Origin: a virus | Direction: 5' to 3' (one strand) | DNA: 35,665 nucleotides | Virus record (IMG/VR): IMGVR_UViG_3300048015_000068 | Span: 1-35,665 of that record | Shown: positions 1 through 35,665 of the stretch, piece after piece | How positions within the stretch are numbered: position 1 is the first letter of the stretch | Layout of the letters: every line of letters starts with the position of its first letter | Translations under genes and position numbers: made by a program | The notes under the pieces: model-generated | What the model saw: only the letters and a program-made list of their open reading frames with translations | Told to the model about the DNA's origin: nothing | Databases searched by the model: none

Positions 1-3000
1 GCCCGGCTTTATGAAGTTCGATTCCTCCAGCTGCGCCCGCGCCTCTCGCACCATGTCGAGGTTCGCTTGCGCGGCTTTCAGCGTGCCAAATCGCTGGCGC
101 AATCCCGGGAAGGCATTTAGCGCCGATTTGTGATCATCGACCCATTTTTGCAGCTTCTGGCTATCGAAACTGCCGTTTTTGGCCGCAAAGGCTTTCAGAT
201 CGTATGCGGCATAATCGCCGATGGCGCGTTCCGCCGCTTCTCGAGAACCAAATGCCGCGATCAGGTTTTGGGTGGGTTCGGCGCCGATTTCGCCGCGTTT
301 CCAGAACGTGGCGGCCACCTTGGACAACGCCATCTTGAAATCGCCGCCCGGACCCCGCGCCAGCACTTCGCCCGCCGGCGTCTTCGGGCCAAACCGCGCC
401 ATATACGCGCGGTTGAATGCGTCGGCCGCCTTAAACCTATCGGCGTCGTCGGCCGTCAGGTTTTCTTCGAGAGGGCTTCCTTGATTTCCGGCCGATCCAG
501 GATTGCCTTTGCCCGCCGCATCATCGACAGATCGCCGAACCTGGTTGCCGTTTTCTTCATTGCCAGCGCCAGTATTCCCAGCATGAGCGGGTGATCTTTT
601 GGCCGGCCGGGATGTTCTTCCTGTGTCATTGCGCTTTATCGCCTGATCCAAAATTTCGGTGGGAGTGGCGTTTTCCCCAAAAAGCCGGGCTTGGTTTGTC
701 TGCTTCAATGCCTCTTCGGCATAATCGGTTAGCACGCTGGCAAATTTCTGGCGAGATATCCGGCCTGCATAATTTTCACCAAAAGCTGCGCGCAGCATTT
801 CCGCCGTCGATTTCGACACGCCGCCGCCCAACACATCCTGCTGGGCCACCATGTCGCGCAGCGATATCCGCTTCATTTTCGCTTGCGCCACTGTCCGAGC
901 CGCGTCGGCGAGCCTGCTGCTGATATCCGTCACGCCGCTCACGTGACCGCCCTGAACCTCCGTGCGCAGCCGGGCCATCGGACCTGCAGCATCCATCAGG
1001 GCGCCCCCGAAAGCCTTGATGTTCTCATCCCCGCTTTCGGCCAGCGCGCTCACAAGTGCCGGATCGCCATAGGCCTTATGCAACAGCGCGTTTCGGATGC
1101 GTTGAGCGCCCTCAAGCGAGAGACCGCCATCGCGGGTGATGATCGACCCTTCCTCGCCCTTCTCGATCGCGTGCTGCATGAAGGACCGGACAAAATCCCG
1201 GTTTGCAGCCGTCGTCACGTCGCCTGACCTGAAGAGTGCCAGCGTCTCATCCGGCAATCTGGACGCGTCGATTTTGGCCCGCTCGGTCGCTGACAGCGCC
1301 AACCCAGTGGGTGCGTTGGCCTCCTGGGTGAATTTGACGCGATCTTCCGGAGAAAGCTGGGTCAGCCTTTCTCGGACCAGGATCGGCTCTTTCATGCCGG
1401 ACACGTCATAACCCTGTTCCGCCAGAAACCGCCGGTAAGCCGCCGCCTGATCACCGCCGGCCGCATGCGCCTGGCGGATCGCCAGATACCGGGCGTTTCC
1501 GCTCTCGACCACGCCGTCCGGGCCCACGATCGGCGCGCCTTCGCCCGCCGACGCAGACGCGCCAAGGCGCTCGGGTTGCAAGTTTCCGGCTATGCGTTGC
1601 ACCTGCTGCCCGCTCGCCGCCCTTGTCCTGTCGCGCGGCTGCAATTCCTGCGGAAATGCCGGGTTGGGGGCCATATCCGCATCATGCGATCCGCGCAGGC
1701 TCGATGCCTCAACCACGCGGTAACCCACATCAATGCGCCTGCCAGACGGGGTGAATACCGCCGATCCCGTGCCAGGCGCCGCCCTGTCTCCGCCGCTCGC
1801 GTGCGTGGCCAACCGACCGACCACTGTGGTTTCCGGTGAGGCGCCGCCCGACGCGATCTTGCCGCTTTGCCTGGCGGCCGCGCGCTCCGTCGCTTCGAAC
1901 TCCGCCTGATCCACCGCTTGCTTGAGGATCGTCAAGCGCCGCACGGCCTTTGCCGCGCCTTGCACACCCGTATTTGCGCCGGCGGTCGCCTCTTTCAGCG
2001 CCGCGTTCACGTCCTGCCGGAAAGCCGAAATATCGGCCATCGGCATGACGCCTCTCATTGTCTTCGCCGTCTCGATCAGATCGCTTTCATAAGACCCGAA
2101 CTTCTGATTGACGGCGGGGCGCAATTCCCCTTCCAGCCTTTGCGCGGCGGCCGCGATCGGCGCGGCGCTGATCGCCAGCTTTCCATCCGGATCGCGCGCC
2201 GCGTACAACGCGCGCCTTTCCTGGTTGGCCTCGTCTTCCACCGCAGCCAACCCGTCCCGCAGCCTTTGTCCGTATCCCTGAATGACCGTTTGCGCATCCG
2301 TCCAACCTTGCTCCCCACCGATCGCGCGCGCCATGTAGCGCACGTTGCCTTCAGCCTGGTTGACCGCTTCATCCGCTGCTCTGACCGCCGGTGCCCTGCG
2401 GCCGGCGATGTGGCCCTGCATGTCCGCGCCAATGTCGCCCGGGTGTGCCACACCCCCGACGCGCGAAACCGCATCGTTGTACGCGGCCTGCAGACGTGCC
2501 ACGGCCGCCGCTTCCTGCTGATCGATCTGATCCAGGCGATTGACGAAATAATTGCCGGCAGCCGAGGCTTGCGCATCCTCCGCCGAAAGATTGGCTAAGT
2601 GGGCCACCTGCGCGTTATTCTGCGACACCCGACGGTTTGAGAACGCCTCGCGCGCATACTCGCTGGCCGTGGTCAGATTGCGTTCCATGCCGAGCAGCCC
2701 ACGATTGCCCGTCAGCTGCCCGGCGGTGGGCTGCGCGCCTGGCACGTTGGGCGGTCCGGAAAAGAGCGATGCCGCCAGATCATCCGGCGACATGCCGGCG
2801 CGGCGCGCGGCTGTGCTGGCCGCATTGTCCATCATGTTTTGCCGCACCATGATCGGCTTGCCGTCGGTGCCGACGAAGGGCTGCCCGTTTGAGTCCACCA
2901 TCGGCGCGAGCTCGCCCACCGGCAATGTGCTGGTGGCCGCGTTGTGCGCGGCTCGAACGCCTCGAGCGGCCAACATGGTTGCTGCCGTGCCTGCAACGGG

Positions 3001-4104
3001 CACGATGCCACCCGCAATCTGCCCGGCCGTTTCGATCAGCGGAATGTATTGCTCCGGCACACCCTCGTGACGCGCCACATCGCCCGCCACGGTGCCACCT
3101 GCACCCGCAGCTGCACCCGACATTGCCGTGGGTGCCACCGGCGCTTCAGCCAACGTGCGCGCCACGCCACCCGCCACAGGGCCGATTGCTTCGCCCGCGC
3201 GCGCAACCTGGCCTGCCACACCCAGTGGCGTCACGGCGGCACCTATACCCTCGCCTACGCCCTGCGCCACCTGTTCAGCAGGGCCCTGAGGCTGGATGGT
3301 TCTGGGATCTGCGCCCAGCAATCCCATTGCCGACATCAGCCATTGCGAGCCGCCAACGCCAGGCGGAAGGGTTGGCAGGTTCGTGCCAGCCACAGCATTG
3401 ATGCCGCGCGGCACCAGGTTGAGCGCGCCGGTGACCAAATCCACAGGTGCGCCGAGTGTGCTGGCAATGCCCTTGTTCACGCCGGCCGCAAGATTGCCGA
3501 CCATACCCGCATCGGATGCTGCTGCAGGCGCTGCGGAGCTGGATGCGGCACCACCTGTCGCCGCCGCATTTGGTCCCGCACCCGCTGCGCCAGACGGGGC
3601 CGCCGGCGGCGAAGCGGTCACTGCATCGAGCGCCATCACCTTCGCCAGGGCATCATCGTCCGCCTTGCTTGGCGCCAACCCAAACTTTCCAACCGGCGCT
3701 GACACTGCGGCAGGACCGCCGGCGCCCGGCGAAACTCCCCCGTTCGGCGCGGTGCCCGCCGTCACCAGTGCCAGCGGCGTTTGTGCGGCCTTGGACCCGG
3801 GCGCCGCCACATTCTCACGCCGCCAGTTCAAATACGTGGCGTAATCATCCACCGCGCGCTGCGCATCGTCGCCTTTGAGCGTGGCAGCCGGCGGCGCGGG
3901 CGGAGTGTTCTGGTAACGCGCGGCGGTCAACGGTCCCACCACGGCGATCGCGTCATCGCTGGGCTGCGGCAGCCCTGGCGCAAGCCATGATGAGACCGGC
4001 GGCACGTCAGCCGCAGGTGGCGAGCTAGGCGGGTTGGCCGCCACAGCCGCCGGTGGCGCATACTGCCCCTGGTCGAGCTGTTGCAGCGTCGAAAAATCCG
4101 GCAT
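1..4104 (-). CDS. Giant virion-region protein with ddrB-like ParB-superfamily domain (3' end beyond window)
   Basis: The frame opens with ATG at 4104 and stays open for 1368 codons to the window edge, so the C-terminus is missing. The first ~200 residues are Ala/Pro-rich. Around 208-240 a segment reading GIASTLGAPVDLVTGAL resembles a conserved segment seen in other large phage proteins. Residues ~450-790 are helical and Ala/Gln-rich. Residues ~789-1010 look like the ddrB-like ParB-superfamily domain of large polyvalent proteins: YRVVEASSLRGSHD, LQPRDRTRAA (821-830), GAPIVGPDGVVESGNARYL (856-874) and ITRDGGLSLEGAQRIRNALL (989-1008). More helices follow. The domain is known from phage and plasmid proteins thought to enter the recipient cell with DNA. 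By position, last of three coupled genes after the tail hub, this is probably the largest ejection protein, like P22 gp16; that role is inferred. The start overlaps the upstream stop (TAATG). Confidence 0.85.
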   Translation of the reverse strand, partial: MPDFSTLQQLDQGQYAPPAAVAANPPSSPPAADVPPVSSWLAPGLPQPSDDAIAVVGPLTAARYQNTPPAPPAATLKGDDAQRAVDDYATYLNWRRENVAAPGSKAAQTPLALVTAGTAPNGGVSPGAGGPAAVSAPVGKFGLAPSKADDDALAKVMALDAVTASPPAAPSGAAGAGPNAAATGGAASSSAAPAAASDAGMVGNLAAGVNKGIASTLGAPVDLVTGALNLVPRGINAVAGTNLPTLPPGVGGSQWLMSAMGLLGADPRTIQPQGPAEQVAQGVGEGIGAAVTPLGVAGQVARAGEAIGPVAGGVARTLAEAPVAPTAMSGAAAGAGGTVAGDVARHEGVPEQYIPLIETAGQIAGGIVPVAGTAATMLAARGVRAAHNAATSTLPVGELAPMVDSNGQPFVGTDGKPIMVRQNMMDNAASTAARRAGMSPDDLAASLFSGPPNVPGAQPTAGQLTGNRGLLGMERNLTTASEYAREAFSNRRVSQNNAQVAHLANLSAEDAQASAAGNYFVNRLDQIDQQEAAAVARLQAAYNDAVSRVGGVAHPGDIGADMQGHIAGRRAPAVRAADEAVNQAEGNVRYMARAIGGEQGWTDAQTVIQGYGQRLRDGLAAVEDEANQERRALYAARDPDGKLAISAAPIAAAAQRLEGELRPAVNQKFGSYESDLIETAKTMRGVMPMADISAFRQDVNAALKEATAGANTGVQGAAKAVRRLTILKQAVDQAEFEATERAAARQSGKIASGGASPETTVVGRLATHASGGDRAAPGTGSAVFTPSGRRIDVGYRVVEASSLRGSHDADMAPNPAFPQELQPRDRTRAASGQQVQRIAGNLQPERLGASASAGEGAPIVGPDGVVESGNARYLAIRQAHAAGGDQAAAYRRFLAEQGYDVSGMKEPILVRERLTQLSPEDRVKFTQEANAPTGLALSATERAKIDASRLPDETLALFRSGDVTTAANRDFVRSFMQHAIEKGEEGSIITRDGGLSLEGAQRIRNALLHKAYGDPALVSALAESGDENIKAFGGALMDAAGPMARLRTEVQGGHVSGVTDISSRLADAARTVAQAKMKRISLRDMVAQQDVLGGGVSKSTAEMLRAAFGENYAGRISRQKFASVLTDYAEEALKQTNQARLFGENATPTEILDQAIKRNDTGRTSRPAKRSPAHAGNTGAGNEENGNQVRRSVDDAAGKGNPGSAGNQGSPLEENLTADDADRFKAADAFNRAYMARFGPKTPAGEVLARGPGGDFKMALSKVAATFWKRGEIGAEPTQNLIAAFGSREAAERAIGDYAAYDLKAFAAKNGSFDSQKLQKWVDDHKSALNAFPGLRQRFGTLKAAQANLDMVREARAQLEESNFIKPG

Positions 4105-6113
4105 TACTGACCGGCCGCCGAAAACAACCCGTTTTCGCTGGCATATTTCGTGCCCGCTAGAAGCCGATTCCATTCAGCGCGACCCTGCGCGGTCGCCTTC
4201 AACCGTTGCATGAGCACTTGCGCATCCTCGACCGGCATCCGGTGCAGGATGAACACGCCAGGCGTCAGGTTCTTGTTGAATTCGGATTCGAACTGCGCGG
4301 GCCTGCCATTAAAGTTTGCCGCCGCCGCAGCTTTCGCCAAAGCGTAATCATTCAATCCCTGCTGCTGATCGGCGATGCGGTTGAAAGCCTGGGACACCAT
4401 GCTCGATGTCGGCAAATTTCGCTGAATGAGCTTGAGTTCTTCGACGCCCACCTGAGGCGAAATCGCGCTGGCAGTGTTTCTGGCCAACTGTGCAGCGTTT
4501 TTGTCGAAATCTTCCAAATCCGCGACACTTTCGGGCATTTTTCCGCCCAAAGCCTGCGAGATCGATCCGAGGTATTTCTTGATGCCTTGGTATTGCTCCG
4601 TGAAAGACCCGTGGTCGAACCCCATGCCTTGGATGCGCATCTGGTCGAAAATCGTGTTGTTCTGAACGGCCGCTTGCGACGATTGCGTGAGATTGTCGCG
4701 GTATTTGGCCATCGCTTCGATATCGCTTTTGGACTGCGCGACAGCGGTTTCCTTGCCGGCCTCGATCGCCGCTTCCTGCGGCTTGCTGAACTGCGGAGGT
4801 CCGCTCGGTATAAGGCCCGCACCTGGACCAGCAGATGTCAGCGGTCCCGCTCCGGGTGGTGATGCAGCACCCTGACCCAAAGACGGCGACTGGCCCCCAA
4901 GGTAGCCGCCGGCGGGCGTCGCAGGCGCGTTTGTCAGCGGCCCAAGAATCGGACCGGGCGCGATCCCGCTCGGCGCTACTGGTGCCAGACCGCCGGAGCC
5001 GAGAGGGCCACCCTGCAGCGTCGGCCTTGAGCCGGCTGGCGCCCCCGTCACCGGCGGCAGATACCCCGTCGCCCCATTGGCCCGGTTTGCCAGCGCCGTT
5101 TCGGTGGTTTTGGTGGGCTGGTAGACGACATTGCCTTTGTCGTCGAGGATCGGCACCGAGGGCCCGTCGATGACATTGTAACGCCCCTTGGCCGCCGCTT
5201 CAGCGGCAGCCAGCGGGCCAGCATATTGCAGTTTCGCCTGACCCGATCCAGCCTCACCCGCATACGCCATCTGCCCCTTTGCTTGAATCGCGGTGGGATT
5301 GGCTTCGGTCTGACCAGTTTGCGGATTTACCTGCAGTCCTTGGCCTGAATACTTTTCCAAAAGTTCCAGATAGGTTTTGGGATCAGAAAGGCCCTGGATT
5401 ACCGCATTTCGGATGCCAGGATTATTGATCGCCATTTGGTAGTGCTGCGGGTCCATCCAGCCCTCTTGATAGGCCTGAGTAACTCCTTGATTCCAATCCG
5501 GTTGACTCAAAAGCTCGAAAAGCCTGCTGCGCCTTTCCTGCATGGCGTCTTTCAATGCAGCGGATGGGTCGCTGGAAAAGGCCACAGCCATGGCCTGTCC
5601 AAAAGGAAGCGGCGCACCATAGATCGTCTGCACGGCGCTATAGGGCGACACCAGCGCACCCAACACTTGCCCCGGCGCTGGCATTCCCGGCGAATGGGTT
5701 GCAGCAGTCGCACCCGCCGGCAGGATTGGATTTGCGCTTTGTCCCGACGCGGTGCCGCCTTGCGCCGCGCCTGCGCCTTGACCATTCAAAGGGCCGGCCG
5801 TGACGGGCATGACAGGCGCGGTGCCGTTTCCGGCTGCGGCATTTGGCTGAAGAAAGCCCGCGCCCGGCGGGGCGCCTGCAGGTTGCACAGCATTGGCCAA
5901 CGGCCCGGCCTGCCCCTGCCCGATCTGTCCGGTCAGGTATGGGGCAGTTCTAATCTTTAGGCCCTCAAGCTGGATTCCAGCCGTTTGGTTGGCTATCTGC
6001 GCGGCCTGAGTCTGCTGCTGCTTCAGCGCCAAATCCTGCCAGTTCAAATAGCCCGCCACCGGATTGATCGGTGTGCCTCCGGAGGCGATCTGCGCGTTGA
6101 CGTTGTCGCTCAT
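4104..6113 (-). CDS. Putative internal virion / DNA-ejection protein (669 aa)
   Basis: The protein starts MSDNVNAQIASGGTPINPV. The first ~150 residues and a central stretch (~340-440) are low complexity in Gly, Pro, Ala and Ser. The C-terminal ~230 residues are helical and hydrophilic, with many Gln, Asn and Ala (e.g. QAFNRIADQQQGLNDYALAK). No enzyme motif or membrane segment is visible. It overlaps the upstream gene by ATGA and the downstream giant gene by TAATG, so the three are probably translated together. Position between a p32-type DNA-transfer protein and the giant ParB-domain protein matches P22 gp20, and the helical, disordered character fits an ejected protein. The function is inferred from position; I do not recognise a family. 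Confidence 0.7.
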   Translation of the reverse strand: MSDNVNAQIASGGTPINPVAGYLNWQDLALKQQQTQAAQIANQTAGIQLEGLKIRTAPYLTGQIGQGQAGPLANAVQPAGAPPGAGFLQPNAAAGNGTAPVMPVTAGPLNGQGAGAAQGGTASGQSANPILPAGATAATHSPGMPAPGQVLGALVSPYSAVQTIYGAPLPFGQAMAVAFSSDPSAALKDAMQERRSRLFELLSQPDWNQGVTQAYQEGWMDPQHYQMAINNPGIRNAVIQGLSDPKTYLELLEKYSGQGLQVNPQTGQTEANPTAIQAKGQMAYAGEAGSGQAKLQYAGPLAAAEAAAKGRYNVIDGPSVPILDDKGNVVYQPTKTTETALANRANGATGYLPPVTGAPAGSRPTLQGGPLGSGGLAPVAPSGIAPGPILGPLTNAPATPAGGYLGGQSPSLGQGAASPPGAGPLTSAGPGAGLIPSGPPQFSKPQEAAIEAGKETAVAQSKSDIEAMAKYRDNLTQSSQAAVQNNTIFDQMRIQGMGFDHGSFTEQYQGIKKYLGSISQALGGKMPESVADLEDFDKNAAQLARNTASAISPQVGVEELKLIQRNLPTSSMVSQAFNRIADQQQGLNDYALAKAAAAANFNGRPAQFESEFNKNLTPGVFILHRMPVEDAQVLMQRLKATAQGRAEWNRLLAGTKYASENGLFSAAGQ

Positions 6114-6886
6114 CCGGCACCAACCCCGCCGTTTGGCGCGCCGGTAGCTGCTGCGGAATAGGAAGAGCTACCTGCGCCGAACAGCGCATTGAGAAAATTC
6201 TGATTGCCCAGCGCGCCCAGGGCATTGTTGATCCCGCCAGACAAAGCGCTGGCAGTTCCCAACGTCCCCGCCGCACCTGCAGCCCCGTACCCATTGAGGT
6301 AACCGCCCACGTTGGTCGCAGCCGCATTTCCGAGCTGGCCGCCGCTGACGGCCGATGACTGCCCCATCCCGGCCAGCCCCTGCAGCGTTGCGATGTAGCT
6401 GCCAAACCCCGACGACGCATACCCGGACGCGTACTGGTCAACCGCCTTGGCCTGCGCCCCCGATCCGGTCAACCCAGAGGCGGCCAAAGACCGGTTGGTC
6501 GACAGCAGTCCCTGCTGCAGCGGAAACTGGTAGGACGGCAATTGGGTGAAGTTCAGATATCCCTGCGCCGCCCCATTCGCGTTGCCCTGCCCGTTGGCCC
6601 CCGCCAGCCCATACAGCCCGGCCAAAGATTGCTCGGCACTCGCCCCCGTCGTAAGATACGGCGCCAAGTTCTTCTGGGTGGTGTTGTAAACCCCTTCCTC
6701 AAACTGCAACGCCTGCTGCTCGGCCTGCTGCTCCTGTTTGGCCGCCGACTGCGACGCAAACATGTTCAGCAGGCCGCCGCCCACCGACCCCGCCGCCGAC
6801 AACAGGCCGCCGCCCACCGACCCCGTCGCCGACCCCGCCGCCAACAGGCCGCCCGCAATTATAATAGGCACAATGGCGCCCCCCAT
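6110..6886 (-). CDS. DNA-transfer protein, p32-like (258 aa)
   Basis: I chose ATG at 6886 rather than a longer frame opening at 7027, because the extra N-terminus would overlap the sulfotransferase-like gene and reads as its shadow. An AAGG sequence lies just upstream of 6886. The protein opens with a Gly/Ala-rich hydrophobic stretch (IVPIIIAGGLLAAG), then a Gln-rich helix, then QKNLAPYLTTGASA and LPSYQFPLQQGLLSTNRSLA. This is the usual pattern of podoviral 'DNA transfer protein p32' homologues: a glycine-zipper-like N-terminus, APYxxxGxxA, and a YQFxLxQGL segment. Such proteins are packaged and thought to help form the DNA conduit through the envelope. The stop overlaps the next start (ATGA). 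Family assignment is from remembered motifs. Confidence 0.7.
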   Translation of the reverse strand: MGGAIVPIIIAGGLLAAGSATGSVGGGLLSAAGSVGGGLLNMFASQSAAKQEQQAEQQALQFEEGVYNTTQKNLAPYLTTGASAEQSLAGLYGLAGANGQGNANGAAQGYLNFTQLPSYQFPLQQGLLSTNRSLAASGLTGSGAQAKAVDQYASGYASSGFGSYIATLQGLAGMGQSSAVSGGQLGNAAATNVGGYLNGYGAAGAAGTLGTASALSGGINNALGALGNQNFLNALFGAGSSSYSAAATGAPNGGVGAG

Positions 6887-7434
6887 ACCTTCCCGCGCAT
6901 TTCCGGAAACAGATCGAAAAGCCGCGGATTCATCGAGGCCTCCGCCAGTCGCTGGAAAGGATCGGCCTGAATGTTCCATTCGCGCCATATCTTCCAGTGC
7001 GCGCGCGGCATCGGCACTCCGTGGCACAGGCGAAAAATGTGCCCGCAGACCAGTTCCTCCGATAAATCCTCAAAATCGAAGTGATGCCCGATGCCGGCCG
7101 TCTGCATGTCCTCGATGCAGCGATCCAGTTTTGCGACCTCCAAAAACAGGTTTTGGCCAGAAACCGCCATAAGGCTGTCCGCCACGTCGCAAACACCGCG
7201 GCGCACGACGACGATCACGGCGTCGGGACGCATCTGCACGATCTCGCGCCACCGAAGCGTCAGCAGCGAGTCGGAGGCCGCGAATCGATCATCCGCGCAT
7301 GCAACCCTGAGTGAGTCGATACCGCACCAAAACCGGCACGGCTCGTGAACGCATTCGCGCCCCTGGTATGACAGGAACGATGCGAGCCAGGCGGTGCGGC
7401 TGCGCGGCGTGCCCAGGACCAAAAACGGCGTCAT
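6859..7434 (-). CDS. Sulfotransferase-like protein (191 aa)
   Basis: The N-terminus reads FLVLGTPRSRTAWLASFL. This fits the 5'-phosphosulfate-binding loop of PAPS-dependent sulfotransferases (xxxPRSxTxxLxxxL). RPDAVIVVVRRGVCDVADSL at ~108-127 fits the 3'-phosphate-binding strand-helix with a conserved Arg and Ser. At 191 aa it is shorter than typical sulfotransferases (about 250-300 aa), so the acceptor-binding part is reduced. It sits inside the virion operon: its start overlaps the upstream stop (ATGA) and its last 28 nt overlap the p32-like gene. It probably transfers sulfate from PAPS, but the acceptor (virion protein, lipid, surface glycan) cannot be read from the sequence. A nucleotide-kinase-like P-loop is less likely because the GxxGxGKS pattern is absent. 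Confidence 0.65.
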   Translation of the reverse strand: MTPFLVLGTPRSRTAWLASFLSYQGRECVHEPCRFWCGIDSLRVACADDRFAASDSLLTLRWREIVQMRPDAVIVVVRRGVCDVADSLMAVSGQNLFLEVAKLDRCIEDMQTAGIGHHFDFEDLSEELVCGHIFRLCHGVPMPRAHWKIWREWNIQADPFQRLAEASMNPRLFDLFPEMRGKVWGAPLCLL

Positions 7435-7772
7435 CCGACGACGATCGTGCCAGCGACCAGGATCGCGAGCGCATTGGCCGCACTGGCCACCGCATAGATG
7501 CCGTCGCCCGGGTTGAGGTAGTGGCCATATTCATTGGGCGAGTTGAACACGCCCCCCGTCTGAATGGCCTGGCCCGGCGTCGTCACGTTCGAATTTCCCG
7601 GAGTGCCGCCCGAAGGCACGATGTAGATCGTGACGTTGGCCACCGCCCCGCTGAGGTTGCTCAACGTCAGCTTATCGATGCGCGTGGCGGTCGACGCCGG
7701 CGAGATATAAAGAACCCCGACCGAATTCGGAACGAACTGCGCCGGCACAATTTCTTGAATCGGAAGCGCCAT
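7431..7772 (-). CDS. Small phage virion protein, beta-sandwich type (113 aa)
   Basis: The protein is almost wholly beta-prone: VLYISPASTATRIDKLTLSN, VANVTIYIVPSGGTPGNSN, and YGHYLNPGDGIYAVASAANA. This resembles a small family common in phage structural regions, with an alternating 'xxLTLxN...VTVYLVPxGG...HxLxxGDxIxAxAS' pattern. No catalytic motif is seen. It ends by ATGA overlap with the sulfotransferase-like gene. Coding starts at ATG 7772; 83 bp without a clear gene separates it from the fibre genes to the right. A virion surface or tail-tip role is likely but not demonstrated. Confidence 0.65.
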   Translation of the reverse strand: MALPIQEIVPAQFVPNSVGVLYISPASTATRIDKLTLSNLSGAVANVTIYIVPSGGTPGNSNVTTPGQAIQTGGVFNSPNEYGHYLNPGDGIYAVASAANALAILVAGTIVVG

Positions 7773-7855
7773 AAAAACCCCTGAAAAGCACCGGCAGGGT
7801 CATTGGCGCCGACGGGGCGGACGGTAACACCCTTGCGAGCGCCGGTTCAACCCGT

Positions 7856-8032
7856 TCAACCTACAAAAACAACATTGATGACGGGTGACGGAACCATTTG
7901 GCCGGGTAATATTCCGCTACCTATATACACGCCTACTTCTACTGAAAAAAGTTCAACCATTGCTACTACAGGCAGTTTTACCCCTACCTCTACTGCAATC
8001 AGTTCAACTTGGGCTGTCACGGTGCCTGACAT
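7856..8032 (-). CDS. Small repetitive hydrophobic protein after the fibre gene (58 aa)
   Basis: ATG at 8032 overlaps the stop of the upstream fibre-like gene (TAATG), which favours a real coupled gene. The product alternates valine-rich strands in an internal repeat: VELIAVEVGVKLP and VELFSVEVGVYIG, about 19 residues apart. No family is recognised. It could be a small fibre-associated or chaperone-like protein, or a decayed 3' piece of a fibre gene. The base composition is AT-richer than most of the window, as in the neighbouring fibre gene. Confidence 0.4.
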   Translation of the reverse strand: MSGTVTAQVELIAVEVGVKLPVVAMVELFSVEVGVYIGSGILPGQMVPSPVINVVFVG

Positions 8033-9120
8033 TACAGCCTCGATATGCCAAACGGCGCTGCTTGAACCCCGGTGAACGTCCACCTTTCATTGGTGGCGGG
8101 GTCAAGTTCTATAGCCCCCGCGCCATACAAGTTATACGTCCCTACCGGAACCGTGATGGTCCCCGTTGACGTTGACGTGCCGCTAGATGACCCTGCTATT
8201 CCGGTCAGTGTCGAGCCTCCACTACCCGAAGCATAATAATTTACCTGAACCCCAACAACTTGACCTGCTGTGCCTGTGATGCTTCCAACATCGAACATGC
8301 ATTTAGCCGTGGTTGTGCTCGTTATCGTGCCCGTCAACGTGCTTATGTTCGAGCCATTTACCATCGCTGTCAGAGAACCTGCGGTCGAAGGAGTCCAGCT
8401 TCCGGTATTCGATACATCAGCTGTGGGGTGTATCGTGGCGACATACAACGGCCCAAGGAACATAGGTTCCAGACCCTGACCGTTGTAAATATAGGCGTCG
8501 TCAATGAGGTTGAGCGAACCTCCCGAGCCTGCCGATCCAAATTGCACGAAATCGATCTGTGGAACGGTGTTGCTGACCGAAATGCTGCACAGATCAACTC
8601 CGTCTTGCCGAACAATAAATGTGCCAGTCGTGCTCCCGATTTCATCCAGGATCAGACATGCTTCCATATATGTCCATGTGTTGTTGGCAGGCGTCGTGAA
8701 GCCATAAATCGGCGTCAAATTCCCAGCCGTATCTGAATACTCCCAGCGCCAGGAAGCGCCATTTACGGACTTCAATCCGCACTGAGACGTTACAGTAACA
8801 TCAGACGTTGAAGGGCCTGTTATGGTTCCTTGAAAGAACATAAGAGCGTTTCCGGGAGTATACCAGGAACTCCAACTATCGTATAGGTAGGCCGCACCCA
8901 TAGCGATTTGCTTCTGGGCATTTTGGGGTGGATTGAACCAGTAGTAATACTGGTATCCTCCGTTGTAACCAATCGCCTGACCTCCGAAACGGCCAGAGCC
9001 TACGTTTATACTTCCGCTATTATATATCCAGCCCTTACCAACAACATCAACCCATGAACCGCCGCTCGGGCTAGCTGGCCAAAGGTCAAAACCTTCGAGA
9101 ACTTTTATAAGTGCGGTCAA
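8032..9120 (-). CDS. Tail fibre / receptor-binding protein candidate with lectin-like fold (362 aa)
   Basis: It starts MTALIKVLEGFDLWPA. The N-terminal ~190 residues carry the pattern of LamG/concanavalin-like jelly rolls in phage proteins: GRFGGQAIGYN, aromatic-rich YQYYYWFNPP, TWTYMEACLILDE, and FIVRQDGVDLCSIS. The middle reads LGPLYVATIHPTADVSNTGS, the 'P..D...N.GWTPSTG' linker typical of phage fibre-like proteins. The C-terminus is Gly/Ser/Thr-rich beta structure (~230-350). Codon and base composition are visibly AT-richer than in flanking genes, as expected for a host-range gene exchanged between phages. It stops by TAATG on a 58-aa gene and follows another fibre-like gene by 2 bp. Receptor binding is inferred. 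Confidence 0.65.
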   Translation of the reverse strand: MTALIKVLEGFDLWPASPSGGSWVDVVGKGWIYNSGSINVGSGRFGGQAIGYNGGYQYYYWFNPPQNAQKQIAMGAAYLYDSWSSWYTPGNALMFFQGTITGPSTSDVTVTSQCGLKSVNGASWRWEYSDTAGNLTPIYGFTTPANNTWTYMEACLILDEIGSTTGTFIVRQDGVDLCSISVSNTVPQIDFVQFGSAGSGGSLNLIDDAYIYNGQGLEPMFLGPLYVATIHPTADVSNTGSWTPSTAGSLTAMVNGSNISTLTGTITSTTTAKCMFDVGSITGTAGQVVGVQVNYYASGSGGSTLTGIAGSSSGTSTSTGTITVPVGTYNLYGAGAIELDPATNERWTFTGVQAAPFGISRL

Positions 9121-9122
9121 GG

Positions 9123-10304
9123 TTACCTCGTAAACGTCATAAGAACTTCGATGCCCGCTAAACTAGCATCAGGATCAGCCGGAGCCAGAAGCTGAATGCG
9201 GTCTCCGGCAGCTATTGTGTGGGCCGTGCCAGAAACAGAACTTCCTCCGCAATAGCTGCCAGAAGCAGAAAAAGCGAAGTAAACGACTTCAGAACCCCCA
9301 TCCGTCAACGTCAAGGTAGTATTGCTCGTAGCCGTGTTCGTTATGCTTTCCGCCAGCCATAGACCACCCGCTGATGGATTAGCAGGTATCGTAAGGTTGA
9401 ACGGAAACTTGGCCGACCACATGACTTGATTAGTGCTGAGCAAACCGGGCACCCATACCGATATTGGGACCTGCAAACCGGCGGGGTTAAAAGATATGAT
9501 GGTTCCCGAAATTGATATATTCGACCCCGCACTATAGGTGCCGCTACCCCCGGAAAAGGTTAGCGTCCCAACCGCTCCCGATGTTCCTGTAACCGAGGCT
9601 CCTTCCACCAGGATTTCGCTAACTCCTGTCAGCGTGTTCGTGCCGTCGGTCAGCTCGATCCCACCCGAACTGACGGTGTTGATCGTGCCGCCGCTTTCGG
9701 TCAGACCCGATCCGAGCACGAGCGCGCTGAGGCTTCCGCCCACGTTGGTAGACAAAAGCGCGGCGCTGGCTGGCGCCGCCAAGCTGATCGTGTTGCCGCT
9801 GATCGCGATGTCGATGCCGGCCACGTAGCTGGTGCCCGTGGCCGATAGCGTGCCGCCGCTCAGTGCCAGCCCGGGCCCAAGGGTCACCGCGGAGAAAGAC
9901 CCGCCCGCCGTGCTTCCGAGCAAAGGCGTGCTCGCCGGAACAGAAACCACGACCGAGCCGCCCGACGACACCAGGTTCGGCCCCAAACCGACCGCCACAG
10001 CGGTCCCGCCGCTGTTGGTGGAGAGCAGAGGGGCACTCGCCGGCAGGCTGCCCCCGACGCTCAGCATTTCAGATACCGTAGCCAGATAAACGCTGCCGCC
10101 ATGCGAGAGTGGCACCAGGTCCGATCCCGCCACCGCCGTGGTGCCGATCGACGACTGCGCCTCAAGCCCAGCACCAAACATCTGAGACAAGGAATAGAGC
10201 GTGCCGGGAACGCCCGCCGTGCCCGTCGATGGCACGCCAACCAGGGCCGTGGTGCCAGAGGCCGTGCCGAGCGTGCCATTGTTCAGGTAGGAAATTTCAA
10301 CCAT
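9123..10304 (-). CDS. Repeat-containing tail fibre-like protein (393 aa)
   Basis: The protein is rich in Gly, Ser, Thr, Leu and Val and has a threefold internal repeat (residues ~88-207). Its C-terminal ~110 residues form a separate beta-rich domain with SVWVPGLLSTNQVMWSAKF and TAHTIAAGDRIQLLAPADPD. The latter resembles C-terminal beta-sandwich heads of phage fibres or baseplate-surface proteins. There is no catalytic motif. It lies between a virion protein of 194 aa (3-nt gap) and the lectin-like fibre gene (2-nt gap). The second half of the gene (9123-9600) is AT-richer than the first, suggesting the C-terminal domain was exchanged. It is probably a tail fibre or spike component. Confidence 0.65.
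   Translation of the reverse strand: MVEISYLNNGTLGTASGTTALVGVPSTGTAGVPGTLYSLSQMFGAGLEAQSSIGTTAVAGSDLVPLSHGGSVYLATVSEMLSVGGSLPASAPLLSTNSGGTAVAVGLGPNLVSSGGSVVVSVPASTPLLGSTAGGSFSAVTLGPGLALSGGTLSATGTSYVAGIDIAISGNTISLAAPASAALLSTNVGGSLSALVLGSGLTESGGTINTVSSGGIELTDGTNTLTGVSEILVEGASVTGTSGAVGTLTFSGGSGTYSAGSNISISGTIISFNPAGLQVPISVWVPGLLSTNQVMWSAKFPFNLTIPANPSAGGLWLAESITNTATSNTTLTLTDGGSEVVYFAFSASGSYCGGSSVSGTAHTIAAGDRIQLLAPADPDASLAGIEVLMTFTR
9684..10043 (-). repeat. Threefold internal protein repeat in fibre-like gene
   Basis: Three units start at residues ~88, 123 and 178. Each has the form PASxxLLxxNxGGS...LGxxLxxSGGT, e.g. PASAPLLSTNSGG, PASTPLLGSTAGG and PASAALLSTNVGG. The repeat is clear in protein but diverged in DNA. 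Confidence 0.65.
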
Positions 10305-10307
10305 GCT

Positions 10308-10892
10308 TCAGAGCCCGCTGGTAATCTGTGTGCCGCTGCTGCTGACCAGCGTGCCGCCCGAAGTAAGATCAGCCCCCGCAGTCAGCGCAATGATGATGCC
10401 GGTGCCGTCTGCCGTCAGACCCACCGAAATGCCGCTCGCTCCGATCAGGCTGCGAAAGAGCGCCGTGCCCGAATTGCTGTGCACAGGGTCCAAAACGGGC
10501 GTGCCGGTGCCTTCGCTGGCCGCTTCCTGGCCGTTCGACAGCCACGTGGGCGCCAAAGGTTGCAAATGTCTGGCTTGAACCGTGACAAACCCCGGCAAAG
10601 GCGGCACGGCGCTCTCCAGCGCCGCCACACGCCCATACAGCGACCCATCGCCCGGCGGTGATCCGACACCCGTGTATTGGTTGTTCGTCAGCACCGTCAG
10701 CTGATCGGTCAACGTCTGCGTGACATTGCCGCCCCCGCTCGTCCCGCTCGATCCCGTCGAAGGGCTGCCCACATAGTCCAGCAGCCGCTGCATCACTTGC
10801 GCAAACCAGGGCTGAATAACCCCGTTTGCATCGACCACCGGCCGGTCGATGAGCAGGCTGCTGATGGGCTTGGGCGCGCCGGAGGTAGCCAT
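10308..10892 (-). CDS. Tail/neck-region virion protein (194 aa)
   Basis: Two ATGs stand in tandem at 10895 and 10892. I prefer 10892 because GGAGG lies 4 nt upstream of it but only 1 nt upstream of the first. The N-terminus (KPISSLLIDRPVVDANGVIQ, then WFAQVMQRLLDYVG) is typical of podoviral proteins carrying a short conserved segment before a coiled region. The middle is Gly/Ser/Thr-rich and contains VAALESAVPP. The C-terminal ~60 residues are beta-rich (LIGASGISVGLTADGTGIII) and resemble a collar/fibre adapter. The start overlaps the stop of the hub C-terminal gene. The role is unknown; a tail-fibre attachment protein is plausible from position. Confidence 0.6.
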   Translation of the reverse strand: MATSGAPKPISSLLIDRPVVDANGVIQPWFAQVMQRLLDYVGSPSTGSSGTSGGGNVTQTLTDQLTVLTNNQYTGVGSPPGDGSLYGRVAALESAVPPLPGFVTVQARHLQPLAPTWLSNGQEAASEGTGTPVLDPVHSNSGTALFRSLIGASGISVGLTADGTGIIIALTAGADLTSGGTLVSSSGTQITSGL

Positions 10893-12304
10893 CATTCCTC
10901 CGTCGAGATCGTGGGCATCCCCGCATACCAGTCAACGAAGGTCGAGATAATCACGCGCCGCACCGGATCGGTCGATTGCAGCCGAAAAATCCATTGCCGC
11001 CCTTGCCCAAGCCGCGTCCAGCGAAGCCGCTGCAGATAGGCGCCGATCTTGCCCATAGATCGAAACACCTGCAGGGGCCCCCATGTCCGCCCGCCATCCT
11101 TGGACCAATCCAGCATCCACACCGGATCGAACCCGCAGCATTCCGGGTTGCCCACGCCAGTTTCCACGTCAATCTCGACCTTGGGCACAAACACGCGCCG
11201 CCGGCCTGAATGGATAATGGGCGAGGTCACCAGTGCCAGCATCGTGTTGCCGTATTCCTGGAAGCTGTTGAAAGACGCCTGACCGATCACGCCCGAATAG
11301 GCGTCCCCGATCAGTGTCAGGCCATTCCAGTTGATGCCGCACGCGCCCCGCCAGCGCCCCAGGTTGTTGCTCGGCAGCACCGAGCAGCACTCGGCATTGC
11401 CGCTGCCCCCTCCACCCCCTCCACCCCCTCCACCCCCCTGCGCCAGGTAATAGGTGACCGTGTTGGACGTGACGCCTGTGACCGCATCCTTCACCTCCAG
11501 CACATGGGTGCCGTATTCCGCGGTGATCCCCGATCCGCCACCGCTCGAGGACCAATTTACGCCAGCCTCAAATCCGACCGAGGCCACGTACGAGCCACCA
11601 TCCTGCGAGACGAGCAACGTCTCGCAAATCGACCCCAGGTTGTTGCCCTGCAGCGGAATCGCTTGGCCGTATGTCGGAAAGACCTGATCCAGCACCAGCA
11701 CCTCGCCGTAATAGGCCGTGCCCTTGATGCTAAAATTAACCTCGATCCCCTCGGAATCGCTTACCCTGAAGCCGTAAATATTGTTGATGCTGCTGTATGA
11801 AGGAAATCCCGTGTCCAGCCAGTTGGGCGCACTCGACGGCGTGGTAACCGAGACCGCACCCGTGATCAACGACCCGCTGATACTTTGAGCGCTGGCCACC
11901 CCACTTGCATCAAAAGCCAAAACGGCTCCAGGGCTAAATGTGCCCGTATTGATGCTGCTCGAAGTACTGCCAGAACTGGGCGCTGCTCCGGTAAACACTT
12001 CCACCGTCACGGGACAAACGCCGCTGAAGCCGATATTCGTAAACGGATAGGTGCCGTAGCTGATGCTCGCTATCAGAAAATTGCCGAACCCCACGCCGGG
12101 ATTGCACGAGATCAGATCGCACGTCAGTTGCGTGCCCAGCGTCACATATTCGTCGCCGCCGAGCGTTTGAGTGCTCGAAAACTCGTAGACGATGCTCTGG
12201 CAGGGCGTGAGCAGCGTGAAAGTCACAGAGCTATCCGACGCGCCCGCCTCCAACGTGCCGTTGAACTCGAACGGATAGCTGACCAGTGAGCCGCTGCCGC
12301 TCAT
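10892..12304 (-). CDS. gp10-like tail hub, C-terminal half fused to a new N-terminal region (470 aa)
   Basis: Residues 1-~300 are beta-rich, with Ig-like character (GTHVLEVKDAVTGVTSNTV). A pure glycine run follows, and then a C-terminal ~165 residues: NNLGRWRGACGINWNGLTLI, SGRRRVFVPKVEIDVETGVG, DWSKDGGRTWGP, GKIGAYLQRLRWTRLGQGR and FRLQSTDPVRRVIIS. That last set matches the C-terminus of large gp10-type packaged-DNA stabilisation (tail hub) proteins of many podoviruses, where it normally follows the propeller-like N-terminal part in the same chain. Here that part is the separate upstream gene 13 nt away. I infer a two-gene hub. Paired cysteines (NAECC, NPECC) are unusual for such proteins. 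Confidence 0.7.
   Translation of the reverse strand: MSGSGSLVSYPFEFNGTLEAGASDSSVTFTLLTPCQSIVYEFSSTQTLGGDEYVTLGTQLTCDLISCNPGVGFGNFLIASISYGTYPFTNIGFSGVCPVTVEVFTGAAPSSGSTSSSINTGTFSPGAVLAFDASGVASAQSISGSLITGAVSVTTPSSAPNWLDTGFPSYSSINNIYGFRVSDSEGIEVNFSIKGTAYYGEVLVLDQVFPTYGQAIPLQGNNLGSICETLLVSQDGGSYVASVGFEAGVNWSSSGGGSGITAEYGTHVLEVKDAVTGVTSNTVTYYLAQGGGGGGGGGGGSGNAECCSVLPSNNLGRWRGACGINWNGLTLIGDAYSGVIGQASFNSFQEYGNTMLALVTSPIIHSGRRRVFVPKVEIDVETGVGNPECCGFDPVWMLDWSKDGGRTWGPLQVFRSMGKIGAYLQRLRWTRLGQGRQWIFRLQSTDPVRRVIISTFVDWYAGMPTISTEE
11406..11438 (-). repeat. 9-bp tandem repeat encoding a poly-glycine linker; G-quadruplex motif
   Basis: On the plus strand CCCCCTCCA is repeated three times from 11406 to 11432 and followed by six more C. 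On the coding strand this is four runs of 5-6 G separated by TGGA, encoding the glycine run of the hub C-terminal gene. Such repeats can vary in copy number in steps of three glycines and can fold as G-quadruplexes. Confidence 0.75.
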
Positions 12305-12317
12305 ATTGGGCCCCTAC

Positions 12318-13742
12318 TCACACCCATGGCGACCCCCAGCTTTGGCGCTGATGCCATAGCGGCTTTTCCTTGCCGCTTGAGACGTCATAGCACCAGGTCT
12401 GATTGCCTGAGAGGAAATTCAGGAAAATGAACTTGTGGCCTTCCATGTAGACGACAAAAGCCGCGCAATCAGTGATCGTCGGATACTGCGCCCAAAGATG
12501 CTCCATACCGAAGGTCGAAATGCGAACCGGCGTGTATCCCTCCAGCCGATAGAATATGCCGTCTTCGCCTAACCAAAAAATCGTGTTGTCTTCTTTGACG
12601 ATTGAGCGCGGCGAAGCGCAACCGCGCTGGATGAACGCGCCATCGAACCGCTGAAAGGGAAAGTTGGCCGATCCCGCGTCATACCAGACCTCTACTGTCT
12701 TTTCGCCGAAAATCAGCAGTTGCTCGTGATAGTTGGCCACCGCGACCACTAAATCGGGATCGGCTTGGGCTGAGGCAAAATCCAGCCCGTTATACTGGGT
12801 GCCATCGCCGAGCGCGGACAGAAAGAACTGATTCGTGCCGGCCGCATCGAAAATGAAGTAATCGTCGAAATAGATCACGCTGTTGGCCGGCATGAAGGCG
12901 GGCGCGGTGATCTGGCCCAACACGACGGACGGCACAACGGCGATGGCGCCCGCCGTAGCCTGGCCAGTGATCCCGGTTGCCAGCGTGATCACCAAACTCG
13001 ATGCCGGCCCGGAAATCGCCGAGATCGTGCTCGTGAACGTAGCTCCGCTATCGAGCGCGATGTTGATCGTTTGGCCGACCGCAAGCTTGCCGATCGAGGC
13101 CACCGTGATCGTGTTTTGGCCGCGACTGTAATCATAGACCGCGTTGCCCGAGCTCGCCTGCGCCAACAGCCCCGAGGACAGTGTGACGGTGTGTCCGCTC
13201 GGCGCGCCGCTTACCGTCACCTCGGACTGGCCGCCGCCATCAAGGTTTATGCGCAGCGCATCCCCGTTCTGAATGCCCGATATGGAGGCCACCGTGATCG
13301 ATGTGGCGCCGGCGGCAGCCGTGGCCGTAAGGGTGGTGGAGGTATAGCCAAGCGCCGTATCCAGCAGCACCTGATTGAGACCGCCCGGCTGATAGATCCA
13401 GCCCACCGAGCCATCCACCATGACGAGCTGGTATTCGTTGTCGGCCATCGACGCGATGTTGCCGATCGAGGTGGTGCCGAGCGATGTGGCTAGGCCGTTC
13501 GCGTTGATCTGGAAAAGCTGGCCGCCGGAAAGCGCGTAAAGCTGATCCTTCATCACGTGGAAGCCGTTGATCGGGCCTTTGCCTAGGCGCGACCACACGG
13601 ACAGGCCCGGCGCCATGTAGATCGGCACCTCGTCTTTCGCCTCCGGCGGCGACAGTTCGACGAACATGTTGATGCATTGCTGGGCCTGAACTGGCAGAGA
13701 GCGCGCCTGATAAGCCTGGGCCGCAAAATTGAGCTTGGCCAC
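12318..13742 (-). CDS. gp10-like packaged-DNA stabilisation protein, N-terminal part (474 aa)
   Basis: I choose GTG at 13742, 5 nt after the upstream stop, with AAGG immediately before it. Longer in-frame starts run through the gp4-like gene. The N-terminus SLPVQAQQCINMFVELSPPE and the strand GKGPINGFHVMKDQLYALSG are typical of P22 gp10-type proteins, which plug the head-tail channel after packaging. Residues ~139-271 hold two copies of a ~65-residue beta-module (GATSITVASISGIQNGD; NTITVASIGKLAVGQ). The rest continues the propeller: FIFDAAGTNQFFLSALGDGT, GEKTVEVWYDAGSANFPFQR, and GCASPRSIVKEDNTIFWLGE. It ends at KPLWHQRQSWGSPWV without the usual C-terminal hub segment, which is found in the next gene. 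Length equals P22 gp10 (472 aa) only because the module insert compensates. Confidence 0.8.
   Translation of the reverse strand: MAKLNFAAQAYQARSLPVQAQQCINMFVELSPPEAKDEVPIYMAPGLSVWSRLGKGPINGFHVMKDQLYALSGGQLFQINANGLATSLGTTSIGNIASMADNEYQLVMVDGSVGWIYQPGGLNQVLLDTALGYTSTTLTATAAAGATSITVASISGIQNGDALRINLDGGGQSEVTVSGAPSGHTVTLSSGLLAQASSGNAVYDYSRGQNTITVASIGKLAVGQTINIALDSGATFTSTISAISGPASSLVITLATGITGQATAGAIAVVPSVVLGQITAPAFMPANSVIYFDDYFIFDAAGTNQFFLSALGDGTQYNGLDFASAQADPDLVVAVANYHEQLLIFGEKTVEVWYDAGSANFPFQRFDGAFIQRGCASPRSIVKEDNTIFWLGEDGIFYRLEGYTPVRISTFGMEHLWAQYPTITDCAAFVVYMEGHKFIFLNFLSGNQTWCYDVSSGKEKPLWHQRQSWGSPWV
12930..13328 (-). repeat. Two tandem copies of a beta-module inside the gp10-like gene
   Basis: Residues ~139-205 and ~207-271 of the 474-aa product align by eye: (A)TSITVASISGIQNGDALRI versus NTITVASIGKLAVGQTINI, each followed by a TVTLSSGLLAQASSGNA or LVITLATGITGQATAGA ending. 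The same module occurs once in the gp4-like and once in the 171-aa neck gene. Confidence 0.65.
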
Positions 13743-13747
13743 CCGCC

Positions 13748-14740
13748 TTATCCGGTCCGGTAGCCGGGTTCCATGGCCACACCAAACAGCATGCTGACGG
13801 GTTCGCGGTCCCACATGGAGCAGCGGGCAAACCATGTGTCCGCGAATTTTTCCACCCGATCGAGCCTAGCGGCCGCCACGTCGTACTCGAGCGCAATTTC
13901 TTTGGCGAGATTGAACTTCAGCGCCGCGTTCCACTCGGTTGGCAGATCCGGGATTTGCGCGAGGCTGGTAAAATCCTGGATCCGGCGCTGGGCCACGAAG
14001 CGCAACGCGGCCGACAGGTCAGCCGGCGCCGGCCACAGGTTCATGAGGCCAACCGCGCTATTGTAAGACCCCTGGCCCTGCTGCGGATCGTAGTAAAAGG
14101 CGGTGAACGCGCCCTGATTGTACTTGTTCGGCAAATAGTCATAGTCCATGCGGGAATACACCGTCATGGGTATCTCGATCTGCCCGTTGAACTGGTAGCG
14201 CCGTCCTTCCGGCACCCGCAACGGACGCTGCAATGGCGTGGTGTAATCGAACGACAACGCGCCCGAGGTGGCCTGGCTGGGCAAGGAGGCCGACAGCGGC
14301 ACCACGTACCCCGTCGGCGCGCTGGCCACTGTTGTCCAAAAGTAGACGCCGGCGTCCAGCTGAACGCCGAACGTGTCGCCCGCTAGAATGCCAGAGACCG
14401 AGGATAGCGTGACGCTGCTATCGCCGGCGGCCGCGGTGACCGAGAGTGCGGATTGATTGAGCGAATTGAACAGGCACGCGTATCCAGTGCCGGCGGGGCC
14501 AAGCTGATACTGGGGTTGGCCCACATTGGGGAACAGGATGCACTCCTCCTGGCACCACAGCCGAATGCCGGCGGCCGACCAGCCTTTGACCATGGCGTTC
14601 AGGGCGTCCATGGCGTTCAGCAGCATGGACGCGGTGGGCGTCTCTTCGTCCGCAATCACGCCCAGCACGCGCAAGGTGGCCGTGATCAGCTGGATGGCCG
14701 TTTGAGACCATGTGTCCGTGCCGGAGGTGTAGCCTGACAC
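13748..14740 (-). CDS. gp4-like head-completion / packaged-DNA stabilisation protein (330 aa)
   Basis: GTG at 14740 overlaps the upstream stop (TAGTG). The longer frame from 14878 adds a basic, unlikely N-terminus. The N-terminus is diagnostic: SQTAIQLITATLRVLGVIA, DEETPTASMLLNAMDALNAM and VKGWSAAGIRLW. This matches the P22 gp4 family (xxALRxLGVLxxGExPxxxExxxALxxLNxML), which closes the portal after packaging and adapts it to the tail. Residues ~100-166 hold one copy of the beta-module seen in the gp10-like protein (DSSVTLSSVSGILAGDTFGV). The C-terminus returns to family sequence: LPNKYNQGAFTAFYYDPQQG, LPTEWNAALKFNLAKEIALE and CSMWDREPVSMLFG. Confidence 0.8.
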   Translation of the reverse strand: MSGYTSGTDTWSQTAIQLITATLRVLGVIADEETPTASMLLNAMDALNAMVKGWSAAGIRLWCQEECILFPNVGQPQYQLGPAGTGYACLFNSLNQSALSVTAAAGDSSVTLSSVSGILAGDTFGVQLDAGVYFWTTVASAPTGYVVPLSASLPSQATSGALSFDYTTPLQRPLRVPEGRRYQFNGQIEIPMTVYSRMDYDYLPNKYNQGAFTAFYYDPQQGQGSYNSAVGLMNLWPAPADLSAALRFVAQRRIQDFTSLAQIPDLPTEWNAALKFNLAKEIALEYDVAAARLDRVEKFADTWFARCSMWDREPVSMLFGVAMEPGYRTG

Positions 14741-15255
14741 TACCCGGGGCCGCCGCCGGTGTAGCGTTGACCGGCTCCCACCGTGACCTGCGGGCCGCTG
14801 AGGTTGATCACCTGGTTTTCCGGGGGATCGCCCAGGCCTGACAGCGCGACAGATGACGGCAACCCAGCGCCGGTCCACTGCAGTTGGCTGCCCACAATGG
14901 CCGAAATCGTGAAGTTGAAGGGCTCGCCATAATCGGTGACAACCTGCGCAATGTTGCCAACCGAAAAGCCCACAGTCGAGGCAACCGAAAGGGTGGTTGC
15001 GCCGCGGGCGGCAGGCGCGGTGACATAGGTGGCAACGACGGTGAACTGGTTTTGCTGGCGGGGGCGCGGGATCGGCACAGCCTGATCGTCGCGAACGCCG
15101 GTCACCAAATCCTGCGGCTGGCGGGACGAGAAACGCCCGCCGGCGGCGATCAGGTTATCCCATTGAATCCGGCCTTCGCTGGCGCGGATGGGAAAGCCGC
15201 TGATATCGTCGATCTGATACCAGTCACCGCCCTTGTAGCGAAGCCTGGTGCCCAT
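14740..15255 (-). CDS. Small neck/head protein with a beta-module (171 aa)
   Basis: The N-terminal ~65 residues (MGTRLRYKGGDWYQIDDISG, IRASEGRIQWDNLIAAGGRF, RQPQDLVTGVRDDQAVPIPR) look like a small family found next to gp4/capsid genes in podoviruses: 'YKG.WY..DDISG...RA.E...W.G......HPQDFVRG..D...VP'. Residues ~78-145 contain another copy of the beta-module (GATTLSVASTVGFSVGNIAQ). The tail is Gly/Pro-rich. The function is unknown; location between capsid and head-completion genes suggests a head-neck component. The start is ATG 15255, 27 bp after the capsid gene. Confidence 0.65.
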   Translation of the reverse strand: MGTRLRYKGGDWYQIDDISGFPIRASEGRIQWDNLIAAGGRFSSRQPQDLVTGVRDDQAVPIPRPRQQNQFTVVATYVTAPAARGATTLSVASTVGFSVGNIAQVVTDYGEPFNFTISAIVGSQLQWTGAGLPSSVALSGLGDPPENQVINLSGPQVTVGAGQRYTGGGPG

Positions 15256-15282
15256 AGCGGCACTCCCGTCGCAGAATTCTAC

Positions 15283-16191
15283 TCAGACCCCCGCACTGCC
15301 GAAAACGCCCCTGAAATCCGCCCAAAACGCGCTGTAGCGCTCGTAGCACGCGGCTTTGGCGTTTTTCGTATCGAAATCATTATCTTGATCAAAGGTGATC
15401 TTGTCGCGCTCAAAATAGGTCACCGAACGCGGCACATTTGTCCGAATGTAAAATGCGGTCGCCGACGAGAAGTAGTGGTTGACCTTGATGCCCCTCGGAA
15501 AAACGTTGACGGCCTTAAGCACGTTCACCGCGTTGTTGGACGTGTCGTTCTGCAGCACCGAATGAATGATCCGGTTGGCATCGAAAAACAGCGCCGCCGG
15601 CACATGCAGGGACTGCGGCAGCACGGAAATGCGCAGGCCGCGGTTGTTCGTGGTCAGCATGATCTGGATGCAGAGGTCCTCCACGGCCGTTTCCGACAGA
15701 TCGGCAGCGACGGTCAGCACGTTGGACTGGTTGCCTGACACCGTGGGATGCGAGGCGCTGCACAGCGACTGACCATCGGCGCCCGGATACGATGCATTGA
15801 AGGCCTGGTTGTAGATCGACGCCAGCACGTTCTCTTTGGTTTGCCGCATCGAGAACGCCAGCTGCTGCGCACGGCGCTTGCCCACGACCTCGTATAGGTT
15901 GTCGCGTAATTCCTCGAACGTGACGATGTAGCCGAGCGCATAGGCCACGTGCGTAAAGCGAGAGACGGGGCCTTGCACCTCGGTATCGTAGAAAATTTGC
16001 TTGCCCTGCGGCTTGACCGGCGCAAGCCCGAACCCGGTGATTTCCACCTCTTCTTCATACGCCTTGTCGGACGTATCCGTCTCAAACAGATCGGGATATT
16101 CTTCTTGGTGTTCGTCGTAGCTGCGCCCCCACCAGGCTTTGATTCCGGGCCAAAGGGCTTTTGGATGCGAGCCGGTCGTAATCGTTGCCAT
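15283..16191 (-). CDS. Major capsid protein, Mu gpT-like / HK97-fold (302 aa)
   Basis: GGGAG lies 9 nt before the ATG at 16191. The sequence matches the Mu gpT-like major head protein pattern: KALWPGIKAWWGRSYDEHQE and YPDLFETDTSDKAYEEEVEI, then an E-loop-like segment QIFYDTEVQGPVSRFTHVAY. The spine-helix region is FEELRDNLYEVVGKRRAQQL. This is followed by GADGQSLCSASHPTVSGNQS, the A-domain ADLSETAVEDLCIQIMLTTN, and a C-terminal TFDQDNDFDTKNAKAACYER. There is no N-terminal scaffold/delta domain; a separate scaffold gene lies two genes upstream. At 302 aa it is typical for this capsid type. Confidence 0.85.
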   Translation of the reverse strand: MATITTGSHPKALWPGIKAWWGRSYDEHQEEYPDLFETDTSDKAYEEEVEITGFGLAPVKPQGKQIFYDTEVQGPVSRFTHVAYALGYIVTFEELRDNLYEVVGKRRAQQLAFSMRQTKENVLASIYNQAFNASYPGADGQSLCSASHPTVSGNQSNVLTVAADLSETAVEDLCIQIMLTTNNRGLRISVLPQSLHVPAALFFDANRIIHSVLQNDTSNNAVNVLKAVNVFPRGIKVNHYFSSATAFYIRTNVPRSVTYFERDKITFDQDNDFDTKNAKAACYERYSAFWADFRGVFGSAGV

Positions 16192-16239
16192 CTAATTAAA
16201 CTCCCGATTGAGACGGCTGAAGAGAATGGACGCTCGCCA

Positions 16240-16848
16240 TTACGTACCGGTCGTATTCAGCATCTGGCTCTGGTTGATCTTCACCAACCAATCGCAATAC
16301 TGGCCGATCGAATTGCCGGTCTCTTGCAGAGGCTCAAGGATGCGCAGTTGCTGCGCGGTGGTGTTCAGCGATGAGCTTTGAAGCTGCCAGCCGGACATGC
16401 CGGTGATGGTCGATCCGGCGCCCGCCACCATCGAGGCGTTGCGCGAGGCAGCGCCAGCCGCCAAGGCCCCGCCCACCGAATCCTCCTGCACAAGAAACAG
16501 CAGGAACGGATCGTCGGCCACGCCGATATAGGCCGCCTGGCCGGCCGGCAGATACACGGTCGAACTTTGAAGCAGCGGGATGACAAGCTGACCCGCATTG
16601 TTGGTGATGCCCACCACCGAGCCGGTGATGTAGTTACCGGCGCCGGCCGTTGCGATGCCCACGGCCGGCACGCCATTGGCGTCGGCGCTGTTGCTGAGCG
16701 TGATTACCGGATCGCCGATATAGAGCGCGGTCGCGTTGCTCGCGGGGACGTAATAGGTCCGATATGCGCCATTGTAAGGAGCGCCGGACATGTACGCATA
16801 AGGGCGGATGCCCATCGGGGAGTTTGCGTTCGCCACGGACCAATGCAC
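16240..16848 (-). CDS. Head decoration-like virion protein (202 aa or slightly less)
   Basis: The body opens VANANSPMGIRPYAYMSGAP, followed by TYYVPASNATALYIGDPVIT, then VYLPAGQAAYIGVADDPFLL, then QEDSVGGALAAGAASRNASM. It ends LRILEPLQETGNSIGQYCDW. This matches a conserved family next to major capsid genes, usually starting 'M.NAN.PFGLRPVR...GAP' and ending 'WLVRIN.HQ'; the proteins are thought to decorate or stabilise the head. The start is uncertain: GTG at 16848 gives 202 aa, and GTG at 16836 gives 198 aa and fits the family start better. Neither has a strong ribosome-binding site, so low initiation or control by the hairpin upstream is possible. Confidence 0.65.
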   Translation of the reverse strand: MHWSVANANSPMGIRPYAYMSGAPYNGAYRTYYVPASNATALYIGDPVITLSNSADANGVPAVGIATAGAGNYITGSVVGITNNAGQLVIPLLQSSTVYLPAGQAAYIGVADDPFLLFLVQEDSVGGALAAGAASRNASMVAGAGSTITGMSGWQLQSSSLNTTAQQLRILEPLQETGNSIGQYCDWLVKINQSQMLNTTGT

Positions 16849-16863
16849 CTATCCATGAGGTCA

Positions 16864-16886
16864 GGGCCAGCCCCAATGGCTGGCCC
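16864..16886 (-). promoter_or_regulatory. Perfect 9-bp GC hairpin upstream of the decoration-like gene
   Basis: GGGCCAGCC at 16864-16872 pairs perfectly with GGCTGGCCC at 16878-16886 across a 5-nt loop. It lies in a 102-bp spacer (16849-16950), the largest gap in the head operon, 15 nt before the GTG of the next gene. No U-tract follows on the minus strand, so it is not a classical terminator. It may control translation or protect/process the mRNA. A weaker hairpin (CCGGC ... GCCGG, 16930-16949) sits just upstream in the message. Confidence 0.55.
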
Positions 16887-16950
16887 GCGACAACGTGACT
16901 AGATGCCCGTCCTAGTGGGCAGAGACTTTCCGGCTCGTTACTATGCCGGT

Positions 16951-17568
16951 TCAGCGCCCCTCCCGGATGTGTATTCCTTGGGAGGGCACGTATCTATTGT
17001 CGCCCTGACCCGCCTGAAACACACCCGCCCGAATTTCCGCGATCTTATTGGTTTCGCGTCGCTCGGCGGCAGCCTTATCAGCCTTGTAATACTCGATTGG
17101 AATTTTCATCAAGTAGCCTTTTACTTCGCGCGGTCCTTCTCTTGACACCACGCGCGCAATCGGCTCGCCGTTCCGGTCCGTCACATGCTCGTAGCCGGCA
17201 CGTTTGGCCCGGTAGATGCGGTCCTTCTGATCGTTGAACCAATAGAGGCGAAACCCAGGGATTTCCTCATGGTAGAGGGACAATTCCGGCTCCCCGAAAG
17301 GCATGCGCCCGCCTTCGTAGCGGATCGCCTCTTGGGCATCTTCAGCGGCCATGCGTCGCGCGGCCGCCGTGCGCTCCAGATGATCCTCCTGCGCCTCCAA
17401 TGTGAGCGGCACGCGATCAAGGAAGGCCGGATCGGTCAGCGGGCCCGATGCTTCCGGTGGCTCACCGCGCTCGCGGCCTTTCGATGCCCGCTCACGCCCC
17501 ATCGCGCGCTGCATGTCCAGACCCGCCGCATCGTTGCGCTCTTCCTGAATCGCCTTGGAAATCGCCAT
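16951..17568 (-). CDS. Conserved phage head-region protein (205 aa)
   Basis: ATG at 17568 has AAGGAT 8 nt upstream and starts 11 nt after the scaffold stop; the longer frame from 17613 would overlap the scaffold gene. The N-terminal half is charged and helical (SKAIQEERNDAAG, LTLEAQEDHLERTAAARRMA). The middle, PGFRLYWFNDQKDRIYRAKR and AGYEHVTDRNGEPIARVVSR, then GYLMKIPIEYYKADKAAAER, matches a small family encoded beside capsid genes: 'G...RW.ND...RI..A...GYE.V.........G.YLM.IP.E.Y..D'. The C-terminus ends NRYVPSQGIHIREGR. Its function is unknown to me. Confidence 0.7.
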   Translation of the reverse strand: MAISKAIQEERNDAAGLDMQRAMGRERASKGRERGEPPEASGPLTDPAFLDRVPLTLEAQEDHLERTAAARRMAAEDAQEAIRYEGGRMPFGEPELSLYHEEIPGFRLYWFNDQKDRIYRAKRAGYEHVTDRNGEPIARVVSREGPREVKGYLMKIPIEYYKADKAAAERRETNKIAEIRAGVFQAGQGDNRYVPSQGIHIREGR

Positions 17569-17579
17569 CGAACTATCCT

Positions 17580-18536
17580 TTAATCGAATTGCGCCCAGTA
17601 ACTGCTGGCCCATTCCGCTTCCGAGAGAGGTTTAGTACCGGCCTTTGCGTCGATCATCCGCTTGTAGCGGTGGAACTGGTCTTTGACCTCTTGTGGCATG
17701 GAAGCGAAGTCACGGCGCGGTCCACTGCCGCGGGCGCCAGGGGCTGGGGCTGCATTGCCCACGGCTGCCGCTGCTGTCCTGCGTGGGTTGGCAGCGCGCG
17801 GTTGGTTGCCCTCTGCCTGCGCGCCTGCCTCCTCTCCTTCCGCAGCAGCCGCAGACCCTGCGCGTTGCCCGCGGAACTTGCTCGGAAACATCGCCCTGAC
17901 ACCGGCCGTGGTGCGCTCCAGGTTTTCCTCGATCGATAGTTCCGGTTCGGCTGCTTGCAGCCGATTGGAAATTTCGGTCGCAGCCTGCGCCATGACAGGA
18001 TCTGTGTTGAACCACGGATTGCGCTGGGCCCACTCGATGACTTCTGGCGCCGGCGCCGCAGCCTGCGTGCTGACCGCAGGCTTGGTTGGCGCCGGCCGGG
18101 GCGCCTCTCTTTCTGCCTCCCGCAGCCGGCGATCGGCATCCTTGAACGCCGCTATATCGCCAGATTCCACGGCCGCATCCCGCTCGCGCTCCAGATCGGC
18201 CCGCGCTCGCTTGTAGGCAATCTCTTCCGTCTTGCGGACGCGCTCGCCCATGTCCTCGAGCAGTGTTACCGCGGTCGCGTTTTCCCGCGTCAGCTTTTCG
18301 ATGTGGCCGTTCATCGAGCGCAGGCGGGTGCGAAGCAGCGGCAGATCGTTTTCCGCCCGGCGGAGATATTCGTCGGCTTCGACGAAATTGCCGGGCGGCC
18401 CGCGGTATTCCTCACGCGGCCGCCAGCCGGTTACGCGGGCGCGAGCCTCAATCTCCTCCGCAGTCTCTCCAGCGCCACCAGCGACGGCCGCAGCACTGGA
18501 ATCGATGCCGTTCGCCACGGCCGCAGCCCCACTCAC
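17580..18536 (-). CDS. Scaffolding-like head assembly protein (318 aa)
   Basis: Residues 34-60 (RVTGWRPREEYRGPPGNFVE, ADEYLRRAENDLPLL) match the 'GW.PKEE..G....W.DA..F..R' start common in phage scaffold-type proteins. A long charged coiled-coil follows at ~70-150 (RSMNGHIEKLTRENATAVTL, AYKRARADLERERDAAVESG). Residues ~160-290 are Ala/Pro-rich and probably disordered, and the C-terminus is a short basic/aromatic helix (KDQFHRYKRMIDAKAGTKPL, SYWAQFD) such as binds capsid. It lies two genes before the major capsid gene. Scaffold function is inferred from architecture and position. The start overlaps the GroES-like gene stop by ATGA. Confidence 0.7.
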   Translation of the reverse strand: MSGAAAVANGIDSSAAAVAGGAGETAEEIEARARVTGWRPREEYRGPPGNFVEADEYLRRAENDLPLLRTRLRSMNGHIEKLTRENATAVTLLEDMGERVRKTEEIAYKRARADLERERDAAVESGDIAAFKDADRRLREAEREAPRPAPTKPAVSTQAAAPAPEVIEWAQRNPWFNTDPVMAQAATEISNRLQAAEPELSIEENLERTTAGVRAMFPSKFRGQRAGSAAAAEGEEAGAQAEGNQPRAANPRRTAAAAVGNAAPAPGARGSGPRRDFASMPQEVKDQFHRYKRMIDAKAGTKPLSEAEWASSYWAQFD

Positions 18537-19117
18537 TGCTGCAACTCCAGCGCCGGCGACATGGCGCCCGAAGGCACTCCGGCATCGTCATCCTGAGCCT
18601 TGCCCGACGCAACGCCAGGCAGGTCCAGCAGCTCGGCGCCATCGCGCGTAAACAGGTAGCTTTGGCCCATGGCCTCGAACAGTTCAGCGGTGCCTTGCGC
18701 CTCTGCCGGCTCATCCTCGCCGATGTCGGCCATACCCATCACGCCGGCGATGCTGCGGTCCTGCAGGACGCGGTAGAGCTTGCCGTCAAGGCCCGCATAT
18801 TCTTGGCCTGAGTAACGCTGGAAGCAAATGCGCGCGCCCACCTCCGGCCGATCGCCCTCCCAGCGCCTGGTGCCGTCCGAGTTCCAGGAAAACGCCATTG
18901 GACCCACGGCCACCATCACGCCCGTTGTGCTGGCCAGCGTCTGCGATTCCTGCAACGAGTCGGTCAGGATCACGCCGCCCTTCGACCGCATCATGGCCGG
19001 ATCGACCATGACAACCACCTTGTCGCAGCACGGCACGATGCCGCTGGCATTCTCGCCCGACCACTTCTGTAGCAGGAATTGCCCGTTGCCGGTGGCCAGC
19101 ACCCGATCTTCGTTCAT
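18533..19117 (-). CDS. Phage-encoded GroES-like co-chaperonin (194 aa)
   Basis: ATG at 19117 overlaps the upstream stop (ATGA); the in-frame extension to 19318 is not needed. Residues ~25-125 match the Cpn10 fold: IVPCCDKVVVMVD (GroES IRPLHDRVIV), RSKGGVILTDSLQESQTLAS with the mobile-loop hydrophobic triplet VIL (residues 49-51), and TGVMVAVGPMAFSW for GEVLAVG. EVGARICFQRYSGQEYAGLD and YRVLQDRSIAGVMG complete the barrel. A ~24-residue N-terminal and a ~70-residue acidic C-terminal extension are not part of GroES. It most likely replaces host GroES on GroEL to fold the capsid protein, as T4 gp31 does, and it lies directly upstream of scaffold and capsid genes. The assignment is by motif only. 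Confidence 0.75.
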   Translation of the reverse strand: MNEDRVLATGNGQFLLQKWSGENASGIVPCCDKVVVMVDPAMMRSKGGVILTDSLQESQTLASTTGVMVAVGPMAFSWNSDGTRRWEGDRPEVGARICFQRYSGQEYAGLDGKLYRVLQDRSIAGVMGMADIGEDEPAEAQGTAELFEAMGQSYLFTRDGAELLDLPGVASGKAQDDDAGVPSGAMSPALELQQ

Positions 19118-19485
19118 TCCTGATTCCCCGTGATTAGAAGTTTGCTCCACACGCACCCGAGCCGAATACTGACCGACCCGCGCCACATCACGTCGCCAAG
19201 CATTTCCGCTTGGTTCAGACCCACAAAATCCCGCGCCTCGAACCGTGGCGCCTGCCCCCAGAACAGCCGAGAGCCGTTTCCCGCTTTGCGCGCATAGTGC
19301 TGCGCCCAAAACAGCCACTGCTCGACCGCTTCGCCTTCATCAGCAAACAACGCCGGCAGCGGGTCATCCGCGCGCATTTGGCCGCCGCTGGTGACAATGA
19401 CAAATTTGGCGCCATCAGGCGCGCCGCTTCCATCGAGAACCCGTTTGTCCCGCTCAAACTCCTCTACTGCATCGCATAGCCTCAT
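19114..19485 (-). CDS. Unknown phage head-operon protein (123 aa)
   Basis: ATG at 19485 overlaps the upstream stop by ATGA, and the stop overlaps the GroES-like start by ATGA. The sequence is a mixed alpha/beta protein: MRLCDAVEEFERDKRVLDGS, KFVIVTSGGQMRADDPLPAL, and EGEAVEQWLFWAQHYARKAG. No catalytic or metal motif is seen and I do not recognise the family. Tight coupling suggests a role in head assembly or virion composition. Confidence 0.6.
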   Translation of the reverse strand: MRLCDAVEEFERDKRVLDGSGAPDGAKFVIVTSGGQMRADDPLPALFADEGEAVEQWLFWAQHYARKAGNGSRLFWGQAPRFEARDFVGLNQAEMLGDVMWRGSVSIRLGCVWSKLLITGNQE

Positions 19486-19808
19486 TCGGCCTGCTCCTCA
19501 ACGCCGCCTAGCAGCTCGGCATAAAAAGCCCGGATATGCTCAAGCGTCACGCCGGCCGCTTCTTTGGCCATCAGCGCCCGCCCCCGAGCTTCCTGCTCGA
19601 AGGCAAGATCCTTGGAACCGGCCAGCCACCCAGCCGTGGCACGTTCCACCACGCTGTCCCCGAACTCATTGAGCCACACCAGGAACAGGCGGCTGACCGG
19701 GTGGTGGCGCCACAACCCCCACTGCTCCGGGCTGAGCTGGCGCAGCACCTCCAGGTCCTGCAAGGAGCGCCGGGTTGGTTTCTGGCCCTCCGCCTGTGTC
19801 TCCTGCAT
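19482..19808 (-). CDS. Small helical protein overlapping the portal 3' end (108 aa)
   Basis: ATG at 19808 has GGAGG 6 nt upstream, one of the best ribosome-binding sites in the window. The longer frame from 19952 adds an Arg-rich shadow of the portal gene. The product is helical: RRSLQDLEVLRQLSPEQWGL, WRHHPVSRLFLVWLNEFGDS, then a charged C-terminus EHIRAFYAELLGG. No family is recognised. The first 143 nt of the gene lie within the portal's Pro/Gly-rich C-terminal coding sequence, a much longer overlap than any other in the operon. The stop overlaps the next start by ATGA. Confidence 0.6.
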   Translation of the reverse strand: MQETQAEGQKPTRRSLQDLEVLRQLSPEQWGLWRHHPVSRLFLVWLNEFGDSVVERATAGWLAGSKDLAFEQEARGRALMAKEAAGVTLEHIRAFYAELLGGVEEQAE

Positions 19809-21822
19809 TGAGCGCCTCCACCTTGGCCTGCATCGCGCGCAGCTGCGCGTCATACCAGGCGATATTGACCTCAGAATCGGCCTTTTTGGCCTGCGCCAGC
19901 TGGTTGATCGCCTGCGCAAGCGCCAGGATTTCCGCGGCCTTGTCCTTGCCACGGCGCATAGCCAGATCGGCCTCTTCGTGCACGGCTCGCATGCGCGCCT
20001 CGTAATCGCGGCGGTCCTGCTCCTGCTTGCGCAATTCCAGGGTCGCCGCCCCCGTCACAATCTCAGGATTAGGCGATGGCTGCTTTTTCAGCAGTTTGTC
20101 GATGTCCGTGAACATCGAGGCGCTCAACATCTGCTGGCGGATAAGATGCCCGTCGAAATAAGGATCGTCTTTGAACTGCATCAAAAACTGCGCCATGCCC
20201 AGGCGCTGCATGTCTGTGACCATCTGCGGGTCGGAAACGGGTATGACACCCAATCCGCGCGCGTAGTCGGCGGCTGAGATTTCCCGCCATTCAGATCCCG
20301 ATCGAAAGCCGGATTGCTGCGGCAGGTAGCGCCGGTTCAGGCGCGCCAGCTTCTTGAACTCCCACTTCAGCGAGCGGTGCACGCGCTTGTAAATCGCGGA
20401 GAATACCTTCAGGCCCTGCTCGATCAGGGCGAGCGTGGCCACGCCAGATGTGTTGTCGCCGGGCAAGTCGCCGACCATCACGTCTTTGACCGAGGCGATT
20501 TCCTTGCCGGCCTCTACCAGAAACTGCACCAGCGCAAACAGCACTTGCGACGGGCCCGGAAACGGAATTGGCACGATCGAATCCTTGATTGTGCCCCCGG
20601 TGGCGTTCACCGGCTTGTACTCGCCGGGGGCGAACCGCATCGACCCGGCGTACACAGACAGAGAGGCCGCATAAAACCCGCCGCCGGTGTTGGCCAAATG
20701 CCCCGCGTCGAACAACTGGTTAAGCGAAGTATTGATCGCCTCATTGATAGGGTAGAGCAAATTGCCGAAGCCCAGGCCGTAAATCCCACTCTCAGGGTTG
20801 GGAATGAAGCAATACGGTGTGTAATATTCGACCGCATCGATTTTGATGATCTCGCCCGACTGGTCGCTTTCTATTGTCTCGTCATCATAAGCCGCCCGGA
20901 TGCGGGCCAGCTTCATGCTGTCTTTTGCGACGGTCACAATATACGGCTCGGCGTATCCGTCGCCGTCCAGGTCGATGCGCCGGTGCTGCTCGAGAAAGGT
21001 GATCGCGGCCGATGTATCTTCGTGCGATTCCTGATCGTGGCCGTAATTCTCGTCACGGAAAATCGCAAGCCGGATGTTAGTTTCCACCTCATGCGGGTAA
21101 AGCATCAGGATTTCCGTCTTACGCGCGTCCTCGAAGCGGGGGGCGTGATAGTTCACGACCAGGTTGCGCGCATCGACCAGGTCCGAAAGGTTGCGCTGCA
21201 GGCGCGGCGAGAAATAGGACTTGCGGAACATCGCGCCCACGATCGACAGGATCAGCAGCAGGCGATCGGTGTCGGGTTCCCATTCCGGCATTTCCTCCAG
21301 CAGCTGCCAGGACATGTGCTCGCCGATGCGATCGGCCACCGATTGCTTGGTGCCGGGCGGCTCGACCCACACCGGCTTGCCATCGGCGCCCGCGACAGGC
21401 TGTCCCGTCTGAGGATCCTTAAGCGGCACGCCATCGTCGCGCCCATCCACCGTGCCCTTGACCACATCCTTGCTGCGGATGATGGCCGGGTAGGCGCGGG
21501 CGTGGAACTGGATGGCGGCCGAGGTGATGAGTGGATAGACGACGTTGCTGGCCTTAGGCCACGGATAGGTCTTTTCCTGGGCAATCTGCTGCGCCAGGTT
21601 CAGCCACTTCTCATATTTCTCTAACCAATCGCTGCGGCTCTGCTCGTCTATCCGGTAATCCTGCAACACGCGATTGACGATGGAGCCGATCTCGCCGTCC
21701 TCCAGCTCGCCGGCGAGGTTGTCCATATCGGCCCAGCGCAGCAGCAGATCGAGCACGCTTTCCTTGGCCCCGGGCGCGGGCAATGCGGTTTCGTTCATTT
21801 CGGCGAAAAGCCCGTCGGCCAT
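19666..21822 (-). CDS. Portal protein, P22-type (718 aa)
   Basis: The protein has typical podoviral portal features: YEKWLNLAQQIAQEKTYPWP and KASNVVYPLITSAAIQFHAR near the N-terminus (clip/wing start), and VNYHAPRFEDARKTEILML. A crown/stem region reads NQLFDAGHLANTGGGFYAAS, then VPIPFPGPSQVLFALVQFLV, then ASVKDVMVGDLPGDNTSGVA, ending ALIEQGLKVFSAIYKRVHRS. The C-terminal ~90 residues form a charged coiled coil (QEQDRRDYEARMRAVHEEAD), then a Pro/Gly/Ala tail. It forms the dodecameric channel for DNA entry and exit and binds the terminase. Length is close to P22 gp1 (725 aa). ATG at 21822 overlaps the upstream stop (TGATG). Confidence 0.85.
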   Translation of the reverse strand: MADGLFAEMNETALPAPGAKESVLDLLLRWADMDNLAGELEDGEIGSIVNRVLQDYRIDEQSRSDWLEKYEKWLNLAQQIAQEKTYPWPKASNVVYPLITSAAIQFHARAYPAIIRSKDVVKGTVDGRDDGVPLKDPQTGQPVAGADGKPVWVEPPGTKQSVADRIGEHMSWQLLEEMPEWEPDTDRLLLILSIVGAMFRKSYFSPRLQRNLSDLVDARNLVVNYHAPRFEDARKTEILMLYPHEVETNIRLAIFRDENYGHDQESHEDTSAAITFLEQHRRIDLDGDGYAEPYIVTVAKDSMKLARIRAAYDDETIESDQSGEIIKIDAVEYYTPYCFIPNPESGIYGLGFGNLLYPINEAINTSLNQLFDAGHLANTGGGFYAASLSVYAGSMRFAPGEYKPVNATGGTIKDSIVPIPFPGPSQVLFALVQFLVEAGKEIASVKDVMVGDLPGDNTSGVATLALIEQGLKVFSAIYKRVHRSLKWEFKKLARLNRRYLPQQSGFRSGSEWREISAADYARGLGVIPVSDPQMVTDMQRLGMAQFLMQFKDDPYFDGHLIRQQMLSASMFTDIDKLLKKQPSPNPEIVTGAATLELRKQEQDRRDYEARMRAVHEEADLAMRRGKDKAAEILALAQAINQLAQAKKADSEVNIAWYDAQLRAMQAKVEALNAGDTGGGPETNPALLAGPGGAAPAQPGAVGVVAPPPGQPPVPGVAQ

Positions 21823-22082
21823 CAGGATGGCGCCCCAGGGAAGGCGAAGGTCAGAAAATCGCGCAGAAGACGGGCCTGCAAGGGGCTAAGCTCGATTTCG
21901 ACCGCATCGACTCGCACGGCGCCGCCCAGGTGCACCACCAGCGCCGTCTTGTCGGGGTGATCCGGGCTTACCCGGTGGCTGAATTGCGCGCTTTCGCAAG
22001 CACCCGGCACGCGGGCACTGAGCACGTTCTCGAACGATATCGAGACAACCAGCCCGTCGAAGATGGCTTGCCGGCTTACCAC
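21822..22082 (-). CDS. Small unknown protein before the portal (86 aa)
   Basis: The start is GTG at 22082, inside the last codons of the HslV-like gene, with AAGGTG a few bases upstream. The product is beta-rich in the middle (DKTALVVHLGGAVRVDAVEI) and helical at the end (SPLQARLLRDFLTFAF). I do not recognise the family. It is coupled at both ends, and the segment carries no competing frame, which supports it as real. Confidence 0.55.
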   Translation of the reverse strand: MVSRQAIFDGLVVSISFENVLSARVPGACESAQFSHRVSPDHPDKTALVVHLGGAVRVDAVEIELSPLQARLLRDFLTFAFPGAPS

Positions 22083-22513
22083 ACGCGCACCTTGGTCACC
22101 GGAGCGCGCGCGGAATCGGTATGCGCGATAGCCAAATCCACCGCCGCAGCGGCGCTGGCGCCCGCGGCCATCGCGCCCAAAAGAAAGCTGTGCACGCAGC
22201 CGATCGCATAAAACGGCGCCTCGGCCTGGTAGAAATTGCCTTCGCCAAACATGAATAGGCGGCCGTCGCGATAAGCGATCATGGCCGCAAACCCGCCCTG
22301 CGGCACCGCGGGCATTTCGTCCAGGTTGTACATCAACAAATCACAGGCTCGAAGCTTAGTAATGAACAGACTTGAATATCCGGCATCACCCGAAACCCCG
22401 ACCACCGCTCGACCCAAATCGTGGATTTTGGTTACGCGCCCCGCCAGCATGTAGTCGCGGAAAAGCGCGCTATCGGCCGCCATTATGCCATCCTTGAAGG
22501 CCACGGCAGTCAT
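22076..22513 (-). CDS. HslV/proteasome-like N-terminal nucleophile hydrolase (145 aa)
   Basis: ATG at 22513 overlaps the upstream stop by ATGA; the frame upstream of it is a shadow. The N-terminus is MTAVAFKDGIMAADSALFRD. After Met removal it would expose Thr2 as nucleophile, with Asp14 and Lys29 (in GRVTKIH) in the Asp17/Lys33 positions of HslV and proteasome beta subunits. Then follow VVGVSGDAGYSSLF (family G.GD.AD), RDGRLFMFGEGNFYQAEAPF and YAIGCVHSFLLGAMAAGASA; the last matches the AIGSG...A.GA...GASA...A helix of these Ntn hydrolases. It is shorter than HslV (about 175 aa). Between terminase and portal it could act as a maturation protease, but the substrate is unknown. No HslU-like ATPase is seen nearby. 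Confidence 0.7.
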   Translation of the reverse strand: MTAVAFKDGIMAADSALFRDYMLAGRVTKIHDLGRAVVGVSGDAGYSSLFITKLRACDLLMYNLDEMPAVPQGGFAAMIAYRDGRLFMFGEGNFYQAEAPFYAIGCVHSFLLGAMAAGASAAAAVDLAIAHTDSARAPVTKVRVW

Positions 22514-22800
22514 GCCGACGTCTTTGCCCGAAACTCGCCACACCACCAATCGTCCTCGATCAGCGGAAAACAGGCGATGATCTGCGGCGCAAAAGCGGGG
22601 CCTTGCGGCGCCACGGCCACCACGGGCCGCGCCGCCGGCACCATAATGATGGTGGCCTGCGGGCTGCGCGCCCGGCACTCCACCTGCTTATCTTTACCCT
22701 TGTTGCGGTAGCGGCAATCCCTGCAATGGCCAAGGCCTGCGCGTTCACCGACCGTTTCTGACGCTTGGCGCACGGGCAAAATCAAATTGTTCATCGACAT
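22510..22800 (-). CDS. Cys-motif (zinc-binding?) phage protein (96 aa)
   Basis: The sequence has CRDC at residues 26-29, a third Cys at ~42 (VECRARSP) and a final WWCGEF near the C-terminus. This CxxC...C.R..P...WCGEF arrangement recurs in small phage and bacterial proteins and probably binds zinc. Between them lies a beta-rich IIMVPAARPVVAVAPQGPAF. The gene begins at ATG 22800, directly after the terminase stop (TGAATG), or at a second ATG two codons later. It ends by ATGA on the HslV-like gene. The function is unknown. Confidence 0.6.
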   Translation of the reverse strand: MSMNNLILPVRQASETVGERAGLGHCRDCRYRNKGKDKQVECRARSPQATIIMVPAARPVVAVAPQGPAFAPQIIACFPLIEDDWWCGEFRAKTSA

Positions 22801-24306
22801 TCAGTACCCCGTAACGCCGCTGCGCGACATGTCATCGAAACCCGCATACTGGTTGTGGCCGGCCAGTCCAGCGCCCTCCGGCTCCCGCAAAGCGCGTCCA
22901 AACAGCCATGCCCCTTGATACGTAAACGCATCCGCGACGTGTGAGAATTCGTTTTTATTGGGCTTATTCTCATATTTCTCGCCGGAAACGTGTACGCGCC
23001 GATAATGGTAGCCGCCCAAAAGCGCTTTTCGCAGGCGCTTGCAACGAGGATGCAGCCCGAACTGAGCTCGGCCTCCGCGAACCAGGCCTCGTAACGCCCG
23101 TCTGGTGCCCTCTAACCGAATACGTAGTGTCTGCGGCGCTGGTTTAATCAGAATTCCTTTGGCTGCAGCGATTTCAAAGCATGTGCGTGCATCTGTCTGC
23201 TGACGCTCGCCGCCAGCGGGATCACCTATGTCCTCGAACTCGCACCCGCGCATATTTCGATCAGAGTAACGAAGCACATAATCCGAGAATTCGTCGAACC
23301 CCATGCCATCGGCACATAATTCATCCGTGACAATCCACCGCCCGTCCAGCGTTTCCTGCCCAAACACACAGGATGGAGTTAGCCCAAAGTCGTATGACCG
23401 CAAGATCGGCAGTTCGGGGTTCAGCCGGGGCCACTTTTTGGGATCATCCGGGCAATGCTGTTCCTCTGAATATTCGGGGAAAACAGCCATGCCATCAACG
23501 GAAAATCCATAATCTCCATGGATGTAGACCTTTACCCAGTCCTTCGATTTGCCCACGGCCAGGCGCTCGTAATAGGCGGGCGGCAGGTTGCGGATGTTTT
23601 CGGCCGCCCTCGATGTGCCCGAAGGCTGCTTGAAAATGGCCGAGAACGTGTCTTTGGTGAACAGCTTGGCCTTGGGATCACGCGCGAGCAGCGCCCGGTT
23701 TAGCGTCTCGATGTCCTCGCGGTGATCTTCCTCCTCGAAAAACTTATACCACTTCGATTCCGTATCCGGCGGGTTGGTATCCCCCCAGACCCCGGACCAG
23801 GTGCAGCCGCCATCTTTCATCGACGGATACCGGCCGACGCGGCCCATCACCGCCTCCCAGATCGACCAAGGGATGTCGCGGCCCTCGTTGAGCCAAGCGC
23901 CGGTGTATTCGGTCGACAGCAGGTTGCCGAGCTGGTCAGGGCGATCGAGCGCGCGGAAGCATACTTCTATGTCGGCCGTGGGCTCGTTGTCGGCCGCGCG
24001 AAAGGCTTTCAGAATGTAGTTGTGCGATGTCGCGCGCCAATCGCCGCAAACGTAAGGCGGAAACCATTGCAGGAACGTGCGCTCGGTGCTGTCCTCCAAC
24101 TGCCTGAAGCTGTTGCGGATCACCACGAAACGTGTGTGGCGTATGCCGTCCCACCCGGGCGCCTGGCGCAGGCCGCGGTAAGGCAATTCCCAGCAGCACC
24201 CCGAGCTTTTGCCCGACCCGAAAGGCCCCATCAGGCCACGGATGAAGGCGTCGGATTGGGAAAAGCGAAGGACGGTGGGAACGTCTTTGTAGGAATAGGG
24301 GACCAT
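22801..24306 (-). CDS. terL: Terminase large subunit (501 aa)
   Basis: Residues 27-34 are GPFGSGKS, the Walker A P-loop of the packaging ATPase. TEYTGAWLNEGRDI at ~132-145 is the Walker B/catalytic glutamate region, and WGDTNPP (~174-180) is the coupling motif. The C-terminal RNase H-like nuclease starts at LRSYDFGLTPS (~302-312, metal-binding Asp). It continues with EDIGDPAGGERQQTD, and its last acidic motif is FSHVADAFTYQG near the C-terminus. The enzyme cuts concatemeric DNA and pumps it through the portal. The small subunit lies about 2.5 kb upstream rather than adjacent. Starts at ATG 24306, a few bases after the preceding gene. Confidence 0.9.
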   Translation of the reverse strand: MVPYSYKDVPTVLRFSQSDAFIRGLMGPFGSGKSSGCCWELPYRGLRQAPGWDGIRHTRFVVIRNSFRQLEDSTERTFLQWFPPYVCGDWRATSHNYILKAFRAADNEPTADIEVCFRALDRPDQLGNLLSTEYTGAWLNEGRDIPWSIWEAVMGRVGRYPSMKDGGCTWSGVWGDTNPPDTESKWYKFFEEEDHREDIETLNRALLARDPKAKLFTKDTFSAIFKQPSGTSRAAENIRNLPPAYYERLAVGKSKDWVKVYIHGDYGFSVDGMAVFPEYSEEQHCPDDPKKWPRLNPELPILRSYDFGLTPSCVFGQETLDGRWIVTDELCADGMGFDEFSDYVLRYSDRNMRGCEFEDIGDPAGGERQQTDARTCFEIAAAKGILIKPAPQTLRIRLEGTRRALRGLVRGGRAQFGLHPRCKRLRKALLGGYHYRRVHVSGEKYENKPNKNEFSHVADAFTYQGAWLFGRALREPEGAGLAGHNQYAGFDDMSRSGVTGY

Positions 24307-24312
24307 GCGCGA

Positions 24313-24558
24313 TTAAGGGTGCGCCCGCCTGCTTTTCGGGTGCATCAGATCGCCGACAGGATGCGCCATCTCCATGTCGGGATACTTGGCCGCAACCTTG
24401 CGCCGCACCGCAGCCTTCTCCACCGGCGAGCCGTTGGCAGCCACGCGCGATAACGCCGCGCGGGCATGACCTTTGTCTTCCACCGGATACCGCCGCCCAG
24501 GCAGGGCAAAATCCTTGCCCGGAAGCGCGCGCCGATCGGCTGCCGATAGCTTGCCCAT
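24313..24558 (-). CDS. Small basic conserved protein (81 aa)
   Basis: ATG at 24558 follows the upstream stop by 1 nt. The product contains ALPGRRYPVEDKGHARAALS and NGSPVEKAAVRRKVAAKYPD. This matches a widely distributed small domain with the pattern 'LPG..YPI.D..HARNAL.R....GTP.EKA.VR.KV..K.P', seen alone in phages and fused to larger proteins elsewhere. The function is not established to my knowledge; it is basic and could bind nucleic acid or virion components. It sits just before the large terminase. Confidence 0.65.
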   Translation of the reverse strand: MGKLSAADRRALPGKDFALPGRRYPVEDKGHARAALSRVAANGSPVEKAAVRRKVAAKYPDMEMAHPVGDLMHPKSRRAHP

Positions 24559-24559
24559 C

Positions 24560-24793
24560 CTATCGCCGCGCCGCGCTCTTACCGCTTTTGGCACGCGCTG
24601 CACTCTTGGTCGCAGGCGCCGTCACTGTCGGGCGTTCGGCCGAGAAGTGCTCGGTTTCCTTGTAACGGCCACGCACTACGCTCGATCGCGAGATCAGCCA
24701 GCCGTTCTCGATTTTGCGGATGCGCACGCTTTCGGAATCGCCGGACGGGGCTGCAGCCAGCGTCTGACCGCGCGGCGCGGCCTTTCTAGCCAA
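24560..24793 (-). CDS. Small basic protein with TTG start (77 aa)
   Basis: The start is TTG at 24793, overlapping the upstream stop, with AAGG about 9 nt before it. The product has a basic N-terminus (RKAAPRGQTLAAA), a central beta segment (ESVRIRKIENGWLISRSSVV) and a Lys/Ala-rich tail (TKSAARAKSGKSAARR) reminiscent of DNA-binding tails. No family is recognised. Confidence 0.5.
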   Translation of the reverse strand: MARKAAPRGQTLAAAPSGDSESVRIRKIENGWLISRSSVVRGRYKETEHFSAERPTVTAPATKSAARAKSGKSAARR

Positions 24794-25043
24794 CGAGCTT
24801 GGCCTTTTCCGATTCGAACCACGCTGCGATGCCCTCGAAATCGGCCTCGAACCGCTCCAGCGTCTGCTGAAACGATGAGACCATCGCGTGGCTCGCCGGC
24901 ACGGTGTGGCTCACACGCTCGCCGGTGGGCTTGAGGAAGCTGACGGTCAGTTCCTTTTCGTGGGTCGTGGTGGCAACCGCCGCCGCGTGGATCGGCACTG
25001 ATTTGGCGTTCTTTGCGGTGGTCGGATCGTCGTTGGCGGCCAT
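24786..25043 (-). CDS. Small acidic helical protein (85 aa)
   Basis: I prefer ATG at 25043, with GAGGG 8 nt upstream, over ATG at 25058. The protein has a beta segment (EKELTVSFLKPTGERVSHTV) and an amphipathic C-terminal helix (FQQTLERFEADFEGIAAWFE). I do not recognise it. It lies in the run of small genes between the two terminase subunits. Confidence 0.5.
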   Translation of the reverse strand: MAANDDPTTAKNAKSVPIHAAAVATTTHEKELTVSFLKPTGERVSHTVPASHAMVSSFQQTLERFEADFEGIAAWFESEKAKLVG

Positions 25044-25080
25044 CGGGTGTGCCCTCATAGTCCTGCGTTTTGCCGAAGCC

Positions 25081-25377
25081 CTACTTCACGTGGTGCGGAC
25101 GCATGCCCCGCTCGCCGGCCATCGGGTCGCGGTGATGATGCGGGCCGTGGTCGGGCGCGGCCGTCGCACCCATCGAGCGCCGACCGCCCTCGATCGCACC
25201 CGGACAGCAACGCTCCGAATCCTTGAGCGTGCGGCCCATGGTTTCTTCGCTGTCCGGGGGAGGATAGCGCTTCGTGCCCGGCAGCGGCCCGATCCCAAAA
25301 TCACCCCCTTTCATCACGCCGCCCGTGGTGCCTTCCATGAAACGCTGACGCGTGGGGCCATGATCTTCCGACGACAT
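25081..25377 (-). CDS. His/Gly-rich small protein (98 aa)
   Basis: ATG at 25377 has GGAG 6 nt upstream. The longer frame to 25464 has no support and crosses the control region. The product reads TGGVMKGGDFGIGPLPGTKR, then KRYPPPDSEETMGRTLKDSE, then a His cluster DHGPHHHRDPMAGERGMRPH. The N-terminal part, with repeated Gly-Pro and Arg, looks disordered. Metal binding by the His cluster is possible. No known family is recognised. Confidence 0.5.
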   Translation of the reverse strand: MSSEDHGPTRQRFMEGTTGGVMKGGDFGIGPLPGTKRYPPPDSEETMGRTLKDSERCCPGAIEGGRRSMGATAAPDHGPHHHRDPMAGERGMRPHHVK

Positions 25378-25470
25378 GCTGCACTCCAAAAACAGGGGGC
25401 CTAGTGCGCGGACGCTAGGCACAGATTCTGGTGATCCGCAACCCAAACAATACAGCAAACACAAATAGCT

Positions 25471-25512
25471 ATTCTCTAACCACCCTTTTGCCTAAAGGGT
25501 AATTCTCTAACC
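25471..25512. promoter_or_regulatory. Direct repeats flanking a hairpin in a 136-bp spacer
   Basis: The spacer 25378-25513 is AT-rich against its surroundings. ATTCTCTAACC occurs at 25471-25481 and again at 25502-25512, and a related CTCTAACTA follows. Between them ACCCTTT (25482-25488) and AAAGGGT (25494-25500) form a perfect 7-bp stem with a 5-nt loop. It could be an operator, a promoter region for the minus-strand genes to the left, or a weak terminator. No convincing -35/-10 pair was found. Confidence 0.45.
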
Positions 25513-25513
25513 T

Positions 25514-25729
25514 CTAACTAATCTTCTCGTTAAATAGTCGCAGGACTGGCGCCGGTTTGCCGAACATGGCCGGGCCATGGTGGCGGATGACGACGTGGCC
25601 AACACCGCCCATCGCACGCACCAGGTCGCGCACGGTTGGCGGCGAGAGGTGACCGCGGCGGCCGATCATCACCGGACCTTTGGCCGTGCGGAACAGAAAT
25701 GTCGTGTGGTTGTGCGGGACGTGCGGCAT
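25514..25729 (-). CDS. Small unknown protein (71 aa)
   Basis: ATG at 25729 is 1 nt after the zinc-ribbon gene's stop. The longer frame to 25783 overlaps that gene. The product, PHNHTTFLFRTAKGPVMIGR, then LSPPTVRDLVRAMGGVGHVV, then IRHHGPAMFGKPAPVLRLFN, is a small alpha/beta protein rich in His and Arg. No family is recognised. The 136-bp repeat/hairpin spacer follows it. Confidence 0.5.
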   Translation of the reverse strand: MPHVPHNHTTFLFRTAKGPVMIGRRGHLSPPTVRDLVRAMGGVGHVVIRHHGPAMFGKPAPVLRLFNEKIS

Positions 25730-25730
25730 C

Positions 25731-25925
25731 TCAGCGGCATTTCTCGCCGCCGATCGCACGCACCGCGCGCACTCGTGCGACAAACCGGATGATCAAATCA
25801 CTTACAAATCCTGGCCGCCGCGTCTCGATTTCAGCGGGCGGCGGAAACCCAAAACACGCACGACAGAATGATTGCCCAGCAAGCAAGCTGCGGCCACACC
25901 CGCAGGCGCGCGATAGGTGGCCCAC
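25731..25925 (-). CDS. Small zinc-ribbon-like protein (64 aa)
   Basis: GTG at 25925 directly follows the upstream stop, with GGGGG about 9 nt before it. The N-terminus ACGCGRSLLAGQSFCRACFG has a CxC-x10-CxxC arrangement typical of a single zinc ribbon or knuckle. The rest is Arg/Ile-rich. It may be a nucleic-acid or protein-binding adapter; no function can be stated. Confidence 0.45.
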   Translation of the reverse strand: MGHLSRACGCGRSLLAGQSFCRACFGFPPPAEIETRRPGFVSDLIIRFVARVRAVRAIGGEKCR

Positions 25926-26540
25926 TCACAGATCCCCCAGCCAGGCCCAGTCATCGGCAGATTTTGCAGCGGGCAATGCCTCCGGGACAATCTGCGCGGG
26001 CGCCAGATCGAAGACGTGCGCGCTGGTTTCGTGATGCACCTGGATCATCGGCAACGGCGCTAGCCGCGTTGCCACCGGCGCCAACGCCAGCTGTGTCGGC
26101 ATGTTTTTGGGAGGAGTCCATCCAGGAAGCTCCTGCGGCCACCACTTCATACCCCGCCGCCGGCGCCCGAGCGGCTCGATCGGCGGGGGCAGCAGCTTTG
26201 CCAGCGGGACGCCGGACGTCGGGGCGCGCGCTGACTGCGCCGGCAACGCCGCCGGAGCGCATGATGACATGCAACCCGCTGGCGACAGAGAATCCGGCAC
26301 GGGCGCCGCGAGCCTCAACACCCTTGGGGCTGCCGGCGGCGCCGGCGCGTGCTGCAGCGTCATTACCGGCCGCGCCAGACCGGCCGGCGCAGGCCGTGGC
26401 GCGCAGACGGGTTGCACAGCCACCGCCCGCAGCCGCCTGCGCACCATCACGACGACAAACCACAGGCCGCCGGCGCAGGCAATGAATAGGCCCCACCCCA
26501 CGCCCGCTACCAGCCAGACAACCGCACCCGTAGGGATCAT
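25926..26540 (-). CDS. Single-pass membrane protein with proline-rich tail (204 aa)
   Basis: ATG at 26540 overlaps the upstream stop by ATGA; the frame above it is shadow. Residues ~5-33 (GAVVWLVAGVGWGLFIACAG, GLWFVVVMV) form one strong membrane helix followed by RRRLR, so the tail is probably cytoplasmic. The ~170-residue tail is Pro/Ala-rich (APAPPAAPRVLRLAAPVPDS), with a basic GRRRRGMKWWPQELPGW segment. No enzyme motif is seen. Placed just after the small terminase with two other membrane ORFs, it could belong to a lysis cassette or a membrane takeover module, but it does not resemble holins or spanins I know. Confidence 0.5.
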   Translation of the reverse strand: MIPTGAVVWLVAGVGWGLFIACAGGLWFVVVMVRRRLRAVAVQPVCAPRPAPAGLARPVMTLQHAPAPPAAPRVLRLAAPVPDSLSPAGCMSSCAPAALPAQSARAPTSGVPLAKLLPPPIEPLGRRRRGMKWWPQELPGWTPPKNMPTQLALAPVATRLAPLPMIQVHHETSAHVFDLAPAQIVPEALPAAKSADDWAWLGDL

Positions 26541-26722
26541 GGCACACCCCTGCCGCCCGGCCGCCGCGCCCGCTGCGCGCGCCTGCGCAAGGCCCAGTCG
26601 ATAGCAGATATCACAGCGATCTGCAGAACGATTGCGATGGCGCACAACAGCAGCCAATCGCAGAGAACAGGCCAGATGTCGCTGGGCGCAGCACTGATGA
26701 CCGGCGCGCCGCCAGCCCGCAC
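26537..26722 (-). CDS. Small membrane protein (about 61 aa, start uncertain)
   Basis: The convincing part is PSDIWPVLCDWLLLCAIAIV followed by LQIAVISAIDWALRRRAQRA: one long membrane helix and a basic C-terminus. The stop overlaps the next gene by ATGA. Likely starts are GTG at 26722 or 26749; neither has a strong ribosome-binding site. It overlaps the neighbouring membrane ORF (26611-26838) in a different frame, so one of the two may be shorter than given, or they may be joined by a -1 frameshift. Confidence 0.4.
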   Translation of the reverse strand: MRAGGAPVISAAPSDIWPVLCDWLLLCAIAIVLQIAVISAIDWALRRRAQRARRPGGRGVP

Positions 26723-26838
26723 AGCCCGATCCAGATGATACCTCCGCACGCCAGGAATCCGCCAACAAACCCCGCCACCAACGCCCACGACGCGTAGCCG
26801 CTGACCATGCTGCGGCAGGCTGCGCCGACGCTATCCAC
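26611..26838 (-). CDS. Small membrane protein after small terminase (about 75 aa)
   Basis: GTG at 26838 overlaps the small terminase stop; ATG at 26808 is an alternative start. ASWALVAGFVGGFLACGGII plus WIGLCGLAARR is a clear membrane helix with a positive end. The last ~30 residues (SSVLRPATSGLFSAIGC...) look like a shadow of the overlapping membrane gene, so the real product may end or shift frame there. Holin-like size and topology; function unproven. Confidence 0.4.
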   Translation of the reverse strand: MDSVGAACRSMVSGYASWALVAGFVGGFLACGGIIWIGLCGLAARRSSVLRPATSGLFSAIGCCCAPSQSFCRSL

Positions 26839-27367
26839 TGGACGTGCTTCCGCTCGCCTCGCCGTCGATCACCGGCGCCGTGCGATCGACCATCAGCAGC
26901 GTGATGGGCTTCACGCCCACCTGCTCGACCTTGTCAATGAACAAGCCGCGAATGCGCCCGAGCTGGGTGAGCGCATCGCCCTTGTTGTGCACCCGGATTT
27001 TGATGATCGACGGCCGTCCCCGTTTGGCCTGGCTGATCTCGATCGAGGCCACCGCCCGTTGCTGATCTTCGGTCCACTCCTTGATGGGCTTCATCCGGCC
27101 CGATGGCTCGAAGATGTCGGCCACATTAAAAAGGGCGATCCTGGCAAATTCCCTAATGATTTCAGTGGCCGAAATATCAGCCAAATCTGCAAGCTGTTGT
27201 TGTTTGGCTGAAATCGCCGCCTTGATACTGGCATACCTGAGCAACTTCACAGCGGTTGAAGTGGCACTTCGCTTGTTATAGCCCGCCCGGATGGCCGCCT
27301 GGGTGCCATTGCCGTCGACCAAATACTCGAGCACGAAACGCCGCTGGCGGTCATTCATGACTGCCAT
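26831..27367 (-). CDS. terS: Terminase small subunit (178 aa)
   Basis: The N-terminus, NDRQRRFVLEYLVDGNGTQA, then AIRAGYNKRSATSTAVKLLR, is the DNA-binding helix-turn-helix of terminase small subunits (xxxRQxxFVxEYLxDxNxTQAAIRAGY). The middle (EIIREFARIALFNVADIFEP) and VASIEISQAKRGRPSIIKIR follow the usual pattern of that family. The C-terminus is short and disordered (DGEASGSTSSG). It recognises phage DNA and loads the large subunit. It is separated from terL by about ten small genes, which is unusual. ATG at 27367 is used; ATG at 27358 is an alternative. Confidence 0.85.
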   Translation of the reverse strand: MAVMNDRQRRFVLEYLVDGNGTQAAIRAGYNKRSATSTAVKLLRYASIKAAISAKQQQLADLADISATEIIREFARIALFNVADIFEPSGRMKPIKEWTEDQQRAVASIEISQAKRGRPSIIKIRVHNKGDALTQLGRIRGLFIDKVEQVGVKPITLLMVDRTAPVIDGEASGSTSSG

Positions 27368-27467
27368 CCCAATCGCCCCAATTTGAGATTTATTTCCTTC
27401 ACGCTGGATGCACCCTCAACCAACCCAAAACCCAATAAACACGGGCTTTCTGCCCTTCTGCCGCACT

Positions 27468-27503
27468 CCCCATTTCCCCCGAAAGTTCCCCCGATTTGCC
27501 CCC
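27468..27503 (-). promoter_or_regulatory. G-quadruplex motif
   Basis: On the minus strand the runs are G5, G5, G5 and G4 with loops of 6, 7 and 4 nt; on the plus strand these are C runs at 27468-27471, 27476-27480, 27488-27492 and 27499-27503. It fits the standard intramolecular quadruplex pattern. Confidence 0.6.
27477..27502 (+). repeat. 26-bp direct repeat, copy 1
   Basis: The 26 bases CCCCGAAAGTTCCCCCGATT (then TGCCCC) are identical to copy 2, 130 bp to the right. An inverted partial copy lies at ~27585-27600 (AACTTCGGGGGAAA). Confidence 0.75.
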
Positions 27504-27514
27504 GATTTTTCGTT

Positions 27515-27582
27515 CATGCGCCGCCGTATCGGGGTAAAAAAATCGGTTTCCCCCGATTTTTTACCCCCGTAGGGGGCGCATG
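27515..27582. repeat. 68-nt near-perfect inverted repeat
   Basis: The outer arms CATGCGCC (27515-27522) and GGCGCATG (27575-27582) are perfect complements. The inner arms GGGGTAAAAAAATCGG (27531-27546) and CCGATTTTTTACCCC (27553-27567) pair with a single extra A, closing on a 6-nt loop. No U-tract follows on either strand beyond the arms, so a cruciform or protein-binding palindrome is more likely than a simple terminator. Confidence 0.7.
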
Positions 27583-27606
27583 AATCAACTTCGGGGGAAA
27601 CTTTTT

Positions 27607-27632
27607 CCCCGAAAGTTCCCCCGATTTGCCCC
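27607..27632 (+). repeat. 26-bp direct repeat, copy 2
   Basis: It is identical to 27477-27502. It lies about 40 bp from the 3' end of the RepA-like gene. Confidence 0.75.
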
Positions 27633-27675
27633 GAAAGTTGAGTTTGTATCGAAACCGGCATTAAAAATCGTCCTC

Positions 27676-28911
27676 CTATTCGATCCATGGGAAATTAGTC
27701 GGTTCTCCGGAAAGTGTTCTGAACCCGCGGGGCGCGTCGGCACCCGTCTTTTTGCCTTGCTCGAATTGGCAGATGCGAACCAAACCGGAGGCCTCAAGCT
27801 GGCTCAGGGCTTGACGCTGAGCAACCTTGCCATCGACGCCGGCCTTCTCCAGGCAATGAGAGATGGAGCGGGGCCTTGAGCCCAGTTGCGGCGACCAGGG
27901 CCCGTCCGGTGAACCTTTGGCGATAAGGTCTACGATGCGAGCGAGAATGGCTTGATCCACCTGCGATGCCGGCGGTGTCCACGGCACGGGAATAGCCACC
28001 CTGTCTCCGTTGACCAGCTCGTATTCGCGACGCTCGAACCACTCGGCGTTTTCCAAGCGGGAATAGTTTTTCTTGGCATCGTCGAGACGGAAAAAATCTT
28101 TTCTGAATTCCTCCTCAATTCCTAAGTCCTGCGCTTCCTTTTCGGACATCAATGCGCAGGTAAGAACAATCCGGCCGGCGCCGACGATCGAGGAAGCGCC
28201 GCGGATTTGGTCCGGATCGCCCGGCGATTTGATGCCTTTACTTGTGTGAAACAGGATCGAAATGGCGCATCTGAACTCTTTGGCCATGCTGCGAAACCTT
28301 GCCAAAACCGCGCGTATGGCAGTGTTGTCGTTTTCCTCGACGTCGTGGAGCTCGACAAATGGATCAAGATAAACGGTGTCGGGCTTGGTGTCGCCTATGA
28401 CCTGCTCCAGCTCGTCCATGGCTTCGGTGTTGACGAGCACTCCGCCGGCCCGATCTGTTCCGAGCAACGTGCCCACTTCGTGTGGGCCCACGAGAATGAG
28501 GTTTTCCAGAAGCTCTTTAGGCGTGGTGCCAAGGCGCCTGCTCATGGCGCTGTAGCGCCGCTGCAGCTCATGCTGATCGTCCTCAACATTGTAGGACAAC
28601 GATCGCAGTGGCTCATGAGAGGCGGACCGGAAACGACCGTATGGTGATCCCAAGCTGTGAGCAGCGGACCATGCGACCACCAGGGACGATTTGCCGACGG
28701 ATCCCGGGCCAGCCAGGACGGTGACCGACCCGCGTAGCAAATAGCCTGGCGCTACCCAAGGGCGCGGCGGAATGTCAGCCTCGTCCCAGGGCTGCAATAT
28801 GCGATAAAGCGCGCCACGCTCTGAGACGACGCGAACAAGCGGCAATACGCGCTGCCTGTGCCCGCGTGCGGAGCCGAACAACGCGCGCTCATCATCCTCT
28901 GACCTTGACAC
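27676..28911 (-). CDS. RepA/RecA-fold ATPase (AAA_25-type), putative replicative helicase (411 aa)
   Basis: GTG at 28911 has GGGGAG 5 nt upstream and is preferred to the start at 28938, which lies further inside the previous gene. Residues ~68-75 are GPGSVGKS (Walker A). LSYNVEDDQHELQRRYSAM carries the family's E-D motif after strand 2. TVYLDPFVELHDVEENDNTA is Walker B, ISILFHTSKG and IRGASSIVGAGRIVLT are the sensor and Gly-loop motifs, as in RSF1010 RepA-like and plasmid/phage AAA_25 ATPases. The C-terminal ~100 residues resemble a winged helix (SISHCLEKAGVDGKVAQRQA, LSQLEASGLVRI). It probably forms a hexameric helicase or loader for phage replication. The origin-like repeats lie right after it. 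Confidence 0.75.
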   Translation of the reverse strand: MSRSEDDERALFGSARGHRQRVLPLVRVVSERGALYRILQPWDEADIPPRPWVAPGYLLRGSVTVLAGPGSVGKSSLVVAWSAAHSLGSPYGRFRSASHEPLRSLSYNVEDDQHELQRRYSAMSRRLGTTPKELLENLILVGPHEVGTLLGTDRAGGVLVNTEAMDELEQVIGDTKPDTVYLDPFVELHDVEENDNTAIRAVLARFRSMAKEFRCAISILFHTSKGIKSPGDPDQIRGASSIVGAGRIVLTCALMSEKEAQDLGIEEEFRKDFFRLDDAKKNYSRLENAEWFERREYELVNGDRVAIPVPWTPPASQVDQAILARIVDLIAKGSPDGPWSPQLGSRPRSISHCLEKAGVDGKVAQRQALSQLEASGLVRICQFEQGKKTGADAPRGFRTLSGEPTNFPWIE

Positions 28912-29539
28912 GACCGCTCCCCGTTTTTGGGGCAACAACCCGCTTGCACAGTTGAACGACGAACTCGCGAGGTGGATGCAGATCGGCCTTGCGAAAACAC
29001 TTCACCGCCGATTCGATAATTTTCGTCGCACTTTCGCGATCAAAAAATTGTTGCCTGGCCGCTTTCTTCGCAGCTTCAATGACCGCGTCGGCTTTTGCTT
29101 GCGCCTGTTTCCATTCCGCTTTGAATGCGGCATCTGCCCACGCAGCGGGCCAGTTCATCCTCTCGGCCATCTGTTTGAACAGGGCGGAGGAAGCGACGTA
29201 ATCGTCGTTGCTGGCCATGCACAGCGCCGCCATAACGGCGTCGTCTTCAACATCCATTCGACCGGTTTTGCGCATCCACGCGATGCACGGCGAAGCCTCA
29301 AATACCCTCGGCGCAGAGACATAAAAATTAAAAATATCGCGTTCGTTATCGCGCACGCCATAGGTGACGTCGCCAATCGGATCGGTGTCGCCAGAGCTTT
29401 GCGAACTGACATGCATAGGGTGAAATTTGACGTATTCGTCAAAAGGCATTCCGGACGGAAATTTTTCGGCCAGTTCTTTTAGGCGTTGCTGCGATTGCCG
29501 AATCGCTTCGGGCGAAACTGGCAAACTGTCGGCCGTCAT
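28892..29539 (-). CDS. Unknown early protein (215 aa)
   Basis: ATG at 29539 overlaps the nuclease stop by ATGA. The sequence has a helical N-terminus (SPEAIRQSQQRLKELAEKFP), a mixed middle (RDNERDIFNFYVSAPRVFEA, SPCIAWMRKTGRMDVEDDAV, NDDYVASSALFKQMAERMNW) and a long charged helix (EWKQAQAKADAVIEAAKKAA). No motif is recognised. Its place between a VRR-NUC nuclease and a RepA-like ATPase suggests a replication accessory or loader function. Confidence 0.6.
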   Translation of the reverse strand: MTADSLPVSPEAIRQSQQRLKELAEKFPSGMPFDEYVKFHPMHVSSQSSGDTDPIGDVTYGVRDNERDIFNFYVSAPRVFEASPCIAWMRKTGRMDVEDDAVMAALCMASNDDYVASSALFKQMAERMNWPAAWADAAFKAEWKQAQAKADAVIEAAKKAARQQFFDRESATKIIESAVKCFRKADLHPPREFVVQLCKRVVAPKTGSGRVKVRG

Positions 29540-29931
29540 GACACAGCCACCAGCCGCAGAACATCTTGCTCGGACCTCAATTCGGCCGCTCGACCGCCGG
29601 CCTCAATCACATTGCGGGCAAAATTGGCCTGCAGGTCACTTAGCTTGTCCCGTCCGACCTTGGCGTCGCCGGCGGTAAACACCGCGATCTTTTGGCCCAC
29701 CATGTCGGGCGTGATCGTGATCGTGACCCAGCCGATCAGATCCAGGCTGCCAGGTGCCAAGCCGGTTTCCTTGCGCACCGGATTTACCAGAGTGACCCAT
29801 CCAGGCCCCTGTTCTTTGACCGTTCCCTGCCAGAACAGTCCGCGCACGTTCTGGAACAGGCGGCAATGCAGCGCCTGCTCGCCGAGCTTGAGGCGTATCC
29901 GGCGCATGAGGTCCTGATGGGGCGTGCTCAT
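29536..29931 (-). CDS. VRR-NUC-type nuclease (131 aa)
   Basis: ATG at 29931 overlaps the helicase stop by ATGA; the long frame above it is a shadow of the helicase gene. The order LHCRLFQNVRGLFWQGTVKE, GLAPGSLDLIGWVTITITPD and MVGQKIAVFTAGDAKVGRDK, then LSDLQANFARNVIEAGGRAA, is that of phage VRR-NUC domains: (G)xxDL(I)G, a strand, ExK, and the QxxF helix with AGG. Asp64 and Asp89/Lys91 (AGDAK) would be the metal and catalytic residues. The usual ExK is DxK here. Such nucleases cut branched DNA and often sit beside an SF2 helicase, as here. Confidence 0.75.
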   Translation of the reverse strand: MSTPHQDLMRRIRLKLGEQALHCRLFQNVRGLFWQGTVKEQGPGWVTLVNPVRKETGLAPGSLDLIGWVTITITPDMVGQKIAVFTAGDAKVGRDKLSDLQANFARNVIEAGGRAAELRSEQDVLRLVAVS

Positions 29932-31370
29932 GCCGTCATCGCCTCCGGCAGTGCCTCGCGGCGGTTTCGCGCGTCGATCCTGGATTTGACAAAGGGCCAG
30001 ACGCGATGCACCCAGAACGGGGAGTAACCCCGTTCTTTGGCCATCGCCTGCACGTCGTCGTACGACCAGCACGCGTTCAGTGCCTGCTTGAACGGCACCG
30101 CATGCTTGACCTTGGGCTTCTCGGCCTTGGCTTGAGCCTTGACGCCGGACACCTCGACCAGCTGTCCGCGCACCATCTTGGGCACCGTGCGGGCAGGCGC
30201 GGGCGCTGCCACGTATTCGTGCCCGCAGGCAGGGCACAGGCGCGCAGGTTGATGGCAGCAGTAGCACACGGGGCACTGCTTGACGGCGGCCGCCTGGGCG
30301 CGTGCAGGCGCGCCGGAGAGGTCCCATTTGCGGGGCGCGTCCGGCATGCCGTGGCCGCGATGGATATTGCCCACGTGATCCAGGATGATGGTGCGCGAGC
30401 CGTCCGCTTTCGGCCGCAGGGCGCGCCCGATCTGCTGGAGGTAAAGCACGAGCGACAGGGTTGGCCGGGCCAGGATCGCGCCTTGAACCGCCGGGATATC
30501 GGTGCCCTCGCTCACCACATCGCACGAACACAGCACGTTCAAGCGCCCGTCGCCGATCGAGGCGATCAATCGCTCGCGCTCGTAGTCGCGCGTCTTGCCG
30601 TCCACTGCGGCCGCTTGCCAGCCGGCCTCGCGGAAGGCGGCCGCCATATTATGCGCGTGCTCGACTGTGGCGCAGAAGGCCAGCGCCGGTTTGCCGTTCA
30701 GCTTATCTTTGTAGTGCTCGATGATATCGCCGTGCACGCGTCGCGTATCCATGGCCTTGGCCGAATCCGCGGCGGAATAGTCGCCGGCCGTCTTGCGCAG
30801 GCCTGCCAGGTTCGCCTGCACCGGCGGCGCATAATACGTGTAGCGCGACAGGAAGCCGCGGTCCTGCAGCTCGCGCATGGTGGGCCCTTTCACCAGCACA
30901 TCGAAGGCGTCGCCGAGGCCTCTGCCGTCCAGGCGTGAAGGCGTGGCTGTGACGCCCAGCACATAGGCGTCCGGCCAGGCCTGCATGATTTTCATATAGC
31001 TGCCCGACACCGCGTGATGGGCTTCATCCGGAATAAACAGGTTTGGCTGCCGCAGCCTGCCAAGCCGATTGCCGATCGTCTGGATCATTCCGACCTGCAC
31101 GGGCGCCGACGACTCTGGATAATCCGGCGCTATGAAACCGTGGCGCACCCGTTCGCGCGTGAGCGCCTTGCCGATCTGGCGCACGATCTCGATGCGGTGA
31201 GCGGCCAGTGTGACCGTAAGCCCGCGTCCGGCCACTTCCTGCGCGATATGGCTGAAACACACGGTTTTGCCAAAACCCGTTGGCGCTACGCCAAGAACAC
31301 GGCGGTGCGAGCGCATGGCAACGCGGATGTCCTCGACAAACTTCGTTTGCGTATCGCGCAGAACAACCAC
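29928..31370 (-). CDS. SF2 DEAD/DEAH-box helicase with C-terminal zinc ribbon (480 aa)
   Basis: Motifs in order: Q/I at RVLGVAPTGFGKT (Walker A, ~25-36), LAAHRIEIVRQI (Ia), FIPDEAHHA (II, DEAH), VLGVTATPSR (III), LAFCATVEHAHNMAAAFREA (IV), CSCDVVSEGTDIPAVQGAIL (V) and LYLQQIGRALRPK (VI). This is the organisation of T5/YejH/RadD-like SF2 helicases. A zinc ribbon follows: CPVCYCCHQPARLCPACGHE. The C-terminal ~70 residues form a helical tail (PFKQALNACWSYDDVQAMAK). It probably unwinds branched DNA in phage replication or recombination, together with the VRR-NUC protein encoded next. The start is GTG at 31370, 10 nt after the preceding gene. Confidence 0.85.
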   Translation of the reverse strand: MVVLRDTQTKFVEDIRVAMRSHRRVLGVAPTGFGKTVCFSHIAQEVAGRGLTVTLAAHRIEIVRQIGKALTRERVRHGFIAPDYPESSAPVQVGMIQTIGNRLGRLRQPNLFIPDEAHHAVSGSYMKIMQAWPDAYVLGVTATPSRLDGRGLGDAFDVLVKGPTMRELQDRGFLSRYTYYAPPVQANLAGLRKTAGDYSAADSAKAMDTRRVHGDIIEHYKDKLNGKPALAFCATVEHAHNMAAAFREAGWQAAAVDGKTRDYERERLIASIGDGRLNVLCSCDVVSEGTDIPAVQGAILARPTLSLVLYLQQIGRALRPKADGSRTIILDHVGNIHRGHGMPDAPRKWDLSGAPARAQAAAVKQCPVCYCCHQPARLCPACGHEYVAAPAPARTVPKMVRGQLVEVSGVKAQAKAEKPKVKHAVPFKQALNACWSYDDVQAMAKERGYSPFWVHRVWPFVKSRIDARNRREALPEAMTA

Positions 31371-31380
31371 CGGCAGAGCC

Positions 31381-32094
31381 TCAGTTCAGCGGACTGACTG
31401 TCTTGGGCGGCCGCCCCCTCCCGCGCTTGACCGGCGCTTCCGCGGCCGCCGGCGGCGCCTCGCCGCCGAACAAATCATCGTCCTCGTCCGCCGGCGCCGC
31501 GGGATCGTCTGCGTTTTCGGACACGATGCGCCGCTCGATTTTATCTGTCGCCTCGTCCGAGTGCGTCACCAGCGCATCCTCGATATCGAGCTGGTCTTTC
31601 TTGACCGCCGCCGGCGCCCGCTGACCCATGAAGATTTCCGCGTTGGCGCTGATCAGCAGGATTTCGCCGCCCACCGCATCCATGATCGCGTGCCGCTGCT
31701 CGTTGCTGCGGTCCATCACGATCTTGAGCTTGATATCCTCCTCGATCTGCGCGCCTTTCAGCGTGGCCCTGATCGTGGGCAGGGCGGCGGTGGAAACCAT
31801 TTCGACAATGCGGCGCAGGATATCCTCGGAGAAGGCTTCGACCTGGGCAATCGTCTCGCGCTGCTGTGCCTCCGTCCGCTGGCTCCAGGGGCGCTGATCC
31901 TGCTCCCAATTGAGCCTATTCAGCATCCAGTCGCGCAGATCGCCTTTGAGCGTTTTGACCGTCAGGCGGATTGTTTCATCCTCACGATCAAGACGCGCCT
32001 GCTCGACGGCCAAGCGTGCATTCTCGGCATGGTCATCGTGACCGGTTGCTGACCCGTTGATTTCTGGATTCTTCGGCTTTCTTCCGCGCGGCAT
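31381..32094 (-). CDS. Double AT-hook DNA-binding protein (237 aa)
   Basis: ATG at 32094 has GGGGA 7-8 nt upstream. The N-terminus PRGRKPKNPE and the C-terminus KRGRGRPPKTVSPLN are AT-hook motifs (GRP/GRK core flanked by basic residues), one at each end. Between them lie a charged helical domain (NARLAVEQARLDREDETIRL, AFSEDILRRIVEMVSTAALP) and an acidic linker (NADDPAAPADEDDDLFG). No enzymatic motif is seen. Its position at the head of the helicase-nuclease genes suggests binding of AT-rich DNA at an origin or promoter. The family is unknown to me. Confidence 0.6.
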   Translation of the reverse strand: MPRGRKPKNPEINGSATGHDDHAENARLAVEQARLDREDETIRLTVKTLKGDLRDWMLNRLNWEQDQRPWSQRTEAQQRETIAQVEAFSEDILRRIVEMVSTAALPTIRATLKGAQIEEDIKLKIVMDRSNEQRHAIMDAVGGEILLISANAEIFMGQRAPAAVKKDQLDIEDALVTHSDEATDKIERRIVSENADDPAAPADEDDDLFGGEAPPAAAEAPVKRGRGRPPKTVSPLN

Positions 32095-32127
32095 GACATT
32101 TCCCCAAAAAGGCGTTTTTTGAAAAAC

Positions 32128-32664
32128 TCAAACCCAGTCCAGAACGGGCTTGTCGAGCCAGCCGTGCTGCCAAACGAACCAGGCAAACGCGACCGAACCG
32201 CCGGCGGCCCTGACATCGGACCCGCCAGGCGGCATGCTGACCCTGCCGCTGCTGACGTAGACGCGAGCAAGCGGGGTGGTCTCGAAAAACAAGCGGCGCG
32301 CCCTGCCTTCCAGAAGGGCAAGGCGCGCCAGAACGATGACGCGATCGGACGCCAAAAGCAGGGCGTGCTCGATATATTTTTCGATGTTCGCATAAGGCGG
32401 ATTGCTGATGATGATTTCAGCGCTCGCCTCTTCGCCGCAGTCGAAAAAATCGCGCACCTGGCCAAAGCCGCGATCGGCGATATCGGAGGCCGCGCATTCT
32501 ATCCCGCGGGCCGCCAGCCGCTTTGGAATATTGCCCGCGCCGCAGCTGGGGTCCCAGCATGACGTGCCCTTGCCGATCGGCTCTTTGTCAAGCAGCGCAT
32601 CGACGATCCAGGCTGCTTCTACATACCAGTCGGAATCGAGCCGCTCATATCCGGACGCGCGCAT
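32128..32664 (-). CDS. Compact adenine-N6 DNA methyltransferase-like protein (178 aa)
   Basis: WDPSCGAGNIPKRLAARG (residues ~37-54) is the SAM-binding motif I. IECAASDIADRG supplies the acidic residue of motif II, and IIISNPPYANIEKYIEHALL (motif IV NPPY, 88-91) is the catalytic motif of amino-methyltransferases. VIVLARLALLEGRARRLFFE follows as motif V and VI. There is no separate target-recognition domain, so it is the minimal core, as in several phage orphan methyltransferases. It may protect phage DNA from host restriction or mark DNA for packaging. ATG at 32664 follows the upstream stop by 2 nt. Confidence 0.8.
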   Translation of the reverse strand: MRASGYERLDSDWYVEAAWIVDALLDKEPIGKGTSCWDPSCGAGNIPKRLAARGIECAASDIADRGFGQVRDFFDCGEEASAEIIISNPPYANIEKYIEHALLLASDRVIVLARLALLEGRARRLFFETTPLARVYVSSGRVSMPPGGSDVRAAGGSVAFAWFVWQHGWLDKPVLDWV

Positions 32665-32666
32665 GA

Positions 32667-32888
32667 TCAGGCAACCCGCGTGATGATAACGCCGGTTTTC
32701 GTTCTCTTAGAAGAAAACCTGCGCCCGGTAATTCTGCCGATGCGTGACGCGCAGGCCTTGGCCGAGAACGGATTGCCGTCCAGGTAGTCTACCTCGTAGG
32801 TTTCACCCACATTCATAGTACGAAACGGATAAAGCGGCGTCATGCCCACCGGCTTCTTCGGAGCTTCGCTTGCGGTTTGGGTTTCCAT
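32667..32888 (-). CDS. Small conserved phage protein (73 aa)
   Basis: ATG at 32888 overlaps the upstream stop (TGATG) with GGAGG 8 nt before it; the longer frame from 33020 is shadow. PLYPFRTMNVGETYEVDYLD, then a basic helix ACASRIGRITGRRFSSKRTK and a final strand TGVIITRVA follow the pattern of a small phage family: 'YPW..M.VGDSF.V....S...A.SR..KRTG.KF..R....G.RVWR'. The basic helix suggests nucleic-acid binding. The function is not known. Confidence 0.6.
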   Translation of the reverse strand: METQTASEAPKKPVGMTPLYPFRTMNVGETYEVDYLDGNPFSAKACASRIGRITGRRFSSKRTKTGVIITRVA

Positions 32889-33763
32889 CACGCGGCCTCC
32901 TTTTTTGGGCGCGAACGCATGCCGTGGCCGGTAAAAACGATACGCTCGCGTTCCTTGCCGGCCTGCCAGCAAATGCCACACAACCCGCATGTGGCCAGCC
33001 GTTCGCGCGATTGAGGGCATGTGAGCCCTTCATCCACCCGCGCCCCTTCGGGCTGGCGCCAGATCGTAGTGACCTGCAGCGGCGCGATCGGCGCATCCTG
33101 TGGCACCGAAAACCGCATGCGCCAGCGGTGTGGAAACGCCACATTCATCGCCGCCAGCAGATTGCCAATTTCAGTGCCGCGCTGCCTGGCCGTGTAACCC
33201 CAGACATGCAGTTGCGGGATGTTCTGCATCCACCGGATCCAGGCGCTCACATATTCGACGCTATAGAAATCGCCGAGCACATGCAGCCTGACGACGAAAC
33301 CGTCCTTGTCCTGCCGGCCGTAGTACCGCAGCTCCTCATCGAGCTGTGCGATCAGCTCGGGACCGTGCCGGTGGCGGCGCGCCATATGCATCGCGTTTCC
33401 GAAACAGCTTTGCCAGTGATGGCATGTGCGCGGGCACGTCGCGCGCTCTTCCAGCGTCAACGTCAGGATCGGCATGCCCGACCAGGCGCCGGTCTCGACA
33501 AACGCGCCGAGCTTGGCGTTGTTGTGCCCCGACACCAGCACGCGATCGACCTCCGCCGGCGATTTGACGCGGGTCGGGAAAATCGTGCGGCCCTCGACCG
33601 CGGCCGGGTGATCGGCCGACAGCGATGCGCTGGCCAGATCGGCGTGATGGCTGGTGCCGACAAAACGGGTGCGCATGGAGCCTTGTGGCCGCCGGTTGCT
33701 ACCAACGCCCGGATCGACGGCATCCGGCCCCGTCCGAGGCACTCCCATTGCCCCGCGGGCCAT
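32888..33763 (-). CDS. gp88-like Cys-rich phage protein (291 aa)
   Basis: ATG at 33763 overlaps the upstream stop (TGATG); the frame opens earlier at 33811 but that start overlaps the upstream gene. The sequence HNNAKLGAFVETGAWSGMPI, LTLEERATCPRTCHHWQSCF and GNAMHMARRHRHG matches the mycobacteriophage-type gene product 88 family: 'N.KLG....W..PA...CP....C...C'. VRLHVLGDFYSVEYVSAWIR and LHVWGYTARQRGTEIGNLLA follow, then a second Cys cluster CPQSRERLATCGLCGICWQA. The two Cys clusters suggest metal or Fe-S binding. The family's activity is not established; a radical-SAM relation is only speculation. Confidence 0.65.
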   Translation of the reverse strand: MARGAMGVPRTGPDAVDPGVGSNRRPQGSMRTRFVGTSHHADLASASLSADHPAAVEGRTIFPTRVKSPAEVDRVLVSGHNNAKLGAFVETGAWSGMPILTLTLEERATCPRTCHHWQSCFGNAMHMARRHRHGPELIAQLDEELRYYGRQDKDGFVVRLHVLGDFYSVEYVSAWIRWMQNIPQLHVWGYTARQRGTEIGNLLAAMNVAFPHRWRMRFSVPQDAPIAPLQVTTIWRQPEGARVDEGLTCPQSRERLATCGLCGICWQAGKERERIVFTGHGMRSRPKKEAA

Positions 33764-34170
33764 CAGCGTCCGCCCTCGGACTGATCGAGGCGCAGCGTCA
33801 GTTGCGCGCAATCGCCGCGCGACACACCCGCCTGATCCGCAACCACCCCAGCACGAACAGTTTTTTGATGATCCGGAGATTGTCCTTCCACATAAGGCCC
33901 GCTCTCCATGGCGCGCAATTTTGCGCGCTCGATTGCAATCAGGCCGTCCAGATAGGCCACATACTGTTTCTGCCAGGCCCGAAAGTTTGACTGGATCGCA
34001 GCCGCCCGGTCCGGCCGGATAGGTGCCGCCTCCCCGCGAAGGACGGCGCGCACCCAGCGCGCCGAGACACCGAGCGCCCGGCCGGTATCGGCGAACGCCA
34101 CATCGGTTTTGAGGCCGGCGCGCCGATGGGCGGTGTGCGTGTGACGCACCATGTCGGCCGCCGTCAGCAT
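33763..34170 (-). CDS. Helix-turn-helix early regulator-like protein (135 aa)
   Basis: ATG at 34170 overlaps the upstream gene by 7 nt; GTG at 34212 is an alternative giving 149 aa. FADTGRALGVSARWVRAVLR at ~30-50 fits a helix-turn-helix, with TGRALGVSARWV as turn and recognition helix. A helix AIQSNFRAWQKQYVAYLDGL follows, then a charged coil. It could be a transcription regulator or a replication-initiation accessory. The stop overlaps the gp88-like start. Confidence 0.5.
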   Translation of the reverse strand: MLTAADMVRHTHTAHRRAGLKTDVAFADTGRALGVSARWVRAVLRGEAAPIRPDRAAAIQSNFRAWQKQYVAYLDGLIAIERAKLRAMESGPYVEGQSPDHQKTVRAGVVADQAGVSRGDCAQLTLRLDQSEGGR

Positions 34171-34349
34171 TGTGCCGGACTCGATCCGGTTATTTTCGTC
34201 CAGGACAGACACCCGCCGCTCTCCGTATCGTCTGAGAGCTGAGCAGGAGGATGTAAGTCGATGACCAATGAAGCAGGCGCGGGCTGCTTTTCCACGGAAG
34301 CCGCGCCTGCATATTTCTTCAGGGTTTCAATCCAAAGGTGCCGCGTCAT
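34164..34349 (-). CDS. Small unknown protein (61 aa)
   Basis: ATG at 34349 overlaps the stop of the 39-aa membrane gene (ATGA). The product begins TRHLWIETLKKYAGAASVEK and is otherwise hydrophilic (PPAQLSDDTESGGCL). No family is recognised. Confidence 0.45.
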   Translation of the reverse strand: MTRHLWIETLKKYAGAASVEKQPAPASLVIDLHPPAQLSDDTESGGCLSWTKITGSSPAQC

Positions 34350-34465
34350 CGGTGCCACAGCACATAAGCGCCCAGGGCAATACAGCCCGCCGCCCAAAAC
34401 GGTGCGCTGAGTGCCAGGGCCAACACCAGCGCGCGTGCGCCTCCCATGGGATGCTGCTCGGTCAT
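34346..34465 (-). CDS. Mini membrane protein (39 aa)
   Basis: This frame is short but coupled at both ends by ATGA overlaps. The start MTEQHPMGGARALV is followed by a membrane helix (LALALSAPFWAAGCIALGAY) and a short VLWHR end. Its hydrophobic core and placement in a chain of overlapping genes make it credible. It could be a small membrane regulator or holin-like; nothing more can be said. Confidence 0.5.
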   Translation of the reverse strand: MTEQHPMGGARALVLALALSAPFWAAGCIALGAYVLWHR

Positions 34466-34569
34466 CCGCGGCCACCTGCCCAGATGCCGATCCAGATGGC
34501 AGCCACGGTGAAAGCGCCCACGATGCCGAGCGGGATCAGACCGACCGCATAAATGCCCGCAATCGTCAT
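34462..34569 (-). CDS. Mini membrane protein (35 aa)
   Basis: MTIAGIYAVGLIPLGIVGAF, then TVAAIWIGIWAGGRG: almost the whole chain is one membrane helix. ATGA overlaps couple it to neighbours on both sides. No ribosome-binding site is obvious, as expected for a gene translated by coupling. Confidence 0.45.
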   Translation of the reverse strand: MTIAGIYAVGLIPLGIVGAFTVAAIWIGIWAGGRG

Positions 34570-34685
34570 GCCGGCAGGCCGCCCAGCGCCGCGGCCGACC
34601 AGAAAACCGACCGGACCAGGTCTTTGCGGACCTGGCCCGGTTCCACCATCATCGGGGAGCGACCCAACCGATGAAGGCAAACCAT
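34566..34685 (-). CDS. Possible small ORF (39 aa, low confidence)
   Basis: It ends by ATGA on the next mini membrane gene and reads RLGRSPMMVEPGQVRKDLVR and SVFWSAAALGGLPA. The ATG at 34685 shares bases with the plus-strand ATG at 34684, and no ribosome-binding site is seen. A shorter start at the MMVEP methionines (~34652) is possible. Confidence 0.25.
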   Translation of the reverse strand: MVCLHRLGRSPMMVEPGQVRKDLVRSVFWSAAALGGLPA

Positions 34686-34959
34686 GGATCCCGAAATCAA
34701 AGCGCTGCTGGACGAGATCGGCCGCCAGCAATTCCTTATTGGGGCGATGGCAGCGGAGGCCAACCAAACAGCAGCCCAAGCGCTCGCCCAGGCAAATTCG
34801 TGCGCCGTTGTTCTGGCGGCCCTTTGCGCAGTCCAGGGCGTCGATCCAGAGCCAATCAGCGCATGGCTCGATGCGCCGGGTGAGAGCAAATCCTCACATG
34901 CCGCCGTCATTGCGCGCGCTCTGCTGGCGGCGGCGATGCGGACATCTGGATCAGCATAG
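34684..34959 (+). CDS. Plus-strand small protein (91 aa)
   Basis: AAGG lies ~6 nt before ATG at 34684, and the product has the regular helical pattern of a real protein: EIKALLDEIGRQQFLIGAMA, AEANQTAAQALAQANSCAVV and LAALCAVQGVDPEPISAWLD. It ends SSHAAVIARALLAAAMRTSG. It is one of only two convincing plus-strand genes in the window. The last ~53 nt overlap tail-to-tail with the minus-strand 53-aa gene. No family is recognised. Confidence 0.5.
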   Translation: MDPEIKALLDEIGRQQFLIGAMAAEANQTAAQALAQANSCAVVLAALCAVQGVDPEPISAWLDAPGESKSSHAAVIARALLAAAMRTSGSA

Positions 34960-35068
34960 CGGACAGGTCTTCCCGCGCCTTCTGGTAGTCTGCGGTGGCG
35001 ATGCGACGGGCTTCACTGGCCTCGTCAAAGCGGCGCGCGATGGGTTCGAAGCCGTCATTCGCGCTCAT
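34907..35068 (-). CDS. Small coiled-coil protein (53 aa)
   Basis: ATG at 35068 has GAGGG 6 nt upstream; a longer frame to 35188 is unlikely. SANDGFEPIARRFDEASEAR, then RIATADYQKAREDLSAMLIQ, form a charged helix. It overlaps the plus-strand 91-aa gene at the 3' end. No family is recognised. Confidence 0.5.
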   Translation of the reverse strand: MSANDGFEPIARRFDEASEARRIATADYQKAREDLSAMLIQMSASPPPAERAQ

Positions 35069-35277
35069 GCCAGGCCCTCGAAAGCACGGGCCGGCGCGTT
35101 GCCGCTGCCGGCCCTGCCTCCTACGCTCGGACAGCGACGAACCGAGACGGAGACCGAAATGGATGACGACAAGAAGGCTGCTGGCCAAAGCCTTGCAGCG
35201 TTATTGCTTTTTGCGGGCCTTGTGGCCCACCTCAAAAAGCGCGGAATTATGGCTGCGGGAGAAATCCAGGAAATCAT
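35065..35277 (-). CDS. Doubtful small ORF between coupled genes (70 aa)
   Basis: Both ends show ATGA overlaps with flanking minus-strand genes, which would make an unbroken operon. However, the product (ISWISPAAIIPRFLRWATRP, SSSISVSVSVRRCPSVGG) looks like the complement of the plus-strand 76-aa gene, which has a good ribosome-binding site. Only one of the two is likely to be real; I favour the plus-strand gene. Confidence 0.2.
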   Translation of the reverse strand: MISWISPAAIIPRFLRWATRPAKSNNAARLWPAAFLSSSISVSVSVRRCPSVGGRAGSGNAPARAFEGLA

Positions 35278-35389
35278 TGATTTCTCCCAGATGGCGCTTG
35301 AAGTTCAGTGGTTTGACTCTCCTCATGTGCCCGCCTCGCACGCCGCTCTTGAAGAAGTGCGGACCTTTCTTCGTCAGGCTTTGCCATGA
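35159..35389 (+). CDS. Plus-strand small protein (76 aa)
   Basis: ATG at 35159 has GGAG 7 nt upstream. The product reads MDDDKKAAGQSLAALLLFAG, then LVAHLKKRGIMAAGEIQEII, then DFSQMALEVQWFD and a helical end LEEVRTFLRQALP, which is a convincing small alpha-helical protein. The 3' end overlaps the minus-strand 95-aa gene by 116 nt. It may be a regulator expressed against the main operon. Confidence 0.5.
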   Translation: MDDDKKAAGQSLAALLLFAGLVAHLKKRGIMAAGEIQEIIDFSQMALEVQWFDSPHVPASHAALEEVRTFLRQALP

Positions 35390-35561
35390 AGTCCCACATG
35401 CTGTTCATGACCTGGCGCTGCCAAACCAGCGCGCTGTTGGCCTGCCGGGCGCGCCTGGGCGACATCCCGTCATACCCAAGTTCGAACAGCGCCCTGATCA
35501 GCGTACGCAGGCGCCAGCGGCCAGGTTTATAGATGACCGATGGGGGCGTTGCGGCGGTCAT
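35274..35561 (-). CDS. Small helical early protein (95 aa)
   Basis: ATG at 35561 has GGGGAG 5 nt upstream and overlaps the upstream stop (ATGA). SVIYKPGRWRLRTLIRALFE, then LGYDGMSPRRARQANSALVW, then QVMNSMWDFMAKPDEERSAL is basic and helical and could bind nucleic acid. The C-terminal third overlaps a plus-strand gene. No family is recognised. Confidence 0.5.
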   Translation of the reverse strand: MTAATPPSVIYKPGRWRLRTLIRALFELGYDGMSPRRARQANSALVWQRQVMNSMWDFMAKPDEERSALLQERRARRAHEESQTTELQAPSGRNQ

Positions 35562-35665
35562 ACCCGCTCCCCGCCCAGGTATTTTCCGAGCCTATGCAGA
35601 TCGACAGCCAGCCGGGAATCTCGACGGCACTGAGCCACGCCAATGACGGTGGAGCTGCCCTGAAT
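35558..35665 (-). CDS. 3' end of an early gene cut by the window edge (at least 35 aa)
   Basis: The minus-strand frame is open from the window edge to a TGA overlapping the next ATG (ATGA). The visible C-terminus reads STVIGVAQCRRDSRLAVDLH, then RLGKYLGGERV. It looks like a genuine coding end but is too short to name. Confidence 0.45.
   Translation of the reverse strand: MQGSSTVIGVAQCRRDSRLAVDLHRLGKYLGGERV

Follow-up and report, generated by a model that had tools for sequence, protein, structure and literature searches.

The ddrB-ParB domain was defined by Iyer et al. (2017; PMC5512222), who proposed that proteins carrying it are packaged and injected, and who described its fusion to a lysozyme in Acinetobacter prophages; the idea of injection and fusion is thus already known. 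DdrB of the myovirus P1 is a late-encoded head protein, found with 39 peptides and 59.5% coverage, and the role assigned to it is to aid the addition of DarB to the capsid (PMC9024508). It is non-essential (PMC10695390), which means that the role of the module may be conditional, and the P1 Dar proteins exit with the DNA (PMC12810830). In the Helicobacter podovirus HPy1R, gp12 is a 200 kDa protein represented by 64 peptides in the virion proteome as determined by mass spectrometry (PMC9319048), and we confirmed its ddrB-ParB domain with the Pfam profile PF18763 (111 bits). A 2025 survey shows CTP, ATP or GTP as ligands of the ParB-CTPase fold, with mutants of the GxxR arginine as loss-of-binding controls; DdrB does not appear in it (PMC12704722). 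No report of NTP or DNA binding, or of NTPase or DNase activity, by ddrB-ParB proteins was found in the literature searched.

The uptake and protection of podovirus DNA in the first seconds of infection are poorly understood. In P22, gp16 is a virion protein that is ejected and needed for infection. In both P22 and T7, gp16 comes from the last gene, which is also the largest, of an ejection operon with three genes and has hydrophobic segments, and T7 gp16-C forms a DNA-binding cytoplasmic hub (PMC8954989). The same review describes no ParB-like domain in either protein. Here we describe a protein that occupies the corresponding place in its operon but does have such a domain. We found no description of this P22-type fusion, or of its recurrence in two ejection operons, in the open-licence literature searched.

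The window is a whole IMG/VR record of 35,665 bases, which may be a fragment; all window coordinates below refer to the minus strand. The protein of interest (1-4104) begins with an ATG at 4104 and continues for 1368 codons with no stop to base 1, its C-terminus being cut off by the contig end. Full-length relatives have 1683 (L016 and L018) or 1693 residues (L094), and by comparison about 320 C-terminal codons are absent from the window. The initial annotation had placed QPRDR, GAPIVGPDGVVESGNARYL and ITRDGGLSLEGAQRIRNALL in a single frame of at least 1368 codons, and all three are indeed there.

Along the direction of transcription, the gene order is terminase large subunit (22801-24306), portal (19666-21822), major capsid protein (15283-16191), a head-tail adaptor of the P22 gp4 type (Ad3, 13748-14878; phrog_637, E 1.1e-4), a P22 gp10-like head-closure protein (Hc3, 10892-13835; phrog_578, reaching P22 gp10 at 4.8e-50), fibre-like genes, a gp7-like gene (6110-7027), a gene in the gp20 slot (4104-6113) and finally the ddrB gene. 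The Hc3 gene is a single ORF of 544 residues in L094 and is split into two ORFs in the window, with about 310 extra residues at the split that end in poly-Gly. The gp7-like protein matches phrog_598 (E 2.5e-21) and, after three iterations of profile searching, P22 gp7 itself (E 3.9e-48). The last three genes are coupled through ATGA at 6110-6113 and TAATG at 4104, with overlaps of 4 and 1 bases, and the gene order is kept in L016, L018, L094 and L017. A gp7 homologue, tail genes of the gp10 and gp4 types and an overlapping gene order are the marks of a P22-type ejection operon, and the window has all of them.

The initial annotation went further and saw in these three genes a mirror of P22 gp7-gp20-gp16. 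This stands for the arrangement, since the ddrB gene is the last of three coupled genes of which the first is a true P22 gp7 homologue, but not for homology to gp16: the comparison of P22 gp16 with the N-terminal region by hhalign gave a probability of 0.7%, P22 gp20 and epsilon15 gp15, gp16 and gp17 gave nothing by the same method, and no PHROG family matches the N-terminal part. The likeness to gp16 is therefore positional only. The 669-residue protein in the gp20 slot is homologous to the proteins in the same slot of L016 and L094 and matches neither P22 gp20 nor any protein among annotated phages. Its L017 version has an SLT domain, and a profile built from epsilon15 gp15 reaches the L016 version, a match that may be partly due to composition.

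The N-terminal part of the ddrB protein has a Gly/Ala-rich, hydrophobic and membrane-like segment (2965-3486, residues 207-380), followed by a charged, probably helical middle region (1780-2847, residues 420-775) that is conserved in L094, L016, L015, L017 and L071. The first approximately 170 residues of the hydrophobic segment are also found in proteins of 503-513 residues from other phages that have no ddrB domain, namely gp20 of Octadecabacter DB virus 2 and a protein of L095. Carrier and cargo thus appear to be separable. Relatives carry a variety of extra domains (SLT, PBECR3, Zeta-toxin-like AAA, InPase and M15 peptidase), with PBECR3 on the ddrB protein of L023. Polyvalent proteins in the sense of Iyer et al. 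(2017; PMC5512222) unite at least two known effector domains in a single chain; L015 has InPase with ddrB-ParB, and the truncated window protein has ddrB-ParB as its one recognised domain. Together with the ddrB-less homologues, these extras suggest that the ejection slot serves as a platform for delivering interchangeable cargo.

In the window, the cargo would be the ddrB module. The single Pfam domain recognised in the truncated protein is ddrB-ParB (PF18763; 1366-1746, residues 787-913), as the initial annotation had proposed: the window protein scores 119-124 bits (E about 1e-34 to 1e-38) against a curated cut-off of 27.6 bits, with 119.4 bits (E 1.3e-34) in one of the searches. Similarity to phrog_5143 spans residues 778-1155 (E 5.9e-76), and by tblastn 38 annotated phages match, mostly over residues 778-1092 or 778-1150. 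With both searches reaching beyond the Pfam core, the conserved unit is one of about 375 residues in which the core is joined to a helical partner. From these searches, conservation and modelling, we delimit the whole module at 640-1779 (residues 776-1155) and the helical partner, of about 240 residues, at 640-1365 (residues 914-1155). GAPIVGPDGVVESGNARYL (about residues 856-874) lies inside the Pfam match, while ITRDGGLSLEGAQRIRNALL lies outside it, in the adjoining helical region common to P1 DdrB and about 80 other proteins. An alignment-guided scan of viral contigs confirmed at least 562 relatives among the 600 candidates listed, and with the 38 named phages this puts the ddrB-ParB match far above chance. 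Single-sequence queries used in two scans against contigs of bacterial genomes turned up no relative, and neither did a sequence search of the PDB.

An AlphaFold2 model was obtained with a pLDDT of 91 for the whole module and 88 for the core alone. The core was folded alone since Foldseek found no match to the whole module in the PDB. For this core, each of the eight best PDB matches is a ParB or a sulfiredoxin; among them are a pNOB8-like ParB, a CDP-bound bacterial ParB and human sulfiredoxin in complex with ATP or ADP. All are weak (best E 0.017, none below 0.001). Among viral models, other DdrB-like proteins come first (E 1.7e-27), followed at lower rank by ParB and sulfiredoxin proteins. 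The module resembles canonical ParB CTPases in its tentatively predicted fold and in a GxxR-type motif. The canonical ParB_N profile PF02195 has no match in the window at E<=10, and a helical partner takes the place of a demonstrated HTH domain. No ParA was seen among the genes searched. The helical partner might resemble the first part of the HTH domain of ParB, but comparison with a SopB profile gave no sequence link, and we make no such claim.

An alignment of 87 sequences shows which residues do not vary: Q822, R824, R826, Q834, G856, P858, G869, N870, R872, Y890, P907 and L909 in the core, and E941, G993, R1002 and A1006 in the helical partner. QPRDR (1627-1641, residues 822-826), of the form QxRxR, contributes the first three, and the GxxR-type motif GNAR (1489-1500, residues 869-872), which reads GNGR in 95% of the aligned sequences, contributes G869, N870 and R872. 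A pocket arginine and a tyrosine in an extra helix are features of the ddrB-ParB family (Iyer et al., 2017; PMC5512222), and both are present in the window as the invariant R872 and Y890. This invariance of the pocket suggests a biochemical activity. One candidate is that of an injected, NTP-regulated, non-specific DNase or nickase, which would degrade host or rival DNA or nick the phage genome to start replication. The nuclease named in the initial annotation is a guess based on the superfamily; Iyer et al. (2017; PMC5512222) proposed such a role because other members of the ParB superfamily are DNases. Nuclease-type domains do occur on other ddrB proteins, PBECR3 in L023 and PBECR2 in HPy1R gp12. 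However, the same authors rate NTP sensing or degradation likelier than DNase activity, the nearest solved folds are, with their weak E-values, the nucleotide-binding ParB and sulfiredoxin just mentioned and no nucleases, and the recorded role of P1 DdrB is to help with the packaging of DarB (PMC9024508). A non-specific DNase packed with the genome would presumably also require tight control. We consider this reading unlikely, and a scaffold or switch a more likely function for the module than a free nuclease.

P1 DdrB (YP_006491.1) is about 34% identical to the window protein over the ParB-like core and the helical partner, and the window module ties it to a wider family. The two differ in architecture, the P1 module being N-terminal (residues 27-359) and followed by a metallopeptidase domain (Iyer et al., 2017; PMC5512222), and in setting, with P1 being a myovirus and the window phage short-tailed. 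Packaging in the head, known for P1 DdrB, is likely for the window protein too, and both are encoded among late genes. A module that merely organises internal head proteins at assembly, with no role after ejection, would agree with the help that P1 DdrB gives to DarB (PMC9024508), with its being non-essential (PMC10695390) and with the position of the module next to virion genes in the loci examined. Yet neither the window nor any of four relatives matches DarA, Hdf or DdrA, the DdrB module alone matching, and no DarB-like virion protein was recognised in the window. The P1 Dar proteins do exit with the DNA (PMC12810830), and the invariant pocket speaks for more than a structural part. We regard a role in assembly alone as unlikely.

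HPy1R gp12 also differs from the window protein: the helical partner was not detected, PBECR2 and DUF3519 are present, and its gene precedes tail fibre genes with no recognised gp7-gp20-gp16 operon. A parallel in position comes from about 27 loci of the epsilon15 type, in which the module sits in the gp16 slot and is followed, directly in nearly all of them, by a homologue of epsilon15 gp17; many also have homologues of gp11 and gp12 upstream. This order is seen in Alcaligenes phage Piluca and Acinetobacter phage TPWB-05, where the module is on the protein (Piluca gp47 and its TPWB-05 homologue) encoded between the gp15 and gp17 homologues. As in the Acinetobacter lysozyme fusion, the module is C-terminal and follows an SLT lysozyme domain, the proteins have 950-956 residues and the tail is of the epsilon15 type. 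Apart from the module, nothing in the Piluca and TPWB-05 proteins is similar to the window protein. A tree of 87 module sequences divides the P22-type carriers among separate supported clades, and supported branches force at least two changes of lineage label.

This recurrence bears on whether the window protein is an ejection protein at all. A late gene could have come by chance to lie beside the gp7 and gp20-slot genes and encode something else, such as a tail component or a protein that is not in the virion. Piluca gp47 does carry a tail-protein annotation, and the hhalign result for P22 gp16 would fit. We nevertheless regard such a coincidence as very improbable, given that relatives keep the order with overlapping genes, that a second lineage has the module in the epsilon15 gp16 slot, that DB virus 2 has the membrane-like segment too, on the protein encoded last in a comparable operon, and that HPy1R gp12 was found in virions (PMC9319048).

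The place in the operon, the homologue of P22 gp7, the ddrB module with its invariant motif residues and the recurrence in two lineages are best explained if the protein is the large ejection protein of a short-tailed phage of the P22 type, encoded last in its operon and consisting of a carrier and a cargo module. The presence of such proteins in virions, an idea already in the initial annotation, is supported by the published mass spectrometry of P1 DdrB (PMC9024508) and HPy1R gp12 (PMC9319048). With ddrB-ParB proteins in both of these virions, ejection is likely for the window protein as well, and the same fusion in two podovirus lineages makes its delivery into the host cell probable. It is probably a virion-borne, ejected effector or scaffold with a ParB fold. 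It would be packaged in the head and leave with the DNA; the hydrophobic segment in its N-terminal part would enter the inner membrane, in the way known from proteins of the gp16 type, and the C-terminal ParB-fold module would thereby come to lie on the cytoplasmic side. There, the module would most likely use the GxxR pocket to bind a nucleoside triphosphate, and associate with the incoming DNA or with other delivered proteins, although we hold this specific biochemistry only tentatively. The outcome may be help with genome survival and establishment, through anti-restriction or another early anti-defence activity. In a bolder version, distinctly unlikely as matters stand, the module would be an NTP-switched DNA clamp of the ParB type. 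Fixed to the ejectosome at its cytoplasmic end, the clamp would grip the entering genome or ratchet it inwards, protect the end that leads against host defences and correspond in molecular terms to the T7 gp16-C hub. An invariant, probably nucleotide-binding pocket on an ejection protein of two podovirus lineages offers a concrete handle, and single-residue mutants of the GxxR arginine could separate chemistry performed by ejected proteins in the host cell from channel building alone.

Several further observations were made in the window and in related loci. In L091 (2621-6709) and L078 (5321-6247), proteins encoded upstream of ddrB match phrog_4287, another family of DNA-ejection proteins, hinting at a third type of ejection operon. 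The ejection-slot ddrB protein of L050 (8288-11422) has a Zeta-toxin-like AAA domain (E 2.8e-14), and that of L012 (2946-5555; gp4 of E. coli phage vB_EcoM_APEC) has kept the core, with the motif ESGSVR, but lost the helical partner, and may be a decaying copy. In the window, a protein between the portal and capsid genes (18533-19318) has a GroES-like stretch (phrog_3188, E 1.3e-8). Finally, upstream of the ejection genes and overlapping the gp7-like one, a short ORF (6859-7434) encodes a small protein whose GTPRSRTAWLA motif is sulfotransferase-like; similar proteins are found in the ddrB loci L049, L056, L059, L073 and L075.

Follow-up and report, generated by a model that had tools for sequence, protein, structure and literature searches.

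The proteasome homologue PPH was described in 2021 by Fuchs, Alva and Lupas as a family of proteins, about 140 residues long, found in Caudovirales and in the hosts of these phages, with no helix H2, no propeptide and no C-terminal extension (PMC8665760). Within the proteasome-like family it has been presented as the first true viral branch. The proteasome homologues described in that study, PPH among them, are reported there to have neither a genomic context that indicates their function nor an AAA+ partner that co-occurs with them (PMC8665760), and our literature search found no paper on PPH function. Relatives are present in more than 300 GenBank phage records, many of them annotated as HslV-family peptidases. 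Given these records and the earlier description, a phage protein with a proteasome fold is no novelty, and the suggestion in the first-pass annotation that the protein discussed here represents an unusual use of that fold was anticipated by the 2021 family. Other systems that invite comparison are the protease HslV (ClpQ), the beta-proteobacterial proteasome homologue BPH, and the prohead proteases of the S78, ClpP-like and S77 types, whose folds and catalytic residues are unrelated to those of PPH, although PPH may share with them a location in the head gene cluster.

The PPH gene and its product

The window, a stretch of viral DNA of 35,665 nucleotides that was analysed whole (IMG/VR record IMGVR_UViG_3300048015_000068), encodes a 145-residue protein on the minus strand (22076..22513; ATG at 22513, stop ending at 22076) with the N-terminus MTAVAFKDGIMAADS. 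This protein is a member of the known but uncharacterised phage family PPH: it has the length of the family, a Thr directly after the initiator Met, the Asp/Lys/Gly set of catalytic residues, and, from sequence and model, a single helix at the H1/H2 location. Its gene lies between those for the terminase large subunit (TerL; 22801..24306, minus strand; phrog_2, E=1.5e-26) and an SU10/P22-type portal protein (19666..21822, minus strand; phrog_1216, E=3e-17), with one small open reading frame (ORF) on each side, and the coordinates, residue numbers and gene order given for it in the first-pass annotation are all correct. These terminase and portal flanks are one of the features that set it apart from PPH as described. 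The 86-residue ORF on the portal side (21822..22082, minus strand), identified by position, overlaps the end of the PPH gene and gave no match in family searches. On the terminase side, a 96-residue Cys-rich ORF (22510..22800, minus strand) carries the pattern CxxC...C...WCGEF, a possible zinc ribbon, and its stop codon overlaps the PPH start (ATGA), which suggests coupled translation; PPH would then probably be made together with its upstream neighbour. Homologues of the Cys-rich ORF directly follow TerL in many relatives, whether or not these carry PPH. A conserved upstream partner of PPH was considered and rejected, as upstream genes differ among phages and the Cys-rich neighbour occurs without PPH.

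The protein matches the PHROG profile "peptidase HslV family" (phrog_1040, E=2.1e-25) over residues 1-141. A search of the PDB with a profile of 57 family members retrieved Thermotoga maritima HslV (1m4y, E=2e-11), BPH (5ovs, 2e-10) and proteasome beta-5 (3e-10). No proteasome match was obtained when the window protein alone was compared with Pfam and NCBIfam; since 27 of the 57 relatives match the Pfam Proteasome family (PF00227), this reflects a limit of sensitivity, and the predicted membership of the protein in PPH is carried by family-level sequence evidence. When the single protein was used directly as a query, viral and genome collections yielded no close relatives and a plasmid collection yielded none; an alignment of 15 members proved too heterogeneous to be turned into a pattern. 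Matches to beta-lactamase inhibitors in the PDB search were rejected as chance matches to repeats.

An AlphaFold model of the protein (mean pLDDT 92.3, pTM 0.87) is predicted to have the proteasome fold, with one helix (residues 44-56) after the first sheet, followed by helices at 108-116 and 121-131. Structural alignment with VIA-align placed it closest to HslV of Staphylococcus aureus (6kr1, Z 17.9) and Escherichia coli (4g4e, Z 17.8), with 141-142 residues aligned at an rmsd of 2.2 and residue 2 superposed on Thr1 of the E. coli enzyme; BPH followed at Z 16.2 and proteasome beta subunits at Z of about 16. Foldseek likewise matched HslV, BPH and proteasome beta subunits (best E 3e-8). The identification of an HslV/proteasome-like Ntn hydrolase, first made from the sequence alone, is thus borne out by profile, family and model, with no fold mismatch. 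The window protein shares the fold and the Thr1/Asp/Lys catalytic layout of HslV but is about 30 residues shorter and about 15% identical. BPH, which is 21% identical and also has no dedicated unfoldase, is about 40 residues longer, and the window protein has no room for its long pore loop.

The residues singled out in the initial reading (Thr2, Asp14, Lys29 and the segment AIG..HS.L.GA..AGASA at residues 103-121) are all present, together with Gly42. Thr2, Asp14, Lys29 and Gly42 are the equivalents of proteasome Thr/Ser1, Asp17, Lys33 and Gly47, the catalytic residues of that enzyme (PMC8665760). In all 140 PPH loci collected the nucleophile is encoded immediately 3' of the start codon (137 Thr, 3 Ser), and in the 82 non-redundant members (less than 70% identity) Thr/Ser2, Asp14, Lys29 and Gly105 are invariant, with Gly42 in 78. 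Host methionine aminopeptidases remove Met1 ahead of small second residues; given this rule and the invariant Thr/Ser after the start codon, the host enzyme would be expected to free Thr2, which could then act with Lys29 and Asp14 as an N-terminal nucleophile peptidase. Unlike most of the family, the window protein reads GCV at the GSG motif: position 106 is Cys where 71 of 82 members have Ser, and position 107 is Val where 77 of 82 have Gly. The TGG motif near the C-terminus is also absent, and these two departures could mean that activity is altered. The GSG serine is likewise missing from the nearest relatives, on contigs L226 (GCH), L213 (GGA) and L093 (GVQ).

Neither an S78 nor a ClpP-like protease was found in the window, in agreement with the earlier remark that no classical prohead protease is visible, and a Pfam scan of 42 other ORFs of the window returned no peptidase family. 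That no unfoldase is apparent was also confirmed: the only P-loop ORFs of at least 150 codons encode TerL, an AAA_25 RepA-like ATPase and a RadD-like helicase, and no HslU- or ClpX-like gene was found among these or in the Pfam scan of this possibly incomplete record. Host HslU could serve the window PPH. The helicase (29928-31370, minus strand) is RadD/YejH-like by an NCBIfam match (E=1e-25) below the cut-off of that model. By analogy with HslV and BPH the PPH protein would probably form a ring-like oligomer and, having no unfoldase of its own, may be limited in its substrates to peptides, proteins that are already unfolded, or a small number of specific partners.

Patchy presence among viruses with the same head module

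The head module of this virus is common to dozens of IMG/VR contigs and comprises genes for TerL, portal, a 156-residue protein, a GroES-like protein, a scaffold-like protein, proteins of 220 and 202 residues, and the major capsid protein (MCP), whose identity across these contigs is mostly 60-87%. The MCP of the window (15283..16191, minus strand; 302 residues), recognised from family matches and relatives, is a stand-alone protein: its matches to "protease/major capsid fusion" families (phrog_4523, NF045541) fall in their C-terminal part, and it has no protease part. A PDB sequence search found no solved relative of it. The GroES-like co-chaperonin domain protein (Cpn10; 18533..19123, minus strand; E of about 1e-8) is encoded beside the gene for a coiled-coil protein, putatively a scaffold from its position and composition (17580..18536, minus strand), which is conserved in the module, and the two are kept together in dozens of relatives. 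The terminase small subunit is encoded at 26831..27367 (minus strand).

PPH is missing from the whole record in 43 of 46 relatives that share this head module, including 27 of 28 records longer than 44 kb; some records may be fragments, so that a single absence is weak and the pattern over 43 weighs more. Two of the three relatives that have the gene are the same virus, and the third carries, at a different location, a gene of another PPH branch. PPH occupies the location seen in the window in just one virus lineage (contigs L048, L049 and L093), and in L093 the order TerL, Cys-rich ORF, PPH, portal is identical. In L044 the gene lies upstream of TerL, beside a terminase small subunit gene. 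The PPH tree places the window protein with those of L226, L213, L093 and L239 in a supported group of five and L044 elsewhere, which is consistent with independent gains. No S78 or ClpP-like protease was found in any of the 47 head-module records, the window included; together with the 43 records that have no PPH, this suggests that capsids of this type mature with none of the three. The closest MCP relatives (83-87% identical) have no PPH, and MCP N-termini are alike in carriers and non-carriers.

The gap between TerL and portal ranges from -7 to 6007 bp across relatives and is sometimes occupied by HNH endonucleases; in L128, which has the same head module, a different protease is annotated there (phrog_11227, E=5.5e-33; L128:5002-5433). 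In phages with related terminases (Mx8, BcepC6B, Ss1 and VA-RY-3) TerL and portal are adjacent or nearly so, and no annotated protease was found between them.

PPH surroundings in other phages

The phages that carry PPH are unrelated to one another, and include jumbo phages, T4-like phages, Jersey phages and podoviruses. The gene lies beside holin genes in SETP7, amid small unknown genes in CcrBL9, RHph_Y65 and BDU-MI-1, close to DNA metabolism or lysozyme genes in NCVTCBPA170 and ESCO5, and upstream of the terminase in Medea1; in known phages it is often near lysis or early genes and away from head genes. Two PPH genes, at 229407 and 48754, are present in Caulobacter phage CcrBL9 (NC_048047.1, the record of L001).

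The distance to TerL was examined in 32 PPH records that had not been selected for TerL but in which it could be detected. Six PPH genes lie within 1 kb of it, against 1.2 expected (P about 8e-4); within 6 kb there are 15, against 6.7 expected, and 17 are more than 6 kb away. TerL and portal are among the commonest PHROG matches in a tally of the two genes on each side of PPH. S78 and ClpP-like proteases were found in none of 50 PPH records (L044, L168, L177 and L181 among them) and in 11 of 50 control contigs (four S78 and seven ClpP over the cut-off, all in different records; Fisher p=5e-4), although lineage bias could cause this difference, since the controls, large contigs drawn by arbitrary DNA words, are matched to the PPH set neither by taxonomy nor by completeness, and records of related viruses do not count as independent. 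Rhizobium phage RHph_Y65, which is T4-like, encodes PPH together with an S77 prohead protease.

Role of the window PPH

In our judgement it is likely that the window PPH is an accessory, threonine-type Ntn peptidase occupying a slot between TerL and portal that varies among relatives, and that it is not needed for building this capsid type. Because the gene is missing from most viruses whose capsids are nearly the same, PPH is probably an accessory protease rather than a capsid-maturing enzyme. The first-pass annotation had suggested the opposite, that PPH could be the prohead maturation protease; such an enzyme would be packaged or recruited during assembly, cut scaffold, portal or capsid, and replace S78, ClpP or S77. 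The gene order of the window and L093, the family-wide enrichment near TerL and the shortage of S78 and ClpP-like proteases in PPH records relative to random large contigs all fit that proposal. Against it stand the rarity of PPH in head-module relatives that also have no S78 or ClpP, the similar MCP N-termini with or without PPH and the PPH-free relatives with 83-87% identical MCPs, the co-occurrence with S77 in RHph_Y65, the lack of an annotated protease between TerL and portal in phages with related terminases, and a family of which more than half the genes measured lie far from TerL; we regard it as very unlikely. Two patterns, the modest excess of PPH genes near TerL and the lack of S78/ClpP in PPH records, leave room for a head-related role. 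Both would be explained if, in some phages, PPH were a late, head-associated proteasome-type protease that substitutes for a canonical prohead protease; we give this, too, little credence.

A narrower form of the accessory reading, to which we assign about an even chance, is that PPH is a host-takeover or stress protease for host or unfolded proteins, its proximity to TerL reflecting late expression or chance. It would suit a gene that is widespread in unrelated phages beside small unknown, holin/endolysin or early genes and has no fixed partner, as well as the reported lack of a telling genomic context for proteasome homologues (PMC8665760), but does not by itself explain the enrichment near TerL. 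Loss of the GSG serine in the window, L226, L213 and L093 would be expected if PPH of this subclade were catalytically weakened or inactive and kept a binding or structural role. We consider this unlikely, as Thr2, Asp14, Lys29 and Gly42 are all retained and the equivalent serine of the proteasome is auxiliary and not the nucleophile.

Viruses that share their capsid genes but differ in whether they carry PPH amount to a natural experiment, and it argues against capsid maturation as the main job of PPH. Proximity to TerL and the absence of S78 and ClpP-like proteases, two patterns that extend across the family, become testable questions on PPH.
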